From NCBI GenBank assembly GCA_025350305.1, contig JANXYC010000066.1:1-48393 (forward strand): a stretch of DNA of 48,393 bases. The letters are read 5' to 3'. This document shows positions 1-48,393 of this stretch, piece after piece (within the stretch, counting starts at the first letter, position 1; each line of letters starts with the position of its first letter). The position numbers and the translations under genes were made by a program. This stretch comes from Cyclobacteriaceae bacterium. GTDB taxonomy: Bacteria; Bacteroidota; Bacteroidia; Cytophagales; Cyclobacteriaceae. Below the pieces are notes generated by a model. The model ran no database searches, had not been told where the DNA came from, and saw only the letters and a list, made by a program, of their open reading frames with translations.

Positions 1-522
1 GTGCGCGCCGGCTCGTCGCTGGAAGAATGGTTTCAACACAGTCTTATCCAGCACGAGAAATGCCAGCACAAGATTTAATCCGACAATGATATTAATGATC
101 AGCTTTCCGCTGATGGATATAGCGGGAAGGGATTGCTGAAAATATTTTTTTACGGGCGATACCTGATCCAGTGAAACCACTCCCTGGACCTGATCAAAGA
201 TACCCGCGCTGATCATGACTACAAGAATCCCCGCTGCAACCATCACCCCAACCAGCAAGAGCAATCCGTTTCGGGGTGACAAGGCAGATGGAAAAGACAC
301 CGTGTGAAGATTTTGCATGACTTTGGTGACAAATGCAGGAGACGGTGACTCCAGTTTTGTATGGGCTAATACCCGGTGTACCACCCGTAGGGTTTCCAGC
401 CTTGCTTGTAGTGAAGATGAACTTTCCAGCTCCTTCTTCAACTGCTGAAGCGTTGCCCCTTCTAATTTTCCATCCAGGTAATCCAGTAATCGATCATCCG
501 TTGCTGTTGGGATCTTTTCCAT
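1..522 (-). CDS. putative anti-sigma factor, 3' end cut off by window
   Basis: The reading frame opens at an ATG complementary to 520-522 and stays open for 174 codons to the window edge, so its C-terminus is missing. The first ~50 residues are charged and resemble the short cytoplasmic segment of Bacteroidota anti-sigma factors (motif DDRLLDYLDGKL near residue 9). Hydrophobic stretches near residues 90-112 and 145-165 look like membrane segments. It starts 2 bases after the stop of the ECF sigma gene, so the two are almost certainly one operon, and it probably holds that sigma factor at the membrane until a signal arrives. The role is inferred from position and layout; I see no zinc-binding HxxxCxxC motif. 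Confidence 0.7.
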   Translation of the reverse strand, partial: MEKIPTATDDRLLDYLDGKLEGATLQQLKKELESSSSLQARLETLRVVHRVLAHTKLESPSPAFVTKVMQNLHTVSFPSALSPRNGLLLLVGVMVAAGILVVMISAGIFDQVQGVVSLDQVSPVKKYFQQSLPAISISGKLIINIIVGLNLVLAFLVLDKTVLKPFFQRRAGAH

Positions 523-524
523 AG

Positions 525-1079
525 CTATAAAGTTAATGCTTCTTCTTTTAACATTTTTCTCAACTCATCGGCCAGGCGTTGACGGGCGCGATGGATACGG
601 ACTTTCAGTGTATTCATATTTTGCCCCATTAGTTCCGCCACTTCCTCCATTGAAAACTCTTTAATATAATAGAGTTGGATAGCCAGTCGGTCCGCTTCGT
701 TAAGTTTGTCCATAGCTTTCAATACAAACGCCTGCTTATCATTTCTTTCCAGCGACTGCTCCGTCTCATCGGCCTTGTCATGATATTCAATACTCGATAG
801 GATAGTGCGGTTTTTCCGCTTGTAACTAACGGCAGTATTAAAAACAATCCGGTATAGCCAGGTGGAAAACCGCGCTTTTCTATTGAAGTTTTTCAGATAG
901 TGAAATGCTTTAATGAACGCATCCTGGGTAGCTTCCTCGGCCTCTGACCGATTATTCAAAATTTTCAGCGCGATGGTAAAAGCAAAACGCTGATAATTTT
1001 CCACCAGCCGGGCATACGGCTCCTGCTTACCGGCCAGAATACGGTCGATCAATTCATTTTCTTCCTGCAGGGAAATCAC
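525..1079 (-). CDS. ECF RNA polymerase sigma factor (sigma-70 family, RpoE-like)
   Basis: A 184-residue protein of normal ECF length. Region 2 spans about residues 22-92, with the core-binding and -10 recognition helices (EEATQDAFIKAFHYL, then RFSTWLYRIVFNTAVSYKR). Region 4 spans about 125-178 with the helix-turn-helix MEEVAELMGQNMNTLKVRIHRAR. It directs RNA polymerase to a small regulon. The anti-sigma gene follows after 2 bases, so activity is probably set by protein sequestration. A small palindrome lies just upstream at 1104-1121. The family call is secure; the regulon is unknown. Confidence 0.93.
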   Translation of the reverse strand: MISLQEENELIDRILAGKQEPYARLVENYQRFAFTIALKILNNRSEAEEATQDAFIKAFHYLKNFNRKARFSTWLYRIVFNTAVSYKRKNRTILSSIEYHDKADETEQSLERNDKQAFVLKAMDKLNEADRLAIQLYYIKEFSMEEVAELMGQNMNTLKVRIHRARQRLADELRKMLKEEALTL

Positions 1080-1103
1080 AGCCGTTGGACGCTTGGTTTT
1101 GTC

Positions 1104-1121
1104 ATGAAGTTACAGCTTCAT
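1104..1121. promoter_or_regulatory. small palindrome upstream of the ECF sigma gene
   Basis: ATGAAG and its complement CTTCAT are separated by 6 bases, 25 bases before the sigma start codon on the minus strand. It could be an operator, a leader hairpin or chance. No typical -33/-7 pair is obvious around it. Confidence 0.25.
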
Positions 1122-1206
1122 AGAAGAAAAATGTTTGAAATACTTCTGGTACCCTGTAACCTGGGAGCAGCCTTACAACGTCAAAGAGACAAAAAACAAC
1201 AAAGTC

Positions 1207-1557
1207 ATGGCATCTGAAGAAATCATTATCCCGGTATTAGGCATCCTATTACCTATCATTATCACCCTTGGGGCATTTATCATGATCGTTTATCTGCGCA
1301 AATTTCAAAATATTGAGCGCATGATGATCCTCGAGAAAGGCCTGGACCCAAATAGTTTTAAAAGAGACAGGATGGCGCCTGGCTCAATCCGTTGGTCCTT
1401 GTTACTAATCGGCATTGGCATTGGCTTTTTAATGGGCTATTGGCTCGACCGCTCGTTCGACATGGAAGAGGTAGGCTACTTCTCTATGCTGTTTATCTTC
1501 GGAGGTCTGGGTCTTGGACTTGCGTATTTCTTTGAAGAAAGAAAGGGGAAGGGGTAA
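1207..1557 (+). CDS. small integral membrane protein, DUF6249-like
   Basis: The frame is open from 1135, but the ATG at 1207 gives a clean 116-residue protein, and the 24 residues before it are hydrophilic and unlike the family, so I chose 1207. It has an N-terminal membrane helix (about residues 6-29), a short cytoplasmic segment with ERMMILEKGLDP, and two more helices with glycine-rich GIGIGFLMGYWL and GGLGLGLAYFF. This matches the small DUF6249-type proteins often found beside ECF sigma/anti-sigma genes in Bacteroidota. It is transcribed divergently from the sigma operon with about 130 bases between them. Its function is not known. Confidence 0.75.
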   Translation: MASEEIIIPVLGILLPIIITLGAFIMIVYLRKFQNIERMMILEKGLDPNSFKRDRMAPGSIRWSLLLIGIGIGFLMGYWLDRSFDMEEVGYFSMLFIFGGLGLGLAYFFEERKGKG

Positions 1558-1569
1558 TTGGGTGTTGGG

Positions 1570-1646
1570 TTTTAGGTCTTGGCTTTTTCGCTGATGTTGG
1601 TAGAGCTAAAGTCCAACAGCTAAGACCCAACAGCCAAGACCTAAAA
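1570..1646. terminator. inverted repeat between convergent genes, likely bidirectional terminator
   Basis: TTTTAGGTCTTGGCT (1570-1584) is perfectly complementary to AGCCAAGACCTAAAA (1632-1646), with weaker pairing of TTGGGT and ACCCAA words inside. It sits between a plus-strand and a minus-strand gene, and its right arm overlaps the transporter stop codon. The outer A and T runs would act as U-tracts in each direction. Confidence 0.6.
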
Positions 1647-3092
1647 GATCCACTGAATAACTGTGAGCGCCAACACCGTGATAATGACCAGGCAGCAGAG
1701 ATTCAACAGCACCCCTGTCTTAATCATGTCTTTCATTTTGATATAGCCACTGGCGAAGAGAACAGCGTTGGGGGGAGTTGAAATGGGCATCATGAAGGCG
1801 CAACTCGCCGCATACGTCACGGGCATTGCGAGCCAGATCGGATTGATATGAAATCCATCGGCTACACCAAATACTACTGGAATAAAGATTGTGACAAGGG
1901 CCACGTTGCTCATAAGTTCAGTAAGTCCCATGGAGATGGCAGTGAGCGAAAAAATTAAAAGGCCGGTGCTGATGCCCTGCTGCTGAGAGAAATGATTCCC
2001 CACGATCTGAACCAATCCAGATTTCTCCATCCCATCGGCGAGACAAAGGCCACCGCCAAAGAGGAGGAGAATTCCCCACGGTAACTCTTTCATATCCGAC
2101 CAATCCAGGAGGAATTTTTGATTCTTTAAACTTACCGGTAAAAGAAACATCAACATCCCTCCAGCCATCGCGATGGTCGTGTCATCCAGCATATTTTTCC
2201 CGATGAGGACGTTTAGGTTTTGCCGGAATATCCAGAAGAAGCAGGTGACGGAAAATACGGCCAGCACAAGCTTTTCTTCCAACGTAAGTTTTCCCAGGGC
2301 TTGAAGTTTGCGATGGATCAGTTCTTTGGATCCCTCAATGGAGGAAAGATTGTTCCGAAATAAAACGCGTGTAATAAGCAAGTAACAGGCAGTAAGCGCC
2401 ATGATCATCAGCGGCACACCGACTATCATCCAGCTTGTAAAACTTACATCCAGGTTATAAAACCGTTTCATGTATCCTACCATGACTACGTTGGGTGGTG
2501 TTCCAATAATGGTGGCCATGCCCCCAATGCTGGCTGCATAGGCAATTGACAGCATAAGGCCGGTAGCAAATTTTTTGAAGCGCGGATCATTTTCCTGTCC
2601 TGTCTCTTTTGCCAGCAGGGACGTGACGGATGCAGCAATCGGCAACATCATGATGGCGGTAGCCGTGTTGCTAATCCACATACTGATCAATGCCGTTGAA
2701 AGCATGAAGCCTAGAATAATCCCGTTACCGCTGGTACCTGTGAGACGTATCAGACTCAGCGCAATGCGTTGATGAAGGTTGTGTCTCTCCAGACCGAGCG
2801 CCAGGATGAAGCCACCCATGAATAAAAATATGACGGGGTCACCGTACGGCGCTGAAGCTTCTTTGACAGTAGAAACTCCCATCAACGGAAACACCACCAT
2901 GGGGAGCAGCGCACTGACGGGTATCGGCATGGCCTCTGTTGCCCACCATGTTACCATCCAGGCGCCCAACGCCAGTACGATAATACTTTTTTCTGACAAG
3001 AGTCCAGGTACGACGGTGAAGAATATCAGGCAGAACAAAACCGGACCGAGCACCAGCCCAATCAATTTGGTTTTTCGAAGCAGGTCGTTCAC
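1641..3092 (-). CDS. DASS-family sodium/dicarboxylate symporter (SLC13-like)
   Basis: A 483-residue polytopic inner-membrane protein with about 11-12 hydrophobic segments. It carries the family landmarks WATEAMPIPVSALLPM (about residue 50) and an SNTATA motif at 141-146, which in the divalent anion:Na+ symporter family helps form the sodium and carboxylate sites. A second half-repeat, TELMSNVALVTIFIP, has SNV instead of the second SNT. Length and layout fit transporters of succinate, malate or fumarate such as VcINDY. The exact substrate cannot be read from sequence and could include sulfate or citrate. It stands alone, convergent with the small membrane protein gene. Confidence 0.9.
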   Translation of the reverse strand: MNDLLRKTKLIGLVLGPVLFCLIFFTVVPGLLSEKSIIVLALGAWMVTWWATEAMPIPVSALLPMVVFPLMGVSTVKEASAPYGDPVIFLFMGGFILALGLERHNLHQRIALSLIRLTGTSGNGIILGFMLSTALISMWISNTATAIMMLPIAASVTSLLAKETGQENDPRFKKFATGLMLSIAYAASIGGMATIIGTPPNVVMVGYMKRFYNLDVSFTSWMIVGVPLMIMALTACYLLITRVLFRNNLSSIEGSKELIHRKLQALGKLTLEEKLVLAVFSVTCFFWIFRQNLNVLIGKNMLDDTTIAMAGGMLMFLLPVSLKNQKFLLDWSDMKELPWGILLLFGGGLCLADGMEKSGLVQIVGNHFSQQQGISTGLLIFSLTAISMGLTELMSNVALVTIFIPVVFGVADGFHINPIWLAMPVTYAASCAFMMPISTPPNAVLFASGYIKMKDMIKTGVLLNLCCLVIITVLALTVIQWIF

Positions 3093-3170
3093 GAGGTTGT
3101 GGTTTCACAGCAAGATAAGCGATCGATCAGGCTGCGCAAACAGAAATGTATAAATGTACAGGGAGTAAGT

Positions 3171-4823
3171 TTAACCCTCGAGCAGTTCTTTCGCATTTTC
3201 GCGCGCAAGGGTGGAGGGTTTGGCGCCGCCAATCATTTTGGCAATTTCTTCAATCCGCTGATCGGCGTCCAATGCTTTGATTTCGCTAACGGTCTTTTTG
3301 CTGGAACTGTCTTTGTACACCAGAAAATGCTGATCGCCCCTGGCAGCGATCTGGGGAAGGTGGCTGATGGCAATTAATTGATGACGTTGCGCCATAGCCT
3401 TCATCATTTTTCCAAGCTGCATAGCAATTTCCCCGGAGACTCCGGTATCAATTTCATCCAGCACCAGTGTAGGCAAGGCCGTTTTTTCAGCCATAATATA
3501 TTTGACGCAAAACATAAGCCGGGAAAACTCACCACCCGAAGCAACTTCTTCGAGTGTGCGCGGTGCGATGCCTTTGTTTGCACTGAAAAGTATTTCGACC
3601 TGGTCAACGCCTGTCAATCCGGGCTCATTTTTTTTTGATTCGATTTTAAGGTTAGCGTCCGGTATGCCGAGATCACGCAGTAATTTCATTAACTGACTGG
3701 CCAGTGGCGAGAAAACTTTTTCGCGTGAAACTGAAAGGTTTTCGGCCTGTTGGAAAAGTTGCTTTTTAGCTCCTTCAAATCCATGTTTAGCTGCGGCCAG
3801 GTCTTCTTCTACGTTAATGGTCTTTTGTGCCTGCTGCTCCAGGTTCTCTTGTAACCGGAGTAATCCACGTATCTCATGAATACGGTGCTTTTGCATGAGG
3901 CCGAATATCATATCGAGCCGTGTTTGAAGTTCTTTGGTTTTTTTTGGATCGAACTCAATCTGTTCTTCTTCCCGCTCTATTTCATTGAATATATCATTGA
4001 GTTCTATACGAAGACTTTCGAGACGCTGTGCTATTTGTTCATACTTAGTTGAATACGATCGTATCGGCTGGAGCAAACTTACGGATTCCGAAAGAACCGA
4101 CTGTACCGATGACTCGGCCTGTCCCAACATCGTTAGCAATTGGTTCAGACGTGTTTTGATGTCTTCTCCATGTTCGCTGATTTTAAGACTGGATTCAAGT
4201 TCTTCCTGTTCATTTTCATGAAGGGAAGCTTTTTGGAGTTCATCCAATTGAAATTTTATAAAGTCGTATTCGCTTTTCAGACGCCCTGACTCGGCCAAAA
4301 GCTCATCGTAATTTCTTTTTGACTGAAGATATTTTTTCCACGCTTGCTGGTACTCAGAAAGGAGGGACGTGTTACCTGCGTAACTGTCGATCAGTGATAG
4401 TTGAAAACGGTGGGTACCCAACTCAAGCGTTTCATGCTGAGAATGAACATCCATTAAGCGCGCTCCGATTTTTCGCATCACCTCGAGGGTGACAGGTGTA
4501 TCATTAATAAACGCCCGGCTTTTGCCTCCTGGACTTATTTCCCGCCGGATGACGGTCTGGTCACTATAGTCAAGGTTATGATCGTCAAACAGGTTTTTGA
4601 GGCGATAGGATGAGATATCAAATGTTCCCTCCGCGATGCATTTCTCTGATTCGTCCCAAAGCACCCGTGTATCGGCACGGTTTCCAAGCAGTAGGGCAAT
4701 GGCACCCAGCATGATCGATTTTCCTGCACCTGTTTCACCAGTAATCACCGTTAGCTTCTGCGAAGGGCGTATCTCCAGGTGACGGATCAGGGCGTAATTC
4801 TTTATGGTCAGCAGGGCAAGCAT
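3171..4823 (-). CDS. recN: DNA repair protein RecN (SMC-like ATPase)
   Basis: At 550 residues it matches the usual RecN length. The N-terminal Walker A motif GETGAGKS is at residues 29-36. The middle (about 150-370) is coiled coil, and the C-terminal ABC half has EVASGGEFSRLMFCVKY (signature) and PTLVLDEIDTGVSGE (Walker B). RecN is a cytoplasmic SMC-like protein that holds broken DNA ends together during RecA-dependent double-strand break repair. It is the last gene of the bamD-rpoZ-coaBC-porD-recN run, starting 25 bases before the porD-like stop. I see no defect. Confidence 0.97.
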   Translation of the reverse strand: MLALLTIKNYALIRHLEIRPSQKLTVITGETGAGKSIMLGAIALLLGNRADTRVLWDESEKCIAEGTFDISSYRLKNLFDDHNLDYSDQTVIRREISPGGKSRAFINDTPVTLEVMRKIGARLMDVHSQHETLELGTHRFQLSLIDSYAGNTSLLSEYQQAWKKYLQSKRNYDELLAESGRLKSEYDFIKFQLDELQKASLHENEQEELESSLKISEHGEDIKTRLNQLLTMLGQAESSVQSVLSESVSLLQPIRSYSTKYEQIAQRLESLRIELNDIFNEIEREEEQIEFDPKKTKELQTRLDMIFGLMQKHRIHEIRGLLRLQENLEQQAQKTINVEEDLAAAKHGFEGAKKQLFQQAENLSVSREKVFSPLASQLMKLLRDLGIPDANLKIESKKNEPGLTGVDQVEILFSANKGIAPRTLEEVASGGEFSRLMFCVKYIMAEKTALPTLVLDEIDTGVSGEIAMQLGKMMKAMAQRHQLIAISHLPQIAARGDQHFLVYKDSSSKKTVSEIKALDADQRIEEIAKMIGGAKPSTLARENAKELLEG

Positions 4824-4848
4824 ATCTGACCAAAATTAACAAGGGAAT

Positions 4849-5745
4849 TTAATTTGTAACGATAATCTTTTGGTAGATGTTCCGCTTGGGGTCAATGGCC
4901 GTGAGGATGTCGTAGGCTTCCCGCCGTACGTTTAGACTACCTTCCGAGAAAACATTCACCAGTTCATTGGCCTTGGAATCAAAAAAAGTGATAACAAAGA
5001 TGGCATTGGGATAAATCTGCCAAACGGTTTTAATATTCTTCAAAGCCGTTAAAATTATCTGTCGACTTTCTTCCGGTGTCTTCTCAAAGGTATCCAGGGC
5101 AAGCCGGTGATATTTATAGGTGTTTTTCCTCAGTTCGACCATTTGTGGGTTATTGATGTTTTCAATGAGGTTGTAGCGGTTGCGGTTCGCACCGATCGAT
5201 TGCCAGCCCGGACGGTTGGAAGACTGGGCGTTGTTCACCACGGTCAATGCTTTTTGAAAATAGGGATCTCCTCCTTTTTCACTGAATGAATCGGAATCCA
5301 TTCCAATGATAATATATGCGTAGTAGGCCAGCATCGAGGTGAGGTTATTGATATACGTGTTGTCATTATACTCCAGGGGCTGAGATTCAATGTATTCAAA
5401 CTCCCATTCACGGTCGGCGAAGTTTAATAGTACAGTCTCGTAGTTGGTGTTGTAAACGGGCCTCGCCACCGTGATTTGTGCACTCGCAACAAAAGCACCG
5501 ATTGAAGGCATGCGACTGATGTTGATAAAAATTCCACAATTGATCTTCTCGTAGTTCTTGTACGAATCGGTACTCCATTTGCGGGTGTTCATAAAGTTGG
5601 CAATACCCCGTTCCATGTCCTTGAAAACGCCACGATCGGTTGTTGCGATTTGGTCAGCGTTGATTGTGACTTTGCAGTTTAATTCCTGGCAGAATGTATC
5701 CGTCAGCGCCATCAGCAAGATTCCTGTGAGTAGCAGCTTAGTCAT
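4849..5745 (-). CDS. porD: PorD-like T9SS-associated protein (DUF4835)
   Basis: An exported protein of about 298 residues. The frame is open to 5778, but the ATG at 5743-5745 gives a clean signal peptide (MTKLLLTGILLMALTDTFCQ) and an 8-base overlap with the coaBC stop, so I prefer it. The sequence matches the DUF4835 family, called PorD in work on type IX secretion and lying between coaBC and recN in many Bacteroidota. It has motifs such as LNCKVTIN at the mature N-terminus and repeated aromatic segments around YNTNYETVLLNFADREWEFEY. It is predicted to be periplasmic and needed for gliding or secretion. Two T9SS cargo proteins in this window agree with a working system. Confidence 0.82.
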   Translation of the reverse strand: MTKLLLTGILLMALTDTFCQELNCKVTINADQIATTDRGVFKDMERGIANFMNTRKWSTDSYKNYEKINCGIFINISRMPSIGAFVASAQITVARPVYNTNYETVLLNFADREWEFEYIESQPLEYNDNTYINNLTSMLAYYAYIIIGMDSDSFSEKGGDPYFQKALTVVNNAQSSNRPGWQSIGANRNRYNLIENINNPQMVELRKNTYKYHRLALDTFEKTPEESRQIILTALKNIKTVWQIYPNAIFVITFFDSKANELVNVFSEGSLNVRREAYDILTAIDPKRNIYQKIIVTN

Positions 5746-6940
5746 GGTATTGATCGATAATGGCTTCCACAATATCATTTGCCACTTCCTTTTTCGTTTT
5801 CAGTGAAAATTCTTTTGAACCATTTTTCCGACTGATGATTTCAACTTTATTCGTATCGTGACCAAAACCTGCTCCTGCGTTGTTTAAAGAATTCAACACA
5901 ATCAGATCAAAGTTTTTTGACAGGAGTTTTTTCTCTGCATTGATTTTTTCGTTCTCCGTCTCCAGGGCAAAACCGACAATTATCTGACCACTCTTTTTCT
6001 TCTTGCCAAGCTCGGCAGCGATGTCACGGGTTTTAGTCAGCTCCAGCATCAGATTGCCTTCTGTCTTCTTAATCTTCTGGTCAGCAGTTTTCAATGGCTT
6101 GTAATCGGCCACGGCGGCCGATAGTACCGCAATGTCGCAAGCAGGAAAGAACTGTTGACATTGATTAAACATTTCCTCTGCGGAGGTGACAGGATGAATG
6201 GTGATTCCCCTATGATGCGTTTGTTGATAGGTAGGTCCTGCCACCAGGTCAACGTGCGCACCCTCCTGGGCCAATGACTCTGCGATCGCGAATCCCATTT
6301 TTCCTGTGGAGTAATTTCCTATAAAACGAACCGGATCGATTGCTTCGTATGTGGGCCCGGCTGTTACGAGGGCTCTTTTACCAGCCAGTTCTTTTTTACC
6401 AGAAAAGAAAGTTTCCAGCTGAGTGACGATATCCTCTGGTTCTGCCATGCGGCCGTTTCCGAAAAGGCCGGAGGCCAGCTCGCCGTATCCTGGGTCGATC
6501 ACGTGATTTCCAAACTGAATGAGGTTTGCAATATTTTTCTGAGTGGATGGATGTTGCAGCATATCCAGATCCATGGCCGGAGCAAAAAATACAGGGCAAC
6601 GAGCTGATAAATATGTTGCCAGCAACAGGTTATCGCAAAGGCCGTGCGCCATCCTGGCAATCGTGTTGGCGCTGGCAGGGGCGATGACCATGGCATCTGC
6701 CCACAGGCCAAGCTCAACGTGATTGTCCCATTCTCCGGTTTCGGTCTTCTGAAACTGCAGAAGAATAGGATTTTTAGATAAGGTGGATAACGTCAGGGGC
6801 GTGATAAAATCCAATGCTGAAGGTGTCATAATCACCTTGACTTCGGCCTCTTGTTTGATCAATAGCCGCGTAAGGTGGGCGGCTTTATAGGCAGCGATAC
6901 TACCTGTGACGCCCAGCAAGATTTTCTTGCCCTTTAGCAT
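5738..6940 (-). CDS. coaBC: bifunctional phosphopantothenoylcysteine decarboxylase / phosphopantothenate-cysteine ligase
   Basis: A 400-residue fusion enzyme of coenzyme A synthesis. The flavin-binding CoaC half (about 1-180) has GSIAAYKA, the APASANTIARMAHG segment and APAMDLDML. The CoaB half (about 185-400) has VTAGPTYEAIDPVRFIGN and YSTGKMG, the nucleotide- and dimer-forming region, then AAVADYKP. It adds cysteine to 4'-phosphopantothenate using CTP and then decarboxylates the product. At the flap where E. coli CoaC has an active-site cysteine (ACGxxGxGRM), this protein reads LASGLFGNGRM, with serine instead. It is one base from rpoZ and overlaps porD, so the block is one transcription unit. 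Confidence 0.96.
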   Translation of the reverse strand: MLKGKKILLGVTGSIAAYKAAHLTRLLIKQEAEVKVIMTPSALDFITPLTLSTLSKNPILLQFQKTETGEWDNHVELGLWADAMVIAPASANTIARMAHGLCDNLLLATYLSARCPVFFAPAMDLDMLQHPSTQKNIANLIQFGNHVIDPGYGELASGLFGNGRMAEPEDIVTQLETFFSGKKELAGKRALVTAGPTYEAIDPVRFIGNYSTGKMGFAIAESLAQEGAHVDLVAGPTYQQTHHRGITIHPVTSAEEMFNQCQQFFPACDIAVLSAAVADYKPLKTADQKIKKTEGNLMLELTKTRDIAAELGKKKKSGQIIVGFALETENEKINAEKKLLSKNFDLIVLNSLNNAGAGFGHDTNKVEIISRKNGSKEFSLKTKKEVANDIVEAIIDQYHD

Positions 6941-6941
6941 C

Positions 6942-7262
6942 TCAGGCTTCGGGCTTAACTTCTTCCGAACGCCTGCGATACATGATTTTACTTTCCAGAA
7001 ATTCTTCTAACGCTGTTGTGGTAGGCTTCGGCAGGCGTTCATAGAATTTGGAAATTTCTATTTGTTCACGGTTTTCGAATACTTCTTCAAGATTATCAAC
7101 CGTGGTAGCGAATTCCGCCAACTTGTTATTGAGCTCTTCCTTGATATTGACTGCAATCTGACGTGAGCGTTTTGAAATTACGACAACAGACTCGTACACA
7201 TTTCCGGTGTGCGCGGCAATCTTGTCGACGTCGCGTGTAATGATAGAAGGTTGATTGGCCAT
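6942..7262 (-). CDS. rpoZ: DNA-directed RNA polymerase omega subunit
   Basis: A 106-residue protein of the RpoZ/Rpb6-like type found in Bacteroidota. The segment TGNVYESVVVISKRSRQIA (residues 19-37) corresponds to the conserved omega helix that clamps the beta-prime C-terminus, and the rest is acidic and helical. It helps RNA polymerase assembly. It starts 4 bases after the bamD-like stop, and coaBC begins one base downstream. The neighbourhood is the standard one for the phylum. Confidence 0.9.
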   Translation of the reverse strand: MANQPSIITRDVDKIAAHTGNVYESVVVISKRSRQIAVNIKEELNNKLAEFATTVDNLEEVFENREQIEISKFYERLPKPTTTALEEFLESKIMYRRRSEEVKPEA

Positions 7263-7266
7263 GGTT

Positions 7267-8100
7267 TTATGAATTTTTGTTGGTTTTTAACTTATTAAGT
7301 TGACTCAAACTTTCGGAATACATTTTCTCTGCCTCTTTCAAATAGGTGCTGTTTGGAAAATTATCAACCAACTCCTGATAAAAGGCAACAACAAGCGTGA
7401 AGCGATCTGACTGGAGGTGTTGAAAACTCTGCATGGCGAATTTATATTCAGCCAGGACTTTTAGATAAGCAAGTTCTTCCAGGTATTTGGAGTCTGGAAA
7501 GCTCTTTTTGAAATTGTCGAATGCAATGACGGCCGCTTTGTAAATTTTTATCTTCAGATATTGTTTGGCATTATCGTAGCCCTTTTTCTCAAGTTTCAAC
7601 TGACTGGCAGTGATGACCTCCACGGCCTTCTCCCGAAAGGTGCTCTCCGAGAACCGGTTTAAGAAATTCTGCATGGCAGCCATCGCTTCGATGGAGCTTT
7701 TCTGATCCAGGTTAGTATCGGGCGAGGCTACATACAGTGAATAGGCATACATGAAGTACGCCTCCTGTGCCAGCGAACTTCGTCCATAGGTTTCAAAAAA
7801 CGTTTTGAACTGGTTGGAGGCCAACAAATAGGTCTTTTCGTAATACTGGCAGTAGGCTAGGTAAAACTCGACCTTTTCCCCTTCTGGCAAGCCTCTCACC
7901 ACCGGGAGGATTTCTTCAAACAGTAACGCTGTGTGATAATAATCCTTCTTGTTGTAGTAATTGAGGCCGGCATCATACTTTATCCGCCAGTCTTCGCTTT
8001 TTTGGATCTTGCGAAAATTACTGCAAGAACTTGCCAATAGCAGGCAAATCGCAACCCCAAAGCTTATAAACAGTCTTCCAGTCATAAAAGAAGGCCGCAA
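7267..8100 (-). CDS. bamD: BamD-like outer membrane assembly lipoprotein (TPR)
   Basis: A 277-residue lipoprotein precursor. The N-terminus has a basic start, a hydrophobic core and a lipobox-like LLLASSC (Cys at about residue 26). An ATG five codons downstream (8085) is an alternative start. The mature part is built of TPR-like helices: AGLNYYNKKDYYHTALLFEEI, FYLAYCQYYEKTYLLASNQFK and a distal VAFYQELVDNFPNSTYLKEAE. This fits BamD (YfiO), the lipoprotein that works with BamA to insert beta-barrels in the outer membrane. It heads the operon leading to rpoZ, coaBC, porD and recN. Confidence 0.87.
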   Translation of the reverse strand: MRPSFMTGRLFISFGVAICLLLASSCSNFRKIQKSEDWRIKYDAGLNYYNKKDYYHTALLFEEILPVVRGLPEGEKVEFYLAYCQYYEKTYLLASNQFKTFFETYGRSSLAQEAYFMYAYSLYVASPDTNLDQKSSIEAMAAMQNFLNRFSESTFREKAVEVITASQLKLEKKGYDNAKQYLKIKIYKAAVIAFDNFKKSFPDSKYLEELAYLKVLAEYKFAMQSFQHLQSDRFTLVVAFYQELVDNFPNSTYLKEAEKMYSESLSQLNKLKTNKNS

Positions 8101-8145
8101 ATATACGATTCAGCCCAACATATTAGAAACTCATCTTTTGAAGGA

Positions 8146-8850
8146 TTATTTCCTGACTACCAGCTTGCGGGTAAGTACACCGACATTGTCCAGGTAGACG
8201 GTGTAGAAATAAACTCCTGACGAAAGTTCATCCGCCTGGATTTTTACTTTGGTTTCAAATACGGGCATGTCGTGATGCCCTATCGGACTGCCCAAAATAT
8301 TATGGATCACTACTTTCGCTTTGATTGATTCATTATAGATCCGGTAATCAATAAAGGCCTGATCGACTACAGGGTTTGGATAAATGTCGTGGATCGTAAT
8401 GTCTTTTGACTGGAAAACTAGCGATTTTGCTGGCTTTTCATCAACCGCCAGTGAGAATGTATGCTCAAGGCCCAACGCAGGGTTTCCGCGTGGGAAAACC
8501 TCAAAACGGAAAGAGTTTAAGGTCGTAATGAGTCCTGTTTCCACAGCAAAATAGAGATTGGTGAGTATTTCACCCGGTTCGATTCGTTTGGAGAATTGGT
8601 CCAGACCAGGATCAAAGCAGTCATCCCCAAGGCAGAAATATCCCTTTTGATTAGATCCAAGATCTCCCTGGGCCTTCCTGATGATGAAAAACCGGGCTCT
8701 GCTTGAGGTATTCTTTATTCGAATTGGGATGCGTATGGTTTGGCCGAGGCCGGCTTGAAAACTCTCCTCGCGGTCGCTCCATTCAAACTCTTGTGCCCAA
8801 GCTGAAAGGCCGACGGCAAAAAGCAATGCAACAAGAACAATCCGTTTCAT
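8146..8850 (-). CDS. T9SS type A sorting-domain protein
   Basis: A 234-residue exported protein. The signal peptide is residues 1-19 (ends AWAQ). Residues about 20-150 form a beta-rich domain of unknown function with a two-cysteine segment (FCLGDDCFDP). The last ~80 residues are a T9SS type A C-terminal signal: DIYPNPVVDQAFIDYR, then LSSGVYFYTVY and the basic end TRKLVVRK. It should cross the outer membrane through the T9SS, where the tail is removed. Lying just upstream of the bamD-porD run is probably incidental, as a 45-base gap separates them. The cargo's function is unknown. Confidence 0.88.
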   Translation of the reverse strand: MKRIVLVALLFAVGLSAWAQEFEWSDREESFQAGLGQTIRIPIRIKNTSSRARFFIIRKAQGDLGSNQKGYFCLGDDCFDPGLDQFSKRIEPGEILTNLYFAVETGLITTLNSFRFEVFPRGNPALGLEHTFSLAVDEKPAKSLVFQSKDITIHDIYPNPVVDQAFIDYRIYNESIKAKVVIHNILGSPIGHHDMPVFETKVKIQADELSSGVYFYTVYLDNVGVLTRKLVVRK

Positions 8851-8969
8851 ATCTCACACACCTAGTCAAGTGAAAAGATACTGCAAAGCAGCGTTAACTC
8901 AAAATTAGACCCAAAAAAAATAGATTAGGGATGCAATAATGTTGTGACGCGCTCCGTTGCTGGTTTCCG

Positions 8970-10505
8970 CTATCTTTTGTTCTTCACCACCTGGGCCCTT
9001 GTAGGCCGGTCGGTCCCCCTCCACTCAAAGCCCTTCAGGAGTGCATCTTCCTCTTTTAGTTCATGCGGTGGTATATAGGAGGCATCCGGCTTTATATAAA
9101 AACTTATATTGTTCACTTTCCCCGCCTTAAAGTTTATCCTCATGTTGCTACAAATAATCTTGTTCATCCCTGATGTGACGGTGAATTTTTCTTTCTTTTC
9201 TCCCGTTGTCTCCTCCTTTTCTTGTAGGGCAAAATAGATGCTCTCACCATTGCCGACGACTACGACGTGGTGTATGTTTTTATTCTCAAAATAGGCAGTC
9301 ATTTTTCTCCCTTTGATCTGATTGAAATTTTTTAGGGAATCCTCGGAGGCCACAAATGAGTTCGACACCATGTAAATACGGCTGATCTTTTTCTTTTCGA
9401 GCAGTATCCTGATCGAATCGGCAGTCATCTGGTTTTCATCGGTCCACAATACCGGGTTCTTGTAAAAATAAAGAACGGAGTCACTGGCTACATACGCCAA
9501 CGAGTCGGCTTTTCCCTGAAGGTCTTTCTTAAATATCCTTACGTTGTGGTAGGCGAGTAATCGTTTCTTTTTTGGGTCAGCATTTTCAACCGACATCAAA
9601 GTATCTGCGGAGATGAAAAGAGTGTCTGCATCATCCGTGACCCGGGCGGCATAGGCATGTCCATACACCTTTGAGATTCCGGTATTCTTATCGTAGAATC
9701 CATCGTCTCCATAGATATTCATATTTTCAACCTTGGAGGTCATGATCACGTTGCCCTTTGCTTTGTATAGCTTATGCGCATTATCCAGAATCAACCGGGT
9801 GCCTTTTAACTTGTATTCGGGAGTTTGAAGATCACCCTGAACCAGATCGGATTTTTTATGCCTGGTGTCGTAGAAGCCATTTTCATAGTAGGCAATTCCA
9901 CCATCTTTATCCTCAAGCTTTGTGAGCGATTGGAAGTAGATGATTTTGCTGTTGGAATTGTATTGTAACGTATCTGAATTCATCGTATAGTCTTTGTTCA
10001 CGCCGATCACATCTGTCTTGAAAGAAGCGATGTTTGATTTCAAATCATAATATCCTTTTTTACTGGTCAGCGTGTTGGTGCTATCCACCAGCTTTCCGTT
10101 ATTAAAATACCGTGCTTCATTTTTTTTCCGGTCGTAATCCAGGAAGTCGGTGTATAGGGTGGCGGTTTGAAGCTTATTGAATATAACGTTCTTGCGCAGG
10201 TGGGCGATTTTGCGATTGCCATCGTACGTTAGCGTGGCGGCTGTCACTGTCACGGAATCACCCTCTGTGATCCGTATATGGCCATAGGCCTCAACTGAAT
10301 TCTTCGCGCGGTCAAAAATAGCGGAATCGCAATAGATAGTTGTTTCGTTTTGCACAAAGACAACGTCGCCAATCACCCAGTCAATACGAATGCCCTGCTG
10401 AACACTACCTTTCCCTGTATTGGCGTGCTTCAACTTTACTTTCCGTTGCCCAAAACAGCTAATGGTGCAAATTATGGCCAAAAAGATTAAACCGGCTTTT
10501 TTCAT
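8970..10505 (-). CDS. OstA-like protein (LptA/LptD N-terminal-type repeats)
   Basis: The frame opens at 10574 inside the divergent tilS gene, but the ATG at 10503-10505 gives a good signal peptide ending ISCFGQ and avoids most overlap, so I use it (511 residues). The mature protein repeats beta-jellyroll units typical of OstA/LptA, with patterns like ETTIYCDSAIFDRAKNSVEA and SKKGYYDLKSN recurring about every 30-40 residues. In Gram-negative bacteria such domains carry lipopolysaccharide across the periplasm. In Bacteroidota this long form probably serves LPS transport too, but that is inference. The end is basic (RAQVVKNKR). Confidence 0.85.
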   Translation of the reverse strand: MKKAGLIFLAIICTISCFGQRKVKLKHANTGKGSVQQGIRIDWVIGDVVFVQNETTIYCDSAIFDRAKNSVEAYGHIRITEGDSVTVTAATLTYDGNRKIAHLRKNVIFNKLQTATLYTDFLDYDRKKNEARYFNNGKLVDSTNTLTSKKGYYDLKSNIASFKTDVIGVNKDYTMNSDTLQYNSNSKIIYFQSLTKLEDKDGGIAYYENGFYDTRHKKSDLVQGDLQTPEYKLKGTRLILDNAHKLYKAKGNVIMTSKVENMNIYGDDGFYDKNTGISKVYGHAYAARVTDDADTLFISADTLMSVENADPKKKRLLAYHNVRIFKKDLQGKADSLAYVASDSVLYFYKNPVLWTDENQMTADSIRILLEKKKISRIYMVSNSFVASEDSLKNFNQIKGRKMTAYFENKNIHHVVVVGNGESIYFALQEKEETTGEKKEKFTVTSGMNKIICSNMRINFKAGKVNNISFYIKPDASYIPPHELKEEDALLKGFEWRGTDRPTRAQVVKNKR

Positions 10506-10564
10506 TTTGAATGGCAAAGTTAGAAAAGGCAAGGAGACCAGGAGACTTTTGATAATTTTGAGTG

Positions 10565-11884
10565 ATGCTGACAAAGTTCAGGGACTTCATTTCTAAACAG
10601 GACCTTTTTGATCCACACGACAGAATCCTCCTGGCCGTCAGTGGCGGTCTCGACTCGATGGTCATGTTGAATCTCTTTCAGAAAGCACATTATGACGTAG
10701 GGGTAGCACATTGCAATTTTCAGCTTCGGGGTAGTGAATCGGATGAGGACGAACGGTTTATTAAAGGTTTTTGCGATCATGCCGGCATATTTTTTTTTAC
10801 CCGGAGATTTGAGACCAAGAATTATGCCGAAGAAACCGGACTTTCCATCCAGATGGCCGCGCGCGAACTTCGGTATGGCTGGTTCTCCGATGTTATGGAA
10901 AAGGGAAAGTACCATTGGCTTGCCACAGCTCATCACCTCAACGACAACCTTGAAACGGTTCTATTTCGCTGGACCCAGGGCGCCGGCCTTGACCAGTTGA
11001 TGGGCATCCCGATAAAAAAAGAAAAAGTAGTGCGGCCCTTGCTCTTTGCCACGCGGGCGGAAATTCTGACGTATGCTACGTCAAAAAAAATTCACTGGAG
11101 GGAAGACTCCAGCAATGCCTCGGATGATTATCAACGGAATTTCATGCGTCACAAGATTATTCCCAAACTAAAAGAAATTAATCCGTCCCTGGAAGAAACC
11201 TTTGTCCATTCACTTGAAAAAGTTAAAGGCGCTTACGAACTTATGCAACGGGGTCTCGAACAACTGAAGGACAGCGTCACCCGCACTGAAAATCAGCAAT
11301 TTCTGATTGATAAGAATCTGCTGCTGCTTTTGCAGAATCCGAAGTTTGTTTGTTATGAGTGGTTAAGGCCATTTGGTTTTGAATGGGACCGCTGCCAACA
11401 GTTGGTAGATTCCTTACAAGGCCAATCCGGCAAGCAATTTTTTTCGGCAACGCACCAGGCTGTCATTGATCGGGAATTCATCATCGTATCCCTGCGCCAG
11501 GAATTACTGAACGAAATTCTTATCGAAGAAGGACAGGACAAAGCTGCACTCGGGCCCTGGGTTCTGACGATTAAACCTGCAAAAGGGAATACGATTCTGA
11601 GCAAAGAACATCAGGGTTCCTTCGATCATTCCAAAATCAAGTTTCCAATGCTGTGGCGTAAGTGGAGAAACGGGGATGTTTTTTTTCCGCTGGGTCTTGG
11701 CCACCGGAAAAAGGTGAGTGACTTCCTGATTGACGAGAAACTACCCATGACGGAAAAGAATGTTGTAACCATTCTGGAATCAGCAGGGGAAATAGTTTGG
11801 GTAGTGGGTCACAGGGTGGACGACCGCTTTAAAGTAACTTCTATAACAAAGTCGGTTTTGGAAGTGCAGGTAGGGCACATTTAA
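10565..11884 (+). CDS. tilS: tRNA(Ile)-lysidine synthase
   Basis: The PP-loop motif SGGLDS at residues 26-31 marks the N-terminal adenylating domain. The following LATAHHLNDNLETVLFRWTQGAG and DSSNASDDYQRNFMRHKIIP segments are characteristic of TilS. The C-terminal ~180 residues form the tRNA-recognition domains (MLWRKWRNGDVFFPLGLGHRKK). The enzyme attaches lysine to C34 of the isoleucine tRNA with CAU anticodon, converting its reading from AUG to AUA. A GTG directly before the ATG at 10565 could also start; ATG is preferred. It is divergent from the OstA-like gene, with about 60 bases between starts. Confidence 0.96.
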   Translation: MLTKFRDFISKQDLFDPHDRILLAVSGGLDSMVMLNLFQKAHYDVGVAHCNFQLRGSESDEDERFIKGFCDHAGIFFFTRRFETKNYAEETGLSIQMAARELRYGWFSDVMEKGKYHWLATAHHLNDNLETVLFRWTQGAGLDQLMGIPIKKEKVVRPLLFATRAEILTYATSKKIHWREDSSNASDDYQRNFMRHKIIPKLKEINPSLEETFVHSLEKVKGAYELMQRGLEQLKDSVTRTENQQFLIDKNLLLLLQNPKFVCYEWLRPFGFEWDRCQQLVDSLQGQSGKQFFSATHQAVIDREFIIVSLRQELLNEILIEEGQDKAALGPWVLTIKPAKGNTILSKEHQGSFDHSKIKFPMLWRKWRNGDVFFPLGLGHRKKVSDFLIDEKLPMTEKNVVTILESAGEIVWVVGHRVDDRFKVTSITKSVLEVQVGHI

Positions 11885-11960
11885 TAAAGCAACTCTTTCG
11901 CTTTTCTTTAACCGGATTGATAACTTACAGCCTCAAAAAAAATAGCCTAACCCTTATACT

Positions 11961-12893
11961 ATGAAAATAACTGTAGTCGGCGCCGGTAATGTCGGCGCTA
12001 CCTGTGCTGATGTACTCGCATACCGCGAAGTTGCTAATGAAATTGTGTTAATTGATATCAAGGAAGGTCTCGCCGAAGGGAAGGCACTCGATATTTGGCA
12101 GAAAGCACCGATCGACCTTTACGACAGCCGCACCATCGGTTCTACGAATGATTATGCAAAGACCGCCAAGTCGGACGTGGTGGTGATCACATCAGGCTTG
12201 CCGCGCAAGCCGGGCATGAGCCGTGATGAATTGATCGGTACGAATGCAGGCATTGTAAAAACTGTAACGGAGAACATTATCAAGCATTCACCCAACGCCA
12301 TTATCATTGTAGTATCCAATCCTTTGGATGTGATGACCTATCAGGCACACCTGGTCTCCAAATTTCCACGGACGCGTGTGATGGGTATGGCGGGAATCCT
12401 TGATACAGCGCGCTACCGTGCTTTTTTGGCGGAGGCATTGAATGTGTCGCCTAAAGATATCCAGGCGATGCTGTTGGGAGGTCACGGCGATACGATGGTG
12501 CCGCTGCCACGCTACACGACGGTGGCGGGTATTCCTGTAACTGAACTAATCGACAGGGACAAACTAAATGCAATCATCGAGCGGACAAAAACCGGAGGAG
12601 GGGAGCTCGTAAAATTGATGGGCACGTCCGCCTGGTATGCTCCGGGTTCGGCCGCAGCACAGATGGTGGAGTCCATAGTGAAAGACCAACGCAGGATACT
12701 GCCGGTTTGTATGCAATTGGATGGCGAGTACGGTATTAAGAATTGCTACCTCGGCGTACCGGTGGTACTCGGTAAGAATGGCATCGAGAAAGTAATTGAA
12801 CTGGATTTGAACAGCGAAGAGAAAGCCCTGCTTGACACCAGTTGCAAACATGTAAGGGAAGTGATGGACGTGTTGGAGAAATTGGGGAAATAG
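11961..12893 (+). CDS. mdh: malate dehydrogenase (LDH-like type)
   Basis: A 310-residue NAD-dependent enzyme of the citrate cycle converting malate and oxaloacetate. The Rossmann motif GAGNVGATCA is at about 7-16, with Asp32 (IDIKEG) likely selecting NAD. Substrate-binding Arg82 and Arg88 lie in GLPRKPGMSR, and this Arg82 is what separates malate from lactate dehydrogenases. The catalytic His175 is in GGHGDTMVPL. The length and sequence match the tetrameric LDH-like MDH common in Bacteroidota. It stands alone, with a 76-base leader behind tilS and a repeat-rich region after it. Confidence 0.97.
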   Translation: MKITVVGAGNVGATCADVLAYREVANEIVLIDIKEGLAEGKALDIWQKAPIDLYDSRTIGSTNDYAKTAKSDVVVITSGLPRKPGMSRDELIGTNAGIVKTVTENIIKHSPNAIIIVVSNPLDVMTYQAHLVSKFPRTRVMGMAGILDTARYRAFLAEALNVSPKDIQAMLLGGHGDTMVPLPRYTTVAGIPVTELIDRDKLNAIIERTKTGGGELVKLMGTSAWYAPGSAAAQMVESIVKDQRRILPVCMQLDGEYGIKNCYLGVPVVLGKNGIEKVIELDLNSEEKALLDTSCKHVREVMDVLEKLGK

Positions 12894-12933
12894 GTTCAGG
12901 GTTCAAGGGTTCAAGTTCAAGGTTCAAGTTTCA
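12893..12933. repeat. degenerate GTTCAAG tandem words after mdh
   Basis: Immediately after the mdh stop, the word GGTTCAAG or a close variant recurs about five times in 40 bases. No gene fits here. Similar but unrelated word-like arrays follow other genes in the window. It may mark a transcript end or a replication-slippage product. Confidence 0.6.
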
Positions 12934-13006
12934 GATTCCAGATTAAAGAGGGATTCGGCGTGTGTTAAATGCCGTGTGCGGCCTTGCATTTTTCCATTTA
13001 AGTTAA

Positions 13007-13086
13007 GGGTCTAAAAACCTTGCCTTTTATGGCCTCAACCCGTCACCCTTCTTTGGAAGAGAAGGGTACAAGGAGTTTTTAGACCC
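13007..13086. terminator. long stem-loop at the left edge of the dispersed repeat
   Basis: GGGTCTAAAAACCTTG (13007-13022) pairs with CAAGGAGTTTTTAGACCC (13069-13086) with a two-base bulge. The loop holds the left end of the dispersed element. It could terminate mdh transcription or be a structural part of the element. Confidence 0.45.
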
Positions 13087-13246
13087 ACCCATCGCGGAGA
13101 AGGCTTTGATAAAAGAATAACAGGAAATGTGTATAAGGAAAGCTTCAAAAACTCCTTAGTTCTTCTCCCCCGGAGAAGGTGGGATGAGGCCAATGAAAAG
13201 GTGTTTTTGAAGCTTTCCGACGCTGTGTTATATGGAAGAGATGCCC
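13031..13246 (+). repeat. dispersed intergenic element, copy 1 (~216 bp)
   Basis: This stretch begins GGCCTCAACCCGTCA and ends GGAAGAGATGCCC. It is nearly the same, end to end, as 23144-23358. Its ends and middle contain complementary words: GGCCTCA near the left versus TGAGGCC at right, and AAGCTTCAAAAAC versus GTTTTTGAAGCTT. It can therefore fold on itself. No convincing gene lies in it, and the short frames inside are incidental. It fills most of the 458-base gap between mdh and the exported methyltransferase, the remainder being plain AT-rich sequence. Confidence 0.8.
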
Positions 13247-13351
13247 TTAATAAAACTCTGGATTTATTTTTACTGGAATAAATGGTCAGATCTCATTGTC
13301 TAATGTGAAATCCGCTCAAGTGGCTTGAATATTTACTTTAAAAAATATTGC

Positions 13352-13984
13352 ATGAAATGTGTGTCATCAATTGTTGTATTTATTCTACTCGCTAATTTTT
13401 TGGGTAGCAATCGCATCTACGCACAAGGTGGAAAGGATTTGGACGCCAACGTGGAAGCCTTTCTGAAAAGTCACAAGGGGGACTGGCATGATATGAATGT
13501 TCCTTTTGATGACGGCAAGGTCTTGCATGATTTGATCGTAGGTCATGGCTATACATCCGCATTGGAAATCGGGACTTCTACCGGCCACTCGACGATTTGG
13601 CTTGCGTGGGCGATGAGCAAGACCGGAGGAAAAGTAACAACGATCGAATTAAATGAACGCCGACACAAACAAGCTCTTAAAAATATTGAAGAAGCAGGCT
13701 TGTCTGCATTTGTGGATGCACGACTGGGGAATGCGCACGACCTGGTCAAACAATTGCCCGGCCCGTTTGACTTTGTGTTTTCGGATGCCGATAAGAATTG
13801 GTACAAACAGTATTTTATGGATGTCCATCCCAAACTGAAATCCGGGGGATGTTTCACAACACACAATGTCACCGATGGACAAGCCGATGTCGATTTTTTG
13901 GACTTCGTTCAGAACCACAAGGACTATACAACTACGATAGACCGTACGAGCCGGGCAGGGATTATGATTAGTTATAAGAAGTGA
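13352..13984 (+). CDS. exported O-methyltransferase-like protein
   Basis: The frame opens at a TTG at 13325, but the first ATG at 13352 starts a standard signal peptide (residues 1-25, ending IYAQ), giving 210 residues. The mature protein is a class I SAM-dependent methyltransferase of the COMT-like family 3. It has motif I LEIGTSTGHSTIWLA, an acidic loop TTIELNERRH, and FVFSDADKNWYKQYF, the region that holds the catalytic metal in this family. SAM is cytoplasmic, so a secreted member is unusual; either the leader is not cleaved or the fold has another role. The flanking genes give no clue. Confidence 0.8.
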   Translation: MKCVSSIVVFILLANFLGSNRIYAQGGKDLDANVEAFLKSHKGDWHDMNVPFDDGKVLHDLIVGHGYTSALEIGTSTGHSTIWLAWAMSKTGGKVTTIELNERRHKQALKNIEEAGLSAFVDARLGNAHDLVKQLPGPFDFVFSDADKNWYKQYFMDVHPKLKSGGCFTTHNVTDGQADVDFLDFVQNHKDYTTTIDRTSRAGIMISYKK

Positions 13985-13995
13985 GGCTGGAAACA

Positions 13996-14084
13996 TTGAG
14001 AAGTTGAGAATTGAGAATATGAGAGGCAATAAACTAAGATGAAGGGCTGATTATTTTTCAACTTTTCCATTCTCAACTCTTCAA
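13996..14084. terminator. imperfect inverted repeat between convergent genes
   Basis: TTGAGAAGTTGAGAAT (13996-14011) is nearly complementary to ATTCTCAACTCTTCAA (14069-14084). It lies between the convergent methyltransferase and cyclodeaminase genes and touches the latter's stop codon. Probably a bidirectional terminator. Confidence 0.5.
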
Positions 14085-15043
14085 TTCTTTTTCACCATCC
14101 AGTGTGCAAGGGCCAGGTCCTGAATAGCGTTACCTACGGATTTAAAAACCGTAATTTGATCATCGGAAGTTCTACCTTTTTTGGAACCCGAAATGATCTC
14201 GCCCAATTCAGCATAGATATGGTCGTTCGTAATAAATCCTTGCCTGATCGGGATAACAATATCGCCAGCTTCTGTCAACGACGCTGTGCGCTGGTCGACA
14301 ATCAACGTTGCATGTTGAATCACTTCGCGTGGTATCTCCTGCATAGTGGGTTTATAGGATCCAATGCCGTTGATGTGCACTCCTTTTTTCAGATTATTTT
14401 TTTGAAAGACAGGGGTACTGGAGGTGGTTGCGGCACAAATAATATCCGCGCGATTAAGTTCATGGGGTGCGGTGGCTGCGCGGATTCCAATGCTGAATTT
14501 CTCCGCCATTCGTTGGCAAAAGGAAGCGGTCTTACTTGGCGTCTTTCCGAAAACGATAACCTCCTTCATTGGCCGTACGGCAAGAACGCCTTCAAGTTGA
14601 GTCTCCGCCTGAGTGCCCGATCCGAAGATGGCCAGGATTTCGGAATTCTTCCGCGCAAGTAAATCAGTCGCGAGACCGGAGGCAGCGCCTGTTCGCAGTG
14701 CGGTCAAATATTCTGCATCCAATAATCCAAGTGGTGTTCCGGTTTGTCCATCCATCACCATGATCATACCTTGGATAATGGGAAGGTTGGGTCTTGTGTT
14801 GTGATCAAAAACAGAAACCATCTTCAATCCGAAAAGACCGTAGGCGCTCGAATAGGATGGCATAAACAGAACACGCCCTGACTGATCGTGTGAATCAATG
14901 ACCGTTCTGACTGGCACCTGCGCAACCCCTGCACTGAGTTGAAGAAATGCCTCCCGCATAAGTTCGATAGCTTTCCCCATCGAAATCTTCTTCCGGATGT
15001 CTTCTTTGGTGAACTGTTTAAACCCTCTCATGAAATTCTTCAT
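14081..15043 (-). CDS. ornithine cyclodeaminase / mu-crystallin family enzyme
   Basis: A 320-residue NAD(P)-dependent protein. It has the family's substrate-side MPSYSSAYGLFGLKMVSVF (Lys74), LLDAEYLTALRTGAASGLATD (Arg117) and a Rossmann motif IFGSGTQAETQL at about 139-150. Family members include ornithine cyclodeaminase, alanine dehydrogenase (archaeal type), ketimine reductase and lysine cyclodeaminase. The sequence alone does not say which reaction it catalyses. An ATG four codons downstream (15031) is an alternative start. The gene stands alone, convergent with the exported methyltransferase and followed upstream by a CGCAAAG-rich repeat. Confidence 0.88.
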   Translation of the reverse strand: MKNFMRGFKQFTKEDIRKKISMGKAIELMREAFLQLSAGVAQVPVRTVIDSHDQSGRVLFMPSYSSAYGLFGLKMVSVFDHNTRPNLPIIQGMIMVMDGQTGTPLGLLDAEYLTALRTGAASGLATDLLARKNSEILAIFGSGTQAETQLEGVLAVRPMKEVIVFGKTPSKTASFCQRMAEKFSIGIRAATAPHELNRADIICAATTSSTPVFQKNNLKKGVHINGIGSYKPTMQEIPREVIQHATLIVDQRTASLTEAGDIVIPIRQGFITNDHIYAELGEIISGSKKGRTSDDQITVFKSVGNAIQDLALAHWMVKKN

Positions 15044-15060
15044 CGAAAATTAAATTCAGG

Positions 15061-15158
15061 CACGCAAAGGTCGCAACGTGAAGCGCAAAGTGCTCTAAGC
15101 TGGAGCAAGAATTCAAGACTTTGCGCCCTTTGCGTCCTTACTTTGCGCTCTTTGCGTG
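15061..15158. repeat. CGCAAAG-type palindromic intergenic repeat
   Basis: CACGCAAAG (15061-15069) is perfectly complementary to CTTTGCGTG (15150-15158), and further GCGCAAAG and CTTTGCGC words lie between. The same words recur near 48052. It is a dispersed, foldable intergenic repeat; whether it moves or only terminates transcripts is unknown. Confidence 0.6.
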
Positions 15159-15180
15159 AAATGTTTTTGCCGGTATGTTA

Positions 15181-15939
15181 TCAGATTTTCTCAGCCCTAT
15201 AAATAATCTCTCCTTTTTGAAGTCCGTATTTATCAGGTTGTGATTTGGCGAAGTCATCCAGGATTGCTTTCAGCCCGCTTTTCTCAATCCGTTGCGGATA
15301 ATCTTTTCCAAACTTACGTACATGATCATCTTGTCCAAATACTTTCTCCCGTTCGCGCGGGTCGGTTATGGAATTGTCTTCCAGCGTATTATCGGGAACC
15401 GGTGAGAAGAATGGTACTTGCAGGATGGCCCAACCACCGGGCTTGAGCACGCGCCTGATTTCCCTCATGGCTTTGATATCATCTTGCACGTGCTCCAATA
15501 CGTGATTGCATAATACTACATCAAACCTATTTTCTTCAAAAGGAATCCGGTGAATATCCATTTTCACTTTTGCCAGCGGTGATTCAATATCGCCTGTGAT
15601 GTAGGTATCACCGTGTATCTTTTCAAATCGCTTCATGAAGCACGGCTCCGGTGCAATGTGCAGTACACTCAACTTTCGTGAAAAGAAATTTGTCTGCTCT
15701 TTCAGATATAACCAGATTAACCGGTGCCGTTCGAGCGAAAGACAGGATGGACACAACGCGTTGGGTCGGGGATTCCTCCGGCCGTATGGTAAAAAACTTC
15801 TGTAATGGCTGTTGCAAATGGGGCACTGGACAGCATGACCCCTGTAAAACACACCCAGCATTTTTAGACCTATACCGCTGAAAAGCTGGAGATACTTGCG
15901 CGGTACGTACCGGATGAGTAAGGATATAAGTTTCTTCAT
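15181..15939 (-). CDS. class I methyltransferase with N-terminal four-cysteine zinc site
   Basis: The frame opens at 16053, but the ATG at 15937-15939 (252 residues) clears the divergent sigma-factor region and is a more natural start. After a hydrophobic basic N-terminus, Cys39/Cys42 (CPIC) and Cys63/Cys66 (CPSC) form a likely zinc ribbon. A SAM-binding methyltransferase domain follows, with LHIAPEPC, an acidic TGDIESP, DVVLCNHVLEHVQD and LKPGGWAILQVPFF. The target is unknown; similar proteins occur in surface-polysaccharide and lipid loci. Its start is about 200 bases from the probable start of the divergent ECF sigma gene. Confidence 0.83.
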   Translation of the reverse strand: MKKLISLLIRYVPRKYLQLFSGIGLKMLGVFYRGHAVQCPICNSHYRSFLPYGRRNPRPNALCPSCLSLERHRLIWLYLKEQTNFFSRKLSVLHIAPEPCFMKRFEKIHGDTYITGDIESPLAKVKMDIHRIPFEENRFDVVLCNHVLEHVQDDIKAMREIRRVLKPGGWAILQVPFFSPVPDNTLEDNSITDPREREKVFGQDDHVRKFGKDYPQRIEKSGLKAILDDFAKSQPDKYGLQKGEIIYRAEKI

Positions 15940-16138
15940 GGGTAGCAAAGATAATTCCGTTATTGTTCCCCGGTTATCGGGCGCATTCCAAATAGTAGGG
16001 TTGGACCGGACCACCAACTGGAATAAGTCGTTATTACTAAAACTATTTTCCACAATCCTCCATCTTTATGACTGTACAACGTTGTTGTTGAGCTCAACCA
16101 AACCGTTTTCTGTGGTCAAAACCTTACCTGATGTGCCT

Positions 16139-16741
16139 ATGATGCATTCTGACGTTCTCATCTCGCAGGCCCGCGAGGGGGACCGGCATGCACAGGGCAG
16201 GCTGGTGCAACTGTGGTACAAACGCATCTATAACTTCAGTTATAAGTTTTTTTACGACCACGATTTGGCGATGGAGGTGGCACAGAAAACGTTCATATCC
16301 ATGCACCGGAACATCGCCTACCTGCAGGACGCGGCCAGGTTCAGATCCTGGCTCTACACCATCGCCGTGAACTGTTGTCGTGAAGAACTACGAAAAAGGA
16401 AAAGCGACCGGTCGGTTTCACTCAGCGATTTGCGGCCTGGCGAGGCGGAGGACAGCTATACATGGGAACGGTCAGGTGACTTGGGTGAGAACCCGGAACG
16501 TATGCTGCGACAGACCGAACTCGCTGACTTGCTTCAGACTTGCCTGATGCAACTGAGTGAAGAGCAGCGCGAGGTTGTGATTATGAAGGAGTACGAAGGA
16601 TTGAAGTTTCGGGAGATTGCAGAAACGTTGAATATTTCGGAGAACACGGTAAAGTCAAGAATGTATTACGGCCTGGAGGCATTGAAAATAATTTTTGAAC
16701 GAAGAAAGATTACAAAAGAAACAATAGGCTATGAATTATAA
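16139..16741 (+). CDS. ECF RNA polymerase sigma factor
   Basis: The frame is open from 15896, but the first 81 codons have no sigma similarity and overlap the divergent methyltransferase leader. The ATG at 16139 (or the next one at 16142) gives a 200-residue protein starting MMHSDVLISQAREGD. Region 2 covers about 25-95 (MEVAQKTFISMHRN, RFRSWLYTIAVNCCREELR) and region 4 about 140-190 (LKFREIAETLNISENTVKSRMYYG). The stop overlaps the next gene's start by 11 bases, a sign of translational coupling with its anti-sigma partner. Confidence 0.9.
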   Translation: MMHSDVLISQAREGDRHAQGRLVQLWYKRIYNFSYKFFYDHDLAMEVAQKTFISMHRNIAYLQDAARFRSWLYTIAVNCCREELRKRKSDRSVSLSDLRPGEAEDSYTWERSGDLGENPERMLRQTELADLLQTCLMQLSEEQREVVIMKEYEGLKFREIAETLNISENTVKSRMYYGLEALKIIFERRKITKETIGYEL

Positions 16742-17570
16742 ACCTGATGAAGCCACGCTGGTCGCCTTTCTCTATGGAGAATTGGATAGCGCTGAGCAAT
16801 TAAAAGCAGAGGAGTATCTTCAAAAATATCCTGAAGAAAAGAAACGGTTGGAGGAATGGTCATTCACCAAATCGGTGATGTCCCGGCTTCATGATAAAGA
16901 AGTGATAGCGCCCCCGATTATTTTTGGAGAAGACACGAATCATGTGCCCCTCTGGAAGGAAACCTACTTCCGCATGAGTCTTGGAATCGCCGCTTCTCTG
17001 TTGCTTTTTCTGATAGCTGCACGCATTCTGGGCCTTTCAGCGAGCTATTCAGCGGGTGAATTGAAAATTGGTTTTGGAATTAAGGGTAAAACCACCACGC
17101 AAGCGGTTCCAATGCTCACGGAGCAACAGGTATCACAAATGATCCAGTCATCTGTTGCCAGCAATAATGAGGCTTTGAAGACCTCCTGGCAGCAGGACCG
17201 GAAGTCGCTTGAGCAATCGATTCAAAAGAATCTTAATACAAATTCTCTTAAAATCGACAGGTTGATGCAGACAACGTCAGCCGCTAGCCAGGAGCAGGTG
17301 AGAAGTTTTGTTGGCCAACTTCAGAGCGACAATCTTAAACTGATGAAAGACTACATGCAACTTTCGGCCAAGGGACAAAAGGAATATGTTGAAAACCTGC
17401 TGGTAGGCTTTTCAAAATACCTGGATGAGCAGCGCAAGGAGGATTTGAAGTTCTTCCAGGCGCGCATGAATAAGGTTGAACAGAATACCGATCAATTCAA
17501 GCAGGAGACCGAGCAGATTTTGACAAGTTTAATAACGAATACAAGTACAAATAATCAACGAAGAAATTAA
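16731..17570 (+). CDS. membrane anti-sigma-like protein with long periplasmic coiled coil
   Basis: A 279-residue protein coupled to the sigma gene by an 11-base overlap. Residues 1-80 are a cytoplasmic segment of anti-sigma type (LVAFLYGELDSAEQLKAEEYL). One membrane helix spans about 83-101. The remaining ~175 residues are polar and rich in Gln, Ser, Lys and Glu, with heptad-like spacing that suggests coiled coil. That long extracytoplasmic rod is unusual for an ECF anti-sigma and may contact the secreted protein encoded next, 12 bases downstream. I see no zinc motif. The anti-sigma role is inferred from position and architecture. Confidence 0.72.
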   Translation: MNYKPDEATLVAFLYGELDSAEQLKAEEYLQKYPEEKKRLEEWSFTKSVMSRLHDKEVIAPPIIFGEDTNHVPLWKETYFRMSLGIAASLLLFLIAARILGLSASYSAGELKIGFGIKGKTTTQAVPMLTEQQVSQMIQSSVASNNEALKTSWQQDRKSLEQSIQKNLNTNSLKIDRLMQTTSAASQEQVRSFVGQLQSDNLKLMKDYMQLSAKGQKEYVENLLVGFSKYLDEQRKEDLKFFQARMNKVEQNTDQFKQETEQILTSLITNTSTNNQRRN

Positions 17571-17582
17571 AATTTAAAATTT

Positions 17583-18803
17583 ATGAAACGCGTGATGAAG
17601 AGGATGATAGGTGTGGTAGCATTGTTGGGTAGCCTGATGGCCACCGGCCAAACTAAAATTAATGAGCAGCGTATGCAACAAGATATTGAAGTGGCCGAAA
17701 ATATATTGGGGACGCTGATGCGTCAGCAGTTAGGCAGGCGTAACTTCTTCCCCGTGGAAGTGAATGGAAACTACGTGGCTGGATATGGTGTAACCTTCCG
17801 ATTGCCCCAGGGTGGCCCTTTTAATATGATGATGCTGAAATCAATGGATGAACCAAACATTGTCAACATTTCGGGTTCTGACGGCTCATATTCGTACTCC
17901 TTCAGTAATAAGAGTAAAAGCGAAGAGAAAGTTGAATGTGTGGGTTGTGAAAGAGAGAAAGCTGAAATAGAAAAGGAGAGGACCCTGCAAAGAGTAAAAT
18001 CACCGAGGGCCATGAAAATAAGCGGGGATAGTGTGTCTGCTACGCTTGAGAAACGATTGATAGAAGTTGCTAAAAATTTTCTGACCGATTATGGAGATGT
18101 CATCAGCCAGCTCAAGCCGGATGAGAGAATTGTAATCACGAATCGCTCGGAGGAGTTTGGTGGAGATTTTAATTTCAGATGGCCGGGTTCCGGGGAATCG
18201 CGAAGAAGATTAATCTCTGCTGAGGCTAAGCGGGACGACATTGCACAACTGAAACAAGGTAAGATTACGCGCGATCAATTCATGAGTCGTTTGAAAATTG
18301 TCAACACGGAAGCATCGGAAAAACTGGATCCAGATCTGGAGGTATTGTCCAGCATGTTTAGCCGATTGTATCGTGAAGATCTTTCTAAAACTTACTACAG
18401 TCAGGGGGAGGTTACCTATGAACGATTGAAAGATTTCGGTGTGATCTATTACATGCGGGTGTACTCCGGCATCCAGGGGGATGACGAACGGTGGGCGATG
18501 CCTACGATCGCCATGTCTAATGTGTCCACGCCGGAGCGCGATAAGAAGGTGAAAGAATTGTATCCAAAATTTGAAAGCGAATTGAAAGAAAATCTGATCG
18601 AGTATGGTCGTACGCTGCGCAGTTTGAACGATAGTGAACAATTGGTATTCAACGTTAAACTCACCAAATGTACCGGTTGTGGAATACCCACCTCCATTGA
18701 GCTTTCGGTAAATAGTCTTGTCTTAAAAGATTATAGTTCCGGTAAGGCCACAAAGGAAGCCTCCATATCGAAAGTAAATGTAAAAAAGGTCGGGGATCAG
18801 TAA
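17583..18803 (+). CDS. secreted protein of unknown function linked to an ECF sigma unit
   Basis: A 406-residue protein. Residues 1-22 look like a signal peptide ending MATGQ. I do not recognise a known domain. It has two cysteine pairs, CVGC near residue 119 and CTGC near residue 360, a charged central region, and alternating strand-like and helical parts. It follows the anti-sigma gene by 12 bases, so the three genes form an operon, and this protein could sense or transmit an envelope signal. No enzyme motif or C-terminal sorting signal is visible. Confidence 0.6.
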   Translation: MKRVMKRMIGVVALLGSLMATGQTKINEQRMQQDIEVAENILGTLMRQQLGRRNFFPVEVNGNYVAGYGVTFRLPQGGPFNMMMLKSMDEPNIVNISGSDGSYSYSFSNKSKSEEKVECVGCEREKAEIEKERTLQRVKSPRAMKISGDSVSATLEKRLIEVAKNFLTDYGDVISQLKPDERIVITNRSEEFGGDFNFRWPGSGESRRRLISAEAKRDDIAQLKQGKITRDQFMSRLKIVNTEASEKLDPDLEVLSSMFSRLYREDLSKTYYSQGEVTYERLKDFGVIYYMRVYSGIQGDDERWAMPTIAMSNVSTPERDKKVKELYPKFESELKENLIEYGRTLRSLNDSEQLVFNVKLTKCTGCGIPTSIELSVNSLVLKDYSSGKATKEASISKVNVKKVGDQ

Positions 18804-18968
18804 ATGATGATCGTAGGAGTTTGAATTACCCCCATGTCTCTTATAATTTTTGTAACTTTTCTGCGGATTTTGAGTAATAATACTGTCAAGCGGCTGTTTT
18901 ATTGGTCAATACGTTGGACTTCTGGAGTTTAAGTTATTATCACTTATTTCAGAATTAAGCATAATCAC

Positions 18969-20297
18969 ATGAAAAGAAATCTCATCATTGGATCCGGTGT
19001 ATTGGTGGTTTTACTGATCGGATATTTTGTGGTGCGCGGAAACAAAAGCGGTGATGTTGCGGATATCATGAGTACCGTCAAGCGCGGTAAGTTCAAAGTA
19101 GAGATTGAGACGACCGGCGAATTGGAAGCCAAGAATTCCGTAAAGATTTTAGGACCCCAGTCCCTGCGAAATTTTCAAATCTGGAATGTTACGATACAAA
19201 GTATTGTCGACGAGGGAACGGTTGTTAAGAAAGGCGACTGGATCGCCACGCTGGACCGTTCTGAATTCCAAAACAAATTCACAGCGAAACAAATTGAGTT
19301 GGATAAAGCCAATTCAAAATTTAATCAGACGCAACTGGACACGACCCTCACCATGCGTCAATCCCGTGATGAGTTGATTAACCTGAAGTATGCCGTAGAG
19401 GAAACAGAAATTGTGCTGGAGCAATCCAAGTTTGAGCCGCCCGCCACCATCAAGCAGGCTGAAATCAATCTGGATAAGGCGAAGCGCGCGTACACACAGG
19501 CGGCAGAAAATAATAAAATCAAAAAGAAACAGAATATTGAAAAGATGCGTGAAGTGTCAGCCGAGTTACGCAAAGTGCAAGCGGAGTTTGACGGAATGAC
19601 GAAGGTGCTGCAATCATTCAATATAATGGCGCCCGAGGACGGTATGGTGATCTATACGAAAGGGTGGGATGGTAAAGCCATCAAAGCCGGTTCTCAAATT
19701 CAGATGTGGGAGCCGACTGTTGCCACGCTGCCGGACCTTACAAAAATGCAGTCGAAAACGTACGTGAATGAAGTGGATGTTCGAAAAGTAAAAGTGGGTC
19801 AGTCGGTGAACCTGGGGTTAGATGCATATCCAGATAAGAAACTTACAGGATTGGTAACACGAGTGGCGAACGTTGGTGAACAACGCCCCAATTCTGACGC
19901 AAAAGTATTTGAGGTCTCTGTAGAAATAAATGGAACGGACCCAACACTTCGGCCATCCATGACCACCAGCAACAAGATAATTGCGAGTGTGGTGGACAAT
20001 GTCCTGTACATTCCCCTGGAGTGCCTTCACAGCCAATTTGATTCCATTACCTACGTCTTTAAAAAGAGCGGGCTCAAGACAATCAAACAGGAAGTAACAG
20101 TAGGAGAAACCAATTCGAACGATGCGGTGGTGGTGGATGGTCTTGCCAATGATGATCGGATTTTTCTTTCCATACCCTCCGGCCTGGAAGACCAGAAGAT
20201 AGAATTGCTACCGCAGATGAATGGCAAGAGAAGGAAGAAGGAAGAAGAGATTACGAAGCCGGATTTGAAAATTGTAGCCAAACCTGTAAGCAAATAA
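18969..20297 (+). CDS. HlyD/MacA-type periplasmic adaptor (membrane fusion protein)
   Basis: A 442-residue protein with one N-terminal membrane helix (about 5-23). It has a first beta-barrel/lipoyl half (VEIETTGELEAKNSVKI, GTVVKKGDWIATLD), a long coiled-coil hairpin (about 95-210) and a second lipoyl half (NIMAPEDGMVIY). Beta-barrel and membrane-proximal segments follow (KTYVNEVDVRKVKVGQSV). Such adaptors bridge an inner-membrane exporter to TolC. It starts the operon with the permease 4 bases downstream and a TolC homologue after that. The basic tail is unusual but common in this group. Confidence 0.9.
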   Translation: MKRNLIIGSGVLVVLLIGYFVVRGNKSGDVADIMSTVKRGKFKVEIETTGELEAKNSVKILGPQSLRNFQIWNVTIQSIVDEGTVVKKGDWIATLDRSEFQNKFTAKQIELDKANSKFNQTQLDTTLTMRQSRDELINLKYAVEETEIVLEQSKFEPPATIKQAEINLDKAKRAYTQAAENNKIKKKQNIEKMREVSAELRKVQAEFDGMTKVLQSFNIMAPEDGMVIYTKGWDGKAIKAGSQIQMWEPTVATLPDLTKMQSKTYVNEVDVRKVKVGQSVNLGLDAYPDKKLTGLVTRVANVGEQRPNSDAKVFEVSVEINGTDPTLRPSMTTSNKIIASVVDNVLYIPLECLHSQFDSITYVFKKSGLKTIKQEVTVGETNSNDAVVVDGLANDDRIFLSIPSGLEDQKIELLPQMNGKRRKKEEEITKPDLKIVAKPVSK

Positions 20298-20301
20298 TAC
20301 G

Positions 20302-21687
20302 GTGGCTTTCCGACTCAGGATTTTCACACCTCGGCTGCTAGCCAATTTATACATCGCCATCGATGCGGTGATTGCCAACAAAGTACGTTCGTTACTGACT
20401 GCCCTTGGTATCATTTTCGGAGTGGCAGCCGTCATCGCCATGCTCGCGATCGGCAACGGGGCTCAACAAGAAATTCTCAACCAGATAAAACTCGTTGGTG
20501 TTAACAATATTGTGATAAAACCCATCATTGAGCAGAAGGAAGAAAAACTAAATGAGAATACAACGGGGAAAAAGGACAAGAAAAAATTTTCGCCAGGACT
20601 CACCATACGTGATGTCAACAATATCAAAGCTACGATTCCCGGGTTGACCCGGTGTAGCCCGGAGATCATTCTCAATACCAATGTGATTCGCAATGGCATC
20701 CGGCGGTCGGCTAAACTGGTGGGAGTAGAGCCATCGTATTTTCAAATTTATGATTTTCAACTTGCCGAAGGGCAAATGTTTAGCGAAGAGCAAAGTAAAC
20801 TCGGCGCGCCAGTCTGCATCATCGGCTCCGCGGTAAAGAGCCGGTTCTTCCCTACTGAAAACCCAGTTGGAAAAGGAATAAAAGTTGGACCACACTGGCT
20901 CACCATTGTCGGTGTGATGCGCGAGCGGCTGGTATCCCAGGCCAGCATCAGCAAACTGGGTATCCGGGATTTTAATATGGATGTCTATGCTCCCTTGCAA
21001 AGTGTTTTGATCCGATACGAAAACCGCGACATGATTACCGGTGAGGCGCTCCGGTTGGCGGCGATGAGAAGCCGCGGAAATATTTTCATGAGTGGAAACA
21101 GCAACAGCGATGAGAATGAACTGGATAAAAAAAACTATCACCAGCTTGACCGGCTGGTCATTCAGGTGGAAGAAACCTCCAAGATGCAATCCACTGCAGA
21201 AATTCTTGCACGCCTGCTATCAAGAAAGCACTATGAGGTTGTTGATTTTGAGATTGAGATTCCGGAGTTGCTCCTGAAGCAACAGCAGCGCACCAATGAC
21301 ATCTTTAATTATGTCCTGGGCGCGATAGCGGGAATTTCCCTCCTCGTAGGAGGCATCGGTATCATGAATATTATGCTGGCTTCTGTGTTGGAGCGGATCA
21401 AAGAAATTGGGCTCCGACTTTCGATCGGCGCCCAGAAAAGTGATGTGATCCAGCAGTTTCTTTTTGAGGCCGTGATGATCAGTGTGACCGGTGGTGTTAT
21501 CGGAGTAATCCTGGGTATATCCATGGCCTATATCGTTTCGGTGGTCGCTGATATTCCAACCATTATCAGTTTCGCTTCCATCGTGCTGTCATTTGGCGTA
21601 GCGGCCACGGTAGGATTGATTTTCGGTATCGCGCCCGCCCGCCGGGCTGCCAATCAGGACCCCATTGCATCCCTTCGTTATGAATAA
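20302..21687 (+). CDS. MacB/FtsX-type ABC transporter permease (no fused ATPase)
   Basis: A 461-residue protein starting at a GTG 4 bases after the adaptor stop; no ATG in frame is better placed. One membrane helix at about 30-52 (VRSLLTALGIIFGVAAVIAML) leads into a large periplasmic domain (about 60-330). Three C-terminal helices follow, in the FtsX layout, with GIGIMNIMLASVLERIKEIGLRLSIGA at the cytoplasmic coupling loop. MacB normally carries its ATPase at the N-terminus; here none is fused, nor is one nearby. It may pair with an ATPase encoded elsewhere to export a drug, peptide or lipid. The stop overlaps the next gene by 8 bases. Confidence 0.9.
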   Translation: MAFRLRIFTPRLLANLYIAIDAVIANKVRSLLTALGIIFGVAAVIAMLAIGNGAQQEILNQIKLVGVNNIVIKPIIEQKEEKLNENTTGKKDKKKFSPGLTIRDVNNIKATIPGLTRCSPEIILNTNVIRNGIRRSAKLVGVEPSYFQIYDFQLAEGQMFSEEQSKLGAPVCIIGSAVKSRFFPTENPVGKGIKVGPHWLTIVGVMRERLVSQASISKLGIRDFNMDVYAPLQSVLIRYENRDMITGEALRLAAMRSRGNIFMSGNSNSDENELDKKNYHQLDRLVIQVEETSKMQSTAEILARLLSRKHYEVVDFEIEIPELLLKQQQRTNDIFNYVLGAIAGISLLVGGIGIMNIMLASVLERIKEIGLRLSIGAQKSDVIQQFLFEAVMISVTGGVIGVILGISMAYIVSVVADIPTIISFASIVLSFGVAATVGLIFGIAPARRAANQDPIASLRYE

Positions 21688-23140
21688 AAGAAATGTGCTC
21701 ATGTTTATCCTGTGTGGTTGTGTATTCACCACACAGGCGCAAAATGTTTTTTCCATTGAAGAGGTCATACACCGCGCTCAGTCACAGTCGCCGGCCTTTA
21801 AGCAAACGGAGACGCGGCGCGAGAATAGCTACTGGAGGTATCGTTTTTACCGGACTAATTACAATCCACAGATCCGGATGAATAGCGGAGGTGGTCAACT
21901 CTACTCCAACAGTATTACACCGATACGACAACCGGACGGATCGATCATTTATTTGCCTGTCAACCAGATCAACCCTGGTGTGAATTTCTCCCTTCAACAA
22001 CCCATCCAGTGGACCAATGGAACGATCTCCGTAAACTCAAGTTATAATTACTTTAAGGATTTAATTTCCCAAACCAAACAATGGAATGGCGCCCCCATGT
22101 ACGTTCGGTTGGACCAGCCATTGTTGGCGTACAATCCATACAAATGGGACAAACTTATTCAACCGATCCGCTACGAAGAATCCAAGCGCGATTATGCGGA
22201 GGGTATGGAGCAGATCAGCCGCGATGCCGTCAATTATTTTTTCAGCGTGATGGATGCGCAGGTGAATCTGCAGATTGCGAAATTCAACCTGGCCAATAAC
22301 GATACGATTTATAAGATTGAACAAGGACGTTACAATATCGGTACAACTTCTGAAGACAAACTATTGCAGGTGGAATTGCAGTTGTTGCGCTCCCGGCAGG
22401 ATGTAGGTCAGGCAAATCTCGCGTTGCAAACAGCCAGCCTTGATTTACGAAAGAATATTGGCTTGCGCAACGGAGAGAGCTTTGACCTCGTATTACCGGA
22501 ACAAATTCCTGTATTCAAAGTAGCGGAAGATGAGGCATTGCAATACGCCAAGGAAACCCGGTCGGCCTACGTTGCTTTTGAACGAAGGCGAATGGAAGCA
22601 GAGTCGGCGGTCGCCCAGGTCAGAGGATCGTTATACCAAGTGGGTGTCACAGCGGCCTTTGGGTTAAACAGTGTTGGCGGCACGCTGAATGATTTGTATC
22701 AGAACACATCCAAACAACAGGTGGCGAACGTAGTCTTTAGTGTGCCCGTTGTGGATTGGGGGCGGCGGCGTGCGCAAATGCAAACTGCCTATGCTACCAA
22801 GAGACTGAATGACTACGTTATTGCACAGGATGAAGTAAACTTTGAGCAGGAAATAATAACCCAGGTGCGCCAGTTTGAAATGCTCTACGGCCAGCTTGAG
22901 ATCACAAAAAAATCAGATGAGGTAGCCCTGAAACGTTATAATGTGGCACAAAACAGGTATTTGATTGGTAAGATCGACATCACCAATCTGAATATCGCCC
23001 TCACGGAAAAAGACAACGCCAAGCGTGGGTATATCACGGCCCTCCGATTATTCTGGACAGCGTACTATGATCTGAGACGATTGACTTTGTATGATTTTGC
23101 GGAGAGGAAGTATTTGTACAATCCGAATGTTCCTGACTGA
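21680..23140 (+). CDS. TolC-family outer membrane efflux protein
   Basis: The frame opens at a TTG at 21665, but the ATG at 21680 starts a signal peptide ending TTQAQ and overlaps the permease stop by 8 bases. The 486-residue protein has the TolC duplicated helical layout: N-terminal half EEVIHRAQSQSPAFKQTE and a long helical region with IAKFNLANNDTIYKIEQGRYNIGTTSEDKLL. The second half repeats RYNVAQNRYLIGKIDITNLNIAL. It would form the outer-membrane channel for the upstream adaptor and permease. A dispersed repeat begins right after the stop. Confidence 0.93.
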   Translation: MNKRNVLMFILCGCVFTTQAQNVFSIEEVIHRAQSQSPAFKQTETRRENSYWRYRFYRTNYNPQIRMNSGGGQLYSNSITPIRQPDGSIIYLPVNQINPGVNFSLQQPIQWTNGTISVNSSYNYFKDLISQTKQWNGAPMYVRLDQPLLAYNPYKWDKLIQPIRYEESKRDYAEGMEQISRDAVNYFFSVMDAQVNLQIAKFNLANNDTIYKIEQGRYNIGTTSEDKLLQVELQLLRSRQDVGQANLALQTASLDLRKNIGLRNGESFDLVLPEQIPVFKVAEDEALQYAKETRSAYVAFERRRMEAESAVAQVRGSLYQVGVTAAFGLNSVGGTLNDLYQNTSKQQVANVVFSVPVVDWGRRRAQMQTAYATKRLNDYVIAQDEVNFEQEIITQVRQFEMLYGQLEITKKSDEVALKRYNVAQNRYLIGKIDITNLNIALTEKDNAKRGYITALRLFWTAYYDLRRLTLYDFAERKYLYNPNVPD

Positions 23141-23143
23141 GTA

Positions 23144-23358
23144 GGCCTCAACCCGTCACTTTTCTTTGAAAGAAAATGGTACAAGGAGTTTGAGACCTAA
23201 CCATCGCGGAGAAGGCTTTAATAAAAGAATAACAGGAGATGTGTCGAAGGAAAGCTTCAAAAACTCCTTAGTTCTTCTCCTTCGGAGAAGGTGGGATGAG
23301 GCCAATGAAAAGGTGTTTTTGAAGCTTTCCGAAACCGTGTTATATGGAAGAGACGCCC
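23144..23358 (+). repeat. dispersed intergenic element, copy 2 (~215 bp)
   Basis: It is collinear with 13031-13246, with the same ends (GGCCTCAACCCGTCA at left, GGAAGAGACGCCC at right) and roughly 90 percent identity by eye, in the same orientation. Its right end abuts the debris of an antitoxin gene, as if the element sat where the toxin gene used to be. Together they fill the 338 bases between the TolC gene and the XRE regulator; the remaining ~50 bases show nothing recognisable. Confidence 0.82.
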
Positions 23359-23430
23359 ATACTCCATAGTGATCGTAAACAGAATCCGTTTTTGTGTAGC
23401 CTTTTAAGAACAAATTCTACTGCTTTCATT
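23358..23430 (-). pseudogene. remnant of an antitoxin gene with an internal deletion
   Basis: Read on the minus strand, this starts with the first codons of the antitoxin at 34995-35213 (MKAVEF) and ends with that gene's last ~15 codons and the toxin start codon. The roughly 152 bases between, corresponding to 35044-35195, are missing. The 5' block of 19 bases matches exactly and the 3' block of about 45 differs at about five. The deletion is not a multiple of three, so the frame is broken. It is a relic of a second copy of that toxin-antitoxin operon. Confidence 0.7.
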
Positions 23431-23478
23431 CATTTTTTATCGGTCTTGTTTCTTGCAAACGATACGTAGTGACCTGAA

Positions 23479-23862
23479 TTATCCTTTTTTCAATTCCTGG
23501 AGCTGGCTCTCTAATATCTCTATCTGTTTTGCCTGAAGAGCAATAATTTTATCTTTGGAAGATAAGAATTCATCCATCAGTTTTTGAGGGTCTTGCCAAA
23601 CCATGAAAGCGTTCACTGAGTGAGAGCTGTCGTGGTTTTGGTTGTACTGGATTTGAGTTTGCCCATCACCGGCTACCAACTCTTGTGGTGTTATATCGTA
23701 GAGTGTTGCTAACTTTTCAATTGTTTCTGCTGAAGGAAAATGATTGTCGCTTTCCAGTTTACAATAATTGCCTTGGCTCATATTAAGCTCGTGAGCGATA
23801 TACTCTTGAGAGTAGCCCTTTTCCTGGCGCAGGTCGCAGATTTTTTTGCCAATTTTTAGCAT
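23479..23862 (-). CDS. XRE-family transcriptional regulator
   Basis: A 127-residue protein with an N-terminal helix-turn-helix of the Cro/CI type (about residues 4-62: ICDLRQEKGYSQEYIAHELN, then NYCKLESDNHFPSAETIEKL). A linker and a C-terminal leucine/glutamine-rich helix (about 100-125) probably serve dimerisation. It is divergent from the VKOR-fusion gene, with 111 bases between starts that contain three octamer repeats at a 20-bp period. It most likely controls itself and the peptide operon. Whether it represses or activates, and what signal it reads, cannot be told from sequence. Confidence 0.9.
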   Translation of the reverse strand: MLKIGKKICDLRQEKGYSQEYIAHELNMSQGNYCKLESDNHFPSAETIEKLATLYDITPQELVAGDGQTQIQYNQNHDSSHSVNAFMVWQDPQKLMDEFLSSKDKIIALQAKQIEILESQLQELKKG

Positions 23863-23875
23863 AGATGGAGTGCGT

Positions 23876-23923
23876 TACGAATATTTAATGCAAAATATGA
23901 ATACTATTCATTTAATACGAATA
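23876..23923. promoter_or_regulatory. three direct octamer repeats at 20-bp period, putative regulator operators
   Basis: TA[C/T]GAATA occurs at 23876-23883, 23896-23903 and 23916-23923. The spacing is exactly 20 bases, close to two DNA turns, placing the sites on one face. The middle site is part of the palindrome ATGAATACTATTCAT (23897-23911). The array lies between the XRE regulator and the first gene of the peptide operon, so it is the obvious operator candidate. Confidence 0.6.
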
Positions 23924-23973
23924 GTGAGGTGTGAATCTGATGCCCACATTTACATGAATAAGCCGCCAGACCC

Positions 23974-25581
23974 ATGGAACAAACCGTTTCTGATTTTTTA
24001 GCGCTTCTTAAAATACCGATATCTCCAAAATATATTGAAAAGCTTATTCAGGCTCACCCCGATTTTCCATCGCTCCTAAGTATCTCAGACATCTTTCTGC
24101 GGCTCGGGATAAACCACCAGGTGACACGGATAGAAAAGGAACGGCTGCCCGAACTGCCATTCCCATATCTTATTCCCCTTGACAAAGGCAGGGGGGACAT
24201 TATTGTTATTAAAAATGGAGATAGCCTAAAAAAATATGAAAATCAATTGGGAGAATGGAGCGGTGTGGTAGTACTGGCTGAAACCACAAAGACTACCACC
24301 GATAAGGAAAACAATGATCTATATTACCAAGAAAGTAAGATAAGGAAATACGCTATTAGTATCATCCTGGCACTCGCTGCCCTTTTACTGCTCTCATTTA
24401 TCAACTCGTTTTCATGGGTCAACGCTTTTTTGCTGGTCATGTCCATTGCCGGATTGGCTGTAGGATATTTGCTTTTCGCCAAAGAGTTAGGGATAAGTTA
24501 TGCGGCTGTGGATGCATTCTGTAATGCCGGAAAAAATACCAACTGCGATAAAGTACTAACCTCCGAGGTCACCTTGTTGGGGGTAAGCTTTTCCGATGCA
24601 GTACTCACCTATTTTCTTTTTCAAACCATTACACTTGGCTTTTCCTCATTTCTTCCAGGCCAGGCGCAACCCATTTTATTCCCACTGGCTACCCTGAGTC
24701 TGCTCACCCTGCCTGTTGTTATATTTTCTTTTTATTACCAGTATGTTAAGGCAAAGACCTGGTGTCGGTTGTGCCTCATTGTAGATGCGATACTTATACT
24801 TCAGACATATCTGTTTGGCTACTCTATTTATAATGATGCATTTATGTGGCACGGTATAAGCGGCGTTTTGTTGATTGTGTTGGCATTGGTTGTGCTTGCT
24901 ATTTACTCCAGCGTTTTGGCAATAAAGGCCAGTATAGAGCGTTATGAAAAACTAAACCAGCAAGGCGGGGTGGGCAACGGTGTAAAGCATACCGCCTCGG
25001 TGTTCGCTTCTTTTTTGACCAGGCAAAAGAAAATAGACACGCAGCCGTTTGAAACGGAAATGCTGTTGGGCAACTCCGATGTACCTATAAAAATAATTAT
25101 GGCCAGCAACCTGTATTGCAACCCCTGCAAGAAAAAACATGAGGTGGCAGATCAACTGGTGGCAATGTACCCTGATAAAGTGAATATAACCTTGCGCTTT
25201 ATACGAAGCGGGAATGATGTAGTATATAAAACAGAATCCTTGCGACACCTATTAGGCTATTGGCATCAATTCATTCATGGAAAGGATGATGAATCCCAAA
25301 ATACGTTGAAACTTATGAACAATTGGTTTACCCTGTGGGATTTGCAAAAATTTATGAAGATATACCCAACAAAGCCTGATGATGCCGAAGTAGAGAAATT
25401 GGAAGCACAGCATTATACATGGATAGATGAAGTAGGTATAACACATACACCCACGTTTTTTATCAACGGTTATGAGCTTCCTAAAGAATATATCATAGAA
25501 GACTTGCTGGCAATGACACCTGCGCTTGCCGACAGCATTAACAAAACAGCGGAGAGCGAAATGACATTACAACATGTATAA
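23974..25581 (+). CDS. C39-like / vitamin K epoxide reductase / DsbA-like thioredoxin fusion
   Basis: A 535-residue three-part membrane protein. Residues 1-105 resemble a C39 peptidase domain but lack the catalytic Cys and His, so it may only bind leaders. Residues 125-320 form a VKOR domain with several helices, a loop pair Cys183/Cys191, and the quinone-side CxxC at Cys264/Cys267 (WCRLC). Residues 355-530 are a periplasmic thioredoxin-fold domain with CNPC (Cys382/Cys385) and a cis-Pro loop HTPTFFING. Such fusions move electrons from substrate thiols to quinones and so create disulfides. The two cysteine-rich peptides encoded next are the likely substrates. The ATG at 23974 follows the operator-like repeats. 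Confidence 0.88.
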   Translation: MEQTVSDFLALLKIPISPKYIEKLIQAHPDFPSLLSISDIFLRLGINHQVTRIEKERLPELPFPYLIPLDKGRGDIIVIKNGDSLKKYENQLGEWSGVVVLAETTKTTTDKENNDLYYQESKIRKYAISIILALAALLLLSFINSFSWVNAFLLVMSIAGLAVGYLLFAKELGISYAAVDAFCNAGKNTNCDKVLTSEVTLLGVSFSDAVLTYFLFQTITLGFSSFLPGQAQPILFPLATLSLLTLPVVIFSFYYQYVKAKTWCRLCLIVDAILILQTYLFGYSIYNDAFMWHGISGVLLIVLALVVLAIYSSVLAIKASIERYEKLNQQGGVGNGVKHTASVFASFLTRQKKIDTQPFETEMLLGNSDVPIKIIMASNLYCNPCKKKHEVADQLVAMYPDKVNITLRFIRSGNDVVYKTESLRHLLGYWHQFIHGKDDESQNTLKLMNNWFTLWDLQKFMKIYPTKPDDAEVEKLEAQHYTWIDEVGITHTPTFFINGYELPKEYIIEDLLAMTPALADSINKTAESEMTLQHV

Positions 25582-25583
25582 GA

Positions 25584-25681
25584 TATTGTTTGGCCAAAAC
25601 AAGGGGTTTTAACAGAACTTGTACCCTGCCGGAAGGTGAAACAGGTTGATTGTTTTAATCAAAATCAATTAAATTTAAAAA
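25584..25681 (+). promoter_or_regulatory. duplicated leader region of precursor A, with conserved hairpin
   Basis: This 98-base leader is repeated before precursor B at 25921-26018 with few changes. Both contain TATTGTTTGG at the left end. A small stem follows (CCTG 25625-25628 with CAGG 25642-25645, inner GCC with GGT), and an AAATCAATTAAATTTAAA stretch comes just before the start codon. The stem is kept in copy B, where the inner pair is GCC with GGC. It may control translation of the peptides. Confidence 0.45.
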
Positions 25682-25840
25682 ATGAAAACTGAAAAAATGA
25701 GTTTTAAGAACATCAAGGATGTTCTTAGTCGTGATGAGATGAAAAAAATTCTCGCTGGTTCTGCAGGAGACGCTTGTGGTATCTGCTTTGGTCCACAGGG
25801 CCTAGGAACTTGCGCAAACAATTGGAATAACATTTGCTAA
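25682..25840 (+). CDS. cysteine-rich precursor peptide A (double-glycine-type leader)
   Basis: A 52-residue peptide. Residues 1-26 are a C39-type leader: Leu15, Ser16, Glu19, Met20, Ile23, Ala25 and Gly26 sit in the canonical -12, -11, -8, -7, -4, -2 and -1 places, so cutting after Ala-Gly is predicted. The 26-residue core has Cys at core positions 6, 9, 18 and 26 and many Gly and Asn. The leader is almost identical to that of precursor B, while the core is unrelated apart from cysteine spacing. The neighbouring C39 exporter would trim and export it, and the VKOR fusion could form two disulfides. Product activity is unknown; a bacteriocin or signal is plausible. Confidence 0.85.
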   Translation: MKTEKMSFKNIKDVLSRDEMKKILAGSAGDACGICFGPQGLGTCANNWNNIC

Positions 25841-25896
25841 TGTTTGCTTTATCCTGGACAAACTTGCTCTAGTTAAAATAATTTATTCCGTTTTTT

Positions 25897-25929
25897 TTGT
25901 CGGACAACAATGATAAAAAATATTGTTTG
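25897..25929 (+). promoter_or_regulatory. possible Bacteroidota-type promoter before precursor B
   Basis: TTTTTTTTG ending at 25899 and TATTGTTTG at 25921-25929 are about 21 bases apart, close to the -33 TTG / -7 TAnnTTTG spacing of this phylum, though the -7 box has one extra base. Copy A has the same right box without a TTG at the matching distance, so this is tentative. Confidence 0.3.
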
Positions 25930-26018
25930 GCCAAAACAGGGGTTTTAACAGAACTTGTACCTGCCGAAAGGCGAAACAGGTTGAGGTTTTTAATCAAAAT
26001 CAATTAAATTTAAAAAAA
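25921..26018 (+). promoter_or_regulatory. duplicated leader region of precursor B, with conserved hairpin
   Basis: The second copy of the leader region, exactly 337 bases downstream of the first. The stem is ACCTG (25959-25963) with CAGGT (25977-25981), with an inner GCC-GAAA-GGC hairpin, a stable tetraloop form. Changes relative to copy A keep the pairing, which argues for a functional RNA element, though two copies are weak evidence. Confidence 0.45.
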
Positions 26019-26228
26019 ATGAAAACAGAAAAAATGAGCTTTAAGAATATCAAGGATGTTCTTAGCAGAGACGAAATGAAAAGCATTATGGCAGGAAGTG
26101 GTGGTGGTGGCGCAACATGTAGCGGCTGTGTTGCTGGTGGAATTTCATATACATGTGGCACGGATACAGTAGGAGGTAGAACAATTTGTTCTTGTCCCGC
26201 AGCTAATTCAACCACTAACAATTGTTGA
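26019..26228 (+). CDS. cysteine-rich precursor peptide B (double-glycine-type leader)
   Basis: A 69-residue peptide starting at the ATG at 26019; an upstream in-frame start at 25923 lies in duplicated leader DNA and is rejected. Leader residues 1-26 differ from precursor A at only two places. The 43-residue core begins with a Ser-Gly-rich stretch and has Cys at core positions 8, 11, 20, 32, 34 and 43. The first three share the Cys-x2-Cys-x8-Cys spacing of core A, and both cores end in Cys. Several Ser and Thr could accept sugars. It belongs to the same maturation and export pathway. The final activity is unknown. Confidence 0.88.
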   Translation: MKTEKMSFKNIKDVLSRDEMKSIMAGSGGGGATCSGCVAGGISYTCGTDTVGGRTICSCPAANSTTNNC

Positions 26229-26368
26229 AGGTATAAGTGCAAACTTTATAATTTCACACTATACATACGTTACTTAGTATTCATCTAACGGGGCTTAAAA
26301 GTATACCCTGTATGCTTTATAGTGTATCATGGCCACCACTACTTGGGCGTGTTAGATTTTTGCTAGCG

Positions 26369-26427
26369 GGTAGTACTCTTTTGTGATTGTTAATTTCCAG
26401 ACATCTATTTGGAGTACTACCTTTTTT
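26369..26427 (+). terminator. intrinsic terminator after the precursor pair
   Basis: GGTAGTACTC (26369-26378) pairs perfectly with GAGTACTACC (26412-26421), followed at once by six T. The loop is 33 bases. It would separate abundant precursor transcripts from the downstream maturation genes, letting the peptides be made in excess. Confidence 0.75.
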
Positions 26428-26477
26428 ATGAAAAACGTCGTTGAATATGGTAATTTGTTGAGCTTTTTGAACCATCT

Positions 26478-27920
26478 ATGAATAAATATCTTAAGGTCAT
26501 CATTCAGTCTCTCGCATTATCAATTTTGCTTAGCTGCTCGAAAAATGGAGGTGATAATATAGTTAATGTATCCGTACAAGGTCAAACTGATGAGGCATTG
26601 GGAATTAAAATCAGTAAGATAGACATGCTTAATTCGGAGTCAATCTCCATTGCCGAAGCAGGGTTAGATTCTTTAGGTAAATGTTCCTTAAAATTTACTA
26701 TTTCCAAACCCACATTGGCAACCCTTGAAATAGGACATACGATTAACGTGATTTACCTTGAACCTGGCCAGGATTTAAATGTTTCTTTTTCAAAGGACTC
26801 TGATATCACAACTTATTCAGGTAAAGGTTCAGAAGCCAATAATTATTTATCTCAAGTATCTTTAATACGGACAAAAATTGAAGAAAACAGCGGTAGAAAT
26901 ATATATGGATTAAATCAGAAAGAATTTCTCAATCGACTTGATACATTGGAAAAATCACTGAATAAATTTCACCAAGATTTTATTGATAGCGTTCACCTAC
27001 CACTTAATGTAAGTAATTTACTGGAAAAGGGTAATATGATGATATTATTGGTAGTTAAGCAGGCTTATGGCTGGAACTATGGCTCAAGGCATAATCATAA
27101 AATTCCGGAAGAACTAGACGTGGCTAATAAAATTCCAATTGATTCAATGCTGCTTGATGTTGGCATGCGTGAATATGCTTCGGCATTACACATGAATATG
27201 TATCTTAAATTTTATATTCCTCTTCAAACAAAAAAAATATCTGAGGAAAACGAAATCGATGGGATGAGAATCCCGCTAATGGTAGAGAAGAAAATTTACG
27301 ATAGTAAATATCCATCATTTATGGAGGAATTTCTGCTAGCAAAAAATGTAGACATGTTATTAACTTCTTTAGGTATTACACCAACAATAGATACGGTTTA
27401 CAAAAATTTCAGAAATAAATACTCTACTTCTTCTTACTTATCTCCATTAAGAAACCGGTATGATACATGGCTAGCCATTTCACCAGGCAAGACAGCGCCA
27501 GATGTTAAAGGTTTGACAATGAATGGTGCATGGCTTTCACTTAACGACCTTAAAGGGAAGATTGTTTATATTGATGTGTGGGCAACTTGGTGTGGACCTT
27601 GCAGAGATGAGCTTCCATATGCTAAGAAACTTCAAAAAAAATTTGAGAACAACAATAGAATCGTCTTTTTGTATGTGTCAGTGGATAGGGATCAAGAAGT
27701 TTGGAAGAAAATGCTTCAGCAAGATCCTGATTTTAAAGGGACCCATATTATAGAAGTAGTGGGAAAGGGCATACCGATTCGGAATTCATATCACATTGCA
27801 GGAATACCAAGATACATTTTGGTTAATGAAAATGGATTAATTGTCAATGTGGATGCCCCACGACCATCCTCTAAGGAAATTGAAACGGAAATAGATAAGC
27901 TCTTGGCCCCTAAAAATTAG
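26478..27920 (+). CDS. TlpA/ResA-like thioredoxin-domain lipoprotein
   Basis: A 480-residue lipoprotein precursor with lipobox LLSC (Cys20). Residues 25-125 form a beta-rich domain like those preceding TlpA domains in Bacteroidota, 130-330 are helical, and 335-475 are a thioredoxin fold with WCGPC (Cys372/Cys375). The cis-Pro loop reads AGIPRYILV. TlpA-type proteins act in the periplasm, usually reducing or exchanging disulfides. Beside a VKOR-type oxidase and cysteine-rich peptides, it may correct wrongly paired disulfides. It follows the precursor terminator by about 50 bases. The DNA is visibly AT-richer than the flanking housekeeping genes. Confidence 0.88.
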   Translation: MNKYLKVIIQSLALSILLSCSKNGGDNIVNVSVQGQTDEALGIKISKIDMLNSESISIAEAGLDSLGKCSLKFTISKPTLATLEIGHTINVIYLEPGQDLNVSFSKDSDITTYSGKGSEANNYLSQVSLIRTKIEENSGRNIYGLNQKEFLNRLDTLEKSLNKFHQDFIDSVHLPLNVSNLLEKGNMMILLVVKQAYGWNYGSRHNHKIPEELDVANKIPIDSMLLDVGMREYASALHMNMYLKFYIPLQTKKISEENEIDGMRIPLMVEKKIYDSKYPSFMEEFLLAKNVDMLLTSLGITPTIDTVYKNFRNKYSTSSYLSPLRNRYDTWLAISPGKTAPDVKGLTMNGAWLSLNDLKGKIVYIDVWATWCGPCRDELPYAKKLQKKFENNNRIVFLYVSVDRDQEVWKKMLQQDPDFKGTHIIEVVGKGIPIRNSYHIAGIPRYILVNENGLIVNVDAPRPSSKEIETEIDKLLAPKN

Positions 27921-27988
27921 GTATAAATTTAAAACTTTTATAATTGATCTTCCTAATCAGACGTCCGTTGATCTCTTTCCTTTCATAA

Positions 27989-29635
27989 GTGAGAATAGTC
28001 CAGTCTTTTTGGAGTTGTAATCAAACCAATCTTTTGGAATTTAAAGCAGGCTGGATCAGGCCGGAATTCAATCTGATGAGCTTGGCCTTAAGTTGTCTTC
28101 AGGTAAAGAAATTCTATCCCCAGGTTACATTGTATTCTGATGATGTGGCTGCGAAAATGCTGATTGATACATTGAAGCTTCCCTACGACAATCTTATTTG
28201 TGAATTAGATGTTCTAAACAAATACCATCCGCAACTTTGGGCTTTACCAAAAATATACACGTATGGTAAGCAGGAGACTCCTTTTTTGCACGTCGATGGA
28301 GACGTTTTCATCTGGAAGGAATTTGACGAAATACTGCTTCAAGGTCAACTCATTGCTCAAAATGAAGAAGCCGCCACAGATTATTACGAAGCAATCATTC
28401 AATCTTTGGAAAAGGAGCTATCCTATTTTCCCCCCGAAATAATTTCAGAAAGGGCATCAAAGGAATCACTACATGCATTTAATGCAGGCATTATGGGCGG
28501 TCGTGATGTGGATTTTTTTAAAACCTTCTCAGAAAAGGCTTTTCAGTTTATTGAACGAAATAAAAATGACTTTTCTAGAATAAATGTTTCATCGTTTAAT
28601 ATTTTCTTTGAGCAATACTTGTTTTATTGCTTAGCGAAGAATGCGGGTAAACAAGTAAGCGTTTTAATCAACGAAGTGATTTTTGATAACAGGTACAAAG
28701 ACCTGGGGAATTTTATAGATGTGCCGCATATTAAAAAATATCTGCACTTAATCGGCAATTATAAAAGAAACAGACAGACTTGTGAACAACTAGCCAACAG
28801 GCTCAGACAGGATTACCCCGAACATTATTACCGCATTATCGCACTTTTCAAAAGCAACAAAGTTCCTTTGCTTAGGGACTATTATTGGTTTGAAGCTGAT
28901 TTCTCTGAGCAAAACCTTTTGGATAAGCATAATCTCTTACAGGAAACTTTCTTCAACAAGAAGCTTGCGTTGAACGATGAAACAGCAATAAGTAACCCCG
29001 TTTTAAATGAATCTGTTTATTTTAGAGGTTTGCTTCTTAAGCCCCTTATCGACTCTGCCAGGACAAATGAACTGATCGGGAATTTTCCGAAAAATGCAGA
29101 CTTGTTTTTGGAGGATATAAATCAATTTGAGAATGCTCTATTGGGAATTGTTAAAATGAAATTTTCCGTAATATCCAAGAACTATTTGCTTGCCAGAGAT
29201 ACTGGTCGCGCAAAATTCTCGGAATATATTTTTGGCAACCCTCAAACGACGTATGAAAGATCCATTGTTGCGGACAGATTAACTGAAAGAATCAAAAGTC
29301 AGTTTGATTGGACGCCATTAGATGAGCTTGATGGTTCGTTGCAAATAACTATTGACAAACTGGGAGACCAAGAGCCTTCAATAGTTTATACCCTGGTGAC
29401 CCCTGAGTGCGATCAGATAGGCTACTCCCTGGATAGTATTGATGAATTAGATTGTCTTCTATTGGAAACACTCTGCGAGCCTAAGACTATCAGAGAATTA
29501 TTTAAACAAATAGAGTATGCATTTGATCCTGAAGATTTAGCAAACTCAAAGTCCGAGTTTGAGAAATTAATCTTTGGCAGAATAAAAAAAGGTTTTCAGA
29601 ATAAGAGTATTGAGGCCGTCATGGATACATATTAG
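27989..29635 (+). CDS. DUF6734-like protein with GT-A glycosyltransferase features and winged-helix-like tail
   Basis: A 548-residue cytoplasmic protein with a GTG start. Residues 1-260 resemble the GT-A fold. A strand ends in PFLHVDGDVFIW, whose Asp103-Gly-Asp105 fits the metal-binding DxD motif, and HAFNAGIMGG (residues 162-171) resembles the FNAG acceptor-side motif of GT8-like enzymes. The last ~70 residues (LDSIDELDCLLLETL, then TIRELFKQIEYAF) look like a winged-helix or PqqD-like leader-binding domain. This suggests a peptide-modifying glycosyltransferase. It lies 3 bases before the C39 exporter. The family number is from memory and the activity is inferred. Confidence 0.68.
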   Translation: MRIVQSFWSCNQTNLLEFKAGWIRPEFNLMSLALSCLQVKKFYPQVTLYSDDVAAKMLIDTLKLPYDNLICELDVLNKYHPQLWALPKIYTYGKQETPFLHVDGDVFIWKEFDEILLQGQLIAQNEEAATDYYEAIIQSLEKELSYFPPEIISERASKESLHAFNAGIMGGRDVDFFKTFSEKAFQFIERNKNDFSRINVSSFNIFFEQYLFYCLAKNAGKQVSVLINEVIFDNRYKDLGNFIDVPHIKKYLHLIGNYKRNRQTCEQLANRLRQDYPEHYYRIIALFKSNKVPLLRDYYWFEADFSEQNLLDKHNLLQETFFNKKLALNDETAISNPVLNESVYFRGLLLKPLIDSARTNELIGNFPKNADLFLEDINQFENALLGIVKMKFSVISKNYLLARDTGRAKFSEYIFGNPQTTYERSIVADRLTERIKSQFDWTPLDELDGSLQITIDKLGDQEPSIVYTLVTPECDQIGYSLDSIDELDCLLLETLCEPKTIRELFKQIEYAFDPEDLANSKSEFEKLIFGRIKKGFQNKSIEAVMDTY

Positions 29636-29638
29636 AAC

Positions 29639-31831
29639 ATGAGTAAATTTCAATTTTACGGGCAAGCAGATGCAATGGATTGCGGCCCAGCCTGCTTACG
29701 AATGATATTTAAGTATTATGGAAAGCAAATAAGTTTAGATAGCCTTAGAAGGGAATCTCAGACTAGCAAAAGCGGTGTTTCACTACTGGGTTTGTCCGAA
29801 GCTGCCGAGAAATATGGTTTTCCTACCATCAGTGCTAAAGTTACTTTTGAGCAATTGCTATCCGATGCCCCGCTTCCTTGTATCCTGCATTGGGACCAGT
29901 ACCATTTTGTAGTACTTACGCCCGCTGCAAATAAAAAGAGATTGACTATTGCAGACCCCGCAAAAGACTTGATCACTTATACCAAAGCAGAATTTTTAAA
30001 GTATTGGGTCTCTATCAATGCAAATGGTGAAAGCAAGGGCATCGTCCTGCTTTTAACACCGCGCGGGGCGTTTTATCAGCAAGAAGATGAGAATGATAAA
30101 GGGATTAGCTGGGGCTTGCTGAGTAGGTATGCATTCAATTATAAAGCACAGATAGTTCAATTATTTATTGGCTTGCTGGTGGGCAGTTTACTTCAATTGA
30201 TTTTTCCCTACCTGGCCCAAAGTATTGTTGATACGGGTATCAGCACTCAAAACCTGCCCTTTATCCAAATCATACTCCTTGCCCAATTTGCTCTTTTTTT
30301 CGGTCAGACTATTGTAGAATTTATTCGCGGCCGGATTTTACTATTTGTAAGTATACATATCAACCTCTCTATCTTATCCGATTTCTGGATCAAGCTAATG
30401 AGGTTGCCTTTAAATTTCTTCGACACCAAACAAACCGGTGATATCCTACAACGGATCCAAGATCACCATCGGATAGAAAACTTCATTACAGGCACAGCAT
30501 TGCAAACGTTGTTTTCAATTTTCAATTTACTGGTGTTTTCCGTTGTGCTGTTAACCTACAATACAACGGTGTTTGCCATTTTCTTTTTCGGGAGTTCTCT
30601 TTATTTACTTTGGATTAGGGTATTTTTAAAATATCGGAGAAAGCTTGATTTCAAGCGTTTTGCCGTGGCCTCAAAAGAGAGTTCGGCCACCATGCAATTG
30701 ATCCATGGGATGCATGAAATTAAGCTGAACAACGCTGAGCATTTAAAACGTTGGGAGTGGGAAAGCCTGCAGGCATCGCTTTTCAAATTAAATTTTAAAT
30801 CTCTTTCTGTGAGTCAATATCAACAAGGAGGTGCATTTTTTATCAATCAAGGCAAAAATATTTTCATCACGTATTTGGTTGCGAAATCAGTTTTGGAAGG
30901 GCAATTGACGTTAGGCGCAATGTTGGCCATTCAATATATTATTGGTCAGTTAAATAGTCCGGTGGAACACCTTATTTCTTTTAGCCAACAAGCCCAAGAC
31001 GCAAAAATATCTTTGGAAAGGTTAAACGAAATTCACTTGTTGGAAGAAGAGGAACCCAAAGATCGCACGTTTTCCAATGTAATTTCCGATAACCATAGTA
31101 TCCGATTAGAGAATCTGATTTTCGCCTATCCTGGTGCCGGCAACTTACCTATCCTATCTAACATAAGCACAGAATTTCCAGGCGGAAAAGTAACAGCCAT
31201 TGTGGGCATGAGCGGAAGCGGGAAAACGACCATTCTAAAACTTATTCAAAGATTTTATGAAAGCTATGGTGGGGAAATAAAAATTGGGGAAAGTAATTTA
31301 AAGTACCTAAGCCCTTATTATTGGCGGAGCATATCCGGCAGCGTGATGCAGGACGGTTATATCTTTAGCGATTCCATTGAGAAAAATATTGCTGTGGGTG
31401 ATGAAAGCATTGACTATCCAAAACTGATACAAGCATGCAAAGTAGCTAGCATATTAAGTTTTATAGAATTTATACCATTAGGCTTTAATACAAAAATTGG
31501 AGCCGAGGGCAATGGGATAAGCACGGGGCAAAAGCAACGGATATTAATCGCGCGCGCGGTTTATAAGAACCCCAAATTTATTCTGTTTGATGAAGCCACC
31601 AACGCATTGGATGCTAACAATGAAAAGACCATAATGGAAAATCTGCAAGAATTTTTCAAAGAAAGAACAGTAATCATAGTAGCCCATCGGCTAAGCACTG
31701 TAAAAAATGCGGATAAAATTGTTGTGCTTGAGAACGGTAAAATAATTGAAGAAGGCCATCATAAAGAACTCACTCAGAGAAAGGGAAAGTATTATGAGTT
31801 GGTGAAAAACCAATTGGAACTCGGAACCTAA
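29639..31831 (+). CDS. C39-peptidase-containing ABC exporter
   Basis: A 730-residue inner-membrane protein. The N-terminal C39 peptidase domain (1-140) has the catalytic Cys15 (MDCGPACL), His89 (YHFVVL) and Asp106 (ADPAKD). A membrane domain of about six helices spans 160-440. The ATPase domain has Walker A GMSGSGKT (523-530), a signature in the divergent form ISTGQKQR, Walker B FILFDEATNALD, and VAHRLSTV. Transporters of this type cut double-glycine leaders while exporting the core. The two precursors at 25.7-26.2 kb have matching leaders. It is 3 bases after the glycosyltransferase-like gene and 6 before the adaptor. Confidence 0.96.
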   Translation: MSKFQFYGQADAMDCGPACLRMIFKYYGKQISLDSLRRESQTSKSGVSLLGLSEAAEKYGFPTISAKVTFEQLLSDAPLPCILHWDQYHFVVLTPAANKKRLTIADPAKDLITYTKAEFLKYWVSINANGESKGIVLLLTPRGAFYQQEDENDKGISWGLLSRYAFNYKAQIVQLFIGLLVGSLLQLIFPYLAQSIVDTGISTQNLPFIQIILLAQFALFFGQTIVEFIRGRILLFVSIHINLSILSDFWIKLMRLPLNFFDTKQTGDILQRIQDHHRIENFITGTALQTLFSIFNLLVFSVVLLTYNTTVFAIFFFGSSLYLLWIRVFLKYRRKLDFKRFAVASKESSATMQLIHGMHEIKLNNAEHLKRWEWESLQASLFKLNFKSLSVSQYQQGGAFFINQGKNIFITYLVAKSVLEGQLTLGAMLAIQYIIGQLNSPVEHLISFSQQAQDAKISLERLNEIHLLEEEEPKDRTFSNVISDNHSIRLENLIFAYPGAGNLPILSNISTEFPGGKVTAIVGMSGSGKTTILKLIQRFYESYGGEIKIGESNLKYLSPYYWRSISGSVMQDGYIFSDSIEKNIAVGDESIDYPKLIQACKVASILSFIEFIPLGFNTKIGAEGNGISTGQKQRILIARAVYKNPKFILFDEATNALDANNEKTIMENLQEFFKERTVIIVAHRLSTVKNADKIVVLENGKIIEEGHHKELTQRKGKYYELVKNQLELGT

Positions 31832-31837
31832 AACACA

Positions 31838-33166
31838 ATGTCAACAAAGATTTCAAATAACGGTACAACGACTGATATGCCTGAACAAATGAGGGACGTT
31901 ACTTCTCTGCGTTCAGGGATGATGCAAGAAATTGTGTCCAATAGACCTGGGTTTCTGATTCGTTGGGGGAATTTGTTTTTCTTATTGGTGGTAATCCTGA
32001 TTGGCATCGCTTGCTGGTTCATCAAGTACCCTGACACGGTGCAAGCCTCTGCAAAACTGACTTCAATAAATGCCCCCAAACCTGTTATAAGTTTAATTGG
32101 CGGCAAACTAATAAAACTTTGCATTGCCGAAAATGAATTTGCAAATAAAGGACAGATTTTGGGCTATATCGAATCAACGGCCAATCATGGAGAAGTTTTA
32201 ATGCTCGCATCAAATCTTGACACAATTCAAATACTGCTCAATCACGAAAAAGCAGATCAAATTAAAGAGTATTTCTCTGGTGCGACAACCCAGTTAGGCG
32301 AATTGCAAACAGCGTATCAGACATTTTCACAAACCTTTCATTCTTTTGAGAATTATTTAACAGACGGGTTTTATCTAAAAAAAAGCGCAATGTTATTGAA
32401 CGATAAAAGTAACTTAATAAAGCTGTACAAGAATTTAAATGAGCAAAGGAAATTACAAGAACAAGATCTTGCACTTATTCAAAAGACATTTGAAGCAAAC
32501 GAGGCACTCAAAAATAATAAAGTTATTTCCGATTTTGACTATCGCATCGAACTGAGTAAGCTCATAAACAAAAAATTGACATTGCCACAAATCAGGTCAG
32601 CCATTATAAGCAACGAAAGCCAACAGACCGAAAAGGAAAAGGAGATAATCGAGTTGGAAAATACCATTAACCAACAAAAGTCTATTTTTCAGCAATCAAT
32701 TAACACTTTTAAAAGCCAGATTGATGAGTGGAGAAAAAAGTATACTCTCATAGCGCCAATTAGTGGGAAAGTAGCGTTTGCATCATTCGTGCAAGAAAAC
32801 CAGCAACTACAAGCAAATCAAACAATTTGCTTTATCAATCCTGAAAATAGCCAATACTTTGCAGAAATTGTAATCCCTCAAGGTAACTTTGGTAAAGTAG
32901 CTGTTGGCCAACGAGTGTTGTTGAAATTTCAATCCTATCCTTTTCAAGAGTATGGCTCCGTCATTGGTAAAATTGAATTTATCAGTCATATTCCAAGCGA
33001 GAATGGTTACTTAGCAAAAGTTGTTTTTACAAATGGGCTTATGACAACGTATAATAAAAAAATCCAGTACCGTGATGGTTTATTGGCAAATGCAGAAATT
33101 GTTACTAAGGATATGAGATTACTAGAGCGGTTTTACTATAATATTGTGCGGCAAATAAAAAATTAG
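31838..33166 (+). CDS. HlyD-family adaptor of the peptide exporter
   Basis: A 442-residue protein with a cytoplasmic N-terminus, one membrane helix (about 44-63) and a lipoyl/beta half (KPVISLIGGKLIKLCIAENEFA). A coiled-coil hairpin runs from about 130 to 300, the second lipoyl half is TLIAPISGKVAFASFVQENQ, and a C-terminal beta-barrel follows. Such adaptors join C39 ABC exporters to an outer-membrane TolC channel. No TolC gene is in this operon; the one ending at 23140 belongs to another operon but could be shared. It starts 6 bases after the exporter stop. Confidence 0.92.
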   Translation: MSTKISNNGTTTDMPEQMRDVTSLRSGMMQEIVSNRPGFLIRWGNLFFLLVVILIGIACWFIKYPDTVQASAKLTSINAPKPVISLIGGKLIKLCIAENEFANKGQILGYIESTANHGEVLMLASNLDTIQILLNHEKADQIKEYFSGATTQLGELQTAYQTFSQTFHSFENYLTDGFYLKKSAMLLNDKSNLIKLYKNLNEQRKLQEQDLALIQKTFEANEALKNNKVISDFDYRIELSKLINKKLTLPQIRSAIISNESQQTEKEKEIIELENTINQQKSIFQQSINTFKSQIDEWRKKYTLIAPISGKVAFASFVQENQQLQANQTICFINPENSQYFAEIVIPQGNFGKVAVGQRVLLKFQSYPFQEYGSVIGKIEFISHIPSENGYLAKVVFTNGLMTTYNKKIQYRDGLLANAEIVTKDMRLLERFYYNIVRQIKN

Positions 33167-33291
33167 TTTTCATCTTTAACTATATTGATGATGAGTTGCA
33201 AAATGGACTCCCGATTAAGTGAAGATGACAGTGAAGGGAGATTGAGTAGAATGCATTGGCCAATCCCAGGTTGAAATTTGATTTGATCAAG

Positions 33292-33315
33292 ATATTGAGT
33301 AATTTTACTCAATAT
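33292..33315. promoter_or_regulatory. perfect 11-bp inverted repeat before the DUF4143 gene
   Basis: ATATTGAGTAA (33292-33302) and TTACTCAATAT (33305-33315) flank two bases, and another GAGTAA follows at 33319. It lies 16 bases before the start codon, where a bound protein would block transcription, so it is an operator candidate. Confidence 0.5.
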
Positions 33316-33331
33316 TCTGAGTAAATTGTAA

Positions 33332-34519
33332 ATGGCCTATCAACGCCCTCAATTACAGCAGGTTATAACCAGATTAAAAGAGCCTAGAAGGTTTATCCAG
33401 GTGCTCTATGGCCCGCGGCAGGTTGGGAAAACGACCCTGATCACGCAGGCTTTAGGAAACCTGGAAATACCCAACCATTTTGCCTCTGCTGATCTGGTGA
33501 CCAACGGCCAGGTATGGATTGAACAACAATGGGAAGTGGCCCGTACTCTTGCTGCTCAATCCAAGGCAAAGGAATTTATTCTGGTGATCGATGAGGTCCA
33601 GAAAATTGAAAACTGGAGCGAAGCAGTAAAGCGCTTATGGGATAGAGACTCCCTTTCAAAAGGACCGATCAAAGTGGTGCTGCTGGGCTCCTCCCGGCTG
33701 CTGTTACAACAAGGACTTACCGAATCGCTGGCAGGACGGTTTGAGACCATCTACCTGGGACATTGGTCGTTTTCCGAAATGCGGGATGCATTCGGTTTTA
33801 CACCGGAGCAATTTGTTTGGTTTGGCGGATATCCGGGCGCTGCCTCCCTGATCCACGAGGAGGAACGATGGAAGCGTTATGTAGTGGATTCCCTGATTGA
33901 GACCAGTATCACTCGTGACATCCTGCTGTTAACACGGGTAGATAAACCTGCCTTGATGCGCAGGCTTTTTGAATTGGGCTGTGCCGCTTCGGGACAGATT
34001 CTGTCATTCACCAAAATCATGGGACAACTGCAGGACGTTGGCAACACTGTCACGCTCGCGCATTACCTTGAATTATTGGAAACTGCAGGTTTACTGGCAG
34101 GCCTGGAGAAATTTTCAGGAAAGCAACACCGCCAGCGAGCCAGCAGCCCGAAGTTTCAGGTGTATAACATGGCGTTGCTAAGTGCACAACAAGCGGCCAC
34201 CTTTGAAGAAACGAAAAGTGACCCTGCGCTGTGGGGCCGGTGGGTAGAGAGCGCCATCGGTACGCACCTGGTGAATGAATCGCTGGCGCATTGTTTTAAC
34301 CTGTATTATTGGCGCGAGCGCAGCGATGAAGTTGATTTTGTAATGGAAAAAGGAGGGAAGGTGATTGCCCTGGAGGTGAAGACCAACCCCGCCAGGCAAA
34401 CAAAAGGAATGGCCGCGTTTACAAAACAATGGCGGCCTCATAAAATCCTGATGATTGGAAAAGAGGGTTTGTCATGGCAAGACTTTTTAACTACCCGTGT
34501 CAATGATCTTTTCCAATGA
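33332..34519 (+). CDS. AAA ATPase with DUF4143 domain
   Basis: A 395-residue cytoplasmic protein. Walker A GPRQVGKT (27-34) and Walker B ILVIDEVQK (about 83-91) belong to the AAA_14 domain, followed by the DUF4143 region (about 170-370). That ends in a nuclease-like strand pair (EVDFVMEKGGKVIALEVKT) resembling the PD-(D/E)XK fold. Such proteins are common, often singletons near mobile or toxin genes, and their function is unsettled. Base composition is like the core genome rather than the AT-rich peptide island. A palindrome sits just upstream. Confidence 0.9.
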   Translation: MAYQRPQLQQVITRLKEPRRFIQVLYGPRQVGKTTLITQALGNLEIPNHFASADLVTNGQVWIEQQWEVARTLAAQSKAKEFILVIDEVQKIENWSEAVKRLWDRDSLSKGPIKVVLLGSSRLLLQQGLTESLAGRFETIYLGHWSFSEMRDAFGFTPEQFVWFGGYPGAASLIHEEERWKRYVVDSLIETSITRDILLLTRVDKPALMRRLFELGCAASGQILSFTKIMGQLQDVGNTVTLAHYLELLETAGLLAGLEKFSGKQHRQRASSPKFQVYNMALLSAQQAATFEETKSDPALWGRWVESAIGTHLVNESLAHCFNLYYWRERSDEVDFVMEKGGKVIALEVKTNPARQTKGMAAFTKQWRPHKILMIGKEGLSWQDFLTTRVNDLFQ

Positions 34520-34668
34520 GCATTATTAAGTGCCTCGCAAGATTTTCTAAATATCAGGAGGTAATTAATTTTTCTCCACTTTCTTTTTTGGGTACCCAAA
34601 AACATTCGAATAAATTATTGACACCACTGCCAATGGAAGAAAGGGCAAACTGAATTTCCCGCTCATTT

Positions 34669-34992
34669 TTAAACGATCAGCTTTTTAAAAGTGTTCCTGA
34701 CCTGATTTTGTGTGGCCTTATCCAGTTGACCTATTCTTAAATCAACAAGCTCTTTCTCCAGGGAAGCTATTTTGTGAATGCGTATTACCGAAGGTAATCT
34801 CAAACCAAATTTTTCCCAATGTTTTAACTTGATGTCGAATGAGGTGTTGTATAGTTTGCTGGTCAAGCGGCATACGATAATGTCGCCATCGTTGGAATCG
34901 AAAATAACTAACGCTGGACGCTTTTTGGAGGAAAGTTCATCTGTAAAAGGAAATTTCAGAAGCACAATGTCACCAAATTTGAGTTCCTCCAT
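34669..34992 (-). CDS. PemK/MazF-family toxin
   Basis: A 107-residue protein starting at the ATG complementary to 34990-34992; two alternative codons upstream would overlap the antitoxin. The fold signature is clear: FGDIVLLKFPFTDELSSKKRPALVI at the N-terminus and a C-terminal LDKATQNQVRNTFKKL. In this family it is usually a ribosome-independent mRNA endoribonuclease. It begins 2 bases after the antitoxin stop, the normal antitoxin-first order. A deleted second copy of the antitoxin remains near 23.4 kb. Confidence 0.9.
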   Translation of the reverse strand: MEELKFGDIVLLKFPFTDELSSKKRPALVIFDSNDGDIIVCRLTSKLYNTSFDIKLKHWEKFGLRLPSVIRIHKIASLEKELVDLRIGQLDKATQNQVRNTFKKLIV

Positions 34993-34994
34993 AC

Positions 34995-35213
34995 TCAATA
35001 GTGATCGTAAACAGAATCTGTTTTAGCGTAACCTTTTAAGAACTGCTCTTTGGTAAGATGTTGAAAATCATCTTTTTCTTTTTGATCGGGCTCGTCCATT
35101 AGCACAATCACTCGTACATTCTTATTTTTTGACGTGGTAACTTGCTTATGCAGCTTCTTGGGAATCTGTATCCTGTTGTTTTTAAGCTTTGTCTTAAATT
35201 CTACTGCTTTCAT
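34995..35213 (-). CDS. antitoxin of the PemK/MazF-type pair
   Basis: A 72-residue basic-to-acidic protein (start at the ATG at 35211-35213; an in-frame start 6 codons earlier is possible). Residues 1-40 contain FKTKLKNNRIQIPKKL, suggestive of a swapped-hairpin AbrB-like DNA-binding part. The rest is charged, as expected for a flexible toxin-binding tail ending DSVYDHY. Location directly before the toxin makes the role likely. Such antitoxins usually repress their own promoter. Confidence 0.8.
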   Translation of the reverse strand: MKAVEFKTKLKNNRIQIPKKLHKQVTTSKNKNVRVIVLMDEPDQKEKDDFQHLTKEQFLKGYAKTDSVYDHY

Positions 35214-35398
35214 TGAAACGAATTTAACCAAAGATACAAATTATAGCGCGTAAGATTTGACTTTTATCCTTGTTTTCGGTTGGGGGTGCTTGGGCGAGAA
35301 TCTCCTTGAGATGCTGTGTTTTTTATCCGAGTCCTTTTTCGTCAATTAGTTATTTGCTAAAAGCCGCGCTTTAACACGAATGAAGCGCAAGGCATTTT

Positions 35399-36742
35399 TT
35401 AAATCCCCCTATAATTAAATGGTGTAATTTGTTTTAACCGTTTTTTCAGCGCGGCACTGACGTTCAACCCATCAATAAACTTCACGAAACTTTCTTTTGT
35501 GATCTTCTCGTTTTTACGTGTCAGCTGTTTCAGGGCTTCGTATGGATTTGGATGTCCCTCTTTTCTCAAGATGGTCTGGATCGCCTCCGCTACCACAGCC
35601 CAGTTATCATCGAGGTCTTTATCAATGACCGTGCGGTTCAATTCCAGTTTGTTGATACCCCGTTCCAACGAATGCAACGCAAGCCATGTATGAGCCATGG
35701 GTACCCCGATGTTTCGCAGCACCGTCGAGTCGGTAAGGTCGCGCTGAAGTCGTGAGATGGGAAGCTTTGCCGAAAGGTGTTCGAACAATGCATTGGCAAA
35801 GCCCAGATTACCTTCTGCATTTTCAAAGTCGATGGGGTTTACTTTATGTGGCATGGCCGATGAACCTACTTCTCCGGCCTTGATCGTCTGTTTGAAATAA
35901 TTCATCGCAATGTATTGCCACACGTCGCGACTGTAGTCAATGAGAATCGTGTTGATCCGTTTCAGATTGTCAAACAAGGCCGCCAGGTTATCGTAGTGCT
36001 CTATTTGTGTGGTTGGATGGCTTCGGCTCAGACCTAACGTTTTTGAAACAAATTGATCAGCAAACTTTATCCAATCGACGTTAGGATATGCGATGTGGTG
36101 TGCGTTGAAATTACCGGTTGCTCCGCCAAATTTGGCCGAATGTGGAATGGTCTTTAATAATTCAAGTTGCCGTTTGATTCGTTCAGAAAATACAGCCATT
36201 TCTTTTCCAAGACGTGTTGGTGATGCCGGCTGACCGTGCGTCCGTGCCAGCATGGGGACATCTTTCCATTTCGTGGCCTGTTGATTGATCAACCTCACGG
36301 TGGCGTTGAGCTTGGGCAGGAATTCATTTTCCAAAAACTCCTTTAGCAACAGGGGTGCTGCTGTATTATTAATATCCTGGGAGGTAAGACCAAGGTGTAT
36401 AAATTCTTTAAATGCCGATAGCCCGGTTTTATCGAACATCTCCTTTAAGAAATACTCCACCGCTTTCACGTCATGATTGGTGGTCTTCTCAATGGTTTTT
36501 ATTTTGATGGCTGCAGCTTCATCAAACTCGTTGTAAAATGACCGAAGCAGGGAAAACTTTTTCTTTGGAAAGGATTTCAATTCGGGAAGGGGCCACTCAC
36601 ATAAAGCAATAAAATACTCGATCTCAATCCGCAGCCTGTACCGGATGAGGGCATATTCGGAGAAATAGTTTGAAAGGAGTGAGGTTGTTGGAAAATAACG
36701 ACCATCCAATGGCGAGATAGCCGTAAGGGAGTTCAGTTGCAC
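35399..36742 (-). CDS. purB: adenylosuccinate lyase
   Basis: A 447-residue enzyme of purine synthesis that releases fumarate from SAICAR and from adenylosuccinate. The superfamily signature SSAMPHKVNPIDFENAEGN is at about residues 294-312, catalytic-site ARTHGQPASPTRLGKE has His169, and HLGLTSQDINNT is at 116-127. The N-terminal SPLDGRY motif is typical of the E. coli-type branch, as is the length. It is divergent from the DUF5916 gene. All landmark residues are present. Confidence 0.97.
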   Translation of the reverse strand: MQLNSLTAISPLDGRYFPTTSLLSNYFSEYALIRYRLRIEIEYFIALCEWPLPELKSFPKKKFSLLRSFYNEFDEAAAIKIKTIEKTTNHDVKAVEYFLKEMFDKTGLSAFKEFIHLGLTSQDINNTAAPLLLKEFLENEFLPKLNATVRLINQQATKWKDVPMLARTHGQPASPTRLGKEMAVFSERIKRQLELLKTIPHSAKFGGATGNFNAHHIAYPNVDWIKFADQFVSKTLGLSRSHPTTQIEHYDNLAALFDNLKRINTILIDYSRDVWQYIAMNYFKQTIKAGEVGSSAMPHKVNPIDFENAEGNLGFANALFEHLSAKLPISRLQRDLTDSTVLRNIGVPMAHTWLALHSLERGINKLELNRTVIDKDLDDNWAVVAEAIQTILRKEGHPNPYEALKQLTRKNEKITKESFVKFIDGLNVSAALKKRLKQITPFNYRGI

Positions 36743-36850
36743 AGTGGGCTTGTTAAACCGCTAAAATAAATCTTTTTAACGAATCCTTAACTTTTCGTTC
36801 AATTCTGGGTGTTAGAAATTCAGATTGAATGGTTTAGTTTTGTGCCCTTT

Positions 36851-39136
36851 ATGAAACGACTTTGTAAGGTTGTGTTTATTTTTTTTGCCGTCGTGGATAG
36901 CTCATTTGTTTTCTCTCAGACAAAGAATGCTCCCGGCACGGAATTGCCGATCAGGAAAGCAAAGGGGCTGATGGTGCTGGACGGTAAACTGGATGAGGAA
37001 GATTGGAAAGAAGCGGGGATAGCTAAAGATTTTTTTCTGAACTACCCGGTGGATACCGCGGCGGCACCGTTCCAAACCGAAGCGCGCCTGACATTTGATG
37101 ACCATGCCTTATATGTTTCGTTTGTTTGCTATGATGACAACACACCCAATGTTATACAATCTCTGCGAAGAGATTTTGACTATGGAAGCAATGATAACGT
37201 CGGTGTTTTTATTGGACCTTATAATGATGCCATCAATGGATTTTATTTTGTGATTACTCCGCAAGGTGTCCAGTTGGAAGGAACTATTGCGGGCGCGGGT
37301 GCAGATGATCGAGGTTACAATCCTACCTGGGACAATAAATGGTATTCGAAGGTGACCAAATTGGAAGATCGGTGGATCGCCGAACTCATGATTCCGTTTA
37401 AAAGTTTTCGGTTTAAGAGTGAGTTACCAGAGTGGAATATCACCTTCCAGCGATATGACCTTAAGCGAAATCACGTCAGCAGTTGGATAGCAACGCCCAT
37501 TCAATTCTTTGGCACCTCGTTCGCATACGCTGGCAAGTTAGCTTGGAAAGATCTTCCTCCGCATCACACAACGAATATCTCGCTCATTCCCTACCTGGCA
37601 GGCGGATCCACAACCGATAAAGCAACCGAACCTCCTTCAAAAACAACCGACTTGCAGACAGGCTTTGATGCAAAAATAGGCGTTACCCCTTCGCTTAATT
37701 TGGACCTGACGGTAAATCCGGATTTTTCTCAAGTGGAGGTCGACCGCCAGGTGATCAATCTCACGCGTTTTGAATTCCAGTTTCCGGAACGAAGGCAATT
37801 CTTTCTTGAGAATAGCGACTTGTTTGATCGCATGGGATGGCCGACAGCGCGCCCATTTTTTTCGAGGAGGATTGGTTTGGTCAGGGACTCGACAGGTACG
37901 TTAAAGAAAGTACCAATTTTATACGGCGCTCGCTTAAGCGGATCGCTTTCGAAGAAATGGCGTTTGAGTGTGCTGAACATGCAAACCCAAGAGAAATTGT
38001 CGATGGGTCTTCCGGGTCAGAATTTTACCGTCGTAGCAATTCAACGCAACTTCTGGAAGCAATCCAACATCCAGCTCTCTTTTGTCGATAAGGAATCAAT
38101 CGGCGTTAGGGCGGGTGACTCGGTGAAATTCTTTTACAGCGATCTGTGGAAGCGAAAAATTATGGGTAATAATACCGTCAAAGTATTAAATCAATTTAAC
38201 AGCACCGTAACCCTTGATATCGAATCGCGCAGCGTTGACAATACGTGGTACTCAAGTCTGTACTTTAGTCAGTCGTTTGATTCATTTACCATAAGCGACC
38301 ATCTGACCGGTGGGGGATTTGTTCAATACACCAGGCGAAATATTCAGTTGGCATTTGGAGAGACACTTCTCCAAAAGAATTACAATGCGGAGGCTGGCTA
38401 CGTTCCCAGTCATGGTGTCTATCCTGGGGTTAATAATACGTTTGCAAGTATCTATGGTACATTTTATCCCAAGAACAAGATTGTGGCAAAAATGGGCCCT
38501 ACCCTGGATTTGAATCTTAACACGATTCCAGGCGGCATCATTACTGATAAGACGGCTACCCTGGGATATTCTTTTAATTTCCTGAACACGGCGATGTTCG
38601 GTGTATCCTACTTTTATGTTTTTCAAGAGCTTACCAATTCATTCAATCCAATTGATAAACAAAAGTTTACCAATTATTTGCCAGGGGACCGGTACAACTG
38701 GAACCGCTATTCAATCTTCTTCCAATCCAATCAGCGAAAAGTTTTTCGCTACTCACTGGGAACCAATACAGGAGGATTTTACAATGGTGATAACCTGAAT
38801 TTTAATGGAGAAATAAATTTTCGTTATCAGCCTTTTGGCAGTGTGTCCGTCAGGTTTGATTATAATGATCTGAAACTCCCTGAAAATTTTGGAAGAGAGA
38901 AACTTTTTGTGGTAAGTCCTCGCGTAGACCTGACATTATCCAGCAAAATTTTCCTCACCACGTTTGTTCAATACAACACCCTGCTGGACAACGTAAATCT
39001 CAACGCACGTTTTCAATGGCGGTATAAACCTGCGAGCGACTTTTTTGTTGTGTACACCGAAAACTATCTGCCTGAAACATTTGGAAGCAAAAACCGGGCA
39101 CTGGTGTTCAAATTCACCTATTGGTTTAATATTTAG
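36851..39136 (+). CDS. DUF5916 outer-membrane protein with CBM9-like domain
   Basis: The frame opens at 36809, but the ATG at 36851 starts a signal peptide ending SSFVFSQ, giving 761 residues. Residues about 35-220 resemble a carbohydrate-binding CBM9-like module (KLDEEDWKEA, ARLTFDDHALYVSFVCYDD). The rest is DUF5916, rich in alternating strands and ending in an aromatic residue pattern (LVFKFTYWFNI) typical of beta-barrels. These proteins are frequent in Bacteroidota; the substrate is unknown. It is divergent from purB. Confidence 0.87.
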   Translation: MKRLCKVVFIFFAVVDSSFVFSQTKNAPGTELPIRKAKGLMVLDGKLDEEDWKEAGIAKDFFLNYPVDTAAAPFQTEARLTFDDHALYVSFVCYDDNTPNVIQSLRRDFDYGSNDNVGVFIGPYNDAINGFYFVITPQGVQLEGTIAGAGADDRGYNPTWDNKWYSKVTKLEDRWIAELMIPFKSFRFKSELPEWNITFQRYDLKRNHVSSWIATPIQFFGTSFAYAGKLAWKDLPPHHTTNISLIPYLAGGSTTDKATEPPSKTTDLQTGFDAKIGVTPSLNLDLTVNPDFSQVEVDRQVINLTRFEFQFPERRQFFLENSDLFDRMGWPTARPFFSRRIGLVRDSTGTLKKVPILYGARLSGSLSKKWRLSVLNMQTQEKLSMGLPGQNFTVVAIQRNFWKQSNIQLSFVDKESIGVRAGDSVKFFYSDLWKRKIMGNNTVKVLNQFNSTVTLDIESRSVDNTWYSSLYFSQSFDSFTISDHLTGGGFVQYTRRNIQLAFGETLLQKNYNAEAGYVPSHGVYPGVNNTFASIYGTFYPKNKIVAKMGPTLDLNLNTIPGGIITDKTATLGYSFNFLNTAMFGVSYFYVFQELTNSFNPIDKQKFTNYLPGDRYNWNRYSIFFQSNQRKVFRYSLGTNTGGFYNGDNLNFNGEINFRYQPFGSVSVRFDYNDLKLPENFGREKLFVVSPRVDLTLSSKIFLTTFVQYNTLLDNVNLNARFQWRYKPASDFFVVYTENYLPETFGSKNRALVFKFTYWFNI

Positions 39137-39176
39137 AGGAGAGTTTGTAGCTTTACGACTGTTTTAAGTGGATTGT

Positions 39177-39280
39177 ATTTCAAATTGTGGGAGTTAAACT
39201 ACTTCCATTGGGCTAAAGCCCTTTAAGTACCTGCAAAATTACCCCGGCCTAAAGGCCAGGGCAATTCGACTATTTGAAAT
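39177..39280. repeat. REP-like hairpin element
   Basis: Outer arms ATTTCAAAT (39177-39185) and ATTTGAAAT (39272-39280) enclose two hairpins, GGGCTAAAGCCC (39210-39221) and CCCCGGCCTAAAGGCC followed by GGGC (39242-39262). This two-hairpin pattern is a familiar dispersed element in Bacteroidota genomes. It fills the gap before the reductase gene. Confidence 0.7.
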
Positions 39281-39314
39281 GCTCTCTTTAATTTGACTAA
39301 AACTATGTATTCCA

Positions 39315-40430
39315 ATGGCATTCAGCCTATTTAAGAAATCCGAAAAGAAAGAAGAAACGCACAGCGGCCCGCACTACTATGACCTCAAAGTGAAAAAGAT
39401 AGTACACGAGACGAAGGATGCTATTTCGATCGTATTTGAGCAACCGGCTTCCAGAAAAATTTCTTATCGGTCCGGTCAGTTTTTAACGTTGATTGTATCC
39501 ATTCAGGGCAAGGATGTTAGGCGGGCCTACTCACTTTGTTCTTCGCCCTTTGTAGATTCTGATTTAATCGTTTCTGTAAAACGTGTGGATAACGGACTGA
39601 TGTCCAACTGGCTTCCAGACAATTTGAAAGCGGGCTCGACACTCAAAGTGATGGAGCCGATGGGTCAGTTCACCACGGACTACCAAAAAGAAAGGAAACG
39701 CCACCTTATTATGTTTGCAGGTGGCAGTGGTATTACCCCGATGATGTCGCTCATCAAGAGTCTTCTTACCCAGGAGCCCGATAGCATTGTCTCACTCATT
39801 TACTGCAACCGTAACATTGAAAGTATTATTTTTAAAGAGGAGTTGACCAAACTGGAGGCGAAGTATGAAGGGCGTCTGCACGTAATTCAGGTATTGGACG
39901 AGGCGCCGATGAACTGGCAGGGTTATTCCGGTTTGCTCAATCATGAGATGTTGACAAAATTATTTGAGCGCATTCCCAACTGGGGCACGGAGAAATCAAC
40001 GTATCTTATGTGCGGGCCGGAGGGCATGATGAAAAATGTAGAGACCCTGCTCGATCAACACCACATTCCCAAAGAAAATATTTTTAAGGAAAGTTTTGTT
40101 TCGCCCACCATCGCCAAAGAACAGAAGAAAGAGACGGCTCCTGCTGCTGAAAACAAAGCGAGGGAGGTAACGATCCGCTATGACGGGCACGAATACAAAG
40201 TTTTAGTGCAACCCAACCGCGCTATCCTCGAGACAGCCCTTGATGCCGGCATCGACTTGCCGTACTCGTGTCAAAGCGGACTTTGCACTGCCTGCCGCGG
40301 AAAAGCCCTTTCCGGAAAAGTGAAGCTCGATGAAGAAGAAGGTTTATCCCAATCCGAGCGCGATGAAGGGTATGTGCTGACGTGTGTAGGTCATCCGCTT
40401 ACGGATGATGTGGTGATTGAGATTGGGTGA
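39315..40430 (+). CDS. PaaE-like ferredoxin/flavodoxin reductase with [2Fe-2S] domain
   Basis: A 371-residue protein. The FAD domain (about 20-125) has RAYS at residues 70-73 and the NAD(P)H domain (about 128-260) has AGGSGITPMMSL. The C-terminal ferredoxin domain binds a [2Fe-2S] cluster through Cys319, Cys324, Cys327 and Cys357. This domain order matches the PaaE subunit of phenylacetyl-CoA epoxidase and related oxygenase reductases. No paaABCD genes lie nearby, so its partner oxygenase or desaturase is elsewhere. The gene stands alone after a REP-like element. Confidence 0.9.
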   Translation: MAFSLFKKSEKKEETHSGPHYYDLKVKKIVHETKDAISIVFEQPASRKISYRSGQFLTLIVSIQGKDVRRAYSLCSSPFVDSDLIVSVKRVDNGLMSNWLPDNLKAGSTLKVMEPMGQFTTDYQKERKRHLIMFAGGSGITPMMSLIKSLLTQEPDSIVSLIYCNRNIESIIFKEELTKLEAKYEGRLHVIQVLDEAPMNWQGYSGLLNHEMLTKLFERIPNWGTEKSTYLMCGPEGMMKNVETLLDQHHIPKENIFKESFVSPTIAKEQKKETAPAAENKAREVTIRYDGHEYKVLVQPNRAILETALDAGIDLPYSCQSGLCTACRGKALSGKVKLDEEEGLSQSERDEGYVLTCVGHPLTDDVVIEIG

Positions 40431-40438
40431 GTGGTAAA

Positions 40439-40500
40439 CGGTAATCCCGGTAATCACCGATCACCGATTACCGATCACCGATTACTGATCACCAATTCAC
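40439..40500. repeat. tandem GATCACC/GATTACC words after the reductase gene
   Basis: CGATCACCGATTAC-like units recur in about 60 bases directly after the stop codon, with no coding sense. They precede a separate stem (GTTGGTGT 40520-40527 with ACACCAAC 40551-40558) that could terminate transcription in the 213-base gap between convergent genes. Confidence 0.6.
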
Positions 40501-40643
40501 TTACTCACCCCCGCCCCGTGTTGGTGTTTGCGATGGACTTGCGGGCGACGACACCAACGCACACAATTACGTAAAAGCCGCACAAGATTCTCTTGCGGTA
40601 GCTTTAAGCCCTATAAAATCAAGATGAGAACACTGTTCGCCCG

Positions 40644-41450
40644 CTATTGGTAGACCCTGACGTAGTCGACTTCCATTCTTTGTGGCCAGATAGAATCATC
40701 AACTCCCTGCCTGCCGCCCCAATTGCCGCCGACAGCCAGGTTCATGATCAAATGAAATCGCTGATCGAAAGGCCAGCCTTTGAAATCTTCTTTTGGATCG
40801 CGGTTTACCGAATGATATAATGTATCGTCCACAAGAAAATCCATTTTGTTTTCACTCCAGTGGATGGCATACACATGCTGCTCATCCATACAGGTGGGTA
40901 CTGTTATCTTACCTTCCTTTTGTGTTCCCTTGCCATGGTTGTACGTCTCGGTGTGAATGGTGCCATGAACTACCCACGGATCGAAACCAACATGCTCCAT
41001 GATGTCGATCTCACCGCTCTCGGGCCAGCCACCATACTTCCAATCCGTGGAGAGCATCCAGATGGCAGGCCACGTGCCTTTGCCTCGTGGGAGCTTCGCC
41101 TTCACTTCAATTCTCCCATACAGCCAATCGCCTTTGTGTTTGCTCACCACACGGGTTGATGTGTACGGCTTACCGCTCTTCTCCTCTTTGTGCGCTTCAA
41201 TAATTAACATACCGTTTTGTACACGCACGTTTTTTGAATCTTTGGTATAATATTCCAGTTCATTGTTTCCCCAACCGCAGACGTTCGGGCAGCCATCTCC
41301 CAGGTCGTAATTCCATTTGGTTGAATCGGGTGAGCCAGCGTAATTGAATTCATCGGACCAAACCAGCCGTGGTCCAACAACCTTCATACTTTTGAATGAA
41401 GTGACTAAAATTATTAAGATTAGAAAAAGAGGTAGCCTTGCTAGGGTCAT
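40644..41450 (-). CDS. glycoside hydrolase family 16 (endo-beta-glucanase type)
   Basis: The ATG at 41448-41450 gives a 268-residue protein with an N-terminal signal or anchor; an upstream start at 41489 is less likely. The catalytic signature GEIDIMEH contains the nucleophile Glu147, Asp149 and acid/base Glu152. LVWSDEFNYAGSPDSTKWNYD and the C-terminal WPQRMEVDYVRVYQ are typical of GH16 laminarinase-like enzymes that cut beta-1,3 or mixed glucans. It is predicted to be secreted or periplasmic and stands opposite a LamG surface-protein gene. Confidence 0.93.
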   Translation of the reverse strand: MTLARLPLFLILIILVTSFKSMKVVGPRLVWSDEFNYAGSPDSTKWNYDLGDGCPNVCGWGNNELEYYTKDSKNVRVQNGMLIIEAHKEEKSGKPYTSTRVVSKHKGDWLYGRIEVKAKLPRGKGTWPAIWMLSTDWKYGGWPESGEIDIMEHVGFDPWVVHGTIHTETYNHGKGTQKEGKITVPTCMDEQHVYAIHWSENKMDFLVDDTLYHSVNRDPKEDFKGWPFDQRFHLIMNLAVGGNWGGRQGVDDSIWPQRMEVDYVRVYQ

Positions 41451-41615
41451 AACTAAAGCAATGGTATGACTTTGTTGTTGAAAAAACAATTTCAGGAATC
41501 ATGAGTGACTTCAAGAAATTCACATCGAAGGAAGTAGTCGAGGCTATTCCGGATATAAACGAGATCTGGAAAGAGTGGCTCATAAAACGCCGGGAATTTA
41601 GTCTTAGCTTTGTGT

Positions 41616-43466
41616 ATGAGAATTTTGAACATTCTTGTGGTTGTTCTAATTGGACACACACTTTTTGGGCAGACCGGCCCGGCGGGTGTTGGTACTTCTG
41701 CAAACAACCCATTATGGCTTAAGGCCGATGCAGGTACCTCGACAACCACCAACGGAAGCCCGGTCAGCGCGTGGAATGACCAGTCCGGAAACTCAAATAA
41801 CGCCCTTCAAACCACCTTTCTAACTCAGCAACCTCTCTACGTGTCTTCGTTGATGAACGGAATGCCCGCCATTCAATTTGATAATGCCGCAGGGCCCAAC
41901 AACGACGAGTTAATCGTGGGAGATAATAACAATCTGGACAATACCCCAGGACTTACCATTTTCAGCATTTCTCAACCTAATACTTTGAATGGTGCAGCGA
42001 GGGCGATTGTGTCCAAACGTCAGAATGTTGGCAATAATGAGTCCTACCTGATCTTCTTTTTCACGGGCAATGCTATTGACGTCGACATCGATTCAAATGG
42101 CGACCGCTGGGCTACTACCGCTACATTCAGTATTAACAACAACTACCTGCTCACACTATTCTATGATGGCACGCTTGCTGCCGCATCCAGGACCGGCATG
42201 TACGTGAATGAAACATTCGATGGGTCGCACACCGAAACAAGCGCGTCGATTCCTAACTATCTCTCCAACCTGACGATTGGATCACTTAACCAGGGCGACG
42301 GCCGGGCATTCGGTGGACATATTGCAGAAGTGATCATCTATACAAAAGCCTTGAATAAGGCGGAGAGAATTGTTGTGAGCAATTACCTTTCGGCCAAATA
42401 CAACATCACCATTCTAGCAGCTTCCGATCTGTATGTAGGAGACAATCCTGGAAATGGTAACTATGATTTTGAGGTGGCCGGCATCGGTACAGAAGCATCC
42501 GGAAGCTCGACCGCTGCTTCATCAACAGTGACCGGTGGTCTCGGCATTACCCAGGTAAGCGGTTTTCAAAACGGGGATTATCTGATATACGGTCACCAAA
42601 CAGGAGCCAACTCCAATTCAAATGCGGATGTTGGAGGGATGACTGGAGTCAATAACTCCAGATGGAACAGGGTCTGGTACCTGAATGTCACCAACGCAGG
42701 AGCGAATGAAAACGTGAACATCGTCTTTAATACAAATGATGGCGGTACACCCGTGACACCAACAGTTGCTGGAAATTATGTTTTGCTCTTCCGTGCGGGC
42801 CAAGCCGGCAACTGGACAGAACTCGTTACAGCCACCTCCATCGCAGGGCCCCAGATTACTTTCTCCGGCGTCACCATAACAACCAATGGTTACTATACTA
42901 TTGGAACACGAGACAATACGGCAAGCCCGCTTCCGATCGGATTGCTTGAGTTTATTGGAAAGCAGACAGAAAAGGGCACCAAGCTGAGCTGGACAACAGA
43001 GACAGAATTGAATAACAATTTTTTTACGGTGGAGCGATCTCCCGATGGGTATAATTTTGAAAAACTGATTGATATTCCCGGGGCTGGCAATAGTTCTCAA
43101 CAAAAAAAATACACTGCCCTGGATCCTTTATCGTATCCTGATAAAACCTATTACAGGCTAAAGCAAACTGATTTCAACGGCGCATTTACGTATTCGAAAG
43201 TGATCAGCGTTGCAACGGATGTGTCCTTACCATCATTCAAGCTATACCCTAATCCTGCTACCGGGCGGATAAACATAGAGCTGACTGGCGAATGGAAGGG
43301 ATTGTCCATCAAAATATTTGATTCCAAAGGTCAGCCTGTTTCTTTTGAGTACACGGCACAGGGTTCACTAGTCATCATCAATACCCATGATTTTCAAAAA
43401 GGACTTTATGTCGTTCAGGTGTTTGATGGAAGTTCCATCTGGACGCAGCGAGTCATTATTGAATAA
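41616..43466 (+). CDS. LamG-like surface protein with T9SS sorting domain
   Basis: A 616-residue protein starting at the ATG at 41616; upstream non-ATG codons are less likely. A signal peptide ends LFGQ. Residues about 30-260 resemble a concanavalin/LamG jellyroll (LWLKADAGTSTTTNG, then AFGGHIAEVIIYTKALNKAE). The middle (about 270-430) is a repetitive beta domain (DUF8202-like by feel). Residues 440-525 look like a fibronectin-type strand set, and the end is a T9SS type A tail (FKLYPNPATGRINIEL). It should be displayed or released through T9SS, with a role in glycan binding or adhesion. Confidence 0.85.
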   Translation: MRILNILVVVLIGHTLFGQTGPAGVGTSANNPLWLKADAGTSTTTNGSPVSAWNDQSGNSNNALQTTFLTQQPLYVSSLMNGMPAIQFDNAAGPNNDELIVGDNNNLDNTPGLTIFSISQPNTLNGAARAIVSKRQNVGNNESYLIFFFTGNAIDVDIDSNGDRWATTATFSINNNYLLTLFYDGTLAAASRTGMYVNETFDGSHTETSASIPNYLSNLTIGSLNQGDGRAFGGHIAEVIIYTKALNKAERIVVSNYLSAKYNITILAASDLYVGDNPGNGNYDFEVAGIGTEASGSSTAASSTVTGGLGITQVSGFQNGDYLIYGHQTGANSNSNADVGGMTGVNNSRWNRVWYLNVTNAGANENVNIVFNTNDGGTPVTPTVAGNYVLLFRAGQAGNWTELVTATSIAGPQITFSGVTITTNGYYTIGTRDNTASPLPIGLLEFIGKQTEKGTKLSWTTETELNNNFFTVERSPDGYNFEKLIDIPGAGNSSQQKKYTALDPLSYPDKTYYRLKQTDFNGAFTYSKVISVATDVSLPSFKLYPNPATGRINIELTGEWKGLSIKIFDSKGQPVSFEYTAQGSLVIINTHDFQKGLYVVQVFDGSSIWTQRVIIE

Positions 43467-43549
43467 GGGCCCGGTATGTGTTAAGGTGTTTATGTTGTAC
43501 CCTCTGACATTGAGTCAAACTCCAGATCCTGAATGTTCACAATCAACCC

Positions 43550-45022
43550 ATGAATTATTCTGACCAAAACCGTCATCGTTCCGTATTGATTAAGATCGCC
43601 CGAAAGGCGTTGACAGACAGAGAATTTCTTCCTGATTTCTCAGCGCGGGCCCTTCAAGAGCTAACTGGAATAAATAATCCCGCCTCGAGCGTTAATGGTG
43701 CCCAGCGTGACCTCAGGAACTTGCTATGGTGCTCTATCGACAACGACGATTCGCTGGATCTGGATCAGCTTACATTTGCCGAAGCCCTGCCGGCAGGAGT
43801 GGTGAAGATATTCATTGCTATTGCCGATGTTGATGCATTGGTGAAAAAACAATCGGCGCTGGACGATCACGCGCGACAAAATACCACCTCCATCTACACT
43901 GCCGGTGGAATTTTTCCCATGCTCCCCGAGAAACTTTCTACCGATCTTACCTCGCTTAAGTACGATGCTGATCGTCGGGCGTTGATAATCGAGATTATAG
44001 TAGCGACCGATGGCGCTGCCCAAAATTCAGATATCTACACGGCACTCGTTCGTAATCGCGCCAAGCTGGCCTACAACAGCGTGGGCGCCTGGCTGGAGAA
44101 TACAGGACCGATGCCAAAAGCGTTGGCCTCCGTTCCTGGACTTGACGCCAACCTCCGCCTCCAGGATCGGGTGGCTCAAAAATTGAAAGCATGCCGGCAA
44201 GAGCACGGGGCTCTTCACCTGCAGACCACTGAAGCGCGCGCTGTTTTTGATAATGACGTGCTGGTTGACTTGCAAACGGAGACCACTAACCGGGCGAAAG
44301 AACTCATTGAGAATTTCATGGTCCTCGCCAATGGTGTTACCGCAAGATATCTCACCGGTAAAAAGTTTCCCACCCTGAGACGTGTGGTCCGCATCCCAAA
44401 AGATTGGGACAGGATCGTGGAGCTGGCCCATGAACAGGGCTTTGATTTGCCAAAGACCCCGGACTCGAAGGCATTGGATGGATTTCTTCTTTTCGCGGAA
44501 GCAAAAGACAAGGTCCGCTTTCCCGACATCTCGCTCAGCGTCGTGAAGCTTTTAGGAAGCGGCGAATATGTTGTGAACCTTCCGGGCGAGGCTCCCATTG
44601 GGCACTTCGGACTTGCTGTGAAAGATTACTCTCACTCCACGGCACCCAATCGTCGATACCCTGATGTCATTACGCTGCGGTTATTGAAAGCAACAATGAG
44701 TGACCTTCCGGTGCCGTACACCAACAATGAATTGAAAGCGCTTGCAACACATTGTACTGAAAAAGAGGATGATGCCAAGAAAGTTGAACGGCAGGTACGG
44801 AAATCGGCCGAAGCCATGTTGCTGGAACACCAGATCGGAAAACAGTTTGATTCAATTGTTATGGGCGCATCCGCCAAAGGAACGTGGGTGCGCTTATTTC
44901 ATCCACCTGTAGAAGGTAAACTGGTTCAAGGTTTTAATGGCTTGAAAGTAGGACAGCAGGTGCGGGTGCAATTGATTCATACGGAAGTGGAGCGGGGATT
45001 TATTGATTTTAAAAAAGTTTGA
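43550..45022 (+). CDS. RNB-domain ribonuclease (RNase II/R-like)
   Basis: A 490-residue cytoplasmic exoribonuclease-like protein. The active-site block WCSIDNDDSLDLDQL (about residues 60-74) has the acidic residues that bind magnesium in RNase II/R, and YSHSTAPNRRYPDVITLRLL is the second RNB signature. The C-terminal ~60 residues (GASAKGTWVRLFHPPVEGKL) resemble a partial S1 domain. It is shorter than RNase R because the N-terminal cold-shock domains are lacking. It probably degrades RNA 3' to 5'. It stands alone. Confidence 0.9.
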   Translation: MNYSDQNRHRSVLIKIARKALTDREFLPDFSARALQELTGINNPASSVNGAQRDLRNLLWCSIDNDDSLDLDQLTFAEALPAGVVKIFIAIADVDALVKKQSALDDHARQNTTSIYTAGGIFPMLPEKLSTDLTSLKYDADRRALIIEIIVATDGAAQNSDIYTALVRNRAKLAYNSVGAWLENTGPMPKALASVPGLDANLRLQDRVAQKLKACRQEHGALHLQTTEARAVFDNDVLVDLQTETTNRAKELIENFMVLANGVTARYLTGKKFPTLRRVVRIPKDWDRIVELAHEQGFDLPKTPDSKALDGFLLFAEAKDKVRFPDISLSVVKLLGSGEYVVNLPGEAPIGHFGLAVKDYSHSTAPNRRYPDVITLRLLKATMSDLPVPYTNNELKALATHCTEKEDDAKKVERQVRKSAEAMLLEHQIGKQFDSIVMGASAKGTWVRLFHPPVEGKLVQGFNGLKVGQQVRVQLIHTEVERGFIDFKKV

Positions 45023-45038
45023 ATAGGGACTTCCTTCC

Positions 45039-45080
45039 TATAACATGGTTTCGGAAAGCTTCAACTTTCATTGGCCTCAT
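45039..45080 (-). repeat. decayed fragment of the dispersed element (reverse orientation)
   Basis: ATAACATGGTTTCGGAAAGC and the following TTGGCCTCAT are the reverse complement of the right end of the element at 23144-23358, with about 9 bases deleted. Further right, 45145-45180 carries a GGAGAGGGTCGGGGTGAGG box that resembles the element's other edge. It fills most of the gap before the amylase gene. Confidence 0.6.
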
Positions 45081-45187
45081 TCATCAACTATTTTTCAGTA
45101 AGATGCCCGTTTTAACTACCTTAAAATTAAATTCAAACCCAATCTCTCCCTCTCCCCTGGAGAGGGTCGGGGTGAGGCTGTACTAAC

Positions 45188-47056
45188 ATGAAAATACTGC
45201 CACTTCTAGTCATTTGTCTATCTATTTTCATTACAATTCATTCACAACCCACCATCCGCCGGATTGATCCGCCCAACTGGTGGATCGGAATGAAAAACCC
45301 GGATGTACAATTATTGGTTTACGGACCGAAAGTCGGAACACTCACGTACACCATCAATTATCCCGGGGTCACCCTGGTGAAAACCAACAAAGTTGAAAAT
45401 CCGAACTATGCGTTTCTGGACTTAAAGATCGCACCTTCTGCAAAAGCTGGAATACTAAAAATAGTTGGCCAATCAGGAAGTCAATCCATTACACAGCAGT
45501 ATGAGTTGAAGGCTCGCTCGAATGAACCCAAAGGAAGTGGTGTAACCTCTGCAGATTTAATTTACCTGATTATGCCGGACCGTTTTGCCAACGGAGACCC
45601 ATCGAACGACAAATTCTCTACCATGCTGGACCCTGCCGCTGACACTAAAAATCCGTACTTACGTCACGGTGGCGATCTGAAAGGTATTGCAGATCATCTG
45701 AATTACCTGCAGGAATTGGGGGTTACAGCACTATGGCTTACACCAGTGATTGAAAACGATGAGGTTTTAAAAAAAGAGGCCCCCGACAGGATGCAGGCGG
45801 GTTATCACGGCTATCACTTTACGGATCACTATCAGATTGACCGTCGCTTTGGAGGAAATGAAGGTTACATCCAGTTTTCAAAAGCAGCACATCAGCGTGG
45901 TATGAAGATTGTTCAGGACGCGGTTTATAATCACATCAGCGATGACCACTGGATGTATAAAGACCGTCCGACCAATGACTGGTTTAATAATTGGCCCTCC
46001 TACACGAACAGCTCCCACAAAGAACAGCCGCTCTTTGACCCGCACAGCGCGGCGATCGACCGGGATGTTATGCTGGACGGTTGGTTTACGCCGTTCCTTC
46101 CGGACTTCAATCAGCGCAATCCCTTCCTGGCTAATTATTTAATTCAGCATGCGATCTGGTCCACTGAAATGTTTAACCTCGATGCCTGGCGTATTGACAC
46201 CTATAAATACAACGACCAGCCTTTTATGAACCGTTGTAATCAGGCGCTCCTCACGGAATATCCAAACATTTTGCTCTTTGGCGAATCCGTGGCTTCCAGT
46301 CCGCTTAGTCTTTCTTATTTCGTTAAAAGCAATGTGAATTACCCATTCAAAAGCAACCTACCGGGTGCAAATGATTTTCCATTGAACTATGCTTTCAATG
46401 ATGCCCTGCGCCAAAACTTTGGATGGGATGAAGGCGTGAGCCGCGTTTACCAGATCATTTCACAAGACGCCGTGTATGCTGATCCCATGAAGCTTGTGAC
46501 ACAACTCGACAATCACGACATGGACCGCTACCTCTCCACCATTGGAGATGATTTTAATAAATACAAAATGGGGGTAACATGGCTGTTGACGACTCGCGGT
46601 ATCCCATCCTGGTATTACGGAACGGAAATTTTAATGAAGAATATCAGAGTGCCAACCGACGCAGAGGTGCGCAAGGATTTTCCGGGAGGTTTTCCGGGTG
46701 ATGCAGAAAATAAATTCACGAGAGAAGGCCGGAATCAAAAAGAAAATGAAGCCTTCGATTTTGTGAGTAAACTTGCCAACTACCGGAAAAACACGCCGGC
46801 GCTTCATTCCGGGAAACTTATGCAGTATGTGCCCCGGGAGGGCATGTATGTCTACTTCCGGTATGATGCGTCCAAAACCATTATGATTGTTACCAACACT
46901 TCGGATAAAGAGATGAGTCTTGACACCGCGCGCTTCACCGAAAGGATGAAAGGCTTTAGTAGTGGGAGGAATGTGATTACCAATGAGCTATTCAACGACC
47001 TCTCGCGCATGAACCTTCCTGCTAAAACGGCGATTGTATTGGAGTTGATAAAGTAA
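45188..47056 (+). CDS. GH13 cyclomaltodextrinase/neopullulanase-like amylase
   Basis: A 622-residue exported enzyme with a signal peptide ending TIHSQ. An N-terminal Ig-like domain (about 22-115, RRIDPPNWWIGMKNP) of the kind seen in Bacteroidota cyclomaltodextrinases is followed by the (beta/alpha)8 barrel. Catalytic residues are Asp337 (AWRIDTYKY), Glu366 (LLFGESV) and Asp444 (DNHD), with DAVYNH upstream. It would hydrolyse alpha-1,4 glucans or cyclodextrins in the periplasm, as SusA does. No SusC/D genes are nearby. A convergent stem-loop follows the stop. Confidence 0.94.
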   Translation: MKILPLLVICLSIFITIHSQPTIRRIDPPNWWIGMKNPDVQLLVYGPKVGTLTYTINYPGVTLVKTNKVENPNYAFLDLKIAPSAKAGILKIVGQSGSQSITQQYELKARSNEPKGSGVTSADLIYLIMPDRFANGDPSNDKFSTMLDPAADTKNPYLRHGGDLKGIADHLNYLQELGVTALWLTPVIENDEVLKKEAPDRMQAGYHGYHFTDHYQIDRRFGGNEGYIQFSKAAHQRGMKIVQDAVYNHISDDHWMYKDRPTNDWFNNWPSYTNSSHKEQPLFDPHSAAIDRDVMLDGWFTPFLPDFNQRNPFLANYLIQHAIWSTEMFNLDAWRIDTYKYNDQPFMNRCNQALLTEYPNILLFGESVASSPLSLSYFVKSNVNYPFKSNLPGANDFPLNYAFNDALRQNFGWDEGVSRVYQIISQDAVYADPMKLVTQLDNHDMDRYLSTIGDDFNKYKMGVTWLLTTRGIPSWYYGTEILMKNIRVPTDAEVRKDFPGGFPGDAENKFTREGRNQKENEAFDFVSKLANYRKNTPALHSGKLMQYVPREGMYVYFRYDASKTIMIVTNTSDKEMSLDTARFTERMKGFSSGRNVITNELFNDLSRMNLPAKTAIVLELIK

Positions 47057-47074
47057 GGGTTTGTAATACGAACC

Positions 47075-47121
47075 GTGTTTACGTTGACTCATTTAACATA
47101 AACACATTGACACGTAAACAC
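47075..47121. terminator. inverted repeat between convergent amylase and deacetylase genes
   Basis: GTGTTTACG (47075-47083) pairs perfectly with CGTAAACAC (47113-47121) across a 29-base loop. It sits in the 70-base gap between convergent stop codons, so a shared terminator is likely. Confidence 0.55.
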
Positions 47122-47126
47122 CTTGC

Positions 47127-47984
47127 TCACTGTCTTTGACCAACCAAATCTTTGTAGCCTATGAGTTGTATGCCTTTTTGCTTAATGAAGCGCTTAACTT
47201 TTTCATTGGTAAACATTTCCGTTACCCCCTGACGATCCGCAGCAACATTTTCATATCCGACATGAGAAACGGCTCGCAATTCATCATTGTCGAAACCGGG
47301 ATGCTCAACAAACAGATAGGTTTTGTCTGGCTCGAGTTTGGCAAGCATCATTAGAATGCTTTGGATCTTCTGTTCGGGAGTAATGTGTGTTCCTTCGTAG
47401 CCAACCGGGATTACCTGGAAGTCTTTCGGGTCAATGTCAATTTTGAATTCTTTCGCGAGTCTTTTGGTAAGCGCTCTTACTTCATCGGTGAGGCCGGTGC
47501 AATTCATGTGAGAAGACAAATGACTTATGTGTGGAATGTTTTTCAACCCAATTGAAAGTTGCGCACGAAATTCTTTTTCAATATCGGCGATGTTCCAGTT
47601 GTTTTCGGCGATGGACTGACCGGGATAATTTTTATTAGCCACCACCATTGGATAGAAATAACCGTTTGGGTCCTTCAAGCTTGGGCAGTCAGAAAGTGGG
47701 CGCCACTTTACATTATCCCATTCGCTGGTGATGGCCAGATGAATACCCACATCCACAGCAGGATTTTGCTGCAGCAACTTTACTGCTTCCGGGAACCACG
47801 GTGACGGCACAATTACTTCAATCGAGGTTTCAATGCCCTCTTTATAGGATTTGATGATGGCTTCGTTTCCGGAATGCGAATACCCCATGTCATCACCGCG
47901 GACGATCAGACGGGGTGGTTTTTGCTGGGCAGGGGATGGGGTAAACGAAATCAAGAGGACACAAGCAATGATGTATTTTTTCAT
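47127..47984 (-). CDS. YdjC/ChbG-family carbohydrate deacetylase
   Basis: A 285-residue protein with a signal peptide ending SPAQQ. The YdjC fold is shown by RGDDMGYSHSGNEAI (Asp31, Asp32), VDVGIHLAIT (His82) and PHISHLSSHMN (His152, His155, His159), which match metal-binding residues of ChbG and hopanoid HpnK. Relatives remove acetyl groups from chitin-derived sugars. The signal peptide suggests that this one works in the periplasm. It is convergent with the amylase gene. Confidence 0.9.
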   Translation of the reverse strand: MKKYIIACVLLISFTPSPAQQKPPRLIVRGDDMGYSHSGNEAIIKSYKEGIETSIEVIVPSPWFPEAVKLLQQNPAVDVGIHLAITSEWDNVKWRPLSDCPSLKDPNGYFYPMVVANKNYPGQSIAENNWNIADIEKEFRAQLSIGLKNIPHISHLSSHMNCTGLTDEVRALTKRLAKEFKIDIDPKDFQVIPVGYEGTHITPEQKIQSILMMLAKLEPDKTYLFVEHPGFDNDELRAVSHVGYENVAADRQGVTEMFTNEKVKRFIKQKGIQLIGYKDLVGQRQ

Positions 47985-48051
47985 GGTGGAAGTTAAGAAG
48001 AGGTATATGGAAAAGAAAATCGAAAAACGGGGTTAGTTAATGAATGCATTT

Positions 48052-48090
48052 CACGCAAAGGACGCAAAGATTAATTCCGCAAAGGACGCA
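48052..48090. repeat. CGCAAAGGA-type intergenic repeat
   Basis: CACGCAAAGGACGCAAAG followed by CGCAAAGGACGCA repeats the words seen at 15061-15158, here without the full palindromic partner. It lies in the 240-base gap between divergent genes; the rest of that gap shows no clear gene. Confidence 0.55.
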
Positions 48091-48224
48091 ATGTTTTATA
48101 TTCTTACTGCGGCTTTGCAGAGCTTTCCGTAGCGTTTTTGCGGAAGAGCATTTCGGTCGTACACCACTCACGGATGAATTTCTGAATTTTAGTTTAACTT
48201 TCAGTTACACTGAATCCTATTATT

Positions 48225-48393
48225 ATGAAAAGGTCTTTTTTAATGGCCCTCCTGGTACTGCTTATCATAAGTTGTAGCCGCGATACGAACAGATCAACTG
48301 ACTTAAAACTCAAAGCTTATTTTGATGCTGGCACCATCCCTGCAGCCATTATGGGAAGCACGGATGAAAAAGGAAATGCGGCATTCTTCGCCT
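48225..48393 (+). CDS. N-terminus of a lipoprotein, possibly a serine hydrolase
   Basis: An ATG at 48225 opens a frame to the window edge (56 codons). The first 19 residues are a lipoprotein signal with lipobox IISC, and the mature part begins SRDTNRSTDLKLKAYFDAG. The phrase TIPAAIMGSTDEKG resembles the start of class C beta-lactamase-like serine hydrolases, but too little is present to be sure. The 3' end lies outside the window. Confidence 0.6.
   Translation, partial: MKRSFLMALLVLLIISCSRDTNRSTDLKLKAYFDAGTIPAAIMGSTDEKGNAAFFA

Follow-up and report, generated by a model that had tools for sequence, protein, structure and literature searches.

A peptide export locus of a Cyclobacteriaceae bacterium combines disulfide-forming genes with a GT8-like DUF6734 protein that may glycosylate its products

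Does a compact group of redox, precursor, and export genes in a Cyclobacteriaceae bacterium make disulfide-rich peptides that are also glycosylated? The locus that raises this question lies at 23479..33166 of a 48,393-nt stretch of DNA (GCA_025350305.1, contig JANXYC010000066.1), which we refer to as the window. ORF and Pfam analyses recovered every member of the gene set named in the original prediction, and the 3- to 6-base gaps that it described among the last three genes measure 3 bases (548-aa gene to exporter) and 6 bases (exporter to HlyD). The features are as follows.

23479..23862, minus strand: XRE-family regulator (Pfam HTH_19, 6e-11)
23974..25581, plus strand: C39-like/VKOR/thioredoxin fusion (Pfam VKOR, 5.5e-11; Thioredoxin_4, 5.5e-6)
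25625..25758, plus strand: first copy of a direct duplication of upstream region and leader (repeat search, alignment)
25682..25840, plus strand: precursor peptide 1, 52 aa, 26-aa leader ending in AG, 4-Cys core
25960..26095, plus strand: second copy of the direct duplication of upstream region and leader (repeat search, alignment)
26019..26228, plus strand: precursor peptide 2, 69 aa, leader as in precursor 1, 6-Cys core
26478..27920, plus strand: TlpA-type thiol-disulfide lipoprotein (Pfam Thioredoxin_8, 1.5e-16; Redoxin, 5.9e-16)
27989..29635, plus strand: 548-aa protein, DUF6734 (PF20508)
27989..28855, plus strand: DUF6734 domain, residues 1-289, predicted GT8-like GT-A glycosyltransferase
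28856..29362, plus strand: mostly helical middle of the 548-aa protein, residues 290-458 (model, partly low confidence)
29363..29632, plus strand: C-terminal region with winged helix, PqqD/RRE-like, residues 459-548 (hhalign)
29639..31831, plus strand: peptidase-containing C39 ABC exporter (Pfam C39, 2.2e-34; ABC_membrane, 1.6e-28; ABC_tran, 2.2e-23)
31838..33166, plus strand: HlyD-type adaptor (Pfam HlyD_3, 1.5e-12)

No Rfam match reached the gathering score across 23000-33400, and both promoter-like sites (35 versus 31.4 ± 4.7 in shuffled sequence) and terminator-like sites (5 versus 7.2 ± 2.6) were at shuffle level.

The leaders of both precursors are 26 aa long, with precursor 2 starting at an internal ATG of a 101-aa ORF (25923-26228). 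Eleven of the 16 base differences between the precursors over the first 27 codons fall at third positions, and over 28 codons the two precursors differ by 10 synonymous and 3 non-synonymous changes. Since the protein has been kept while the DNA drifted, the leaders are more than chance resemblances. Leader positions -4, -7, and -12 matter for C39 substrates, and both window leaders carry I, M, and L, respectively, at these places. Besides precursor 1, precursor 2 matched the genome only at E 0.18 or worse, within longer frames, and it scored 11.7 bits against NCBIfam leader_Chryseo (NF047798), below the curated cut-off of 23.5. The cysteine-rich cores foreseen for the two peptides are present, with 4 and 6 Cys residues, and can be predicted to carry two and three disulfides, respectively. 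Among 49 distinct peptides from the loci compared, two of which lack Cys, the Cys number is even in 44 of the 47 Cys-containing cores, and 33 of these have six; L047 3600-3376 was left out of this count because it lacks GG/AG.

These even counts support well the earlier description of the peptides as disulfide-rich, as does the VKOR-thioredoxin fusion, whose only cysteines are the six expected ones (183, 191, 264, 267, 382, and 385). The fusion comprises a C39-like part (residues 1-118), VKOR (about 152-279), and thioredoxin (about 360-506). Since the C39-like part contains no Cys and, scanned alone, reaches 15.1 bits against Pfam C39 (cut-off 22), it is non-catalytic, a detail that the original prediction had not given; it may instead hold the leader. 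The fusion is presumably a periplasmic disulfide maker, and the neighboring TlpA-type lipoprotein shows a lipobox (LLSC) and a CGPC motif. In the exporter, Cys15 of the C39 domain stands in its usual context by eye. The cut-site motifs of characterized exporters listed in the available portion of PMC12457901 are GG, GA, and GS, so that the AG of the window falls outside them. The XRE gene diverges from the fusion gene, as do XRE-like genes ahead of the VKOR fusion in L232 and L246 (30-31% identity, 41-44 bits), and the window's XRE had no match in a set of 36 stretches; it is a possible local regulator whose membership in the locus is uncertain. Small exported peptides with disulfide links are very probably what the locus produces, and the DUF6734-type enzyme may add a sugar to them.

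Pfam assigns the 548-aa protein to DUF6734 (PF20508), with no PF00535 match up to E 1 and no Pfam match at all in residues 290-458. A structure model was built from an 80-row alignment (an earlier 9-row alignment, A1, gave a poor model with pLDDT 54, and out of the 73 non-redundant viral relatives, 71 entered alignment A4). The fold is GT-A, of the type seen in GT8 enzymes, and GT8 enzymes headed the rows of a fold search with residues 1-289. DxD, NxG, and HxxGxxK are motifs of GT8 enzymes. DUF6734 shares with glycogenin and LgtC the fold, the DxD and NxG motifs, and two residues of HxxGxxK (H and K), whereas identity in the aligned rows is 9-13% and DUF6734 is a separate, unannotated Pfam family. 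The metal/nucleotide motifs are represented by D103, D105, H253, and K259. W84, K88, H101, D103, D105, N165, E208, Q209, and H253 are kept in 80 of 80 rows, K259 in 79, G167 in 78, and G170 in 72, while in H-x2-G-x2-K the glycine is retained in just 52. When the PDB was searched with a sequence profile of this part, the top match was a methane monooxygenase regulatory protein at E 0.001; the open-licence literature searched yielded no paper on DUF6734. On this comparison, residues 1-289 are probably a GT8-like GT-A glycosyltransferase domain, in line with the DxD-containing, GT-A-like protein first proposed and unlike the non-GT fold that had been named as counterevidence. Galactofuranose was considered as the sugar, since a UDP-galactopyranose mutase adjoins DUF6734 in L054 and L055 (TIGR00031, 2e-115 and 8e-127); this is a local hint only, as the mutase occurs in no other of 48 stretches with long and 23 with short DUF6734 forms, and the window's genome gave no match over the cut-off.

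The genomic company of the enzyme links it to the leaders. A leader HMM (E 0.01), whose seeds came from some of the long stretches, found leaders in 28/48 long-form stretches versus 0/23 short-form stretches, and among 36 stretches added once the HMM existed it found them in 10/26 long versus 0/10 short (Fisher P = 0.035). Relatives that keep the exporter do have precursor-like genes, as had been anticipated, although 20/48 long stretches gave none at this threshold; by eye, a few of these show one and others none. Exporter matches of at least 290 bits occurred in 34/48 long (two split over two frames, L043 and L242) versus 4/23 short stretches (two cut by the stretch end, L256 and L261), VKOR-fusion matches in 23/48 versus 1/23, and LanC-like matches in 0/48 versus 7/23. 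These counts exclude L057 (long, at a contig end), L069 (a broken copy), second copies within a stretch, and weak or partial matches in G796, G631, and G600; they include L034, whose contig ends just after DUF6734, and L041, in which DUF6734 and the exporter are broken, and the genome draws behind them overlap. The link between the 548-aa protein and leaders stands on this company and possibly on its own winged-helix tail.

The explanation that we favor, at slightly better than an even chance, is that the locus makes two disulfide-bearing exported peptides that undergo leader-guided glycosylation by the 548-aa enzyme and leave through the C39 exporter. The tail, presumed here to bind the leader, is a winged-helix domain that appears PqqD/RRE-like: hhalign gave 94.7% over 58 columns against PqqD (95.2% with another column setting; 39 sequences), 88-89% against the AsnC-type HTH, and 2.5-2.7% against MarR, while 10 earlier tiles of the 548-aa protein and 33 decoy tiles from the exporter, HlyD, and fusion proteins stayed at or below 3.9% and 1.0%, respectively, against PqqD. 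The PqqD match is uneven, with PqqD/AsnC values of 41/58% in the window's clade (12 sequences), 15/4% in others (10), and 90/18% in the remaining 17; a smaller comparison gave PqqD 39-45% (window's set alone, joint set) and 1% (L043-L048 set), and Pfam PqqD had no match in the 548-aa protein up to E 1. Since AsnC scores higher than PqqD in the clade to which the window belongs, the tail may be a winged helix of generic type, and it could then serve as a DNA-binding or structural domain while the enzyme finds the core by itself, a reading that also draws on the best PDB sequence match of the tail, the HTH-type regulator 2ia0 (E 1.8e-4 over 37 columns). PqqD topology is strand-strand-helix-helix-helix. 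That the tail model has this order, that PqqD scores higher than AsnC on the whole alignment and covers more columns (58-60 versus 50), and that we know of no DNA-binding tail on a glycosyltransferase make the non-reading tail unlikely.

A different view holds that the peptides are unmodified, bacteroidetocin-like bacteriocins and that DUF6734 glycosylates some other target by which the producer is protected, for instance a glycan or receptor at its surface. In the family draw, 34 genomes gave a VKOR-fusion match and 23 of these gave none to DUF6734, so that the enzyme is an optional extra. Of 21 VKOR-fusion loci whose stretch lacks DUF6734, 16 hold leader-bearing or Cys-rich peptides, 26 in all, 23 with even Cys numbers. 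The cores can also be related or nearly identical: L336 comes from a genome that gave no DUF6734 match, and its core shares 92% identity over 38 residues with that of L047, a DUF6734-bearing locus of the same genus, so that the L336 core can need no sugar. In addition, short DUF6734 forms accompany LanC-like proteins and other sugar-related genes. Set against this view are the winged-helix tail of the long form, the company of that form with leaders (28/48 stretches versus 0/23 for the tail-less short form), the gap of three bases that separates the 548-aa gene from the exporter, and the position of a leader gene directly before long DUF6734 in L039, where the fetched stretch has no exporter match, and by eye likewise in L059; we consider it rather unlikely. 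The leaders themselves offer a partial distinction: a subtype, [FL]xx[IL]xxx[LM]xxx[EDQ]M, was found in 11/57 peptides of GT+ loci versus 0/26 of GT- loci with a pattern picked post hoc, the 57 being peptides with GG/AG, hydrophobic places, and at least 2 Cys, some of which look spurious (L044, with a 33-residue leader; the second of L237; L255). Leaders that differ throughout with and without the enzyme were ruled out in the L043-L048 clade, where the GT- leaders (L335 and L336) are nearly identical. That the peptides are signals rather than toxins is suggested by the adjoining XRE regulator, yet the varied Cys-rich cores behind constant leaders, the position of the L043-L048 leader genes among DUF4221 proteins, and the toxin-type domains that follow the same leader in Flavobacterium-type loci all look like warfare; the signal reading is very unlikely.

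Under leader-guided glycosylation, the ribosome would make a precursor with a 26-residue leader of the double-glycine type, and in the cytoplasm the 548-aa enzyme would grip this leader through its C-terminal winged-helix (RRE-like) domain while the GT8-like N-terminal domain, using a metal ion as GT8 enzymes do, would glycosylate a core side chain with a nucleotide sugar as donor. Cleavage after AG by the exporter's C39 domain would come next, the ABC/HlyD pair would send the core out, and the VKOR-thioredoxin fusion would form the disulfides once the core is in the periplasm, with proofreading perhaps provided by the TlpA lipoprotein. The product would most likely target other bacteria.

Glycocin enzymes are GT2 glycosyltransferases of the SunS type, although it is the sugar rather than the enzyme that defines a glycocin. 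The enzyme of the locus differs in being DUF6734 by Pfam, with GT8 enzymes at the head of its fold rows, and in its winged-helix tail, and the VKOR fusion counts as a further difference; the precursors do carry the leader for a C39 exporter that is expected of glycocins. According to the available portion of PMC12457901, sublancin, glycocin F, thermoglycocin, and orniglycocin share with the locus a leader cut by a C39 exporter, disulfide-bonded cores (predicted here), and a dedicated glycosyltransferase (a candidate here). Bacteroidetocins (class IIf), as described in the portion of PMC6671954 consulted, resemble the locus in combining a leader and a Cys peptide with a C39-type ABC exporter in Bacteroidota and a neighboring thiol oxidoreductase, matched by kind of enzyme to the VKOR/thioredoxin fusion and TlpA here; in contrast, their leaders are 15-16 aa rather than 26 aa, and they have a five-TM gene where the locus has the VKOR-thioredoxin fusion and DUF6734. 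The RRE-glycosyltransferase fusions of RRE-Finder, in the parts of PMC7470986 and PMC12710340 available, rest on the same concept, in which a glycosyltransferase is joined to a domain that binds the leader, and those parts contained no characterized example. For such fusions the 2025 paper names PF00535 in the part consulted, and neither DUF6734 nor PF20508 occurs in its main text (PMC12710340).

It is conceivable, albeit somewhat short of probable, that long DUF6734 represents a RiPP enzyme of a new kind, in which a GT8-type glycosyltransferase reads the leader through a domain of its own, and that it defines a class of exported, disulfide-rich, glycosylated peptides across Bacteroidota. In Flavobacterium the same combination of enzyme, leader, and exporter would also act on entire polymorphic toxins (lipase-like, lysozyme), with sugar tagging as part of an export code common to peptide and protein weapons. 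If so, an unannotated Pfam family would gain a function, RiPP peptide glycosylation a second enzyme fold (GT8), and genome mining a handle on the numerous and diverse Cys-rich peptides of Bacteroidota. The arrangement in Flavobacterium also raises the question of whether one leader-guided route of modification and export serves both small bacteriocins and large polymorphic toxins; the terms "double-glycine" and "VKOR" were not found in the searched part of a polymorphic-toxin paper. Four loci (L038, L040, L041, and L042) carry this type of leader at the start of 396-460 aa proteins that have a common 200-residue N-terminal part and exchangeable ends.

All of the cluster genes named in the original prediction were found at the coordinates it gives, between 23.5 and 33.2 kb of the window, which is one entire contig of a 4.2-Mb genome (completeness, 91.8%), and the close spacing proposed for the last three genes was borne out by measured gaps of 3 and 6 bases. 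The TlpA-type lipoprotein gene is positioned between the precursors and the gene for the 548-residue enzyme, whose named relatives come from Flavobacterium, Mucilaginibacter, and a "Bacteroidetes bacterium" bin and so point to a genome of the Bacteroidota. The genome also holds a second fusion/leader/exporter locus without DUF6734, and a direct repeat brackets the cluster:

L326 (contig C136 of the window's genome, G000), 239-4661: second VKOR-fusion/leader/exporter locus, no DUF6734; exporter split over three frames
Window, 23357-23411 and 34989-35043: 55-nt direct repeat (91%) bracketing the whole cluster, copies 11.6 kb apart

At the right, the repeat overlaps the end of a small minus-strand gene (34995-35231) whose neighbor encodes a PemK/MazF-like toxin (34669-34998; PF02452, 1e-15); the one at the left is a remnant. 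The genome contains no further long copies beyond these two. This bracketing suggests that the block moved or arose via recombination. Just upstream of the cluster, HlyD-like, MacB/FtsX-like, and TolC-like genes lie in a row (18969-23140). Since a TolC-like gene immediately precedes the VKOR fusion in stretch L037, it is possible that this row and the cluster share an outer-membrane exit.

The two precursors are real genes. Both leaders begin MKTEKMSFKNIKDVLSRDEMK and terminate in AG. Across 28 codons, 10 of the codon differences between them are synonymous and 3 nonsynonymous, with third positions holding 11 of the 16 base differences in the first 27 codons; ~110 bases 5' of the leaders were duplicated along with them. 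Beyond this pair, leader matches in the window's genome reached only E 0.18 and worse. When a leader HMM was run on ATG-initiated reading frames from 71 DUF6734 stretches (≤22 kb each), matches at E 0.01 or better occurred in 28/48 stretches encoding the long, tailed form and 0/23 encoding the short, tailless form, the seeds having been drawn from some of the 48; among 36 stretches fetched after HMM building, the counts were 10/26 and 0/10 (p 0.035). Cysteines were present in 47 of 49 distinct peptides, exactly six in 33 of them, and their number was even in 44/47, as fully paired disulfides would yield, with the caveat that relatives among these peptides, like related sequences in every count across loci, are not independent.

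The fusion protein has only six cysteines, at 183, 191, 264/267 (VKOR part), and 382/385 (thioredoxin CxxC). Given that its C39-like N-terminal part has none, a cysteine-peptidase role there is impossible, and it is the ABC exporter, through its C39 domain, that supplies the cluster's peptidase.

Matches of ≥290 bits to the window's exporter were found in 34/48 long versus 4/23 short stretches, and VKOR-fusion matches in 23/48 versus 1/23. In a family draw of 196 genomes, for which the VKOR-fusion and DUF6734 scans were compared and the handles listed in both agree, 34 had a VKOR-fusion match and 15 had DUF6734. Long forms occurred in 9 of these 15, and since 8 of the 9 belong to the VKOR-fusion genomes while 23/34 VKOR-fusion genomes lack a DUF6734 match, the association is asymmetric: the enzyme is usually accompanied by the export system, which often occurs without the enzyme.

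What speaks most strongly against an obligatory sugar is that loci without DUF6734 encode peptides and cores like those of loci with it. The 21 VKOR-fusion loci without it (20 from genomes with no DUF6734 match, plus the C136 locus) yielded 26 leader/Cys-rich peptides in 16 loci, 23 with an even number of cysteines. One core, from L336, shares 92% identity across 38 residues with a core from L047, whose genome carries DUF6734 and belongs to the same genus; others are 38 to 80% alike over matched parts. A leader subtype common to the window and Mucilaginibacter loci was found in 11/57 peptides from DUF6734 loci versus 0/26 from loci without DUF6734, a pattern picked after the leaders were inspected and in a DUF6734 set that includes spurious frames.

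The short proteins (about 300 residues) lack the C-terminal tail of the long form. In the structural model, residues 466-544 form strand-strand-helix-helix-helix-helix-strand (block pLDDT, 77-98), and a 39-sequence alignment of residues 459-548 matched 29 PqqD sequences at 94.7% over 58 columns, versus ≤3.9% for 10 control tiles of the same protein starting before residue 451 and ≤1.0% for 33 decoy tiles from the exporter, HlyD, and fusion proteins. As a check against a match to any winged helix, the tail was compared with AsnC-type HTH (88-89%) and MarR (2.5-2.7%) domains; PqqD and AsnC matched each other at 52-72%. Together with the model, these comparisons identify the tail as a winged-helix domain. 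Among the three families, PqqD scores highest overall, but not within the window's own clade (PqqD/AsnC, 41/58%, compared with 15/4% and 90/18% in other clades), such that a leader-binding role is likely but not proven.

As read from its genes, the cluster would resemble a glycocin pathway in its leader, C39 exporter, disulfides, and dedicated glycosyltransferase. However, since its enzyme is of another kind and a sugar on the product is only predicted, we do not class it as a glycocin. The exporter and thiol enzyme resemble those of bacteroidetocins, whereas the leaders described for the latter measure 15-16 rather than 26 residues. RRE-glycosyltransferase fusions are mentioned in a passage of RRE-Finder (2020; PMC7470986) and appear as PF00535 in part of its 2025 successor (PMC12710340), whose main text does not name DUF6734; a section of a Bacteroidales RiPP survey describes S-glycosyltransferase-like genes alongside radical SAM and LanC genes.

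In four Flavobacterium or Flavobacteriaceae stretches, the leader IKFSDIxGMLxxDxMREIIGG heads polymorphic-toxin-like proteins of 396-460 residues that have a common N part and two kinds of C part:

L038, 10656-12008: first kind, no lipase hint
L040, 10660-12042: first kind, weak lipase hint (E 0.06)
L041, 10664-11854: phage-type lysozyme (PF00959, 5e-7)
L042, 10657-12009: phage-type lysozyme (PF00959, 4.5e-12)

The common part spans the first ~200 residues, many of them Gly, Ser, Asn, and Thr. A single family of small lipoprotein-like proteins (L035, L038, L040; 53-56% alike) follows the first kind, and the small proteins after the toxin-like genes of L041 and L042 belong to two other families with no detectable likeness. 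This arrangement, we infer, is that of polymorphic toxins and their immunity proteins. In L043-L048, leader genes lie amid DUF4221 proteins (BLAST, one or more per stretch in all six; seven Pfam-confirmed), which are perhaps immunity partners; with several of both per stretch, these loci resemble a series of toxin-immunity cassettes grouped about a single exporter. Short exporter-like fragments occur among these genes in L043, L046, and L048. Given the Flavobacterium toxin layout and the DUF4221 company, an antibacterial role of the exported peptides is likeliest.

Short forms keep other company. LanC-like matches were found in 7/23 short versus 0/48 long stretches, adjoining or ≤2 kb from DUF6734:

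LanC-like proteins, 570-680 residues: L051, 7133-8932; L052, 7059-8993; L056, 9738-11762; L256, 6612-8459; L257, 1281-3329; L258, 6733-8694; L263, 4992-6707

Three more DUF6734 stretches show further arrangements:

UDP-galactopyranose mutase, with exporter genes on one side and DUF6734 on the other: L054, 1735-2859; L055, 8190-9338
Tandem pair of divergent DUF6734 genes, next to an eCIS-core protein (PF13699, 4e-30): L064, 8320-15374

The short DUF6734/LanC-like pair, beside an aromatic hydroxylase/aminotransferase fusion in L051 and other glycosyltransferase genes in L052 and L056, looks like another uncharacterized pathway. Other short forms accompany GT9, UDPGT-like, GT2-like, glycogen-synthase-like, trehalose-synthase, or transketolase genes. 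The mutase hints at galactofuranose as the donor in the L054/L055 clade, and L064 is possibly a contractile-injection cluster. Stand-alone DUF6734-like enzymes of 230-370 residues were also observed on environmental viral contigs (IMG/VR, L103-L199; 114 candidate stretches, 80 kept, in one search and 19 in another), and the 71 that were aligned retain the same invariant residues.
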